Source: Aradus depressus
Taxonomy: Eukaryota; Arthropoda; Insecta; Hemiptera; Aradidae
Assembly (NCBI GenBank): GCA_963662175.1
Contig: OY759218.1
Coordinates: 1,116,001-1,180,000, forward strand
DNA length: 64,000 nt
Direction of reading: 5' to 3'
Part shown: piece by piece, positions 1-64,000 of the stretch
How positions within the stretch are numbered: position 1 is the first letter of the stretch
Layout: each line of letters starts with the position of its first letter
Program-made: the position numbers and the translations under genes
The notes under the pieces: generated by a model
Databases searched by the model: none
Seen by the model: only the letters and a program-made list of their open reading frames with translations
What the model was told of the DNA's origin: nothing

Positions 1-1734
1 ATCAAATGCTTTCTCCATATCAAAAGCTACAACGTAAGTAGTTTGCTTGTTCACAAAGGCATTCAATATGGCATTTTCTAATTTTACAATGGCATCAGCA
101 GTCGAAAGGTTTCTGCGAAAACCAAACTGCTGGGGAGGAATCAGCCTCTCACTTTCCAAGAACCAAGTGAGTCTCTTATTTATCATGCGCTCCATAATCT
201 TGCATGTGCAGCTTGTGAGGGAGATAGGGCGGTAACTCGCAGCATCTCTTCTATCTTTACCTGGTTTGAGAATTTGAATTACGAGGGCCTCTTTCCAAAC
301 ATCCGGAAAATCATGTTGGAAGTAAATATGGTTCACTATATGTAGGAGGAATGTCTTGGCTTGACGAGGTAGATGTCTGATCATGTCGTAGGTGATGTCA
401 TCAGGTCCCGGCGAGGTGCCCCTCACAGTGGACAGTGCCGCCTCCAGCTCAGCCAGAGTGAAAGGAACATCCAGGTACGATGGAGGACGGTCTGCCATCT
501 CCAAAGCCGTTACCTCCGACTTCAGTCTCCTGACGCCTGGCTCCAACCACTCGTCACTAGACGAAAATGAGAAAGTCTTAGCTAATAAATTTGCTATATC
601 AGCCTGTTCCGTAATTACAACATTGTTGTGCTTGAGGCAGACTATTTGATTATGGCACGGTATACCCATTATTTTTCTCATTTTTGTCCATATTTCGGTT
701 GCAGGGGTTGAGCCAGATATTGTGGATACATACTGCTCCCAGGATTTCTTCTTGCTTAGCCGGGTTATCCTCCTCGCTCTCGCTCTATTCTCTTTATATT
801 TCATGAAGTTCTCCGTAGTGGGGTTCCTCTTGAACCTGCTGAGGGCATGTTTTCTGTCTTTAACAGCTCTGCAACATTCTTCGTTCCACCAGGGGACCGA
901 TTTCTTTATAGGGCTGGACGAGGATCTAGGAACGGCAATTTTTGCAGCATCCAGGACAATTTTATTAAAATACTCAATTTTCGTCTGAGAGTTTGGAAGT
1001 CTCTCCGTATGATTTTCTACGGAGATACTGTCCGAGAAAAGGCTCCAATCAGCCGCCTTTTGTATCCACCGAGGTCTAGTATGTTGAGTTAGGTCAGATG
1101 TTAAGAAATCGAGGACAACGGGGAAATGGTCGCTGTCATATAGGTCTTTTTCGACGGACCATGCGATCCTAGGAGCTAATGCTGGGCTACATACGGTCAA
1201 ATCAATGCAGCTGAAGGTTTCTGAAGTGTTATTCAAATGTGTTGGACTACCGTCATTTAGAATAACAAGGTTTAAGTTAGTGCAGAGTGCTTCGAACATC
1301 TTTCCCCGAGGACATACTCTACTGCTTCCCCACATGTTGCAGTCCCCGGTAACAATGAACGGTGTTGGGAGCTGCTCCAGCAGTGATTCCAGTTGCTCCA
1401 CATGAATGGTGGTTCCAGGAGGTAGGTACAAAGAGCATATGGTGAACTTGACAGGAGCTGTAAGTTGGATGGCCACCGCCTGAAGAGTGGTGGTCAGTTT
1501 TACTTCGGTACAGACTAATGTGTCTTTGACCAGCAGTAGTACGCCGCCGGAGGCTCGCTCCCCTTCGGTGTAGTCCGCTCGGTAGCTGTGATAGCCCCGC
1601 AATCTCAATGCGAATGTCGGCCGTAGAAATGTCTCTTGCAAAGAGAGTATCATGGGATCATGTTTGCAAATCAGTCTTTGTACCTCACTATATCTTTTAC
1701 GAAAACTATTCACATTCCATTGGATGATAATCAT
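1..1734 (-). CDS. LINE ORF2: APE endonuclease / reverse transcriptase, cut by window edge
   Basis: I translated the minus strand from ATG 1734 to base 1: 578 codons with no stop or frameshift. The endonuclease occupies residues 1 to about 215 and shows QWNVNS (N7), SLQET (E34), GY..YRADY (48-55), GDCN (130-133) and the catalytic SDHFPV (201-206). A linker follows. The RT region shows SPGPDDI at about 441-447, LKPGKDRR, SYRPISLT (500-507), QQFGFRRN and motif A FDMEKAFD (571-578) ending exactly at the edge. The catalytic YADD box, the RT thumb and any RNase H would lie to the left. The protein nicks the target DNA and primes reverse transcription of the LINE RNA. The frame is open about 25 codons upstream of ATG 1734, but that part is low-complexity, and the ATG fits the start of the endonuclease fold. 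Confidence 0.95.
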   Translation of the reverse strand, partial: MIIIQWNVNSFRKRYSEVQRLICKHDPMILSLQETFLRPTFALRLRGYHSYRADYTEGERASGGVLLLVKDTLVCTEVKLTTTLQAVAIQLTAPVKFTICSLYLPPGTTIHVEQLESLLEQLPTPFIVTGDCNMWGSSRVCPRGKMFEALCTNLNLVILNDGSPTHLNNTSETFSCIDLTVCSPALAPRIAWSVEKDLYDSDHFPVVLDFLTSDLTQHTRPRWIQKAADWSLFSDSISVENHTERLPNSQTKIEYFNKIVLDAAKIAVPRSSSSPIKKSVPWWNEECCRAVKDRKHALSRFKRNPTTENFMKYKENRARARRITRLSKKKSWEQYVSTISGSTPATEIWTKMRKIMGIPCHNQIVCLKHNNVVITEQADIANLLAKTFSFSSSDEWLEPGVRRLKSEVTALEMADRPPSYLDVPFTLAELEAALSTVRGTSPGPDDITYDMIRHLPRQAKTFLLHIVNHIYFQHDFPDVWKEALVIQILKPGKDRRDAASYRPISLTSCTCKIMERMINKRLTWFLESERLIPPQQFGFRRNLSTADAIVKLENAILNAFVNKQTTYVVAFDMEKAFD

Positions 1735-2292
1735 GAGTATTGAAATAATAGAAAAAAATGCCAATAATACGCAAGCGTAAATACAAAATAATTATAATAA
1801 ATAGAAAATTAATTAAGAAAAGGTAGAATATATAAATGAAAAAAATAAATAAATAAAAGAATAAAAATAAATAAATGGAAAGAACCAAAATATATAGATA
1901 AATAATAAACTCGCAAAATAATAAAAAGTAATAAATGAATAAAACATTTTTTAAAGAAGGTGTGAATAAAGTAAAATAAATAAATAAAATATAAAATATA
2001 AAATAACTATATAAATGAAATAAGTAATAGGTAAATAAGTACATAACATTAATACTCAAGAAAAATGAATATATAAATCTAAAGTATAGCTCCAGTAATA
2101 AGAAATTAATTTCCAAGAACATAAATACATAGTAGAAAGTGCTGTAATTTGTTAAAAGAGAGAAATTATTATTAATTAGAAAAAAGAAAACTCTAAAGAA
2201 TAAGTCATAATAGTAGATAATTAAAGGGCAAAATAATATATAAATAAAGAGAACAAGGAACAAAGAAAAAAACCATAGAGAGGGCCTATTCA
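1735..2292 (-). other. AT-rich inter-ORF spacer of the LINE, with TAATG stop/start at its edge
   Basis: A 558-base low-complexity stretch separates ORF1 and ORF2. In element sense it is T-rich with many TTTA/TTAT runs. The ORF1 stop overlaps an ATG as TAATG (2295-2291). That ATG opens a 195-codon frame ending at 1706, 29 bases past the ORF2 ATG and in a different frame. The predicted peptide is almost only Phe, Leu, Ile and Tyr, as expected from a TTTA-type repeat, which lacks stops in some frames, so I do not call it a gene. Jockey-type elements usually have close or overlapping ORFs, so a spacer this long is unusual. Confidence 0.8.
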
Positions 2293-3561
2293 TTAATCAG
2301 GGAGTTTGTTGGATTTCGATTTGGAGCGGGAGGGGGGAGGGCGAGCTCCAGGGTCCGGAGGCTCCTTGCTACTGGAGGTGGAGGTGTGGACCTGAGATGG
2401 ACCCTCTGAGGGAGGGAGACGAGCTCTCATGTTCTTGTTGGTGGCTCTGGTTCGAGGCTGGTTCACTGAGGAGGCAGACAGGTTGGAGATGGTACGTTTC
2501 AGGCCTGATTTCCCAGCCACACCCTCAGCACCACTCTCCGCAACTTCTTCCATATTTACATCTAAATTAGATCCCTTATGCGGAGCGGAGGCAACTATTT
2601 TTTCAATACTGTCCAACCGTTTAACTAACACACTTATGATGTTTTCTAATTTATTTAGTTGAGTAGTGAGGCTATCCGAGAGGGGGGCCGGTGGCGCGGG
2701 AGGGGGGGCAGCGGCTGCCTCCGCGTACTTCCTATCCGGACTACTAAAAAATTTGTATTTCCTAACAGCTTGTTGGTAAGACATTTTTTCGTGATATTGA
2801 ATCTCTTTAATTCTTTTTTCGGTTTCGTAATTTTTACATTTTCTAAACCAGGAGGGGTGAGCCTCCCCACAATTTGCACAACGCTCGGGTGTTGAACATT
2901 TGTTCTCATGTTTTTCCATGGAACAAATGCCACATATAGGGTTTTTTTTACAGTAATCTTTAGTGTGGTTGAATTCATAACATTGAAAACACTGGACGGG
3001 TCCTGGAATAAACGGTTTAACTTGTACATTCAGGAATTCATAATTGATCCTATTTGGTACATCAGGGGTATCAAAAGTCAATATTAAGCTGGGAGTAGGT
3101 ATTTTTTCATTATTTATTCTCTTATAGATTCTGGTTACTTTAATTACTTTTTGAGAGGCTAGTTCTAAATTAATATCGGATTCAGAAACGTATAATAAAT
3201 CATATGAAAAAATAATGCCACGGCTTGTATTTAAAGTTTTATGCATTTCGTAACTTAGACTGTAATTTTCAACTGTTTTAAAGGACTTAATATTATTTAA
3301 ATAAGTTTGGCTATTTATATTCAATAACACAGACCCGTTGCGTAGGAACTTTATTTCGGTATTATTCGCAATACTTTTTACAAAACGGTAAATTTTAAAG
3401 GGGTTTAGTTTTTGCACTTCAACAATATTGTCTTGGTTCTTAATAGTCATTATTAAATATTTTTTGAAATTGTTTTTTAGTGTGGTTCTAGTAAATGAGT
3501 TCTTTTTAAAATGTTCAGTAGGGTCGGGAGGTTTGGGTTCAATTTTACACTCAGGCTCCAT
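2293..3561 (-). CDS. LINE ORF1: gag-like RNA-binding protein with three zinc knuckles
   Basis: A 422-residue protein starting at ATG 3561. Residues 1-45 are charged. Residues about 52-125 resemble the RRM-like region that precedes the knuckles in insect LINE gags (a KFLRNGSVLLN strand). Three knuckles follow: C191-C204 (CX2CX4HX4C), C210-C222 (CX2CX4HX3C) and C228-C242 (CX2CX3HX6C), introduced by the family-typical PGPVQCFQCYEFNHTKD. An Ala/Pro-rich stretch (281-293) leads into a short amphipathic, possibly coiled-coil, helix at 298-324. The C-terminus is rich in Ser, Pro, Arg and Lys. In this family ORF1p coats the LINE RNA and forms the RNP with ORF2p. The frame is intact. Confidence 0.92.
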   Translation of the reverse strand: MEPECKIEPKPPDPTEHFKKNSFTRTTLKNNFKKYLIMTIKNQDNIVEVQKLNPFKIYRFVKSIANNTEIKFLRNGSVLLNINSQTYLNNIKSFKTVENYSLSYEMHKTLNTSRGIIFSYDLLYVSESDINLELASQKVIKVTRIYKRINNEKIPTPSLILTFDTPDVPNRINYEFLNVQVKPFIPGPVQCFQCYEFNHTKDYCKKNPICGICSMEKHENKCSTPERCANCGEAHPSWFRKCKNYETEKRIKEIQYHEKMSYQQAVRKYKFFSSPDRKYAEAAAAPPPAPPAPLSDSLTTQLNKLENIISVLVKRLDSIEKIVASAPHKGSNLDVNMEEVAESGAEGVAGKSGLKRTISNLSASSVNQPRTRATNKNMRARLPPSEGPSQVHTSTSSSKEPPDPGARPPPSRSKSKSNKLPD

Positions 3562-3750
3562 AGTACTACCTGAGTTGTAAAATATAAATGAAATAATAAA
3601 CTAAAAATACAATAAAAGTAAATGAAAAATTATATATAAAGAAGTCTTAGCTAGCAGTAGAGACGGCTGGTTAATCCCCGGGCGAGAGCACAACAAACAC
3701 GTTCACTGTCCGAGTAATACCGTAAGACTGAAGTACGACACTTGTAATGA
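3562..3750 (-). promoter_or_regulatory. LINE 5'UTR with probable internal Pol II promoter
   Basis: This is the sequence between the satellite junction and the ORF1 ATG. In element sense it contains TCAGTC (3731-3726), which fits an insect initiator. GAACGTG (3704-3698) begins 26 bases after the initiator A and matches six of seven positions of the (A/G)G(A/T)CGTG downstream element known from Drosophila LINE promoters. The usual spacing is about two bases longer, so this is suggestive only. The bases nearest ORF1 (3562-3650) are A/T-rich. Confidence 0.5.
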
Positions 3751-5474
3751 GGCCAACAGTTTGCACATGTAAAAAAAAAAATTTTCCTGAAAATATCAGC
3801 TCCCTACTCCCATTATTCGATGAGAAAAAAAAATAAAAAGGCAATTTTAATTTGCCCCCTTGCTATTTAACGGTTTATAGGCTTAATAATTGTTAAAACT
3901 GATACGACAGATTCAGATATATCCGGAAAGTCCCATCCGAAGGACGACGTGCTCAAGGCTATTTTCAACCTGTGAAATTTCACCTACCCAGGTTTATTTA
4001 CATAACATACGTCTCATTATCAAGTACCTCACGTTCGAAAAAGCCCTGGATCATCGCTTAAAGTCCCATTCGAAGGACGACATGCTCAAAGTTATTTTTA
4101 ACTTCCCGATTAAAATATCTGAATTAAGTGCCTCAGCTAGATTTCTAAGTGGCGATCCTGAGCTTGGTAGACTCCATTCTTCAAATTTCTCGCTTTTTAA
4201 CGGTTTATAGATTTAACATTTGTTAAGACTGATAGAGAACGACCGGGATATCTGAATCCTACACTAAAATTGAAAACAAAATGTTTTTCAAAAAATTCGC
4301 GCTATTTAACGGTTTATAGGCTTAATAATTGTTAAAACTGATACTACAGATTCAGATATATCCGGATAGTCCCATCCGAAGGACGACGTGCTCAAGGCTA
4401 TTTTCAACCTGTGAAATTTCACCTACCCAGGTTTATTTACATAACATACGTCTCATTATCGAGTACGTTACATTCGAAAAGGCCCTGGAGCATACCTTAA
4501 AGTCCCATCCGAAGGACGACGTGCTCAAGGTTATTTTCAACCTAAGTGAAATTTCACCTACCCAGGTTTATTTACATAACATACGTCTCATTATCAAGTA
4601 CCTCACGTTCGAAAAAGCCCTGGATCATCGCTTAAAGTCCCATTCGAAGGACGACGTGCTCAAAGTTATTTTTAACTTTCCGATTAAAATATCTGAATTA
4701 AGTGCCTCAGCTAGATTTCTAAGTGGCGATCCTGAGCTTGGTAGACTCCATTCTTCAAATTTCTCGCTTTTTAACGGTTTATAGATTTAATATTTGTTAA
4801 AACTGATAGAGAACGACCGGGATATCTGAATCCTACATTAAAATTGAAATAAAAATGTTTTTCAAAAAATTCGCGCTATTTAACGGTTTATAGGCTTAAT
4901 AATTGTTGAAACTGATACGACAGATTCAGATATATCCGGAAAGTCCCATCCGAAGGACGACGTGCTCAAGGCTATTTTCAACCTGTGAAATTTCACCTAC
5001 CCAGGTTTATTTACATAACATACGTCTCATTATCGAGTACCTCACATTCGAAAAAGCCCTGGATCATCGCTTAAAGTCCCATTCGAAGGACGACGTGCTC
5101 AAAGTTTTTTTTAACTTCCCGATTAAAATATCTGAATTAAGTGCCTCAGCTAGATTTCTAAGTGGCGATCCTGAGCTTGGTAGACTCCATTATTCAAATT
5201 TCTCGCTTTTTAACGGTTTTTAGTTTTAATATTTGTTAAAACTGATGAACAACCGGGATATCTGAATCCTACACAAAAATCGAAATAAAAATGTTTTTCG
5301 AAAAAAGTCGGGCTACATCCCATCTTTCAAATTTGTCGCTTTTTAACGGTTTATAGATTTAATATTTGTTAAAACTGATAGAGAACGACCGGGATATCTG
5401 AATCCTACACTAAAATTGAAATAAAAATGTTTTTCAAAAAATTCGCGCTATTTAACGGTTTATAGGCTTAATAA
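3751..5474 (+). repeat. Left edge of array: partial C, then S, L and an irregular unit
   Basis: Starts inside a C segment cut by the LINE. Units start at 3890 (S), 4329 (L) and 4903 (572 bp, irregular). No gene is seen. Two spacers here and elsewhere read GAAAACAAAATG in place of GAAATAAAAATG, a marker shared with units near 12.6, 15.2 and 18.3 kb. Confidence 0.9.
5211..5343 (+). repeat. 133-bp spacer duplication in unit 4903
   Basis: The block from TAACGG at 5211 to TAACGG at 5344 is an extra, diverged copy of the inter-box spacer. It has changes not seen nearby (TGATGAACAACC, CAAAAATCG, AAAAAAGTCGGGCTACATCCC). Its ACACAAAAATC pattern resembles the divergent units at 51-57 kb, which suggests an old spacer type. 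This accounts for the 572-bp unit length (439+133). Confidence 0.8.
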
Positions 5475-8400
5475 TTGTTGAAACTGACACGACAGATTCA
5501 GATGTATCCGGAAAGTCCCATCCGAAGGACGACGTGCTCAAGGCTATTTTCAACCTGTGAAATTTCACCTACCCAGGTTTATTTACATAACATACGTCTC
5601 ATTATCGAGTATCTCACATTCGAAAAAGCCCTGGATCATCGCTTAAAGTCCCATCCGAAGGACGACGTGCTCAAGGTTATATTTAACTTCCCGATTAAAA
5701 CATCTGACTTAAGTGCCTCAGCTAGATTTCTAAGTGGCGGTCCTGAGCTCGGTAGAATTTCTCGCTTTTTCACGGTTTATAGATTTAATATTTGTTAAGT
5801 CGATAGATGGTAGTAGGAAGTTGGCAGGAGTGTTGGGTGATGTCACGTACCCTATGTTGAGCAGAACGTTTAAGGATGCTAGGAAAGGTTCTAGCCGGAT
5901 AAGAGTGCGAAAACTGCCCCCAACGATTTTCAAATGAGCGATTGGCCAACAGTTTGCACATGTAAAAAAAAAATTTCCTGAAAATATCAGCTCCCTACTC
6001 CCATTATTCGATGAGAAAAAAAATAAAAAGGCAATTTTAATTTGCCCCCTTGCTATTTAACGGTTTATATGCTTAATAATTGTTAAAACTGATACGACTG
6101 ATTCATATATATTCGGAAAGTCCCATCCGAAGGACGACGTGCTCAAGACTATTTTCAACCTGTGAAATTTCACCTACCCAGGTTTATTTACATAACATAC
6201 GTCTCATTATCAAGTACCTCACGTTCGAAAAAGCCCTGGATCATCGCTTAAAGTCCCATTCGAAGGACGACGTGCTCAAAGTTTTTTTTAACTTCCCGAT
6301 TAAAATATCTGAATTAAGTGCCACAGCTAGATTTCTAAGTGGCGATCCTGAGCTTGGTAGACTCCATTCTTCAAATTTCTCGCTTTTTAACGGTTTATAG
6401 ATTTAATATTTGTTAAGACTGATAGAGAACGACCGGGATATCTGAATCCTACACTAAAATTGAAATAAAAATGTTTTTCAAAACATTCGCGCTATTTAAC
6501 GGTTTATAGGCTTAACAATTGTTAAAACTGATACTACAGATTCAGATATATCCGGATAGTCCCATCCGAAGGACGACGTGCTCAAGGCTATTTTCAACCT
6601 GTGAAATTTCACCTACCCAGGTTTATTTACATAACATACGTCTCATTATCGAGTACTTTACATTCGAAAAGGCCCTGGAGCATACCTTAAAGTCCCATCC
6701 GAAGGACGACGTGCTCAAGGTTATTTTCAACCTAAGTGAAATTTCACCTACCCAGGTTTATTTACATAACATACGTCTCATTATCAAGTACCTCACGTTC
6801 GAAAAAGCCCTGGATCATCGCTTAAAGTCCCATTCGAAGGACGACGTGCTCAAAGTTATTTTTAACTTCCCGATTAAAATATCTGAATTAAGTGCCTCAG
6901 CTAGATTTCTAAGTGGCGATCCTGAGCTTGGTAGACTCCATTCTTCAAATTTCTCGCTTTTTAACGGTTTATAGATTTAATATTTGTTAAAACTGATAGA
7001 GAACGACCGGGATATCTGAATCCTACACTAAAATTGAAATAAAAATGTTTTTCAAAACATTCGCGCTATTTAACGGTTTATAGGCTTAACAATTGTTAAA
7101 ACTGATACTACAGATTCAGATATATCCGGATAGTCCCATCCGAAGGACGACGTGCTCAAGGCTATTTTCAACCTGTGAAATTTCACCTACCCAGGTTTAT
7201 TTACATAACATACGTCTCATTATCGAGTACTTTACATTCGAAAAGGCCCTGGAGCATACCTTAAAGTCCCATCCGAAGGACGACGTGCTCAAGGTTATTT
7301 TCAACCTAAGTGAAATTTCACCTACCCAGGTTTATTTACATAACATACGTCTCATTATCAAGTACCTCACGTTCGAAAAAGCCCTGGATCATCGCTTAAA
7401 GTCCCATTCGAAGGACGACGTGCTCAAAGTTATTTTTAACTTCCCGATTAAAATATCTGAATTAAGTGCCTCAGCTAGATTTCTAAGTGGCGATCCTGAG
7501 CTTGGTAGACTCCATTCTTCAAATTTCTCGCTTTTTAACGGTTTATAGATTTAATATTTGTTAAAACTGATAGAGAACGACCGGGATATCTGAATCCTAC
7601 ACTAAAATTGAAATAAAAATGTTTTTCAAAAAATTCGCGCTATTTAACGGTTTATAGGTTTAATAATTGTTGAAACTGATACGACAGATTCAGATATATC
7701 CGGAAAGTCCCATCCGAAGGACGACGTGCTGAAGGCTATTTTCAACCTGTGAAATTTCACCTACCCAGGTTTATTTACATAACATACGTCTCATTATCAA
7801 GTACCTCACGTTCGAAAAAGCCCTGGATCATCGCTTAAAGTCCCATTCGAAGGACGACGTGCTCAAAGTTTTTTTTAACTTCCCGATTAAAATATCTGAA
7901 TTAAGTGCCACAGCTAGATTTCTAAGTGGCGATCCTGAGCTTGGTAGACTCCATTCTTCAAATTTCTCGCTTTTTAACGGTTTATAGATTTAATATTTGT
8001 TAAAACTGATAGAGAACGACCGGGATATCTGAATCCTACACTAAAATTGAAATAAAAATGTTTTTCAAAAAATTCGCGCTATTTAACGGTTTATAGGCTT
8101 AATAATTGTTGAAACTGATACGACAGATTCAGATGTATCCGGAAAGTCCCATCCGAAGGACGACGTGCTCAAGGCTATTTTCAACCTGTGAAATTTCACC
8201 TACCCAGGTTTATTTACATAACATACGTCTCATTATCGAGTACCTCACATTCGAAAAAGCCCTGGATCATCGCCTAAAGTCCCATCCGAAGGACGACGTG
8301 CTCAAGGTTATATTTAACTTCCCGATTAAAACATCTGACTTAAGTGCCTCAGCTAGATTTCTAAGTGGCGGTCCTGAGCTCGGTAGAATTTCTCGCTTTT

Positions 8401-10736
8401 TCACGGTTTATAGATTTAATATTTGTTAAGTCGATAGATGGTAGTAGGAAGTTGGCAGGAGTGTTGGGTGATGTCACGTACCCTATGTTGAGCAGAACGT
8501 TTAAGGATGCTAGGAAAGGTTCTAGCCGGATAAGAGTGCGAAAACTGCCCCCAACGATTTTCGAATGAGCGATTGGCCAACAGTTTGCACATGTAAAAAA
8601 AAAATTTCCTGAAAATATCAGCTCCCTACTCCCATTATTCGATGAGAAAAAAAATAAAAAGGCAATTTTAATTTGCCCCCTTGCTATTTAACGGTTTATA
8701 TGCTTAATAATTGTTAAAACTGATACGACTGATTCATATATATTCGGAAAGTCCCATCCGAAGGACGACGTGCTCAAGACTATTTTCAACCTGTGAAATT
8801 TCACCTACCCAGGTTTATTTACATAACATACGTCTCATTATCAAGTACCTCACGTTCGAAAAAGCCCTGGATCATCGCTTAAAGTCCCATTCGAAGGACG
8901 ACGTGCTCAAAGTTTTTTTTAACTTCCCGATTAAAATATCTGAATTAAGTGCCACAGCTAGATTTCTAAGTGGCGATCCTGAGCTTGGTAGACTCCATTC
9001 TTCAAATTTCTCGCTTTTTAACGGTTTATAGATTTAATATTTGTTAAGACTGATAGAGAACGACCGGGATATCTGAATCCTACACTAAAATTGAAATAAA
9101 AATGTTTTTCAAAACATTCGCGCTATTTAACGGTTTATAGGCTTAACAATTGTTAAAACTGATACTACAGATTCAGATATATCCGGATAGTCCCATCCGA
9201 AGGACGACGTGCTCAAGGCTATTTTCAACCTGTGAAATTTCACCTACCCAGGTTTATTTACATAACATACGTCTCATTATCGAGTACTTTACATTCGAAA
9301 AGGCCCTGGAGCATACCTTAAAGTCCCATCCGAAGGACGACGTGCTCAAGGTTATTTTCAACCTAAGTGAAATTTCACCTACCCAGGTTTATTTACATAA
9401 CATACGTCTCATTATCAAGTACCTCACGTTCGAAAAAGCCCTGGATCATCGCTTAAAGTCCCATTCGAAGGACGACGTGCTCAAAGTTATTTTTAACTTC
9501 CCGATTAAAATATCTGAATTAAGTGCCTCAGCTAGATTTCTAAGTGGCGATCCTGAGCTTGGTAGACTCCATTCTTCAAATTTCTCGCTTTTTAACGGTT
9601 TATAGATTTAATATTTGTTAAAACTGATAGAGAACGACCGGGATATCTGAATCCTACACTAAAATTGAAATAAAAATGTTTTTCAAAAAATTCGCGCTAT
9701 TTAACGGTTTATAGGTTTAATAATTGTTGAAACTGATACGACAGATTCAGATATATCCGGAAAGTCCCATCCGAAGGACGACGTGCTGAAGGCTATTTTC
9801 AACCTGTGAAATTTCACCTACCCAGGTTTATTTACATAACATACGTCTCATTATCAAGTACCTCACGTTCGAAAAAGCCCTGGATCATCGCTTAAAGTCC
9901 CATTCGAAGGACGACGTGCTCAAAGTTTTTTTTAACTTCCCGATTAAAATATCTGAATTAAGTGCCACAGCTAGATTTCTAAGTGGCGATCCTGAGCTTG
10001 GTAGACTCCATTCTTCAAATTTCTCGCTTTTTAACGGTTTATAGATTTAATATTTGTTAAGACTGATAGAGAACGACCGGGATATCTGAATCCTACACTA
10101 AAATTGAAATAAAAATGTTTTTCAAAACATTCGCGCTATTTAACGGTTTATAGGCTTAACAATTGTTAAAACTGATACTACAGATTCAGATATATCCGGA
10201 TAGTCCCATCCGAAGGACGACGTGCTCAAGGCTATTTTCACTCTGTGAAATTTCACCTACCCAGGTTTATTTACATAACATACGTCTCATTATCGAGTAC
10301 TTTACATTCGAAAAGGCCCTGGAGCATACCTTAAAGTCCCATCCGAAGGACGACGTGCTCAAGGTTATTTTCAACCTAAGTGAAATTTCACCTACCCAGG
10401 TTTATTTACATAACATACGTCTCATTATCAAGTACCTCACGTTCGAAAAAGCCCTGGATCATCGCTTAAAGTCCCATTCGAAGGACGACGTGCTCAAAGT
10501 TATTTTTAACTTCCCGATTAAAATATCTGAATTAAGTGCCTCAGCTAGATTTCTAAGTGGCGATCCTGAGCTTGGTAGACTCCATTCTTCAAATTTTTCG
10601 CTTTTTAACGGTTTATAGATTTAATATTTGTTAAAACTGATAGAGAACGACCGGGATATCTGAATCCTACACTAAAATTGAAATAAAAATGTTTTTCAAA
10701 AAATTCGCGCTATTTAACGGTTTATAGGCTTAATAA
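5475..10736 (+). repeat. Array block with a 2631-bp duplication missing one L unit in its second copy
   Basis: Unit order: C 5475, S 6080, L 6519, L 7093, S 7667; then C 8106, S 8711, L 9150, S 9724, L 10163. Rare changes at 6066-6145 (GGTTTATATGC, TTCATATATATTCGG, CAAGACTATT) recur 2631 bp later at 8697-8776. Unit 7667 recurs at 9724 with the rare GTGCTGAAGG, only 2057 bp away, so one 574-bp unit was lost or never copied. Confidence 0.85.
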
Positions 10737-13700
10737 TTGTTGAAACTGATACGACAGATTCAGATATATCCGGAAAGTCCCATCCGAAGGACGACGTGCT
10801 CAAGGTTATATTTAACTTCCCGATTAAAACATCTGACTTAAGTGCCTCAACTAGATTTCTAAGTGGCGGTCCTGAGCTCGGTAGAATTTCTCGCTTTTTC
10901 ACGGTTTATAGATTTAATATTTGTTAAGTCGATAGATGGTAGTAGGAAGTTGGCAGGAGTGTTGGGTGATGTCACGTACCCTATGTTGAGCAGAACGTTT
11001 AAGGATGCTAGGAAAGGTTCTAGCCGGATAAGAGTGCGAAAACTGCCCCCAACGATTTTCGAATGAGCGATTGGCCAACAGTTTGCACATGTAAAAAACA
11101 AATTTTCCTGAAAATATCAGCTCCCTACTCCCATTATTCGATGAGAAAAAAAATAAAAAGGCAATTTTAATTTGCCCCCTTGCTATTCAACGGTTTATAG
11201 GCTTAATAATTGTTAAAAATGATACGACAGATTCAGATATATCCGGAAAGTCCCATCCGAAGGAAGACGTGCTCAAGGCTATTTTCAACATGTGAAATTT
11301 CACCTACCCAGGTTTATTTACATAACATACGTCTCATTATCAAGTACCTCACGTTCGAAAAAGCCCTGGATCATCGCTCAAAGTCCCATTCGAAGGACGA
11401 CGTGCTCAAAGTTTTTTTTAACTTCCCGATTAAAATATCTGAATTAAGTGCCTCAGCTAGATTTCTAAGTGGCGATCCTGAGCTTGGTAGACTCCATTCT
11501 TCAAATTTCTCGCTTTTTAACGGTTTATAGATTTGATATTTGTTAAGACTGATAGAGAACGACCGGGATATCTGAATCCTACACTAAAATTGAAATAAAA
11601 ATGTTTTTCAAAACATTCGCGCTATTTAACGGTTTATAGGCTTAACAATTGTTAAAACTGATACTACAGATTCAGATATATCCGGATAGTCCCATCCGAA
11701 GGACGACGTGCTCAAGGCTATTTTCAACCTGTGAAATTTCACCTACCCAGGTTTATTTACATAACATACGTCTCATTATCGAGTACTTTACATTCGAAAA
11801 GGCCCTGGAGCATACCTTAAAGTCCCATCCGAAGGACGACGTGCTCAAGGTTATTTTCAACCTAAGTGAAATTTCACCTACCCAGGTTTATTTACATAAC
11901 ATACGTCTCATTATCAAGTACCTCACGTTCGAAAAAGCCCTGGATCATCGCTTAAAGTCCCATTCGAAGGACGACGTGCTCAAAGTTATTTTTAACTTCC
12001 CGATTAAAATATCTGAATTAAGTGCCTCAGCTAGATTTCTAAGTGGCGATCCTGAGCTTGGTAGACTCCATTCTTCAAATTTCTCGCTTTTTAACGGTTT
12101 ATAGATTTAATATTTGTTAAAACTGATAGAGAACGACCGGGATATCTGAATCCTACACTAAAATTGAAATAAAAATGTTTTTCAAAAAATTCGCGCTATT
12201 TAACGGTTTATAGGTTTAATAATTGTTGAAACTGATACGACAGATTCAGATATATCCGGAAAGTCCCATCCGAAGGACGACGTGCTGAAGGCTATTTTCA
12301 ACCTGTGAAATTTCACCTACCCAGGTTTATTTACATAACATACGTCTCATTATCGAGTACCTCACATTCGAAAAAGCCCTGGATCATCGCTTAAAGTCCC
12401 ATTCGAAGGACGACGTGCTCAAAGTTTTTTTTAACTTCCCGATTAAAATATCTGAATTAAGTGCCTCAGCTAGATTTCTAAGTGGCGATCCTGAGCTTGG
12501 TAGACTCCATTCTTCAAATTTCTCGCTTTTTAACGGTTTATAGATTTAATATTTGTTAAGACTGATAGAGAACGACCGGGATATCTGAATCCTACACTAA
12601 AATTGAAAACAAAATGTTTTTCAAAAAATTCGCGCTATTTAACGGTTTATAGGCTTAATAATTGTTAAAACTGATACTACAGATTCAGATATATCCGGAT
12701 AGTCCCATCCGAAGGACGACGTGCTCAAGGCTATTTTCACTCTGTGAAATTTCACCTACCCAGGTTTATTTACATAACATACGTCTCATTATCAAGTACC
12801 TCACGTTCGAAAAAGCCCTGGATCATCGCTTAAAGTCCCATTCGAAGGACGACGTGCTCAAAGTTATTTTTAACTTCCCGATTAAAATATCTGAATTAAG
12901 TGCCTCAGCTAGATTTCTAAGTGGCGATCCTGAGCTTGGTAGACTCCATTCTTCAAATTTCTCGCTTTTTAACGGTTTATAGATTTAATATTTGTTAAAA
13001 CTGATAGAGAACGACCGGGATATCTGAATCCTACACTAAAATTGAAATAAAAATGTTTTTCAAAACATTCGCGCTATTTAACGGTTTATAGGCTTAACAA
13101 TTGTTAAAACTGATACTACAGATTCAGATATATCCGGATAGTCCCATCCGAAGGACGACGTGCTCAAGGCTATTTTCACTCTGTGAAATTTCACCTACCC
13201 AGGTTTATTTACATAACATACGTCTCATTATCGAGTACTTTACATTCGAAAAGGCCCTGGAGCATACCTTAAAGTCCCATCCGAAGGACGACGTGCTCAA
13301 GGTTATTTTCAACCTAAGTGAAATTTCACCTACCCAGGTTTATTTACATAACATACGTCTCATTATCAAGTACCTCACGTTCGAAAAAGCCCTGGATCAT
13401 CGCTTAAAGTCCCATTCGAAGGACGACGTGCTCAAAGTTATTTTTAACTTCCCGATTAAAATATCTGAATTAAGTGCCTCAGCTAGATTTCTAAGTGGCG
13501 ATCCTGAGCTTGGTAGACTCCATTCTTCAAATTTCTCGCTTTTTAACGGTTTATAGATTTAATATTTGTTAAAACTGATAGAGAACGACCGGGATATCTG
13601 AATCCTACACTAAAATTGAAATAAAAATGTTTTTCAAAAAATTCGCGCTATTTAACGGTTTATAGGCTTAATAATTGTTGAAACTGATACGACAGATTCA

Positions 13701-16700
13701 GATATATCCGGAAAGTCCCATCCGAAGGACGACGTGCTCAAGGTTATATTTAACTTCCCGATTAAAACATCTGACTTAAGTGCCTCAGCTAGATTTCTAA
13801 GTGGCGGTCCTGAGCTCGGTAGAATTTCTCGCTTTTTCACGGTTTATAGATTTAATATTTGTTAAGTCGATAGATGGTAGTAGGAAGTTGGCAGGAGTGT
13901 TGGGTGATGTCACGTACCCTATGTTGAGCAGAACGTTTAAGGATGCTAGGAAAGGTTCTAGCCGGATAAGAGTGCGAAAACTGCCCCCAACGATTTTCGA
14001 ATGAGCGATTGGCCAACAGTTTGCACATGTAAAAAACAAATTTTCCTGAAAATATCAGCTCCCTACTCCCATTATTCGATGAGAAAAAAAATAAAAAGGC
14101 AATTTTAATTTGCCCCCTTGCTATTCAACGGTTTATAGGCTTAATAATTGTTAAAAATGATACGACAGATTCAGATATATCCGGAAAGTCCCATCCGAAG
14201 GAAGACGTTCTCAAGGCTATTTTCAACATGTGAAATTTCACCTACCCAGGTTTATTTACATAACATACGTCTCATTATCGAGTACTTTACATTCGAAAAG
14301 GCCCTGGAGCATACCTTAAAGTCCCATCCGAAGGACGACGTGCTCAAGGTTATTTTCAACCTAAGTGAAATTTCACCTACCCAGGTTTATTTACATAACA
14401 TACGTCTCATTATCGAGTACCTCACATTCGAAAAAGCCCTGGATCATCGCTTAAAGTCCCATTCGAAGGACGACGTGCTCAAAGTTTTTTTTAACTTCCC
14501 GATTAAAATATCTGAATTAAGTGCCTCAGCTAGATTTCTAAGTGGCGATCCTGAGCTTGGTAGACTCCATTCTTCAAATTTCTCGCTTTTTAACGGTTTA
14601 TAGATTTAATATTTGTTAAGACTGATAGAGAACGACCGGGATATCTGAATCCTACACTAAAATTGAAATAAAAATGTTTTTCAAAACATTCGCGCTATTT
14701 AACGGTTTATAGGCTTAACAATTGTTAAAACTGATACTACAGATTCAGATATATCCGGATAGTCCCATCCGAAGGACGACGTGCTCAAGGCTATTTTCAA
14801 CCTGTGAAATTTCACCTACCCAGGTTTATTTACATAACATACGTCTCATTATCGAGTACTTTACATTCGAAAAGGCCCTGGAGCATACCTTAAAGTCCCA
14901 TCCGAAGGACGACGTGCTCAAGGTTATTTTCAACCTAAGTGAAATTTCACCTACCCAGGTTTATTTACATAACATACGTCTCATTATCGAGTACCTCACA
15001 TTCGAAAAAGCCCTGGATCATCGCTTAAAGTCCCATTCGAAGGACGACGTGCTCAAAGTTTTTTTTAACTTCCCGATTAAAATATCTGAATTAAGTGCCT
15101 CAGCTAGATTTCTAAGTGGCGATCCTGAGCTTGGTAGACTCCATTCTTCAAATTTCTCGCTTTTTAACGGTTTATAGATTTAATATTTGTTAAGACTGAT
15201 AGAGAACGACCGGGATATCTGAATCCTACACTAAAATTGAAAACAAAATGTTTTTCAAAAAATTCGCGCTATTTAACGGTTTATAGGCTTAATAATTGTT
15301 AAAACTGATACTACAGATTCAGATATATCCGGATAGTCCCATCCGAAGGACGACGTGCTCAAGGCTATTTTCACTCTGTGAAATTTCACCTACCCAGGTT
15401 TATTTACATAACATACGTCTCATTATCAAGTACCTCACGTTCGAAAAAGCCCTGGATCATCGCTTAAAGTCCCATTCGAAGGACGACGTGCTCAAAGTTA
15501 TTTTTAACTTCCCGATTAAAATATCTGAATTAAGTGCCTCAGCTAGATTTCTAAGTGGCGATCCTGAGCTTGGTAGACTCCATTCTTCAAATTTCTCGCT
15601 TTTTAACGGTTTATAGATTTAATATTTGTTAAAACTGATAGAGAACGACCGGGATATCTGAATCCTACACTAAAATTGAAATAAAAATGTTTTTCAAAAA
15701 ATTCGCGCTATTTAACGGTTTATAGGTTTAATAATTGTTGAAACTGATACGACAGATTCAGATATATCCGGAAAGTCCCATCCGAAGGACGACGTGCTGA
15801 AGGCTATTTTCAACCTGTGAAATTTCACCTACCCAGGTTTATTTACATAACATACGTCTCATTATCGAGTACCTCACATTCGAAAAAGCCCTGGATCATC
15901 GCTTAAAGTCCCATTCAAAGGACGACGTGCTCAAAGTTTTTTTTAACTTCCCGATTAAAATATCTGAATTAAGTGCCTCAGCTAGATTTCTAAGTGGCGA
16001 TCCTGAGCTTGGTAGACTCCATTCTTCAAATTTCTCGCTTTTTAACGGTTTATAGATTTAATATTTGTTAAGACTGATAGAGAACGACCGGGATATCTGA
16101 ATCCTACACTAAAATTGAAAACAAAATGTTTTTCAAAAAATTCGCGCTATTTAACGGTTTATAGGCTTAATAATTGTTAAAACTGATACTACAGATTCAG
16201 ATATATCCGGATAGTCCCATCCGAAGGACGACGTGCTCAAGGCTATTTTCACTCTGTGAAATTTCACCTACCCAGGTTTATTTACATAACATACGTCTCA
16301 TTATCGAGTACGTTACATTCGAAAAGGCCCTGGAGCATACCTTAAAGTCCCATCCGAAGGACGACGTGCTCAATGTTATATTCAACCTAAGTGAAATTTC
16401 ACCTACCCAGGTTTATTTACATAACATACGTCTCATTATCAAGTACCTCACGTTCGAAAAAGCCCTGGATCATCGCTTAAAGTCCCATTCGAAGGACGAC
16501 GTGCTCAAAGTTATTTTTAACTTCCCGATTAAAATATCTGAATTAAGTGCCTCAGCTAGATTTCTAAGTGGCGATCCTGAGCTTGGTAGACTCCATTCTT
16601 CAAATGTCTCGCTTTTTAACGGTTTATAGATTTAATATTTGTTAAAACTGATAGAGAACGACCGGGATATCTGAATCCTACACTAAAATTGAAATAAAAA

Positions 16701-17352
16701 TGTTTTTCAAAAAATTCGCGCTATTTAACGGTTTATAGGCTTAATAATTGTTGAAACTGATACGACAGATTCAGATATATCCGGAAAGTCCCATCCGAAG
16801 GACGACGTGCTCAAGGCTATTTTCAACCTGTGAAATGTCACCTACCCAGGTTTATTTACATAACATACGTCTCATTATCGAGTACCTCACATTCGAAAAA
16901 GCCCTGGATCATCGCTTAAAGTCCCATCCGAAGGACGACGTGCTCAAGGTTATATTTAACTTCCCGATTAAAACATCTGACTTAAGTGCCTCAGCTAGAT
17001 TTCTAAGTGGCGGTCCTGAGCTTGGTAGAATTTCTCGCTTTTTCACGGTTTATAGATTTAATATTTGTTATGTCGATAGATGGTAGTAGGAAGTTGGCAG
17101 GAGTGTTGGGTGATGTCACGTACCCTATGTTGAGCAGAACGTTTAAGGATGCTAGGAAAGGTTCTAGCCGGAAAAGAGTGCGAAAACTGCCCCCAACGAT
17201 TTTCGAATGAGCGATTGGCCAACAGTTTGCACATGTAAAAAAAAAATTTCCTGAAAATATCAGCTCCCTACTCCCATTATTCGATGAGAAAAAAAATAAA
17301 AAGGCAATTTTAATTTGCCCCCTTGCTATTTAACGGTTTATAGGCTTAATAA
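10737..17352 (+). repeat. Array block of mixed S/L/C units
   Basis: Unit order: C473 10737, S 11210, L 11649, S 12223, S 12662, L 13101, C473 13675, L 14148, L 14722, S 15296, S 15735, L 16174, C605 16748. From 12662 on, many units carry TTTTCACTCTGTG in place of TTTTCAACCTGTG, the form that dominates the next 12 kb. No gene is seen. Confidence 0.88.
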
Positions 17353-17791
17353 TTGTTAAAACTGATACGACTGATTCAGATATATCCGGAAAGTCCCATC
17401 CGAAGGACGACGTGCTCAAGGCTATTTTCAACCTGTAAAATTTCACCTACCCAGGTTTATTTACACAACATACGTCTCATTATCAAGTACCTCACGTTCG
17501 AAAAAGCCCTGGATCATCGCTTAAAGTCCCATTCGAAGGACGACGTGCTCAAAGTTTTTTTTAACTTCCCGATTAAAATATCTGAATTAAGTGCCACAGC
17601 TAGATTTCTAAGTGGCGATCCTGAGCTTGGTAGACTCCATTCTTCAAATTTCTCGCTTTTTAACGGTTTATAGATTTAATATTTGTTAAGACTGATAGAG
17701 AACGACCGGGATATCTGAATCCTACACTAAAATTGAAATAAAAATGTTTTTCAAAACATTCGCGCTATTTAACGGTTTATAGGCTTAACAA
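17353..17791 (+). repeat. Reference S unit (439 bp)
   Basis: The basic unit. In order: TTGTTAAAACTG anchor, one GTCCCATCCGAAGGACGACG box, a subrepeat carrying CACCTACCCAGGTTTATT, a second box (GTCCCATTCGAAGG), the SINE-head-like part ending GATCCTGAGCTTGGTAGAC, the first AACGGTTTATAGATTT box, and a spacer ending in the second AACGGTTTATAGGCTT box. Most S units lack two bases in the first subrepeat (CCTGTGAAA where the ancestral form is CCTAAGTGAAA). Other S units start at, for example, 3890, 6080, 7667, 8711, 9724, 11210, 12223, 12662, 15296, 15735, 19545, 21737 and 23223. Confidence 0.93.
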
Positions 17792-18365
17792 TTGTTAAAA
17801 CTGATACTACAGATTCAGATATATCCGGATAGTCCCATCCGAAGGACGACGTGCTCAAGGCTATTTTCACTCTGTGAAATTTCACCTACCCAGGTTTATT
17901 TACATAACATACGTCTCATTATCGAGTACTTTACATTCGAAAAGGCCCTGGAGCATACCTTAAAGTCCCATCCGAAGGACGACGTGCTCAAGGTTATTTT
18001 CAACCTAAGTGAAATTTCACCTACCCAGGTTTATTTACATAACATACGTCTCATTATCAAGTACCTCACGTTCGAAAAAGCCCTGGATCATCGCTTAAAG
18101 TCCCATTCGAAGGACGACGTGCTCAAAGTTATTTTTAACTTCCCGATTAAAATATCTGAATTAAGTGCCTCAGCTAGATTTCTAAGTGGCGATCCTGAGC
18201 TTGGTAGACTCCATTCTTCAAATTTCTCGCTTTTTAACGGTTTATAGATTTAATATTTGTTAAGACTGATAGAGAACGACCGGGATATCTGAATCCTACA
18301 CTAAAATTGAAAACAAAATGTTTTTCAAAAAATTCGCGCTATTTAACGGTTTATAGGCTTAATAA
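17792..18365 (+). repeat. Reference L unit (574 bp)
   Basis: Same as S but with one additional 135-bp subrepeat. The first subrepeat has the 2-bp deletion (TGTGAAA) and the second keeps AAGTGAAA, so the two are distinguishable paralogous positions. L units also start at 4329, 6519, 7093, 9150, 10163, 11649, 13101, 14148, 14722, 16174, 18366, 19984, 20558, 22176, 23662, 24236, 25854, 26428, 28046, 29532, 31930, 35034, 37261, 43257, 43831, 44405, 44979 and others. Confidence 0.93.
17962..18096 (+). repeat. 135-bp subrepeat (reference copy)
   Basis: From AAAGTCCCATCC to the next AAAGTCCCATTC is exactly 135 bases. It is the elementary duplicated block that turns S into L, and 605-bp C units into about 740-bp C units. 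It coincides with the body of the SINE (reverse complement of about 39220-39330), so the subrepeat is itself SINE-derived. The length is a multiple of three, so duplication never breaks the accidental open frame. Confidence 0.9.
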
Positions 18366-18939
18366 TTGTTAAAACTGATACTACAGATTCAGATATATCC
18401 GGATAGTCCCATCCGAAGGACGACGTGCTCAAGGCTATTTTCACTCTGTGAAATTTCACCTACCCAGGTTTATTTACATAACATACGTCTCATTATCGAG
18501 TACGTTACATTCGAAAAGGCCCTGGAGCATACCTTAAAGTCCCATCCGAAGGACGACGTGCTCAATGTTATATTCAACCTAAGTGAAATTTCACCTACCC
18601 AGGTTTATTTACATAACATACGTCTCATTATCAAGTACCTCACGTTCGAAAAAGCCCTGGATCATCGCTTAAAGTCCCATTCGAAGGACGACGTGCTCAA
18701 AGTTATTTTTAACTTCCCGATTAAAATATCTGAATTAAGTGCCTCAGCTAGATTTCTAAGTGGCGATCCTGAGCTTGGTAGACTCCATTCTTCAAATGTC
18801 TCGCTTTTTAACGGTTTATAGATTTAATATTTGTTAAAACTGATAGAGAACGACCGGGATATCTGAATCCTACACTAAAATTGAAATAAAAATGTTTTTC
18901 AAAAAATTCGCGCTATTTAACGGTTTATAGGCTTAATAA

Positions 18940-19544
18940 TTGTTGAAACTGATACGACAGATTCAGATATATCCGGAAAGTCCCATCCGAAGGACGACGT
19001 GCTCAAGGCTATTTTCAACCTGTGAAATTTCACCTACCCAGGTTTATTTACATAACATACGTCTCATTATCGAGTACCTCACATTCGAAAAAGCCCTGGA
19101 TCATCGCTTAAAGTCCCATCCGAAGGACGACGTGCTCAAGGTTATATTTAACTTCCCGATTAAAACATCTGACTTAAGTGCCTCAGCTAGATTTCTAAGT
19201 GGCGGTCCTGAGCTCGGTAGAATTTCTCGCTTTTTCACGGTTTATAGATTTAATATTTGTTAAGTCGATAGATGGTAGTAGGAAGTTGGCAGGAGTGTTG
19301 GGTGATGTCACGTACCCTATGTTGAGCAGAACGTTTAAGGATGCTAGGAAAGGTTCTAGCCGGAAAAGAGTGCGAAAACTGCCCCCAACGATTTTCGAAT
19401 GAGCGATTGGCCAACAGTTTGCACATGTAAAAAAAAAATTTCCTGAAAATATCAGCTCCCTACTCCCATTATTCGATGAGAAAAAAAATAAAAAGGCAAT
19501 TTTAATTTGCCCCCTTGCTATTCAACGGTTTATAGGCTTAATAA
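18940..19544 (+). repeat. Reference C unit (605 bp)
   Basis: Begins like S, but after GGTCCTGAGCTCGGTAGA it lacks 13 bases (CTCCATTCTTCAA). The normal spacer after ATATTTGTTA is replaced by a foreign 253-bp segment, and the unit resumes at GCTATTTAACGGTTTATAGG. It occurs once per 2192-bp higher-order repeat. Other 605-type copies start at 5475, 8106, 16748, 21132, 24810, 27002, 33991 (604) and 39884 (607). Roughly 740-bp copies with an extra subrepeat start at 36520, 37835, 41943, 45553 and 48759. Confidence 0.92.
19264..19516 (+). repeat. C segment: 253-bp foreign block inside C units (reference)
   Basis: Runs from GTCGATAGATGG to TTTGCCCCCT. It is unrelated to the rest of the unit and to the SINE as far as I can see. 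It holds TGGGTGATGTCACGTACC, a variable A-run after GCACATGT, and a short inverted repeat (GGCAA...TTGCC) before the right edge. Other segments begin at 5799, 8430, 10928, 13866, 17072, 21456, 22941, 25134, 27326, 28811, 30297, 31209, 33269, 34314, 35799, 36979, 38294, 40208, 42402, 46012, 49218 and 63786, and there is a partial copy at 3751. Origin unknown; a fragment of another mobile element is possible. Confidence 0.88.
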
Positions 19545-22500
19545 TTGTTAAAAATGATACGACAGATTCAGATATATCCGGAAAGTCCCATCCGAAGGAC
19601 GACGTGCTCAAGGCTATTTTCAACCTGTAAAATTTCACCTACCCAGGTTTATTTACACAACATACGTCTCATTATCAAGTACCTCACGTTCGAAAAAGCC
19701 CTGGATCATCGCTTAAAGTCCCATTCGAAGGACGACGTGCTCAAAGTTTTTTTTAACTTCCCGATTAAAATATCTGAATTAAGTGCCACAGCTAGATTTC
19801 TAAGTGGCGATCCTGAGCTTGGTAGACTCCATTCTTCAAATTTCTCGCTTTTTAACGGTTTATAGATTTAATATTTGTTAAGACTGATAGAGAACGACCG
19901 GGATATCTGAATCCTACACTAAAATTGAAATAAAAATGTTTTTCAAAACATTCGCGCTATTTAACGGTTTATAGGCTTAACAATTGTTAAAACTGATACT
20001 ACAGATTCAGATATATCCGGATAGTCCCATCCGAAGGACGACGTGCTCAAGGCTATTTTCACTCTGTGAAATTTCACCTACCCAGGTTTATTTACATAAC
20101 ATACGTCTCATTATCGAGTACTTTACATTCGAAAAGGCCCTGGAGCATACCTTAAAGTCCCATCCGAAGGACGACGTGCTCAAGGTTATTTTCAACCTAA
20201 GTGAAATTTCACCTACCCAGGTTTATTTACATAACATACGTCTCATTATCAAGTACCTCACGTTCGAAAAAGCCCTGGATCATCGCTTAAAGTCCCATTC
20301 GAAGGACGACGTGCTCAAAGTTATTTTTAACTTCCCGATTAAAATATCTGAATTAAGTGCCTCAGCTAGATTTCAAAGTGGCGATCCTGAGCTTGGTAGA
20401 CTCCATTCTTCAAATTTCTCGCTTTTTAACGGTTTATAGATTTAATATTTGTTAAGACTGATAGAGAACGACCGGGATATCTGAATCCTACACTAAAATT
20501 GAAAACAAAATGTTTTTCAAAAAATTCGCGCTATTTAACGGTTTATAGGCTTAATAATTGTTAAAACTGATACTACAGATTCAGATATATCCGGATAGTC
20601 CCATCCGAAGGACGACGTGCTCAAGGCTATTTTCACTCTGTGAAATTTCACCTACCCAGGTTTATTTACATAACATACGTCTCATTATCGAGTACGTTAC
20701 ATTCGAAAAGGCCCTGGAGCATACCTTAAAGTCCCATCCGAAGGACGACGTGCTCAATGTTATATTCAACCTAAGTGAAATTTCACCTACCCAGGTTTAT
20801 TTACATAACATACGTCTCATTATCAAGTACCTCACGTTCGAAAAAGCCCTGGATCATCGCTTAAAGTCCCATTCGAAGGACGACGTGCTCAAAGTTATTT
20901 TTAACTTCCCGATTAAAATATCTGAATTAAGTGCCTCAGCTAGATTTCTAAGTGGCGATCCTGAGCTTGGTAGACTCCATTCTTCAAATGTCTCGCTTTT
21001 TAACGGTTTATAGATTTAATATTTGTTAAAACTGATAGAGAACGACCGGGATATCTGAATCCTACACTAAAATTGAAATAAAAATGTTTTTCAAAAAATT
21101 CGCGCTATTTAACGGTTTATAGGCTTAATAATTGTTGAAACTGATACGACAGATTCAGATATATCCGGAAAGTCCCATCCGAAGGACGACGTGCTCAAGG
21201 CTATTTTCAACCTGTGAAATTTCACCTACCCAGGTTTATTTACATAACATACGTCTCATTATCGAGTACCTCACATTCGAAAAAGCCCTGGATCATCGCT
21301 TAAAGTCCCATCCGAAGGACGACGTGCTCAAGGTTATATTTAACTTCCCGATTAAAACATCTGACTTAAGTGCCTCAGCTAGATTTCTAAGTGGCGGTCC
21401 TGAGCTCGGTAGAATTTCTCGCTTTTTCACGGTTTATAGATTTAATATTTGTTAAGTCGATAGATGGTAGTAGGAAGTTGGCAGGAGTGTTGGGTGATGT
21501 CACGTACCCTATGTTGAGCAGAACGTTTAAGGATGCTAGGAAAGGTTCTAGCCGGAAAAGAGTGCGAAAACTGCCCCCAACGATTTTCGAATGAGCGATT
21601 GGCCAACAGTTTGCACATGTAAAAAAAAAATTTCCTGAAAATATCAGCTCCCTACTCCCATTATTCGATGAGAAAAAAAATAAAAAGGCAATTTTAATTT
21701 GCCCCCTTGCTATTTAACGGTTTATAGGCTTAATAATTGTTAAAACTGATACGACTGATTCAGATATATCCGGAAAGTCCCATCCGAAGGACGACGTGCT
21801 CAAGGCTATTTTCAACCTGTAAAATTTCACCTACCCAGGTTTATTTACATAACATACGTCTCATTATCAAGTACCTCACGTTCGAAAAAGCCCTGGATCA
21901 TCGCTTAAAGTCCCATTCGAAGGACGACGTGCTCAAAGTTTTTTTTAACTTCCCGATTGAAATATCTGAATTAAGTGCCACAGCTAGATTTCTAAGTGGC
22001 GATCCTGAGCTTGGTAGACTCCATTCTTCAAATTTCTCGCTTTTTAACGGTTTATAGATTTAATATTTGTTAAGACTGATAGAGAACGACCGGGATATCT
22101 GAATCCTACACTAAAATTGAAATAAAAATGTTTTTCAAAACATTCGCGCTATTTAACGGTTTATAGGCTTAACAATTGTTAAAACTGATACTACAGATTC
22201 AGATATATCCGGATAGTCCCATCCGAAGGACGACGTGCTCAAGGCTATTTTCACTCTGTGAAATTTCACCTACCCAGGTTTATTTACATAACATACGTCT
22301 CATTATCGAGTACTTTACATTCGAAAAGGCCCTGGAGCATACCTTAAAGTCCCATCCGAAGGACGACGTGCTCAAGGTTATTTTCAACCTAAGTGAAATT
22401 TCACCTACCCAGGTTTATTTACATAACATACGTCTCATTATCAAGTACCTCACGTTCGAAAAAGCCCTGGATCATCGCTTAAAGTCCCATTCGAAGGACG

Positions 22501-22749
22501 ACGTGCTCAAAGTTATTTTTAACTTCCCGATTAAAATATCTGAATTAAGTGCCTCAGCTAGATTTCTAAGTGGCGATCCTGAGCTTGGTAGACTCCATTC
22601 TTCAAATTTCTCGCTTTTTAACGGTTTATAGATTTAATATTTGTTAAAACTGATAGAGAACGACCGGGATATCTGAATCCTACACTAAAATTGAAATAAA
22701 AATGTTTTTCAAAAAATTCGCGCTATTTAACGGTTTATAGGCTTAATAA

Positions 22750-23222
22750 TTGTTGAAACTGATACGACAGATTCAGATATATCCGGAAAGTCCCATCCGA
22801 AGGACGACGTGCTCAAGGTTATATTTAACTTCCCGATTAAAACATCTGACTTAAGTGCCTCAGCTAGATTTCTAAGTGGCGGTCCTGAGCTCGGTAGAAT
22901 TTCTCGCTTTTTCACGGTTTATAGATTTAATATTTGTTAAGTCGATAGATGGTAGTAGGAAGTTGGCAGGAGTGTTGGGTGATGTCACGTACCCTATGTT
23001 GAGCAGAACGTTTAAGGATGCTAGGAAAGGTTCTAGCCGGATAAGAGTGCGAAAACTGCCCCCAACGATTTTCGAATGAGCGATTGGCCAACAGTTTGCA
23101 CATGTAAAAAACAAATTTTCCTGAAAATATCAGCTCCCTACTCCCATTATTCGATGAGAAAAAAAATAAAAAGGCAATTTTAATTTGCCCCCTTGCTATT
23201 CAACGGTTTATAGGCTTAATAA
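22750..23222 (+). repeat. Reference short C unit (473 bp)
   Basis: A C unit that has lost the first subrepeat: the first GTCCCATCCGAAGG box leads straight into GTTATATTTAACTTCCCG. It carries a distinctive A-run variant (AAAAAACAAATTTTCC) and is followed by CTATTCAACGG and an anchor changed to TTGTTAAAAATG. Copies start at 10737, 13675, 28620, 30106 and 31018. Those at 33078 and 35608 are short but have other A-run variants. Its arrival shortens the 2192-bp repeat to 1486 bp. Confidence 0.88.
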
Positions 23223-26200
23223 TTGTTAAAAATGATACGACAGATTCAGATATATCCGGAAAGTCCCATCCGAAGGAAGACGTGCTCAAGGCTATTTTCA
23301 ACATGTAAAATTTCACCTACCCAGGTTTATTTACATAACATACGTCTCATTATCAAGTACCTCACGTTCGAAAAAGCCCTGGATCATCGCTTAAAGTCCC
23401 ATTCGAAGGACGACGTGCTCAAAGTTTTTTTTAACTTCCCGATTAAAATATCTGAATTAAGTGCCACAGCTAGATTTCTAAGTGGCGATCCTGAGCTTGG
23501 TAGACTCCATTCTTCAAATTTCTCGCTTTTTAACGGTTTATAGATTTAATATTTGTTAAGACTGATAGAGAACGACCGGGATATCTGAATCCTACACTAA
23601 AATTGAAATAAAAATGTTTTTCAAAACATTCGCGCTATTTAACGGTTTATAGGCTTAACAATTGTTAAAACTGATACTACAGATTCAGATATATCCGGAT
23701 AGTCCCATCCGAAGGACGACGTGCTCAAGGCTATTTTCACTCTGTGAAATTTCACCTACCCAGGTTTATTTACATAACATACGTCTCATTATCGAGTACT
23801 TTACATTCGAAAAGGCCCTGGAGCATACCTTAAAGTCCCATCCGAAGGACGACGTGCTCAAGGTTATTTTCAACCTAAGTGAAATTTCACCTACCCAGGT
23901 TTATTTACATAACATACGTCTCATTATCAAGTACCTCACGTTCGAAAAAGCCCTGGATCATCGCTTAAAGTCCCATTCGAAGGACGACGTGCTCAAAGTT
24001 ATTTTTAACTTCCCGATTAAAATATCTGAATTAAGTGCCTCAGCTAGATTTCTAAGTGGCGATCCTGAGCTTGGTAGACTCCATTCTTCAAATTTCTCGC
24101 TTTTTAACGGTTTATAGATTTAATATTTGTTAAGACTGATAGAGAACGACCGGGATATCTGAATCCTACACTAAAATTGAAAACAAAATGTTTTTCAAAA
24201 AATTCGCGCTATTTAACGGTTTATAGGCTTAATAATTGTTAAAACTGATACTACAGATTCAGATATATCCGGATAGTCCCATCCGAAGGACGACGTGCTC
24301 AAGGCTATTTTCACTCTGTGAAATTTCACCTACCCAGGTTTATTTACATAACATACGTCTCATTATCGAGTACGTTACATTCGAAAAGGCCCTGGAGCAT
24401 ACCTTAAAGTCCCATCCGAAGGACGACGTGCTCAATGTTATATTCAACCTAAGTGAAATTTCACCTACCCAGGTTTATTTACATAACATACGTCTCATTA
24501 TCAAGTACCTCACGTTCGAAAAAGCCCTGGATCATCGCTTAAAGTCCCATTCGAAGGACGACGTGCTCAAAGTTATTTTTAACTTCCCGATTAAAATATC
24601 TGAATTAAGTGCCTCAGCTAGATTTCTAAGTGGCGATCCTGAGCTTGGTAGACTCCATTCTTCAAATGTCTCGCTTTTTAACGGTTTATAGATTTAATAT
24701 TTGTTAAAACTGATAGAGAACGACCGGGATATCTGAATCCTACACTAAAATTGAAATAAAAATGTTTTTCAAAAAATTCGCGCTATTTAACGGTTTATAG
24801 GCTTAATAATTGTTGAAACTGATACGACAGATTCAGATATATCCGGAAAGTCCCATCCGAAGGACGACGTGCTCAAGGCTATTTTCAACCTGTGAAATTT
24901 CACCTACCCAGGTTTATTTACATAACATACGTCTCATTATCGAGTACCTCACATTCGAAAAAGCCCTGGATCATCGCTTAAAGTCCCATCCGAAGGACGA
25001 CGTGCTCAAGGTTATATTTAACTTCCCGATTAAAACATCTGACTTAAGTGCCTCAGCTAGATTTCTAAGTGGCGGTCCTGAGCTCGGTAGAATTTCTCGC
25101 TTTTTCACGGTTTATAGATTTAATATTTGTTAAGTCGATAGATGGTAGTAGGAAGTTGGCAGGAGTGTTGGGTGATGTCACGTACCCTATGTTGAGCAGA
25201 ACGTTTAAGGATGCTAGGAAAGGTTCTAGCCGGAAAAGAGTGCGAAAACTGCCCCCAACGATTTTCGAATGAGCGATTGGCCAACAGTTTGCACATGTAA
25301 AAAAAAAATTTCCTGAAAATATCAGCTCCCTACTCCCATTATTCGATGAGAAAAAAAATAAAAAGGCAATTTTAATTTGCCCCCTTGCTATTCAACGGTT
25401 TATAGGCTTAATAATTGTTAAAAATGATACGACAGATTCAGATATATCCGGAAAGTCCCATCCGAAGGACGACGTGCTCAAGGCTATTTTCAACCTGTAA
25501 AATTTCACCTACCCAGGTTTATTTACACAACATACGTCTCATTATCAAGTACCTCACGTTCGAAAAAGCCCTGGATCATCGCTTAAAGTCCCATTCGAAG
25601 GACGACGTGCTCAAAGTTTTTTTTAACTTCCCGATTAAAATATCTGAATTAAGTGCCACAGCTAGATTTCTAAGTGGCGATCCTGAGCTTGGTAGACTCC
25701 ATTCTTCAAATTTCTCGCTTTTTAACGGTTTATAGATTTAATATTTGTTAAGACTGATAGAGAACGACCGGGATATCTGAATCCTACACTAAAATTGAAA
25801 TAAAAATGTTTTTCAAAACATTCGCGCTATTTAACGGTTTATAGGCTTAACAATTGTTAAAACTGATACTACAGATTCAGATATATCCGGATAGTCCCAT
25901 CCGAAGGACGACGTGCTCAAGGCTATTTTCACTCTGTGAAATTTCACCTACCCAGGTTTATTTACATAACATACGTCTCATTATCGAGTACTTTACATTC
26001 GAAAAGGCCCTGGAGCATACCTTAAAGTCCCATCCGAAGGACGACGTGCTCAAGGTTATTTTCAACCTAAGTGAAATTTCACCTACCCAGGTTTATTTAC
26101 ATAACATACGTCTCATTATCAAGTACCTCACGTTCGAAAAAGCCCTGGATCATCGCTTAAAGTCCCATTCGAAGGACGACGTGCTCAAAGTTATTTTTAA

Positions 26201-29092
26201 CTTCCCGATTAAAATATCTGAATTAAGTGCCTCAGCTAGATTTCAAAGTGGCGATCCTGAGCTTGGTAGACTCCATTCTTCAAATTTCTCGCTTTTTAAC
26301 GGTTTATAGATTTAATATTTGTTAAGACTGATAGAGAACGACCGGGATATCTGAATCCTACACTAAAATTGAAAACAAAATGTTTTTCAAAAAATTCGCG
26401 CTATTTAACGGTTTATAGGCTTAATAATTGTTAAAACTGATACTACAGATTCAGATATATCCGGATAGTCCCATCCGAAGGACGACGTGCTCAAGGCTAT
26501 TTTCACTCTGTGAAATTTCACCTACCCAGGTTTATTTACATAACATACGTCTCATTATCGAGTACGTTACATTCGAAAAGGCCCTGGAGCATACCTTAAA
26601 GTCCCATCCGAAGGACGACGTGCTCAATGTTATATTCAACCTAAGTGAAATTTCACCTACCCAGGTTTATTTACATAACATACGTCTCATTATCAAGTAC
26701 CTCACGTTCGAAAAAGCCCTGGATCATCGCTTAAAGTCCCATTCGAAGGACGACGTGCTCAAAGTTATTTTTAACTTCCCGATTAAAATATCTGAATTAA
26801 GTGCCTCAGCTAGATTTCTAAGTGGCGATCCTGAGCTTGGTAGACTCCATTCTTCAAATGTCTCGCTTTTTAACGGTTTATAGATTTAATATTTGTTAAA
26901 ACTGATAGAGAACGACCGGGATATCTGAATCCTACACTAAAATTGAAATAAAAATGTTTTTCAAAAAATTCGCGCTATTTAACGGTTTATAGGCTTAATA
27001 ATTGTTGAAACTGATACGACAGATTCAGATATATCCGGAAAGTCCCATCCGAAGGACGACGTGCTCAAGGCTATTTTCAACCTGTGAAATTTCACCTACC
27101 CAGGTTTATTTACATAACATACGTCTCATTATCGAGTACCTCACATTCGAAAAAGCCCTGGATCATCGCTTAAAGTCCCATCCGAAGGACGACGTGCTCA
27201 AGGTTATATTTAACTTCCCGATTAAAACATCTGACTTAAGTGCCTCAGCTAGATTTCTAAGTGGCGGTCCTGAGCTCGGTAGAATTTCTCGCTTTTTCAC
27301 GGTTTATAGATTTAATATTTGTTAAGTCGATAGATGGTAGTAGGAAGTTGGCAGGAGTGTTGGGTGATGTCACGTACCCTATGTTGAGCAGAACGTTTAA
27401 GGATGCTAGGAAAGGTTCTAGCCGGAAAAGAGTGCGAAAACTGCCCCCAACGATTTTCGAATGAGCGATTGGCCAACAGTTTGCACATGTAAAAAAAAAA
27501 TTTCCTGAAAATATCAGCTCCCTACTCCCATTATTCGATGAGAAAAAAAATAAAAAGGCAATTTTAATTTGCCCCCTTGCTATTTAACGGTTTATAGGCT
27601 TAATAATTGTTAAAACTGATACGACTGATTCAGATATATCCGGAAAGTCCCATCCGAAGGACGACGTGCTCAAGGCTATTTTCAACCTGTAAAATTTCAC
27701 CTACCCAGGTTTATTTACATAACATACGTCTCATTATCAAGTACCTCACGTTCGAAAAAGCCCTGGATCATCGCTTAAAGTCCCATTCGAAGGACGACGT
27801 GCTCAAAGTTTTTTTTAACTTCCCGATTGAAATATCTGAATTAAGTGCCACAGCTAGATTTCTAAGTGGCGATCCTGAGCTTGGTAGACTCCATTCTTCA
27901 AATTTCTCGCTTTTTAACGGTTTATAGATTTAATATTTGTTAAGACTGATAGAGAACGACCGGGATATCTGAATCCTACACTAAAATTGAAATAAAAATG
28001 TTTTTCAAAACATTCGCGCTATTTAACGGTTTATAGGCTTAACAATTGTTAAAACTGATACTACAGATTCAGATATATCCGGATAGTCCCATCCGAAGGA
28101 CGACGTGCTCAAGGCTATTTTCACTCTGTGAAATTTCACCTACCCAGGTTTATTTACATAACATACGTCTCATTATCGAGTACTTTACATTCGAAAAGGC
28201 CCTGGAGCATACCTTAAAGTCCCATCCGAAGGACGACGTGCTCAAGGTTATTTTCAACCTAAGTGAAATTTCACCTACCCAGGTTTATTTACATAACATA
28301 CGTCTCATTATCAAGTACCTCACGTTCGAAAAAGCCCTGGATCATCGCTTAAAGTCCCATTCGAAGGACGACGTGCTCAAAGTTATTTTTAACTTCCCGA
28401 TTAAAATATCTGAATTAAGTGCCTCAGCTAGATTTCTAAGTGGCGATCCTGAGCTTGGTAGACTCCATTCTTCAAATTTCTCGCTTTTTAACGGTTTATA
28501 GATTTAATATTTGTTAAAACTGATAGAGAACGACCGGGATATCTGAATCCTACACTAAAATTGAAATAAAAATGTTTTTCAAAAAATTCGCGCTATTTAA
28601 CGGTTTATAGGCTTAATAATTGTTGAAACTGATACGACAGATTCAGATATATCCGGAAAGTCCCATCCGAAGGACGACGTGCTCAAGGTTATATTTAACT
28701 TCCCGATTAAAACATCTGACTTAAGTGCCTCAGCTAGATTTCTAAGTGGCGGTCCTGAGCTCGGTAGAATTTCTCGCTTTTTCACGGTTTATAGATTTAA
28801 TATTTGTTAAGTCGATAGATGGTAGTAGGAAGTTGGCAGGAGTGTTGGGTGATGTCACGTACCCTATGTTGAGCAGAACGTTTAAGGATGCTAGGAAAGG
28901 TTCTAGCCGGATAAGAGTGCGAAAACTGCCCCCAACGATTTTCGAATGAGCGATTGGCCAACAGTTTGCACATGTAAAAAACAAATTTTCCTGAAAATAT
29001 CAGCTCCCTACTCCCATTATTCGATGAGAAAAAAAATAAAAAGGCAATTTTAATTTGCCCCCTTGCTATTCAACGGTTTATAGGCTTAATAA
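23223..29092 (+). repeat. 5870-bp super-repeat, copy 2
   Basis: Same unit order as copy 1 (23223, 23662, 24236, 24810, 25415, 25854, 26428, 27002, 27607, 28046, 28620), with the three private marks at about 25525, 26244 and 27824. Where I compared lines at offset 5870 they were identical. The match under this offset runs from about 17467 to about 23390, which is longer than one period, as expected for a direct tandem duplication. Confidence 0.92.
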
Positions 29093-32000
29093 TTGTTAAA
29101 AATGATACGACAGATTCAGATATATCCGGAAAGTCCCATCCGAAGGAAGACGTGCTCAAGGCTATTTTCAACATGTAAAATTTCACCTACCCAGGTTTAT
29201 TTACATAACATACGTCTCATTATCAAGTACCTCACGTTCGAAAAAGCCCTGGATCATCGCTCAAAGTCCCATTCGAAGGACGACGTGCTCAAAGTTTTTT
29301 TTAACTTCCCGATTAAAATATCTGAATTAAGTGCCTCAGCTAGATTTCTAAGTGGCGATCCTGAGCTTGGTAGACTCCATTCTTCAAATTTCTCGCTTTT
29401 TAACGGTTTGTAGATTTAATATTTGTTAAGACTGATAGAGAACGACCGGGATATCTGAATCCTACACTAAAATTGAAATAAAAATGTTTTTCAAAACATT
29501 CGCGCTATTTAACGGTTTATAGGCTTAACAATTGTTAAAACTGATACTACAGATTCAGATATATCCGGATAGTCCCATCCGAAGGACGACGTGCTCAAGG
29601 CTATTTTCACTCTGTGAAATTTCACCTACCCAGGTTTATTTACATAACATACGTCTCATTATCGAGTACTTTACATTCGAAAAGGCCCTGGAGCATACCT
29701 TAAAGTCCCATCCGAAGGACGACGTGCTCAAGGTTATTTTCAACCTAAGTGAAATTTCACCTACCCAGGTTTATTTACATAACATACGTCTCATTATCAA
29801 GTACCTCACGTTCGAAAAAGCCCTGGATCATCGCTTAAAGTCCCATTCGAAGGACGACGTGCTCAAAGTTATTTTTAACTTCCCGATTAAAATATCTGAA
29901 TTAAGTGCCTCAGCTAGATTTCTAAGTGGCGATCCTGAGCTTGGTAGACTCCATTCTTCAAATTTCTCGCTTTTTAACGGTTTATAGATTTAATATTTGT
30001 TAAAACTGATAGAGAACGACCGGGATATCTGAATCCTACACTAAAATTGAAATAAAAATGTTTTTCAAAAAATTCGCGCTATTTAACGGTTTATAGGCTT
30101 AATAATTGTTGAAACTGATACGACAGATTCAGATATATCCGGAAAGTCCCATCCGAAGGACGACGTGCTCAAGGTTATATTTAACTTCCCGATTAAAACA
30201 TCTGACTTAAGTGCCTCAGCTAGATTTCTAAGTGGCGGTCCTGAGCTCGGTAGAATTTCTCGCTTTTTCACGGTTTATAGATTTAATATTTGTTAAGTCG
30301 ATAGATGGTAGTAGGAAGTTGGCAGGAGTGTTGGGTGATGTCACGTACCCTATGTTGAGCAGAACGTTTAAGGATGCTAGGAAAGGTTCTAGCCGGAAAA
30401 GAGTGCGAAAACTGCCCCCAACGATTTTCGAATGAGCGATTGGCCAACAGTTTGCACATGTAAAAAACAAATTTTCCTGAAAATATCAGCTCCCTACTCC
30501 CATTATTCGATGAGAAAAAAAATAAAAAGGCAATTTTAATTTGCCCCCTTGCTATTCAACGGTTTATAGGCTTAATAATTGTTAAAAATGATACGACAGA
30601 TTCAGATATATCCGGAAAGTCCCATCCGAAGGAAGACGTGCTCAAGGCTATTTTCAACATGTGAAATTTCACCTACCCAGGTTTATTTACATAACATACG
30701 TCTCATTATCAAGTACCTCACGTTCGAAAAAGCCCTGGATCATCGCTCAAAGTCCCATTCGAAGGACGACGTGCTCAAAGTTTTTTTTAACTTCCCGATT
30801 AAAATATCTGAATTAAGTGCCTCAGCTAGATTTCTAAGTGGCGATCCTGAGCTTGGTAGACTCCATTCTCCAAATTTCTCGCTTTTTAACGGTTTATAGA
30901 TTTAATATTTGTTAAAACTGATAGAGAACGACCGGGATATCTGAATCCTACACTAAAATTGAAATAAAAATGTTTTTCAAAAAATTCGCGCTATTTAACG
31001 GTTTATAGGCTTAATAATTGTTGAAACTGATACGACAGATTCAGATATATCCGGAAAGTCCCATCCGAAGGACGACGTGCTCAAGGTTATATTTAACTTC
31101 CCGATTAAAACATCTGACTTAAGTGCCTCAGCTAGATTTCTAAGTGGCGGTCCTGAGCTCGGTAGAATTTCTCGCTTTTTCACGGTTTATAGATTTAATA
31201 TTTGTTAAGTCGATAGATGGTAGTAGGAAGTTGGCAGGAGTGTTGGGTGATGTCACGTACCCTATGTTGAGCAGAACGTTTAAGGATGCTAGGAAAGGTT
31301 CTAGCCGGATAAGAGTGCGAAAACTGCCCCCAACGATTTTCGAATAAGCGATTGGCCAACAGTTTGCACATGTAAAAAACAAATTTTCCTGAAAATATCA
31401 GCTCCCTACTCCCATTATTCGATGAGAAAAAAAATAAAAAGGCAATTTTAATTTGCCCCCTTGCTATTCAACGGTTTATAGGCTTAATAATTGTTAAAAA
31501 TGATACGACAGATTCAGATATATCCGGAAAGTCCCATCCGAAGGAAGACGTGCTCAAGGCTATTTTCAACATGTGAAATTTCACCTACCCAGGTTTATTT
31601 ACATAACATACGTCTCATTATCAAGTACCTCACGTTCGAAAAAGCCCTGGATCATCGCTCAAAGTCCCATTCGAAGGACGACGTGCTCAAAGTTTTTTTT
31701 AACTTCCCGATTAAAATATCTGAATTAAGTGCCTCAGCTAGATTTCTAAGTGGCGATCCTGAGCTTGGTAGACTCCATTCTTCAAATTTCTCGCTTTTTA
31801 ACGGTTTATAGATTTAATATTTGTTAAAACTGATAGAGAACGACCGGGATATCTGAATCCTACACTAAAATTGAAATAAAAATGTTTTTTAAAAAATTCG
31901 CGCTATTTAACGGTTTATAGGCTTAATAATTGTTAAAACTGATACTACAGATTCAGATATATCCGGAAAGTCCCATCCAAAGGACGACGTGCTCAAGGCT

Positions 32001-35000
32001 ATTTTCAACCTGTGAAATTTCACCTACCCAGGTTTATTTACATAACATACGTCTCATTATCGAGTACTTTACATTCGAAAAGGCCCTGGAGCATACCTCA
32101 AAGTCCCATCCGAAGGACGACGTGCTCAAGGTTATTTTCAACCTAAGTGAAATTTCACCTACCCAGGTTTATTTACATAACATACGTCTCATTATCAAGT
32201 ACCTCACGTTCGAAAAAGCCCTGGATCATCGCTTAAAGTCCCATTCGAAGGACGTCGTGCTCAAAGTTATTTTTAACTTCCCGATTAAAATATCTGAATT
32301 AAGTGCCTCAGCTAGATTTCTAAGTGGCGATCCTGAGCTTGGTAGACTCCATTCTTCAAATTTCTCGCTTTTTAACGGTTTATAGATTTAATATTTGTTA
32401 AAACTGATAGAGAACGACCGGGATATCTGAATCCTACACTAAAATTGAAATAAAAATGTTTTTCAAAAAATTCGCGCTATTTAACGGTTTATAGGCTTAA
32501 TAATTGTTGAAACTGATACGACAGATTCAGATATATCCGGAAAGTCCCATCCGAAGGACGACGTGCTGAAGGCTATTTTCAACCTGTGAAATTTCACCTA
32601 CCCAGGTTTATTTACATGACATACGTCTCATTATCAAGTACCTCACGTTCGAAAAAGCCCTGGATCATCGCTTAAAGTCCCATTCGAAGGACGACGTGCT
32701 CAAGGTTATTTTCAACCTAAGTGAAATTTCACCTACCCAGGTTTATTTACATAACATACGTCTCATTATCAAGTACCTCACGTTCGAAAAAGCCCTGGAT
32801 CATCGCTTAAAGTCCCATTCGAAGGACGATGTGCTCAAAGTTATTTTTAACTTCCCGATTAAAATATCTGAATTAAGTGCCTCAGCTAGATTTCTAAGTG
32901 GCGATCCTGAGCTTGGTAGACTCCATTCTTCAAATTTCTCGCTTTTTAACGGTTTATAGATTTAATATTTGTTAAAACTGATAGAGAACGACCGGGATAT
33001 CTGAATCCTACACTAAAATTGAAATAAAAATGTTTTTCAAAAAATTCGCGCTATTTAACGGTTTATAGGCTTAATAATTGTTGAAACTGATACGACAGAT
33101 TCAGATATATCCGGAAAGTCCCATCCGAAGGACGACGTGCTCAAGGTTATATTTAACTTCCCGATTAAAACATCTGACTTAAGTGCCTCAGCTAGATTTC
33201 TAAGTGGCGGTCCTGAGCTCGGTAGAATTTCTCGCTTTTTCACGGTTTATAGATTTAATATTTGTTAAGTCGATAGATGGTAGTAGGAAGTTGGCAGGAG
33301 TGTTCGGTGATGTCACGTACCCTATGTTGAGCAGAACGTTTAAGGATGCTAGGAAAGGTTCTAGCCGGATAAGAGTGCGAAAACTGCCCCCAACGATTTT
33401 CGAATGAGCGATTGGCCAACAGTTTGCACATGTAAAAAAAAAATTTCCTGAAAATATCAGCTCCCTACACCCATTATTCGATGAGAAAAAAAATAAAAAG
33501 GCAATTTTAATTTGCCCCCTTGCTATTTAACGGTTTATAGGCTTAATAATTGTTAAAACTGATACGACAGATTCAGATATATCCGGAAAGTCCCATTCGA
33601 AGGACGACGTGCTCAAGGTTATTTTCAACCTAAGTGAAATTTCACCTACCCAGGTTTATTTACATAACATACGTCTCATTATCAAGTACCTCACGTTCGA
33701 AAAAGCCCTGGATCATCGCTTAAAGTCCCATTCGAAGGACGATGTGCTCAAAGTTATTTTTAACTTCCCGATTAAAATATCTGAATTAAGTGCCTCAGCT
33801 AGATTTCTAAGTGGCGATCCTGAGCTTGGTAGACTCCATTCTTCAAATTTCTCGCTTTTTAACGGTTTATAGATTTAATATTTGTTAAAACTGATAGAGA
33901 ACGACCGGGATATCTGAATCCTACACTAAAATTGAAATAAAAATGTTTTTCAAAAAATTCGCGCTATTTAACGGTTTATAGGCTTAATAATTGTTGAAAC
34001 TGATACGACAGATTCAGATATATCCGGAAAGTCCCATCCGAAGGACGACGTGCTGAAGGCTATTTTCAACCTGTGAAATTTCACCTACCCAGGTTTATTT
34101 ACATAACATACGTCTCATTATCGAGTACCTCACATTCGAAAAAGCCCTGGATCATCGCTTAAAGTCCCATCCGAAGGACGACGTGCTCAAGGTTATATTT
34201 ACTTCCCGATTAAAACATCTGACTTAAGTGCCTCAGCTAGATTTCTAAGTGGCGGTCCTGAGCTCGGTAGAATTTCTCGCTTTTTCACGGTTTATAGATT
34301 TAATATTTGTTAAGTCGATAGATGGTAGTAGGAAGTTGGCAGGAGTGTTGGGTGATGTCACGTACCCTATGTTGAGCAGAACGTTTAAGGATGCTAGGAA
34401 AGGTTCTAGCCGGAAAAGAGTGCGAAAACTGCCCCCAACGATTTTCGAATGAGCGATTGGCCAACAGTTTGCACATGTAAAAAAAAAATTTCCTGAAAAT
34501 ATCAGCTCCCTACTCCCATTATTCGATGAGAAAAAAAATAAAAAGGCAATTTTAATTTGCCCCCTTGCTGTTTAACGGTTTATAGGCTTAATAATTGTTA
34601 AAACTGATACGACTGATTCAGATATATCCGGAAAGTCCCATCCGAAGGACGACGTGCTCAAGGCTATTTTCAACCTGTGAAATTTCACCTACCCAGGTTT
34701 ATTTACATAACATACGTCTCATTATCAAGTACCTCACGTTCGAAAAAGCCCTGGATCATCGCTTAAAGTCCCATTCGAAGGACGACGTGCTCAAAGTTTT
34801 TTTTAACTTCCCGATTAAAATATCTGAATTAAGTGCCACAGCTAGATTTCTAAGTGGCGATCCTGAGCTTGGTAGACTCCATTCTTCAAATTTCTCGCTT
34901 TTTAACGGTTTATAGATTTAATATTTGTTAAGACTGATAGAGAACGACCGGGATATCTGAATCCTACACTAAAATTGAAATAAAAATGTTTTTCAAAACA

Positions 35001-38000
35001 TTCGCGCTATTTAACGGTTTATAGGCTTAACAATTGTTAAAACTGATACTACAGATTCAGATATATCCGGATAGTCCCATCCGAAGGACGACGTGCTCAA
35101 GGCTATTTTCAACCTGTGAAATTTCACCTACCCAGGTTTATTTACATAACATACGTCTCATTATCGAGTACTTTACATTCGAAAAGGCCCTGGAGCATAC
35201 CTCAAAGTCCCATCCGAAGGACGACGTGCTCAAGGTTATTTTCAACCTAAGTGAAATTTCACCTACCCAGGTTTATTTACATAACATACGTCTCATTATC
35301 AAGTACCTCACGTTCGAAAAAGCCCTGGATCATCGCTTAAAGTCCCATTCGAAGGACGTCGTGCTCAAAGTTATTTTTAACTTCCCGATTAAAATATCTG
35401 AATTAAGTGCCTCAGCTAGATTTCTAAGTGGCGATCCTGAGCTTGGTAGACTCCATTCTTCAAATTTCTCGCTTTTTAACGGTTTATAGATTTAATATTT
35501 GTTAAAACTGATAGAGAACGACCGGGATATCTGAATCCTACACTAAAATTGAAATAAAAATGTTTTTCAAAAAATTCGCGCTATTTAACGGTTTATAGGC
35601 TTAATAATTGTTGAAACTGATACGACAGATTCAGATATATCCGGAAAGTCCCATCCGAAGGACGACGTGCTCAAGGTTATATTTAACTTCCCGATTAAAA
35701 CATCTGACTTAAGTGCCTCAGCTAGATTTCTAAGTGGCGGTCCTGAGCTTGGTAGAATTTCTCGCTTTTTCACGGTTTATATATTTAATAATTGTTAAGT
35801 CGATAGATGGTAGTAGGAAGTTGGCAGGAGTGTTGGGTGATGTCACGTACCCTATGTTGAGCAGAACGTTTAAGGAAGCTAGGAAAGGTTCTAGCCGGAT
35901 AAGAGTGCGAAAACTGCCCCCAACGATTTTCGAATGAGCGATTGGCCAACAGTTTGCACATGTAAAAGAAACATTTTCCTGAAAATATCAGCTCTTTACT
36001 CCCATTATTCGATGAGAAAAAAAATAAAAAGGCAATTTTAATTTGCCCCCTTGCTATTTAACGGTTTATAGGCTTAATAATTGTTAAAACTGATACGACA
36101 GATTCAGATATATCCGGAAAGTCCCATCCGAAGGACGACGTGCTCAAGGCTATTTTCAACCTGTGAAATTTCACCTACCCAGGTTTATTTACATAACATA
36201 CGTCTCATTATCAAGTACCTCACGTTCGAAAAAGCCCTGGATCATCGCTTAAAGTCCCATTCGAAGGACGACGTGCTCAAAGTTTTTTTTAACTTCCCGA
36301 TTAAAATATCTGAATTAAGTGCCTCAGCTAGATTTCTAAGTGGCGATCCTGAGCTTGGTAGACTCCATTCTTCAAATTTCTCGCTTTTTAACGGTTTATA
36401 GATTCAATATTTGTTAAAACTGATAGAGAACGACCGGGATATCTGAATCCAACACTAAAATTGAAATAAAAATGTTTTTCGAAAAATTCGCGCTATTTAA
36501 CGGTTTATAGGCTTAATAATTGTTAAAACTGATACTACAGATTCAGATATATCCGGAAAGTCCCATCCGAAGGACGACGTGCTCAAGGCTATTTTCAACC
36601 TGTGAAATTTCACCTACCCAGGTTTATTCACATAACATACGTCTCATTATCGAGTACTTTACATTCGAAAAGGCCCTGGAGCATACCTCAAAGTCCCATC
36701 CGAAGGACGACGTGCTCAAGGTTATTTTCAACCTAAGTGAAATTTCACCTACCCAGGTTTATTTACATAACATACGTCTCATTATCGAGTACCTCACGTT
36801 CGAAAAAGCCCTGGAGCATCGCTTAGAGTCCCATTCGAAGGACGACGTGCTCAAGGTTTTTTTTTTCTTCCCGATTAAAACATCTGACTTAAGTACCTCA
36901 GCTAGATTTCTAAGTGGCGGTCCTGAGCTCGGTAGAATTTCTCGCTTTTTCACGGTTTATAGATTTAATATTTGTTAAGTCGATAGATGGTAGTAGGAAG
37001 TTGGCAGGAGTGTTCGGTGATGTCACGTACCCTATGTTGAGCAGAACGTTTAAGGATGCTAGGAAAGGTTCTAGCCGGATAAGAGTGCGAAAACTGCCCC
37101 CAACGATTTTCGAATGAGCGATTGGCCAACAGTTTGCACATGTAAAAAAAACATTTTCCCGAAAATATCAGCTCCCTACTCCCATTATTCGATGAGAAAA
37201 AAAATAAAAAGGCAATTTTAATTTGCCCCCTTGCTATTTACCGGTTTATAGGCTTAATAATTGTTAAAACTGATACGACAGATTCAGATATATCCGGAAA
37301 GTCCCATCCGAAGGACGACGTGCTCAAGGCTATTTTCAACCTGTGAAATTTCACCTACCCAGGTTTATTTACATAACATACGTCTCATTATCAAGTACCT
37401 CACGTTCGAAAAAGCCCTGGATCATCGCTTAAAGTCCCATTCGAAGGACGACGTGCTCAAGGTTATTTTCAACCTAAGTGAAATTTCACCTACCCAGGTT
37501 TATTTACATAACATACTTCTCATTATCGAGTACTTTACATTCGAAAAGGCCCTGGAGCATACCTTAAAGTCCCATCCGAAGGACGACGTGCTCAAAGTTA
37601 TTTTTAACTTCCCGATTAAAATATCTGAATTAAGTGCCTCAGCTAGATTTCTAAGTGGCGATCCTGAGCTTGGTAGACTCCATTCTTCAAATTTCTCGCT
37701 TTTTAACGGTTTATAGATTTAATATTTGTTAAAACTGATAGAGAACGACCGGGATATCTGAATCCTACACTAAAATTGAAATAAAAATGTTTTTCAAAAA
37801 ATTCGCGCTATTTAACGGTTTATAGGCTTAATAATTGTTGAAACTGATACGACAGATTCAGATATATCCGGAAAGTCCCATCCGAAGGACGACGTGCTCA
37901 AAGCTATTTTCAACCTGTGAAATTTCACCTACCCAGGTTTATTTACATAACATACGTCTCATTATCGAGTACCTCACATTCGAAAAAGACCTGGATCATC

Positions 38001-38574
38001 GCTTAAAGTCCCATCCGAAGGACGACGTGCTCAAGGTTATTTTCAACCTAAGTGAAATTTCACCTACGCAGGTTTATTTACATAACAGACGTCTCATTAT
38101 CGAGTACCTCACGATCGAAAAAGCCCTAGATCACCGTTTAAAGTCCCATCCGAAGGACGACGTGCTCAAGGTTATATTTAACTTCCCGATTAAAACATCT
38201 GACTTAAGTGCCTCAGCTAGATTTCTAAGTGGCGGTCCTGAGCTCGGTAGAATTTCTCGCTTTTTCACAGTTTATAGATTTAATATTTGTTAAGTCGATA
38301 GATGGTAGTAGGAAGTTGGCAGGAGTGTTGGGTGATGTCACGTACCCTATGTTGAGCAGAACGTTTAAGGATGCTAGGAAAGGTTCTAGCCGGATAAGAG
38401 TGCGAAAACTGCCCCCAACGATTTTCGAATGAGCGATTGGCCAACAGTTTGCACATGTAAAAAAAAAATTTCCTGAAAATATCAGCTCCCCACTCCCATT
38501 ATTCGATGAGAAAAAAAATGAAAAGGCAATTTTAATTTGCCCCCTTGCTATTTGACGGTTTATAGGCTTAATAA
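29093..38574 (+). repeat. Array block with shortening higher-order repeats, then irregular units
   Basis: It begins S 29093, L 29532, C473 30106 (1486 bp), then S 30579, C473 31018 (912 bp), S 31491, L 31930, L 32504, C 33078. Unit 33550 is 441 bp because its subrepeat keeps the two bases (CCTAAGTG) missing from other first subrepeats. Then C 33991, S 34595, L 35034, C 35608, S 36081, C740 36520, L 37261, C740 37835. The shrinking period suggests stepwise loss of L units. Confidence 0.87.
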
Positions 38575-39093
38575 TTGTTAAAACTGATACGACAGATTCA
38601 GATATATCCGGAATGTCCCATCCGAAGGACGACGTGCTCAAGGCTATTTTCAACCTGTGAAATTTCACCTACCCAGGTTTATTTACATAACATACTTCTC
38701 ATTATCGAGTACTTTACATTCGAAAAGGCCCTGGAGCATACCTTAAAGTCCCATCCGAAGGACGACGTGCTCAAAGTTATTTTTAACTTCCCGATTAAAA
38801 TATCTGAATTAAGTGCCTCAGCTAGATTTCTAAGTGGCGATCCTGAGCTTGGTAGACTCCATTCTTCAAATTTCTCGCTTTTTAACGGTTTATAGATTTA
38901 ATATTTGTTATTTTCAACCTTAGTGAAATTTCACCTACCCAGGTTTATTTACATAACATACGTCTCATTATCAAGTACCTCACGTTCGAATAAGCCCTGG
39001 ATCATCGCTTAAAGTCCCATTCGAATTGAGAAAAAAAATAATAAAGCAATTTTAATTTGCCCCCTTGCTATTTAACGGTTTATAGGCTTAATA
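38575..39093 (+). repeat. Rearranged satellite (two abnormal joins) before the SINE
   Basis: A short unit runs to ATATTTGTTA at 38910, then jumps into the middle of a subrepeat (TTTTCAACC). That subrepeat then jumps at CCCATTCGAA (about 39019-39025) into the tail of a C segment (TTGAGAAAAAAAATAA...). GTTA and ATTCGA are common to both sides of the respective joins, consistent with microhomology-mediated deletion. The subrepeat here also has CGAATAAGCCC, a private change. Confidence 0.82.
39082..39093 (+). repeat. SINE target-site duplication, left copy
   Basis: ATAGGCTTAATA, identical to 39432-39443. It is ordinary satellite sequence, normally present once at this place in a unit, so the second copy was made by the SINE insertion. 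Confidence 0.92.
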
Positions 39094-39104
39094 GAGGGCG
39101 CCGG

Positions 39105-39115
39105 TAGCTCAGTGG
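39105..39115 (+). promoter_or_regulatory. SINE Pol III A box
   Basis: TAGCTCAGTGG fits the A-box consensus TRGCNNAGYNGG (one base short of the full consensus length). It is the normal D-arm position of a tRNA-like head starting near 39096. Confidence 0.85.
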
Positions 39116-39148
39116 TCTGCGTGCCTGACTTCTGAGCTCATGATAGTG

Positions 39149-39159
39149 GGTTCGTAACC
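39149..39159 (+). promoter_or_regulatory. SINE Pol III B box
   Basis: GGTTCGTAACC fits the B-box consensus GGTTCGANNCC with one mismatch (T for A). It lies 33 bases after the A box, a normal spacing. The counterpart in the satellite (minus strand) is decayed beyond use. Confidence 0.85.
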
Positions 39160-39355
39160 CGACCGAGGCCCTTAGTTTATTTTATCTGGGAGGTAAAATA
39201 AACTTACAATACGCCGTCCTTCGGATGGGACGTTAAGCGATGGTCCCGAGCCTGTACGATGTCAGGTACTCGTTAAAGACCCCTACCTTAGGTGAATAAA
39301 AAATTTAGGGTAGGCAAAATTTATGACTCCCACAGTAGAGTCGGGCTCATGTCCA

Positions 39356-39380
39356 CCAGAGTGACGAAAGAGCACTCTGG
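39356..39380 (+). other. Hairpin in the SINE 3' region
   Basis: CCAGAGTG (39356-39363) pairs with CACTCTGG (39373-39380) across a nine-base loop, a perfect 8-bp stem. It may matter for recognition by the partner LINE reverse transcriptase, but that is inference. Confidence 0.6.
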
Positions 39381-39431
39381 TAGTAGGCGATATGACCTCG
39401 TAGTTAAAGCCCGGGCATGAGTCATAAAACC

Positions 39432-39443
39432 ATAGGCTTAATA
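39432..39443 (+). repeat. SINE target-site duplication, right copy
   Basis: ATAGGCTTAATA, after which the satellite unit continues normally (ATTGTTAAAACTG). Confidence 0.92.
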
Positions 39444-39444
39444 A

Positions 39445-42400
39445 TTGTTAAAACTGATACGACAGATTCAGATATATCCGGAAGCTCCCATCCGAAGGAC
39501 GACGTGCTCAAGGCTATTTTCAACCTGTGAAATTTCACCTACCCAGGTTTATTTACATAACATACGTCTCATTATCAAGTACCTCACGTTCGAAAAAGCC
39601 CTGGATCATCGCTTAAAGTCCCATTCGAAGGACGACGTGCTCAAAGTTTTTTTTAACTTCCCGAATAAAATATCTGAATAAAGTGCCTCAGCTAGATTTC
39701 TAAGTGGCGATCCTGAGCTTGGTAAACTCCATTCTTCAAATTTCTCGCTTTTTAACGGTTTATAGATTTAATATTTGTTAAGACTGATAGAGAACGACCG
39801 GGATATCTGAATCCTACACTAAAATTGAAATAAAAATGTTTTTCAAAAAATTCGCGCTATTTAACGGTTTATAGGCTTAATAATTGTTGAAACTGATACG
39901 ACAGATTCAGATATATCCGGAAAGTCCCATCCGAAGGACGACGTGCTCAAGGCTATTTTCAACCTGTGAAATTTCACCTACCCAGGTTTATTTACATAAC
40001 ATACGTCTCATTATCGAGTACCTCACGGTCGAAAAAGCCCTGGATCACCGCTTAAAGTCCCATCCGAAGGACGACGTGCTCAAGGTTATATTTAACTTCC
40101 CGATTAAAACATCTGACTTAAGTGCCTCAGCTAGATTTCTAAGTGGCGGTCCTGAGCTCGGTAGAACTTCTCGCTTTTTCACGGTTTATAGATGTAATAT
40201 TTGTTAAGTCGATAGATGGTAGTAGGAAGTTGGCAGGAGTGTTGGGTGATGTCACGTACCCTATGTTGAGCAGAACGTTTAAGGATGCTAGGAAAGGTTC
40301 TAGCCGGATAAGAGTGCGAAAACTGCCCCCAACGATTTTCGAATGAGCGATTGGCCAACAGTTTGCACATGTAAAAAAAAAAATTTTCCTGAAAATATCA
40401 GCTCCCTACTCCCATTATTCGATGAGAAAAAAAATAAAAAGGCAATTATAATTTGCCCCCTTGCTATTTAACGGTTTATAGGCTTAATAATTGTTAAAAC
40501 AGATACGACAGATTCAGATATATCCGGAAAGTCCCATCCGAAGGACGACGTGCTCAAGGCTATTTTCAACCTGTGAAATTTCACCTACCCAGGTTTATTT
40601 ACATAACATACGTCTCATTATCAAGTACCTCACGTTCGAAAAAGCCCTGGATCATCGCTTTAAGTCCCATTCGAAGGACGACGTGCTCAAAGTTATTTTT
40701 AACTTCCCGATTAAAATATCTGAATTAAGTGCCTCAGCTAGATTTCTAAGTGGCGATCCTGAGCTTGGTAGACTCCATTCTTCAAATTTCTCGCTTTTTA
40801 ACGGTTTATAGATTTAATATTTGTTAAAACGGATAGAGAACGACCGGGATATCTGAATCCTACACTAAAATTGAAATAAAAATGTTTTTCAAAAAATTCG
40901 CGCTATTTAACGGTTTATAGGCTTAATAATTGTTGAAACTGATACGACAGATTCAGATATATCCGGAAAGTCCCATCCGAAGGACGACGTGCTCAAGGCT
41001 ATTTTCAACCTGTGAAATTTCACCTGCCCAGGTTTATTTACATAACACACGTCTCATTATCGAGTACCTCACATTCGAAAAAGACCTGGATCATCGCTTA
41101 AAGTCCCATCCGAAGGACGACGTGCTCAAGGTTATTTTCAACCTAAGTGAAATTTCACCTACCCAGGTTTATTTACATAACATACGTCTCATTATCAAGT
41201 ACCTCAAGTTCGAAAAAGCCCTGGATCATCGCTTAAACTCCCATTCGAAGGACGCCGTGCTCAAAGTTATTTTTAACTTCCCGATTAAAATATCTGAATT
41301 AAGTGCCTCAGCTAGATTTCTAAGTGGCGATCCTGAGCTTGGTAGACTCCATTCTTCAAATTTCTCGCATTTTAACGGTTTATAGATTTAATATTAGTTA
41401 AAACTGATAGAGAACTACCGGGATATCTGAATCCTACACTAAAATTGAAATAAAAATGTTTTTCAAAAAATTCGCGCTATTTAACGGTTTATAGGCTTAA
41501 TAATTGTTGAAACTGATACGACAGATTCAGATATATCCGGAAAGTCCCATCCGAAGGACGACGTGCTCAAGGCTATTTTCAACCTGTGAAATTTCACCTA
41601 CCCAAGTTTATTTACATAACATACGTCTCATTATCGAGTACCTCACATTCGAAAAAGCCCTGGATCATCGCTTAAAGTCTCATCCGAAGGACGACGTGCT
41701 CAAGGTTATTTTTAACTTCCCGATTAAAATATCTGAATTAAGTGCCTCAGCTAGATTTCTAAGCGGCGATCCTGAGCTTGGTAGACTCCATTCTTCAAAT
41801 TTCTCGCTTTTTAACGGTTTATAGATCTAATATTTGCTAAAACTGATAGAGAACGACCGGGATATCTGAATCCTACACTAAAATTGAAATAAAAATGTTT
41901 TTCAAAAAATTCGCGCTATTTAACGGTTTATAGGCTTAATAATGGTTGAAACTGATACGACAGATTCAGATATATCCGGAAAGTCCCATCCGAAGGACGA
42001 CGTGCTCAAGGCTATTTTCAACCTGTGAAATTTCACCTACCCAGGTTTATTTACATAACATACGTCTCATTATCGAGTACCTCACATTCGAAAAAGACCT
42101 GGATCATCGCTTAAAGTCCCATCCGAAGGACGACGTGCTCAAGGTTATTTTCAACCTAAGTGAAATTTCACCTACCCAGGTTTATTTACATAACATACGT
42201 CTCATTATCGAGTACCTCACATTCGAAAAAGCCCTGGAGCATCGCTTAAAGTCCCATTCGAAGGACGACGTGCTCAAGGTTATTTTTAACTTCCCGATTA
42301 AAACATCTGACTTAAGTGCCTCAGCTAGATTTCTAAGTGGCGGTCCTGAGCTCGGTAGAATTTCTCGCTTTTTCATGGTTTATAGATTTAATATTTGTTA

Positions 42401-45400
42401 AGTCGATAGATGGTAGTAGGAAGTTGGCAGGAGTGTTGGGTGATGTCACGTACCCTATGTTGAGCAGAACGTTTAAGGATGCTAGGAAAGGTTCTAGCCG
42501 GATAAGAGTGCGAAAACTGCCCCCAACGATTTTCGAATGAGCGATTGGCCAACAGTTTGCACAAGTAAAAAAAAAAGTTTCCTGAAAATATCAGCTCCCT
42601 ACTCCCATTATTCGATGAGAAAAAAAATAAAAAGGCAACTTTAATTTGCCCCCTTGCTATTTAACGGTTTATAGGCTTGATAATTGTTAAAACTGATACG
42701 ACAGATTCAGATATATCCGGAAAGTCCCATCCGAAGGACGACGTGCTCAAGGCTATTTCAACCGGAGAAATTTCACCTACCCACATTTATTCACATAACA
42801 TATGTCTCATTATCAAGTACCTCACGTTCGAAAAAGCCCTGGATCATCGCTTAAAGTCCCATTCGAAGGACGACGTGCTCAAAGTTTTTTTTAACCTAAG
42901 TGAAATTTCACCTACCCAGGTTTATTTACATAACATACGTCTCATTATCAAGTACCTCACGTTCGAAAAAGCCCTGGATCATCGCTTAAAGTCCCATTCG
43001 AAGGACGACGTGCTCAAGGTTATTTTTAACTTCCCGATTAAAATATCTGAATTAAGTGCCTCAGCTAGATTTCTAAGTGCCGATCCTGAGCTTGGTAGAC
43101 TCCATTCTTCAAATTTCTCGCTTTTTAACGGTTTATAGATTTAATATTTGTTAAAACTGATAGAGAACGACCGGGATATCTGAATCCTACACTAAAATTG
43201 AAATAAAAATGTTTTTCAAAAAATTCGCGCTATTTAACGGTTTATAGGCTTAATAATTGTTGAAACTGATACGACAGATTCAGATATATCCGGAAAGTCC
43301 CATCCGAAGGACGACATGCTCAAGGCTATTTTCAACCTGTGAAATTTCACCTACCCAGGTTTATTTACATAACATACGTCTCATTATCGAGTACTTTACA
43401 TTCGAAAAGGCCCTGGAGCATACCTTAAAGTCCCATCCGAAGGACAACGTGCTCAAAGTTATTTTCAACCTAAGTGAAATTTCACCTACCCAGGTTTATT
43501 TACATAACATACGTCTCATTATCAAGTACCTCACGTTCGAAAAAGCCCTGGATCATCGCTTAAAGTCCCATTCGAAGGACGACGTGCTCAAGTTTATTTT
43601 TAACTTCCCGATTAAAATATCTGAATTAAGTGCCTCAGCTAGATTTCTAAGTGCCGATCCTGAGCTTGGTAGACTCCATTCTTCAAATTTCTCGCTTTTT
43701 AACGGTTTATAGATTTAATATTTGTTAAAACTGATAGAGAACGACCGGGATATCTGAATCCTACACTAAAATTGAAATAAAAATGTTTTTCAAAAAATTC
43801 GCGCTATTTAACGGTTTATAGGCTTAATAATTGTTAAAACTGATACGACAGATTCAGATATATCCGGAAAGTCCCATCCGAAGGACGACGTGCTCAAGGC
43901 TATTTTCAACCTGTGAAATTTCACCTACTCAGGTTTATTTACATAACATACGTCTCATTATCGAGTACTTTACATTCGAAAAGGCCCTGGAGCATACCTT
44001 AAAGTCCCATCCGAAGGACGACGTGCTCAAGGTTATTTTCAACCTAAGTGAAATTTCACCTACCCAGGTTTATTTACATAACATACGTCTCATTATCAAG
44101 TACCTCACGTTCGAAAAAGCCCTGGATCATCGCTTAAAGTCCCATTCGAAGGACGACGTGCTCAAAGTTATTTTTAACTTCCCGATTAAAATATCTGAAT
44201 AAAATGCCTCAGCTAGATTTCTAAGTGGCGATCCTGAGCTTGGTAGACTCCATTCTTCAAATTTCTCGCTTTTTAACGGTTTATAGATTTAATATTTGTT
44301 AAAACTGATAGAGAACGACCGGGATATCTGAATCCTACACTAAAATTGAAATAAAAATGTTTTTCAAAAAATTCGCGCTATTTAACGGTTTATAGGCTTA
44401 ATAATTGTTGAAACTGATACGACAGATTCAGATATATCCGGAAAGTCCCATCCGAAGGACGACGTGCTCAAGGCTATTTTAAACCTGTGAAATTTCACCT
44501 ACCCAGGTTTATTTACATAACATACGTCTCATTATCGAGTACTTTACATTCGAAAAGGCCCTGGAGCATACCTTAAAGTCCCATCCGAAGGACGACGTGC
44601 TCAAGGTTATTTTCAACCTAAGTGAAATTTCACCTACCCAGGTTTATTTACATAACATACGTCTCATTATCGAGTACCTCACGTTCGAAAAAGCCCTGGA
44701 GCATCGATTAAAGTCCCATTCGAAGGACGACGTGCTCAAGGTTTTTTTTAACTTCCCGATTAAAACATCTTACTTAAGTGCCTCAGCTAGATTTCTAAGT
44801 GCCGATCCTGAGCTTGGTAGACTCCATTCTTCAAATTTCTCGCTTTTTAACGGTTTATAGATTTAATATTTGTTAAAACTGATAGAGAACGACCGGGATA
44901 TCTGAATCCTACACTAAAATTGAAATAAAAATGTTTTTCAAAAAATTCGCGCTATTTAACGGTTTATAGGCTTAATAATTGTTGAAACTGATACGACAGA
45001 TTCAGATATATCCGGAAAGTCCCATCCGAAGGACGACATGCTCAAGGCTATTTTCAACCTGTGAAATTTCACCTACCCAGGTTTATTTACATAACATACG
45101 TCTCATTATCGAGTACTTTACATTCGAAAAGGCCCTGGAGCATACCTTAAAGTCCCATCCGAAGGACAACGTGCTCAAAGTTATTTTCAACCTAAGTGAA
45201 ATTTCACCTACCCAGGTTTATTTACATAACATACGTCTCATTATCAAGTACCTCACGTTCGAAAAAGCCCTGGATCATCGCTTAAAGTCCCATTCGAAGG
45301 ACGACGTGCTCAAGTTTATTTTTAACTTCCCGATTAAAATATCTGAATTAAGTGCCTCAGCTAGATTTCTAAGTGCCGATCCTGAGCTTGGTAGACTCCA

Positions 45401-48400
45401 TTCTTCAAATTTCTCGCTTTTTAACGGTTTATAGATTTAATATTTGTTAAAACTGATAGAGAACGACCGGGATATCTGAATCCTACACTAAAATTGAAAT
45501 AAAAATGTTTTTCAAAAAATTCGCGCTATTTAACGGTTTATAGGCTTAATAATTGTTGAAACTGATACGACAGATTCAGATATATCCGGAAAGTCCCATC
45601 CGAAGGACGACGTGCTCAAGGCTATTTTAAACCTGTGAAATTTCACCTACCCAGGTTTATTTACATAACATACGTCTCATTATCGAGTACTTTACATTCG
45701 AAAAGGCCCTGGAGCATACCTTAAAGTCCCATCCGAAGGACGACGTGCTCAAGGTTATTTTCAACCTAAGTGAAATTTCACCTACCCAGGTTTATTTACA
45801 TAACATACGTCTCATTATCGAGTACCTCACGTTCGAAAAAGCCCTGGAGCATCGATTAAAGTCCCATTCGAAGGACGACGTGCTCAAGGTTTTTTTTAAC
45901 TTCCCGATTAAAACATCTTACTTAAGTGCCTCAGCTAGATTTCTAAGTGGCGGTCCTGAGCTCGGTAGAATTTCTCGCTTTTTCACGGTTTATAGATTTA
46001 ATATTTGTTAAGTCGATAGATGGTAGTAGGAAGTTGGCAGGAGTGTTGGGTGATATCACGTACCCTATGTTGAGCAGAACGTTTAAGGATGCTAGGAAAG
46101 GTTCTAGCCGGATAAGAGTGCGAAAACTGCCCCCAACGATTTTCGAATGAGCGATTGGCCAACAGTTTGCACATGTAAAAAAAAAATTTTCCTGAAAATA
46201 TCAGCTCCCTACTCCCATTATTCGATGAGAAAAAAAATAAAAAGGCAATTTCAATTTGCCCCCTTGCTATTTAACGGTTTATAGGCTTAATAAATGTTAA
46301 AACTGATACGACAGATTCAGATATATCCGGAAAGTCCCATCCGAAGGACGACGTGCTCAAGGCTATTTTCAACCTGTGAAATTTCACCTACCCAGGTTTA
46401 TTTACATAACATACGTCTCATTATCAAGTACCTCACGTTCGAAAAAGCCCTGGATCATCGCTTAATGTCCCATTCGAAGGACGACGTGCTCAAAGTTATT
46501 TTTAACTTCCCGATTAAAATATCTGAATTAAGTGCCTCAGCTAGATTTCTAAGTGGCGATCCTGAGCTTGGTAGACTCCATTCTTCAAATTTCTCGCTTT
46601 TTAACTTTTTATAGATTTAATATTTGTTAAAACTGATAGAGAACGACCGGGATATCTGAATCCTACACTAAAATTGAAATAAAAATGTTTTTCAAAAAAT
46701 TCGCGCTATTTAACGGTTTATAGACTTAATAATGGTTGAAACTGATACGACAGATTCAGATATATCCGGAAAGTCCCATCCGAAGGACGACGTGCTCAAG
46801 GCTATTTTCAACCTGTGAAATTTCACCTACCCAGGTTTATTTACATAACATACGTCTCATTATCGAGTACTTCACATTCGAAAAAGCCCTGGATCATCGC
46901 TTAAAGTCCCATCCGAAGGACGACGTGTTCAAGGTTATTTTCAACCTAAGTGAAATTTCACCTACTCAGGTTTATTTACATAACATACGTCTCATTATCG
47001 AGTACCTCACATTCGAAAAAGCCCTGGAGCATCACTTAAGTCCCATCCGAAGGACGACGTGCTCAAGGTTATATTTAACTTCCCGATTAAAACATCTGAC
47101 TTAAGTGCCTCAGCTAGATTTCTAAGTGGCGATCCTGAGCTTGGTAGACTCCATTCTTCAAATTTCTCGCTTTTTAACGGTTTATAGATTTAATATTTGT
47201 TAAAACTGATAGAGAACGACCGGGATATCTGAATCCTACACTAAAATTGAAATAAAAATGTTTTTCAAAAAATTCGCGCTATTTAACGGTTTATAGGCTT
47301 AATAATTGTTGAAACTGATACGACAGATTCAGATATATCCGGAAAGTCCCATCCGAAGGACGACGTGCTCATAGCTATTTTCAACCTGTGAAATTTCACC
47401 TACCCAGGTTTATTTACATAACATACGTCTCATTATCGAGTACCTCACATTCGAAAAAGCCCTGGATCATCGCTTAAAGTCCCATCCAAAGGACGACGTG
47501 CTCAAAGTTATTTTTAACTTCCCGATTAAAATATCTGAATTAAGTGCCTCAGCTAGATTTCTAAATGGCGATCCTGAGCTTGGTAGACTCCATTCTTCAA
47601 ATTTCTCGCTTTTTAACGGTTTATAGATTTAATATTTGTTAAAACTGATATAGAACAACCGGATTATCTGAATGCTACACAAAAATCAAAATCAAAATGT
47701 TTTTTTTTTAAATTCGCGCTATTTAACGGTTTATAGGTTTAATAATTGTTAAAACTGATACTACAGATTCAGATATATCCGGAAAGACCTATCCGAAGGA
47801 CGACGTGCTCAAGGCTATTTTCAACCTGTGAAATTTCACCTACCCAGGTTTATTTACATAACATACGTCTCATTATCGAGTACTTTACATTCGAAAAGGC
47901 ATCTGAGCATACCTTAAAGTCCCATCCGAAGGACGACGTGCTCAAAGTTATTTTTAACTTCCCGAATAAAATATCTGAATTAAGTGCCTCAGCTAGATTT
48001 CTAAGTGGCGATCCTGAGCTTGGTAGACTCCATTCTTCAAATTTCTCGCTTTTTAACGGTTTATAGATTTAATATTTGTTAAAACTGATAGAGAACGACC
48101 GGGATATCTGAATCCTACACTAAAATTGAAATAAAAATGTTTTTCAAACAATTCGCGCTATTTAACGGTTTATAGGCTTAATAATTGTTGAAACTGATAC
48201 GACAGATTCAGATATATCTGGAAAGTCCCATCCGAAGGACGACGTGCTCAAGGCTATTTTCAAACTGTGAAATTTCACCTACCCAGGTTTATTTACATAA
48301 CATACGTCTCATTATCGGGTACTTTACATTCGAAAAGGCCCTGGAGCATACCTTTAAGTCCCATCCGAAGGACGACGTGCTCAAGGTTATTTTCAACCGA

Positions 48401-50817
48401 AGTTAAATTTCACCTACCCAGGTTTATTCACATAACATACGTCTCATTATCAAGTACCTCACGTTCGAAAAAGCCCTGGATCATCGCTTAAAGTCCCATT
48501 CGAAGGACGACGTGCACAAAGTTATTTTTAACTTCCCGAATAAAATATCAGAATTAAGTGCCTCAGCTAGATTTCTAAGTGGCGATCCTGAGCTTGGTAG
48601 ACTCCATTCTTCAAATGTCTCGCTTTTTAACGGTTTATAGATTTAATATTTGTTAAAACTGATAGAGAACGACCGGGATATCTGAATCCTACACTAAAAT
48701 TGAAATAAAAATGTTTTTCAAACAATTCGCGCTATTTAACGGTTTATAGGCTTAATTATTGTTGAAACTGATACGACAGATTCAGATATATCTGGAAAGT
48801 CCCATCCGAAGGACGGCGTGCTCAAGGCTATTTTCAACCTGTGAAATTTCACCTACGCAGGTTTATTTACATAACATACGTCTCATTATCGAGTACCTCA
48901 CATTCAAAAAAGACCTGGATCATCGCTTAAAGTCCAGTCCGAAGGACGACGTGCTCAAGGTTATTTTCAACCTAAGTGAAATTTCACCTACGCAGGTTTA
49001 TTTACATAACATACGTCTCATTATCGAGTACCTCACATTCGAAAAAGCCCTGGAGCATCGCTTAAAGTCCCAATCGAAGGACGACGTGCTCAAGGTTATT
49101 TTTAACTTCCCGATTAAAACATCTGACTTAGGTGCCTCAGCTAGATTTCTAAGTGGCGGTCCTGAGCTCGGTAGAATTTCTCGCTTTTTCACGGTTTATA
49201 GATTTAATATTTGTTAAGTCGATAGATGGTAGTAGGAAGTTGGCAGGAGTGTTGGGTGATGTCACGTACCCTATGTTGAGCAGAACGTTTAAGGATGCTA
49301 GGAAAGGTTCTAGCCGGATAAGAGTGCGAAAACTGCCCCCAACGATTTTCGAATGAGCGATTGGCCAACAGTTTGCACATGTAAAAAAAAATTTTCCTGA
49401 AAATATCAGCTCCCTACTCCCATTATTCGATGAGAAAAAAAATAAAAAGGCAATATCAATTTGCCCCCTTGCTATTTGACGGTTTATAGGCTTAATAATT
49501 GTTAAAACTGATACGACAGATTCAGATATATCCGGAAATTCCCATCCGAAGGACGACGTGCTCAAGGTTATTTTCAACCTAAGTGAAATTTCACCTACCC
49601 AGGTTTATTTACATAACATACGTCTCATTATCAAGTACCTCACGTTCGAAAGAGCCCTGGATCATCGCTTAAAGTCCCATCCGACGGACGACGTGCTCAA
49701 GGCTATTTTCAACCTGTGAAATTTCACCTACCCAGGTTTATTTACAAAACATACGTCTCATTATCAAGAACCTCACGTTCGAAAGAGCCCTGGATCATCG
49801 CTTAAAGTCCCATTCGAAGGACGACGTGCTCAAAGTTATTTTTAACTTCCCGATTAAAATATCTGAATTAAGTGCCTCAGCTAGATTTCTAAGTGGCGAT
49901 CCTGAGCTTGGTAGACTCCATTCTTCAAATTTCTCGCTTTTTAACGGTTTATAGATTTAATATTTGTTAAAACTGATAGAGAACGACCGGGATATCTGAA
50001 TCCTACACTAAAATTGAAATAAAAATGTGTTTCAAAAAATTCACCCTATTTAACGGTTTATAGGCTTAATAATTGTTGAAACTGATACGACAGATTCAGA
50101 TATATCCGGAAAGTCCCATCCGAAGGACGACGTGCTCATAGCTATTTTCAACCTGTGAAATTTCACCTACCCAGGTTTATTTACATAACATACGTCTCAT
50201 TATCGAGTACCTCACATTCGAAAAAGCCCTGGATCATCGCTTAAAGTCCCATCCGAAGGACGACGTGCTCAAAGTTATTTTTAATTTCCCGATTAAAATA
50301 TCTGAATTAAGTGCCTCAGCTAGATTTCTAAGTGGCGATCCTGAGCTTGGTAGACTCCATTCTTCAAATTTCTCGCTTTTTAACGGTTTATAGATTTAAT
50401 ATTTGTTAAAACTGATAGAGAACGACCGGGATATCTGAATCCTACACTAAAATTGAAATAAAAATGTTTTTCAAAAAATTCGCGCTATTTAACTGTTTAT
50501 AGGCTTAATAATATTTGAAACTGATACGACAGATTCAGATATATCCGGAAAGTCCCATCCAGAGGACGACGTGCTCAAAGTTATTTTTAACTTTCCGATT
50601 AAAATATCTGAATTAAGTGCCTCAGCTAGATTTCTAAGTGGCGATCCTGAGCTTGGTAGACTCCATTCTTCAAATTTCTCGCTTTTTAACGGTTTATAGA
50701 TTTAATATTTGTTAAAACTGATAGAGAACGACCGGGATATCTGAATCCTACACTAAAATTGAAATAATAATGTTTTTCAAAAAATTCGAGCTATTTAACG
50801 GTTTATAGGCTTAATAA
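39445..50817 (+). repeat. Array block right of the SINE, mixed L, S and long C units
   Basis: Unit starts: 39445 S, 39884 C607, 40491 S, 40930 L, 41504 S, 41943 C740, 42683 L, 43257 L, 43831 L, 44405 L, 44979 L, 45553 C741, 46294 S, 46733 (573), 47306 (440), 47746 S, 48185 L, 48759 C740, 49499 L, 50073 S and 50512 (about 305 bp, one box only). Copies differ more from one another than at 17-29 kb. Unit 47306 ends with an older spacer (ACACAAAAATC). No gene is seen. Confidence 0.87.
43048..45938 (+). repeat. Nested duplication p-r-q-p'-q'
   Basis: The block at about 43048-43835 recurs 1722 bp later (44770-45557) with the rare marks GACGACATGC, GGACAACGTG, CAAGTTTATT and AGTGCCGATCC. The block at 44405-44790 recurs 1148 bp later (45553-45938) with TTTTAAACCTGTG and ATCTTACTTAAG. 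The intervening unit 43831-44404 was not carried along. Confidence 0.78.
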
Positions 50818-53800
50818 TTGTTAAAACTGATACGACAGATTCAGATATATCAGGAAAGTCCCATCCGAAGGACGACGTGCTCAAGGCTATTTTCAACCTA
50901 AGTGAAATTTCACCTACCCAGGTTTATTTACATAACATACGTTTCATTATCGAGTACCTACCATTCGAAAAAGCCCTGGATCATCGCTTAAAGTTCCATC
51001 CAAAGGACGACGTGCTCAAATTTATTTTTAAATTCCCGATCAAAACATCTGACCTAAGTGCCTCAGCTAGATTTCTAAGATGCGATCCTGAGCTCAGTAG
51101 ACTCCATTCTTCAAATTTCTCGCTTTTTAACGGTTTATAGATTTAATATTCGTTAAAACTGATAGAGAACGACCGGATTATCTGAATGCTACACAAAAAT
51201 CAAAATAAAAATGTTTTTCAAAAAATTCGCGCTATTTAACGGTTTATAGGCTTAATATATGTTAAAACTGATACGACAGATTCAGATATATTCGGAAAGT
51301 CATATCCGAAGGACGACGTGAACAAGGCTATTTTCAACCTAAGTGAAATTTCACCTACCCAGGTTTATTTACATAACATACGTCTCATTATCGAGTCCCT
51401 CACATTCGAAAAAGCCCTGTATCATCGCTTAAAGTTCCATCCGAAGGACGACGTGCTCAAAGTTTTTTTTAACTTCCCGATCAAAACATCTGACCTAATT
51501 GCCTCAGCTAGATTTCTAAGTGGCGATCCTGAGCTCGGTAGACTCCATTCTTCAAATTTCTCGCTTTTTAACGGTTTATAGATTTAATATTTGTTGAAAC
51601 TGATAGCGAACGACCGGATAATCTGAATGCTACACAAAAATCAAAATAAAAATGTTTTTCAAAAAATTTCGCGCTATTTAACGGTTTATAGGCTTAATAA
51701 TTGTTAAAACTTTCAGATATATCCGGATAGTCCCATCCGAAGGACGACGTGCTCAAGGCTATTTTCAACCTAAGTGAAATTTCACCTACCCAGGTTTATT
51801 TACATAACATACGTCTCATTATCGAGTACCTCACATTCGAAAAAGCCCTGGATCATCGCTTAAAGTTCCATCCGGAGGACGACGTGCTCAAAGTTTTTTT
51901 TAACTTCCCGATCAAAACATCTGACCTAATTGCCTCAGCTAGATTTCTAAGTGGCGATCCTGAGCTCGGTAGACTCCATTCTTCAAATTTCTCGCTTTTT
52001 AACGGTTTATTGATTTATGATTCGTTAAAACTGATAGCGAACGACCGGATAATCTGAATGCTACACAAAAATCAAATAAAAATGTTTTTCAAAAAATTCG
52101 AGATATTTCACGGTTTATAGGCTCAATAATTGTTAAAACTGATACGACAGATTTAGATATATCCGGAAAGTCCCATCCGAAGGACGACGTGCTCAAGGCT
52201 ATTTTCAACCTAAGTGAAATTTCACCTACCCAGGTTTATTTACATAACATACGTCTCATTATCGAGTACCTCGAAAAAGCCCTGGATCATCGCTTAAAGT
52301 TCCATCCGAAGGACGACGTGCTCAAAGTTATTTTTAACTTCCCGATTAAAATATCTGACCTAAGTGCCTCAGCTAGATTTCTAATTGGCGATCCTGAGCT
52401 CGGTAGAGTCCATTCTTCTAATTTCTCGCTTTTTAACGGTTTATAGATTTAAGATATGATACACAGGTTGGGTGATGTCACGCACCCTATGTTTGAGCAG
52501 AACGTTTAAGGATGCTAGGAAATTTGCTAATATAGGTTTATAGGCTTAATAATTGTTAAAACTGATACGACAGATTCAGATATGTCCGGAAAGTCCCATC
52601 CAAAGGACGACGTGCTCAAAGTTATTTTTAAATTCACGATCAAAACATCTGACCTAAGTGCCTCAGCTAGATTTCTAAGATGCGATCCTGAGCTCGGTAG
52701 ACTCCATTCTTCAAATTTCTCGCTTTTTAACGGTTTATAGTGTTAATATTTGTTAAAACTGATAGCGAACGACCGGATTATCTGAATGCTACACAAAAAT
52801 CAAAATACAAATGTTTTTCAAAAAATTAGCGCTATTTAACGGTTTATAGGCTTAATAATTGTTAAAACTGATACGACAGATTCAGATATATCCGGAAAGT
52901 CCTATCCGAAGGACGACGTTCTCAAGGCTATTTTCAACCTAAGTGAAATTTCACCTACCCAGGTTTATTGACATAACATACGTCTCATTATCGAGTACCT
53001 CACATTCGAAAAAGCCCTGGATCATCGCTTAAAGTTCCATCCGAAGGACGACGGGCTCAAAGGTATTTTTAACCTCCCGATTAAAACATCTGACCTAAGT
53101 GCCTCAGCTAGATTTCTAATTGGCGATCCTGAGCTCGGTAGAGTCCATTCTTCAAAATTTCTCGCTTTTTAACGGTTTATAGATTTAAGATATGATACAC
53201 AGGTTGGGTGATGTCACGTACCCTATGTTTGAGCAGAACGTTTAAGAATGCTACGAAATTTGCTAATATAGATTTATAGGCTTAATAATTGTTAAAACTG
53301 AAACGACATGTTCACATATATATCCAGAAAGTCCCATCCGAAGGACGACGTGCCCAAAGTTATTTTTAAATTCCCGATTAAAACATCTGACCTAAGTGCC
53401 TCAGCTAGATTTCTAAGTGGCTGAGCTCGGTAGACTCCATTCTTCAAATTTCTCGCATTTTAACGGTTTATAGATTTATGATTCGTTAAAACTGATAGCG
53501 AACGACCGGATAATCTGAATGCTACACAAAAATCAAAATACAAATGTTTTTCAAGAAATTAGCGCTATTTAACGGTTTATAGGCTTAATAATTGTTAAAA
53601 CTGATACGACAGATTCAGATATATCCGGAAAGTCCTATCCGAAGGACGACGTGCTCAAGGCTATTTTCAACCTAAGTGAAATTTCGCCTACCCAGGTTTA
53701 TTTACATAACATACGTTTCATTACCGAGTACCTACCATTCGAAAAAGCCCTGGGTCATTGCTTAAAGTTCCATCCGAAGGACGACGTGCTCAAAGTTATT

Positions 53801-56669
53801 TTTAACTTCCCGATTAACACATCTGACCTAAGTGCCTCAGCTAGATTTCTAAGTGGCGATCCTGAGCTCGGTAGACTCCATTCTTCAAATTTCTCGCTTT
53901 TTACGGTTTATAGATTTAATATTAGTTAAAACTGATAGCGAACGACCGGATAATCTGAATGCTACACAAAAATCAAAATAAAAATGTTTTTTTTTTTAAA
54001 TTCGAGCTATTTAACGGTTTATAGGCTCAATAATTGTTGAAACTGATACGACAGGTTTAGATATATCCGGAAAGTCCCATCCGAAGGACGACATGCTCAA
54101 AGTTATTTTAAAATTCCCGATCAAAACATCTGACCTAAGTGCCTCAGCTAGATTTCGAAGATGCGATCCTGACCTCGGTAGACTCCATTCTTCAAATTTC
54201 TCCCTTTTTAACGGTTTATAGATTTAAGATATGATACACAGGTTGGGTGATGTCACGTACCCTATGTTTGAGCAGAACGTTTAAGAATGCTACGAAATTT
54301 GCTAATATAGGTTTATAGGCTTAATAATTGTTAAAACTGATACGACAGATTCTGCTATATCCGGAAAGTACTATCCGAAGGACGACGTTCTCAAGGCTAT
54401 TTTCAACCTAAGTGAAATTTGACCTACCCAGGTTTATTTACATAACATACGTCTCATTATCGAGTACCTCACATTCGAAAAAGCCATGGATCATCGCTTA
54501 AAGTTCCATCCGAAGGACGACGTGCTCAAAGTTATTTTCAACTTCCCGATTAAAACATCTGACCTAAGTGCCTCAGCTAGATTTCTAATTGGCGATCCTG
54601 AGCTCGGTAGAGTCCATTCTTCTAATTTCTCGCTTTTTAACGGTTTATAGATTTAAGATATGATACACAGGTTTGGTGATGTCACGTACCCTATGTTTGA
54701 GCAGAACGTTTAAGAATGCTACGAAATTTGTTAATATAGGTTATATGCTTATTAATTGTTAAAACTGAAACGACATGTTCACATATATATCCAGAAAGTC
54801 CCATCCGAAGGACGACGTGCCCAAAGTTATTTTTAAATTCCCGATTAAAACTTCTGACCTAAGTGCCTCAGCTAGATTTCTAAGTGGCGATCCTGAGCTC
54901 GGTAGACTCCATTCTTCAAATTTCTCGCATTTTAACGGTTTATAGATTTATGATTCGTTAAAACTGATAGCGAACGACCGGATAATCCGAATGCTACACA
55001 AAAATCAAAATACAAATGTTTTTCAAAAAATTAGCGCTATTTAACGGTTTATAGGCTTAATAATTGTTAAAACTGATACGACAGATTCAGATATATCCGG
55101 AAAGTCCTATCCGAAGGACGACGTTCTCAAGGCTATTTTCAACCTAAGTGAAATTTCACCTACCCAGGTTTATTTACATAACATACGTCTCATTATCGAG
55201 TACCTCACATTCGAAAAAGCCCTGGATCATCGCTTAAAGTTCCATCCGAAGGACGACGGGCTCAAAGGTATTTTTAACTTCCCGATTAAAACATCTGACC
55301 TAAGTGCCTCAGCTAGATTTCTAATTGGCGATCCTGAGCTCGGTAGACTCCATTCTTCAAATTTCTCGCTTTTTAACGGTTTATAGATTTAAGATATGAT
55401 ACACAGGTTGGGTGATGTCACGTACCCTATGTTTGAGCAGAACGTTTAAGAATGCTACGAAATTTGCTAATATAGGTTTATAGGCTTAATAATTGTTAAA
55501 ACTGAAACGACATGTTCACATATATATCCAGAAAGTCCCATCCGAAGGACGACGTGCCCAAAGTTATTTTTAAATTCCCGATTAAAACTTCTGACCTAAG
55601 TGCCTCAGCTAGATTTCTAAGTGGCGATCCTGAGCTCGGTAGACTCCATTCTGCAAATTTCTCGCATTTTAACGGTTTATAGATTTATGATTCGTTAAAA
55701 CTGATAGCGAACGACCGGATAATCTGAATGCTACACAAAAATCAAAATACAAATGTTTTTCAAAAAATTAGCGCTATTTAACGGTTTATAGGCTTAATAA
55801 TTGTTAAAACTGATATGACAGATTCAGATATATCCGGAAAGTCCTATCCGAAGGACGACATTCTCAAGGCTATTTTCAACCTAAGTGAAATTTCACCTAC
55901 CCAGGTTTATTTACATAACATACGTCTCATTATCGAGTACCTCACATTCGAAAAAGCCCTGGATCATCGCTTAAAGTTCCATCCGAAGGACGACGGGCTC
56001 AAAGGTATTTTTAACTTCCCGATTAAAACATCTGACCTAAGTGCCTCAGCTGGATTTCTAATTGGCGATCCTGAGCTCGGTAGACTCCATTCTTCAAATT
56101 TCTCGCATTTTAACGGTTTATAGATTTATGATTCGTTAAAACTGATAGCGAAAGACCGGATAATCTGAATGCTACACAAAAATCAAAATACAAATATTTT
56201 TCAAAAAATTAGCGCTATTTAACGGTTTATAGGCATAATAATTGTTAAAACTGATACGACAGATTCAGATTTATCCGGAAAGTCCTATCCGAAGGACGAC
56301 GTGCTCAAGGCTATTTTCAACGTAAGTGAAATTTCACCTACCCAGGTTTATTTACATAACATACGTCTCATTATCGAGTACCTCACATTCGAAAAAGCCC
56401 TGGATCATCGCTTAAAGTTCCATCCGAAGGACGACGTGCTCTAAGTTATTTTTAACTTCCCGATTAAAACATCTGACCTAAGTGCCTCAGCTAGATTTCT
56501 AATTGGCGATCCTGAGCTCGGTAGACTCCATTCTTCAAATTTCTCGCTTTTTAACGGTTTATAGATTTAAGATATGATACACAGGTTGGGTGAAGTCACG
56601 TACCCTATGTTTGAGCAGAACGTTTAAGGCTGCTACGAAATTTGCTAATATAGGTTATATGCTTATTAA
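50818..56669 (+). repeat. Divergent, older-looking satellite block
   Basis: Units here keep CCTAAGTGAAA in the only subrepeat, have GAACGACCGGAT(A/T)ATCTGAATGC and ACACAAAAATCAAAAT in the spacer, AAGTTCCATCC at the second box and GAGCTCGGTAG. They carry many single changes and small indels, and several are truncated. Unit starts include 50818, 51259 and 51701, spaced about 441. The AAGTGAAA form matches the SINE better than the deleted form does, supporting an ancestral state. Confidence 0.85.
52453..52541 (+). repeat. Degenerate short C-like segment (first of six)
   Basis: GATATGATACACAGGTTGG leads into GTGATGTCACGCACCCTATG and GAGCAGAACGTTTAAGGATGC, matching only the middle of the 253-bp C segment. 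It differs by ATGTTTGAGC for ATGTTGAGC and rejoins the unit at ATATAGGTTTATAGGC. Further copies lie near 53190, 54228, 54658, 55397 and 56571, mostly with AAGAATGCTACG. It looks like a separate or older version of the C insertion. Confidence 0.8.
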
Positions 56670-59600
56670 TTGTTAAAACTGATACGACAGATTCAGATAT
56701 ATCCGGAAAGTCCCATCCGAAGGACGACGTGCTCAAGACTATTTTCAACCTAAGTTAAATTTCACCTACCCAGGTTTATTTACATAACATACGTCTCATT
56801 ATCGAGTACCTCACATTCGAAAATGCCCTGGATCATCACTTAAAGTCCCATCCGAAGGACGACGTGCTCAAAGTTATTTTTAACTTCCCGATCAAAACAT
56901 CTGACCTAAGTGCCTCAGCTAGATTTCTAAGATGCGATCCTGAGCTCGGTAGACTCCATTCTTCAAATTTCTCGCTTTTTAACGGTTTATAGATTTAATA
57001 TTATTAAAACTGATAGCGAACGACCGGATAATCTGAATGCTACACAAAAATCAAAATACAAATGTTTTTCAAAAAATTCGCGCTATTTAACGGTTTATAG
57101 GCTTAATAATTGTTGAAACTGATACTGCAGATTCAGATATATCCGGAAAGTCCCATCCGAAGGACGACGTGCTCAAGGCTATTTTCAACCTGTGAAATTT
57201 CACCTACCCAGGTTTATTTACATAACATACGTCTCATTATCGAGTACTTTACATTCGAAAAAGCCCTGGAGCATCGCTTAAAGTCCCATTCGAAGGACGA
57301 CGTGCTCAAAGTTATTTTTAACTTCCCGAATAAAATATCTGAATTAAGTGCCTCAGCTAGATTTCTAAGTGGCGATCCTGAGCTCGGTAGACTCCATTCT
57401 TCAAATTTCTCGCTTTTTAACGGTTTATAGATTTAATATTTGTTAAAACTGATAGAGAACGACCGGGATATCTGAATCCTACACTAAAATTGAAATAAAA
57501 ATGTTTTTCAAAAAATTCGCGCTATTTAACGGTTTATAGGCTTAATAATTGTTGAAACTGATACGACAGATTCAGATATATCCGGAAAGTCCCATCCGAA
57601 GGACGACGTGCTCAATGTTATTTTTAACTTCCCGAATAATATATCTGAATTAAGTGCCTCAGCTAGATTTGTAAGTGGCGATCCTGAGCTCGGTAGACTC
57701 CATTCTCAAATTTCTCGCTTTTTAACGGTTTATAGATTTAATATTTGTTAAAACTGATAGAGAACGACCGGATTATCTGAATGCTACACGAAAATCAAAA
57801 TAAAAATGTTTTTTTAAAAATTCGCGCTATTTAACGGTTTACAGGTTTAATAATTGTTAAAACTGATACGACAGATTCAGATATATCCGGAAAGTCCCAT
57901 CCGAAGGACGACGTGCTCAAAGCTATTTTCAACCTGTGAAATTTCACCTACCCAGGTTTATTTACATAACATACGTCTCATTATCGAGTACCTCACATTC
58001 GAAAAAGCCCTGGAGCATCGCTTAAAGTCCCATTCGAAGGACGACGTGCTCAAAGTTATTTTTAACTTCCCGAATAAAATATCTGAATTAAGTGCCTCAG
58101 CTAGATTTCTAAGTGGCGATCCTGAGCTCGGTAGACTCCATTCTTCAAATTTCTCGCTTTTTAACGGTTTATAGATTTAATATTTGTTAAAACTGATATA
58201 GAACGACCGGATTATCTGAATGCTACACAAAAATCAAAATACAAATGTTTTTCAAAAAATTCGCGCTATTTAACGGTTTATAGGCTTAATAATTGTTGAA
58301 ACTGATACTGCAGATTCAGATATATCCGGAAAGTCCCATCCGAAGGACGACGTGCTCAAGGCTATTTTCAACCTGTGAAATTTAACCTACCCAGGTTTAT
58401 TTACATAACATACGTCTCATTATCGAGTACTTTACATTCGAAAAAGCCCTGGAGCATCGCTTAAAGTCCCATTCGAAGGACGACGTGCTCAAAGTTATTT
58501 TTAACTTCCCGAATAAAATATCTGAATTAAGTGCCTCAGCTAGATTTCTAAGTGGCGATCCTGAGCTCGGTAGACTCCATTCTTCAAATTTCTCGCTTTT
58601 TAACGGTTTATAGATTTAATATTTGTTAAAACTGATAGAGAACGACCGGGATATCTGAATCCTACACTAAAATTGAAATAAAAATGTTTTTCAAAAAATT
58701 CGCGCTATTTAACGGTTTATAGGCTTAATAATTGTTGAAACTGATACGACAGATTCAGATATATCCGGAAAGTCCCATCCGAAGGACGACGTGCTCAATG
58801 TTATTTTTAACTTCCCGAATAATATATCTGAATTAAGTGCCTCAGCTAGATTTGTAAGTGGCGATCCTGAGCTCGGTAGACTCCATTCTCAAATTTCTCG
58901 CTTTTTAACGGTTTATAGATTTAATATTTGTTAAAACTGATAGAGAACGACCGGATTATCTGAATGCTACACGAAAATCAAAATAAAAATGTTTTTTTAA
59001 AAATTCGCGCTATTTAACGGTTTACAGGTTTAATAATTGTTAAAACTGATACGACAGATTCAGATATATCCGGAAAGTCCCATCCGAAGGACGACGTGCT
59101 CAAAGCTATTTTCAACCTGTGAAATTTCACCTACCCAGGTTTATTTACATAACATACGTCTCATTATCGAGTACCTCACATTCGAAAAAGCCCTGGAGCA
59201 TCGCTTAAAGTCCCATTCGAAGGACGACGTGCTCAAAGTTATTTTTAACTTCCCGAATAAAATATCTGAATTAAGTGCCTCAGCTAGATTTCTAAGTGGC
59301 GATCCTGAGCTCGGTAGACTCCATTCTTCAAATTTCTCGCTTTTTAACGGTTTATAGATTTAATATTTGTTAAAACTGATATAGAACGACCGGATTATCT
59401 GAATGCTACACAAAAATCAAAATACAAATGTTTTTCAAAAAATTCGCGCTATTTAACGGTTTATAGGCTTAATAATTGTTGAAACTGATACTGCAGATTC
59501 AGATATATCCGGAAAGTCCCATCCGAAGGACGACGTGCTCAAGGCTATTTTCAACCTGTGAAATTTAACCTACCCAGGTTTATTTACATAACATACGTCT

Positions 59601-62600
59601 CATTATCGAGTACTTTACATTCGAAAAAGCCCTGGAGCATCGCTTAAAGTCCCATTCGAAGGACGACGTGCTCAAAGTTATTTTTAACTTCCCGAATAAA
59701 ATATCTGAATTAAGTGCCTCAGCTAGATTTCTAAGTGGCGATCCTGAGCTCGGTAGACTCCATTCTTCAAATTTCTCGCTTTTTAACGGTTTATAGATTT
59801 AATATTTGTTAAAACTGATAGAGAACGACCGCGATATCTGAATCCTACACTAAAATTGAAATAAAAATGTTTTTCAAAAAATTCGCGCTATTTAACGGTT
59901 TATAGGCTTAATAATTGTTGAAACTGATACGACAGATTCAGATATATCCGGATAGTCCCATCCGAAGGATGACGTGCTCAATGTTATTTTTAACTTCCCG
60001 AATAATATATCTGAATTAAGTGCCTCAGCTAGATTTGTAAGTGGCGATCCTGAGCTCGGTAGACTCCATTCTCAAATTTCTCGCTTTTTAACGGTTTATA
60101 GATTTAATATTTGTTAAAACTGATAGAGAACGACCGGATTATCTGAATGCTACACGAAAATCAAAATAAAAATGTTTTTTTAAAAATTCGCGCTATTTAA
60201 CGGTTTACAGGTTTAATAATTGTTAAAACTGATACGACAGATTCAGATATATCCGGAAAGTCCCATCCGAAGGACGACGTGCTCAAAGCTATTTTCAACC
60301 TGTGAAATTTCACCTACCCAGGTTTATTTTCATAACATACGTCTCATTATCGAGTACCTCACATTCGAAAAAGCCCTGGAGCATCGCTTAAAGTCCCATT
60401 CGAAGGACGACGTGCTCAAAGTTATTTTTAACTTCCCGAATAAAATATCTGAAGTGAGTGCCTCAGCTAGATTTCTAAGTGGCGATCCTGAGCTCGGTAG
60501 ACTCCATCCTTCAAATTTCTCGCTTTTTAACGGTTCATAGATTTAATATTTGTTAAAACTGATATAGAACGATCGGATTATCTGAATGCTAAACAAAAAT
60601 CAAAATAAAAATGTTTTTTTAAAAATTCGCGCTATTTAACGGTTTATAGGTTTAATAATTGTTAAAACTGATACGACAGATTCAGATATATCCGGAAAGT
60701 CCCATCCGAAGGACGACGTGCTCAAGGCTATTTTCAACCTGTGAAATTTCACCTACCCAGGTTTATTTACATAACATACGTCTCATTATCGAGTACCTCA
60801 CATTCGAAAAAGCCCTGGATCATCGCTTAAAGTCCCATCCAAAGGACGACGTGCTCAAAGTTATTTTTAACTTCCCGATCAAAACATCTGACCTAAGTGC
60901 CTCAGCTAGATTTCTAAGATGCGATCCTGAGCTCGGTAGACTCCATTCTTCAAATTTCTCGCTTTTTAACGGTTTATAGATTTAATATTATTAAAACTGA
61001 TAGCGAACGACCGGATAATCTGAATGCTACACAAAAATCAAAATACAAATGTTTTTCAAAAAATTCGCGCTATTTAACGGTTTATAGGTTTAATAATTGT
61101 TGAAACTGATACTGCAGATTCAGATATATCCGGAAAGTCCCATCCGAAGGACGACGTGCTCAAGGCTATTTTCAACCTGTGAAATTTAACCTACCCAGGT
61201 TTATTTACATAACATACGTCTCATTATCGAGTACTTTACATTCGAAAAAGCCCTGGAGCATCGCTTAAAGTCCCATTCGAAGGACGACGTGCTCAAAGTT
61301 ATTTTTAACTTCCCGAATAAAATATCTGAATTAAGTGCCTCAGCTAGATTTCTAAGTGGCGATCCTGAGCTCGGTAGACTCCATTCTTCAAATTTCTCGC
61401 TTTTTAACGGTTTATAGATTTAATATTTGTTAAAACTGATAGAGAACGACCGCGATATCTGAATCCTACACTAAAATTGAAATAAAAATGTTTTTCAAAA
61501 AATTCGCGCTATTTAACGGTTTATAGGCTTAATAATTGTTGAAACTGATACGACAGATTCAGATATATCCGGAAAGTCCCATCCGAAGGACGACGTGCTC
61601 AATGTTATTTTTAACTTCCCGAATAATATATCTGAATTAAGTGCCTCAGCTAGATTTGTAAGTGGCGATCCTGAGCTCGGTAGACTCCATTCTCAAATTT
61701 CTCGCTTTTTAACGGTTTATAGATTTAATATTTGTTAAAACTGATAGAGAACGACCGGATTATCTGAATGCTACACGAAAATCAAAATAAAAATGTTTTT
61801 TTAAAAATTCGCGCTATTTAACGGTTTACAGGTTTAATAATTGTTAAAACTGATACGACAGATTCAGATATATCCGGAAAGTCCCATCCGAAGGACGACG
61901 TGCTCAAAGCTATTTTCAACCTGTGAAATTTCACCTACCCAGGTTTATTTACATAACATACGTCTCATTATCGAGTACCTCACATTCGAAAAAGCCCTGG
62001 AGCATCGCTTAAAGTCCCATTCGAAGGACGACGTGCTCAAAGTTATTTTTAACTTCCCGAATAAAATATCTGAAGTAAGTGCCTCAGCTAGATTTCTAAG
62101 TGGCGATCCTGAGCTCGGTAGACTCCATCCTTCAAATTTCTCGCTTTTTAACGGTTCATAGATTTAATATTTGTTAAAACTGATATAGAACGATCGGATT
62201 ATCTGAATGCTAAACAAAAATCAAACAAAAAATGTTTTTTTAAAAATTCGCGCTATTTAACGGTTTATAGGTTTAATAATTGTTAAAACTGATACGACAG
62301 ATTCAGATATATCCGGAAAGTCCCATCCGAAGGACGACGTGCTCAAGGCTATTTTCAACCTGTGAAATTTCACCTACCCAGGTTTATTTACATAACATAC
62401 GTCTCATTATCGAGTACCTCACATTCGAAAAAGCCCTGGATCATCGCTTAAAGTCCCATCCAAAGGACGACGTGCTCAAAGTTATTTTTAACTTCCCGAT
62501 CAAAACATCTGACCTAAGTGCCTCAGCTAGATTTCTAAGATGCGATCCTGAGCTCGGTAGACTCCATTCTTCAAATTTCTCGCTTTTTAACGGTTTATAG

Positions 62601-63461
62601 ATTTAATATTATTAAAACTGATAGCGAACGACCGGATAATCAGAATGCTACACAAAAATCAAAATACAAATGTTTTTCAAAAAATTCGCGCTATTTAACG
62701 GTTTATAGGCTTAATAATTGTTGAAACTGATACTGCAGATTCAGATATATCCGGAAAGTCCCATCCGAAGGACGACGTGCTCAAGGCTATTTTCAACCTG
62801 TGAAATTTAACCTACCCAGGTTTATTTACATAACATACGTCTCATTATCGAGTACTTTACATTCGAAAAAGCCCTGGAGCATCGCTTAAAGTCCCATTCG
62901 AAGGACGACGTGCTCAAAGTTATTTTTAACTTCCCGAATAAAATATCTGAATTAAGTGCCTCAGCTAGATTTCTAAGTGGCGATCCTGAGCTCGGTAGAC
63001 TCCATTCTTCAAATTTCTCGCTTTTTAACGGTTTATAGATTTAATATTTGTTAAAACTGATAGAGAACGACCGCGATATCTGAATCCTACACTAAAATTG
63101 AAATAAAAATGTTTTTCAAAAAATTCGCGCTATTTAACGGTTTATAGGCTTAATAATTGTTGAAACTGATACGACAGATTCAGATATATCCGGAAAGTCC
63201 CATCCGAAGGACGACGTGCTCAATGTTATTATTAACTTCCCGAATAATATATCTGAATTAAGTGCCTCAGCTAGATTTGTAAGTGGCGATCCTGAGCTCG
63301 GTAGACTCCATTCTCAAATTTCTCGCTTTTTAACGGTTTATAGATTTAATATTTGTTAAAACTGATAGAGAACGACCGGATTATCTGAATGCTACACGAA
63401 AATCAAAATAAAAATGTTTTTTTAAAAATTCGCGCTATTTAACGGTTTACAGGTTTAATAA
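56670..63461 (+). repeat. Second higher-order system: 1183-bp and 1621-bp repeats
   Basis: Four unit types occur: M (about 438 bp, AAGATGCGATCC and ATATTATTAAAACTGATAGCG), a (439, GATACTGCAG), b (about 305, CTCAATGTTATT and AGATTTGTAAG) and c (439, GGTTTACAGG). Order: M 56670, a 57110, b 57549, c 57854; a 58293, b 58732, c 59037; a 59476, b 59915, c 60220; M 60659, a 61097, b 61536, c 61841; M 62280, a 62719, b 63158. The period is 1183 for abc and 1621 for Mabc. Units c 60220 and c 61841 share GGTTCATAG and CCATCCTTC. Confidence 0.9.
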
Positions 63462-64000
63462 TTGTTAAAACTGATACGACAGATTCAGATATATCCGGAA
63501 AGTCCCATCCGAAGGACGACGTGCTCAAAGCTATTTTCAACCTGTGAAATTTCACCTACCCAGGTTTATTTACATAACATACGTCTCATTATCGAGTACC
63601 TCACATTCGAAATAGCCCTGGAGCATCGCTTAAAGTCCCATTCGAAGGACGACGTGCTCAAGGTTATTTTTAACTTCCCGATTAAAACATCTGACTTAAG
63701 TGCCTCAGCTAGATTTCTAAGTGGCGGTCCTGAGCTCGGTAGAATTTCTCGCTTTTTCATGGTTTATAGATTTAATATTTGTTAAGTCGATAGATGGTAG
63801 TAGGAAGTTGGCAGGAGTGTTCGGTGATGTCACGTGCCCTATGTTGAGCAGAACGTTTAAGGATGCTAGGAAAGGTTCTAGCCGGATAAGGGTGCGAAAA
63901 CTGCCCCCAACGATTTTCGAATGAGCGATTGGCCAACAGTTTGCACAAGTAAAAAAAAAAGTTTCCTGAAAATATCAGCTCCCTACTCCCATTATTCGAT
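63462..64000 (+). repeat. C unit at the right edge, cut by the window
   Basis: It starts as a c-type unit of the preceding 1621-bp system and switches to a C unit with its C segment at 63786. It shares TTTTTCATGG and GCACAAGTAAAA with the C unit at 41943-42570, so this piece was copied from, or to, a site about 21 kb away. The array continues past the window. Confidence 0.87.

What the first reader, a model, noticed from the sequence alone, without database searches (positions are those of the whole stretch)
39094..39431. The satellite is an amplified antisense SINE
Seen: the reverse complement of SINE 39211-39280 aligns to satellite 19061-19133 with 60 of 70 aligned bases identical and three gaps, including an uninterrupted GTCCCATCCGAAGGACG. 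The next satellite part continues collinearly (AACTTCCCGATTAAAATA against ACCTCCCAGATAAAATA). The stretch opposite the tRNA-like head (AAGTGCCTCAG to GAGCTCGGTAGAC) matches 30 of 47 bases ungapped. On the other side, AAATTT..CCTACCC also matches. Because the homology enters the tRNA-derived head, the direction must be SINE to satellite. Inference: an old reverse-oriented SINE copy became the seed of a 60 kb array with several higher-order levels. Satellites seeded by mobile elements are known; one that keeps most of a SINE, including its head, is less usual.
Basis: partly seen in the sequence, partly recalled or inferred. Interest (0 to 1): 0.92.

Follow-up and report, generated by a model that had tools for sequence, protein, structure and literature searches.

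The report
Satellite DNA seeded by old SINE
A long block of tandemly repeated DNA in what looks like an arthropod genome grew out of an ancient copy of a tRNA-derived jumping element (a SINE), and elsewhere in the same genome two neighbouring SINE copies can be seen taking the likely first step of such a process.

Summary
The SINE's reverse complement matches the satellite far above chance (score 150; best of 1000 shuffles 39). The SINE at 39094-39431 is not the seed: it is a late insert with 12-bp target-site duplications from a genome-wide family covering about 8% of a small random sample. The satellite carries SINE nt ~36-230 of 338: the 3' half of the tRNA head and the body, but neither box A nor the 3' tail. 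At 20 sites where old SINE copies differ from young ones, the satellite has the old state at 16 and the young at 3, so the seed dates from the family's early phase. The head match to the old consensus is 27 of 37, reached by 0 of 200,000 shuffles. Elsewhere, a three-unit array of the same SINE shows the likely first step: its middle unit is a single-crossover recombinant of two neighbouring insertions (19 of 19 internal variable columns). SINE-derived satellites are known from squamate reptiles; this is a more fully amplified new member of that kind.

The parts
39094..39431 (+). Full-length SINE copy (338 bp) inserted in the satellite; member of a dispersed family
   Evidence: 40 scored genome matches at 96-100% identity on 12 contigs; flanked by 12-bp target-site duplications
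39094..39166 (+). tRNA-derived head of the SINE
   Evidence: Box A-like TAGCTCAGTGG and box B-like GGTTCG read by eye; old-copy consensus called tRNA-Gln-like [2,74] by ARAGORN at a relaxed threshold; weak tRNA-Sec match, E 0.36
39082..39093 (+). Left target-site duplication ATAGGCTTAATA
39432..39443 (+). Right target-site duplication ATAGGCTTAATA; the undivided site is present in the satellite consensus
39129..39322 (+). Part of this SINE that is homologous to the satellite (SINE nt ~36-229)
3750..64000 (+). Satellite array (SINE-derived parts on the - strand), runs past the window's end
   Evidence: TRF; 262 cores; 54,369 window bases covered by the 439-bp consensus
4943..5381 (+). Example 439-bp unit: truncated core copy, then full SINE-derived segment, then non-SINE flank
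4988..5184 (-). SINE-derived segment of that unit (nt ~229 to ~36 of the SINE, approximate ends read by eye)
19061..19133 (-). Satellite stretch quoted in the finding
   Evidence: 60 of 70 identical
19273..19513 (+). Example of the 241-bp flank module found only in some units
   Evidence: not covered by the 439-bp consensus; also matched on other contigs and read next to satellite units in the 4 such loci fetched

Best explanation
An early copy of a tRNA-derived SINE (nt ~36-230 retained) was captured, with flanking DNA, in a tandem duplication. The part nt ~98-230 was duplicated again inside it, giving the 133-135-bp unit. Unequal crossing-over then spread the composite unit into arrays with higher-order repeats on several chromosomes. 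The satellite lost its SINE promoter (no box A, degenerate box B) and drifts as ordinary satellite DNA, while the parent SINE family stayed active and later inserted a copy back into the array. Shown here: the homology, its old-family character, the re-insertion and, at another locus, a crossover between two neighbouring SINEs that made a third unit. Inferred: that the satellite itself began by such a crossover, its loss of promoter activity, and the order of later steps.
For: Alignment and shuffles (best units 162-164 against shuffle maxima of 34-39). Head: the main satellite consensus matches the old SINE consensus at 27 of 37 tRNA-part sites and 31 of 41 for nt 36-76; no single-base shuffle of 200,000 reached either. 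At 20 sites where old copies carrying SINE-only sequence (18 of 25) differ from the young consensus, the satellite has the old state at 16, the young at 3; with all 25 copies it is 14 and 3 of 19. These include a 3-bp gap and the box B GAAA. Satellites form one clade (UFBoot 100) and group with five old SINE copies (split 98; 43 SINE and 40 satellite rows). Nascent array L034: three units of 400 bp; the middle unit equals the last at the first 5 variable columns and the first at the next 14; spacers identical at 95 of 95 bases. SINE insert with 12-bp duplications.
Against: The tree is unrooted, its old SINE and satellite branches are long (attraction is possible), and sharing old states is expected under either direction; the direction rests on the tRNA head. 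No tRNA family of Rfam reaches its threshold on the head, and an old copy gave no tRNA match at all. The head alone, freely aligned, is only modestly above shuffles. The satellite is more diverged from the old consensus (75%) than 18 old dispersed copies on average (82%, range 73-93). No dispersed copy with the satellite's own internal junction was found: 22 genome matches with up to 3 mismatches, none with fewer than 2; the 4 fetched are truncated or altered SINEs. 25 of 28 whole-genome searches did not complete.
Confidence: 0.9

Rival explanations
1. Satellite to SINE: a tRNA-headed transcript joined a piece of the satellite, so that the SINE body is satellite-derived.
For: Old SINE states equal satellite states, which this order would also give.
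Against: Homology crosses into the tRNA-derived half, 27 of 37 sites, no shuffle of 200,000, so the satellite would have needed to contain half a tRNA that the SINE then completed. SINE hairpins are partly broken in the satellite: 33 of 51 pairs kept, 1 of them changed on both sides (the pairs were chosen on the SINE, which favours it).
Confidence: 0.05
2. The satellite was seeded by a different SINE family that shares only a conserved body domain with this one.
For: Only about 75% identity to the old consensus; SINE families are known to share body domains (recalled).
Against: Collinear match in head, body and both sides of the core, with shared old states and a shared gap.
Confidence: 0.08
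3. Chance similarity of AT-rich repeats around one shared 17-bp word.
For: The longest exact block is short.
Against: Scores about 4 times the best shuffle; the SINE parts outside the homology behave as random.
Confidence: 0.005
4. The arrays are spread as internal repeats of another mobile element (as Helitron-borne satellites are), not by recombination alone.
For: 99-100% identical 241-bp modules occur on C2, C4, C6, C7, C9, C10 and C13 among 40 scored matches.
Against: In the 4 such loci fetched the module sits within or at the edge of longer arrays; array ends were not compared, so this is weak.
Confidence: 0.2

Closest known systems
SINE-derived satellites (sSats) of squamate reptiles (PMC10702118; abstract, Background and Discussion read)
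   Same: tRNA-type SINE; tandem unit is a part of the SINE; a longer terminal unit reaches further toward one SINE end; arrays at several loci; unequal recombination among SINE copies and insertion into the same locus named there as likely origins
   Different: Those had not amplified like typical satellites, and the paper leaves open whether they exist outside squamates. Here the unit includes flank, has several higher-order levels, and the seed is an ancient copy; the genome is probably an arthropod's.
Hy/Pol III (Hydromantes) and Xenopus OAX / satellite 1
   Same: tRNA-like part inside a tandem repeat
   Different: PMC10702118 judges their link to a SINE unproven; here the dispersed parent SINE is found in the same genome with matching old states
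Satellites from other mobile elements (LINE, LTR, MITE, Helitron; listed in PMC9659126 and PMC6947457, passages seen)
   Same: Mobile element as seed
   Different: Different element class; here a tRNA SINE

Membership tests
SINE (for 39094-39431) | Dispersed copies in many places of the genome | tested here: met
   40 scored matches on 12 contigs, 4424 first-look candidates; 43 hits in 110 kb of random non-satellite sequence
SINE (for 39094-39431) | Target-site duplications | tested here: met
   Found by script in 9 of 10 forward copies, the window copy among them; the tenth is visible by eye beyond the scan range.
SINE (for 39094-39431) | Pol III head from a tRNA | tested here: met
   ARAGORN tRNA-Gln-like [2,74] on the old consensus, relaxed threshold; no tRNA call on the window itself at default and none at Rfam gathering score
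SINE (for 39094-39431) | 3' end taken from a partner LINE | not tested
   Partner LINE not sought
SINE-derived satellite | Tandem unit homologous to a SINE of the same genome | tested here: met
SINE-derived satellite | Long head-to-tail arrays, homogenised | tested here: met
   262 cores in the window; 93% mean pairwise identity of 49 units
SINE-derived satellite | Longer terminal SINE unit beside the short repeat | tested here: met
   102 of 262 core copies in the window reach from nt 50 or lower to 220 or higher; 39 are the extra short unit
SINE-derived satellite | Heterochromatic or subtelomeric place | not testable with these tools
   Window lies 1.1 Mb from the start of C13, but module matches also lie inside other contigs

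The most novel reading that the evidence does not exclude
This genome is a working satellite nursery: a very abundant, long-lived SINE keeps landing near itself, unequal crossing-over between neighbours keeps founding new tandem arrays (one caught with a single recombinant unit), and one ancient founder became a multi-chromosome satellite into which the parent SINE still inserts.
Probability: 0.35. Interest if true: 0.68.

Novelty: new member of a known kind. Interest (0 to 1): 0.55.

Why it matters
How satellites start is rarely visible, because the seed is gone or unrecognisable. Here parent family, mature satellite and a nascent array of the same SINE are in one genome, so the steps from mobile element to satellite can be dated and tested. 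It also bears on the open question in PMC10702118 whether SINE-derived satellites exist outside squamates.

Tried and rejected
Searches for the SINE core elsewhere: four pattern scans of viral contigs gave 0 matches; one scan of genome contigs gave one hit in a bacterial MAG, where only 22 bases align to the SINE at that place; phages 0. Core strings in paper text: none, one unrelated virology paper. The 151-aa open frame of the satellite has no homologue at E 0.001 and no Pfam family: not treated as a gene. Idea that the internal junction is still being re-created by young SINEs: no support. Idea that 5' truncation clusters near nt 33-42, which would explain the satellite's head end: 4 of 59 3'-complete rows start at nt 31-42 (two of them units of one L034 array) and other starts are scattered, so not claimed. 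Rfam mir-9437 resemblance of the SINE core (E 0.0074, far below its gathering score): one paper search found only a passing mention in an unrelated paper (listing); not pursued. Naming the organism failed: the HSP70 search did not complete; the LINE at the window's left end is nearest, among named matches, to spider and Rhodnius elements at 36-39%, hence 'probably arthropod'.

Full report
What was claimed and checked. The quoted alignment is exact: 60 of 70 aligned bases, three gap positions, and the 17-base block uninterrupted. Against a 439-bp consensus of 49 units (mean pairwise identity 93%) the reverse complement of the SINE scores 150, whereas 1000 dinucleotide shuffles reach at most 39 and the forward strand 19. 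The match covers SINE nt 42-229, 136 of 184 bases, and nt 36-228 for the best units against a family consensus. SINE nt 1-41 and 230-338 have no match in the array above shuffles, so they act as a negative control and mark the ends of the homology.

Array anatomy. The window holds 262 copies of the core. They fall into four kinds by what lies on each side: 102 and 102 of the two kinds that make up the 439-bp unit, 39 of the extra short unit and 19 others. In SINE orientation, the full unit runs from the 3' half of the tRNA head through the body to nt ~230; the short unit repeats nt ~98-230 only. The junction keeps an AGG that occurs at both ends in the SINE (by eye), which fits a duplication through short homology. 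The rest of the unit is flank without SINE similarity seen here. Higher-order periods of 2192, 1183 and 1621 bp are visible in parts of the array. Some units carry an extra 241-bp module.

The SINE at 39094 is a late insert. It lies between two copies of ATAGGCTTAATA, a site present undivided in the satellite consensus. It cannot be the seed. Its family is genome-wide: the 40 matches scored are 96-100% identical over nearly the whole length. In 11 random non-satellite 10-kb stretches (two of them without any hit) there were 43 hits covering 8,727 of 110,000 bases; 1 of the 12 random stretches drawn, at round coordinates of my choice, was itself satellite. This sample is small.

Which SINE was the seed. 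From fetched stretches, leaving out three loci that contain arrays (L025, L028, L044) besides those already set aside as satellite, I took 25 SINE fragments that are under 88% identical to the young consensus over at least 60 bases, or full copies under 82% to the window's SINE, and built an old consensus. Of 19 sites in the satellite region where old and young differ, the satellite has the old state at 14 and the young at 3. By satellite variant it is 12-13 old and 3-4 young. Restricting to the 18 of 25 fragments that also carry SINE-only sequence gives 16 old and 3 young of 20 (binomial 0.002, but neighbouring gap columns are not independent). The old states include a canonical box B (GTTCGAAACC) and a 3-bp gap. 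So the seed left the family early. The satellite is 75% identical to the old consensus; 18 old dispersed copies average 82% (range 73-93%).

Direction. The tree of 43 SINE and 40 satellite sequences (at most four per satellite locus, best-scoring first) puts the satellites in one clade, grouped with five old SINE copies, but it has no root and these branches are long. The argument for SINE to satellite is the head. In nt 36-72 the main satellite consensus matches the old SINE consensus at 27 of 37 sites, and the diverged array L033 at 24 of 37; no shuffle of 200,000 reached either. A free local alignment of the head alone, against the window's SINE, is weaker: 0.65% of 2000 shuffles reach it. 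The old consensus is recognised as tRNA-Gln-like by ARAGORN at a relaxed threshold. At default ARAGORN calls no tRNA in the window, Rfam tRNA families do not reach their thresholds, and an old copy, L019, gave no tRNA match. Hairpins of the SINE RNA are partly broken in the satellite (33 of 51 pairs kept; fold z -2.3 against -0.8), which fits loss of constraint, though the pairs were chosen on the SINE.

Mechanism seen in the act. Locus L034 (C3, 20.0 Mb) holds a full-length SINE and a 5'-truncated SINE, each with its own target-site duplication (by eye), and between them a third unit, period 400 bp. At 19 internal variable columns the middle unit equals the last one at the first five and the first one at the next fourteen; three more columns at the ragged end of the cut (two like the first unit, one like the last) are not counted. 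The two spacers are identical at 95 of 95 bases. This is what one unequal crossover between neighbouring SINEs gives. It is a separate array from the satellite and includes the SINE tail, so it shows that the step happens, not that the satellite began so. No copy with the satellite's own internal junction was found among 22 genome matches with up to 3 mismatches.

Spread. Matches to the 241-bp module lie on C2, C4, C6, C7, C9, C10 and C13 among 40 scored; in the four such loci fetched (C2 twice, C6, C9) satellite units lie beside it. A diverged form on C2 (L033) shares, by eye, the head end, the internal junction and the start of the flank with the window's form, which suggests one origin. How the arrays moved between chromosomes is open.

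What is known. SINE-derived satellites were described in squamates (PMC10702118; abstract, Background and Discussion read), with the same pattern of a short repeat and a longer terminal unit; the authors left open whether they occur elsewhere. Reviews list other cases, including an insect microsatellite tied to a SINE-named MITE-like element of Helicoverpa (PMC9659126, PMC6947457; passages). My searches for an arthropod case (listings, most papers not opened) showed none that I recognised, in open-licence PMC papers only.

Noticed in passing
L034:7889-9025: Nascent 400-bp, three-unit array of the same SINE whose middle unit is a single-crossover recombinant of its neighbours.
   Followed up: yes
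SINE 3' ends in L003-L040: Many copies end in CCTAA repeats (complement of the insect telomere repeat TTAGG, recalled): 39 of 58 3'-complete copies have at least one CCTAA, 32 have two to four; some older copies shown end in an AACTA-like tail instead.
   Followed up: partly
window 1-3561: Jockey/X-element-like LINE on the - strand (ORF1 at 2296-3561 without Pfam match; endonuclease and partial reverse transcriptase at 1-1734) next to the array's left edge.
   Followed up: partly
window 39242-39278: SINE core resembles the Rfam family mir-9437 (E 0.0074, far below gathering score); also weakly in an old copy, L019 (E 0.32).
   Followed up: no
window 4329-4784 and equivalents: Open frame of about 151 aa repeated through the array; no homologue among proteins at E 0.001.
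   Followed up: partly
L033 (C2:50000001-50010000): Diverged version of the satellite with a different flank, met in 1 of 12 random stretches.
   Followed up: partly
L044:1350-2147: 143-bp tandem repeat, 5.5 copies, between two satellite stretches; its relation to anything else was not tested.
   Followed up: no
L012:1501-2210: Two SINE copies in the same orientation about 40 bp apart; 6 same-strand (two of them in the L034 array) and 5 opposite-strand pairs within 300 bp among 65 copies of at least 100 aligned bases.
   Followed up: partly
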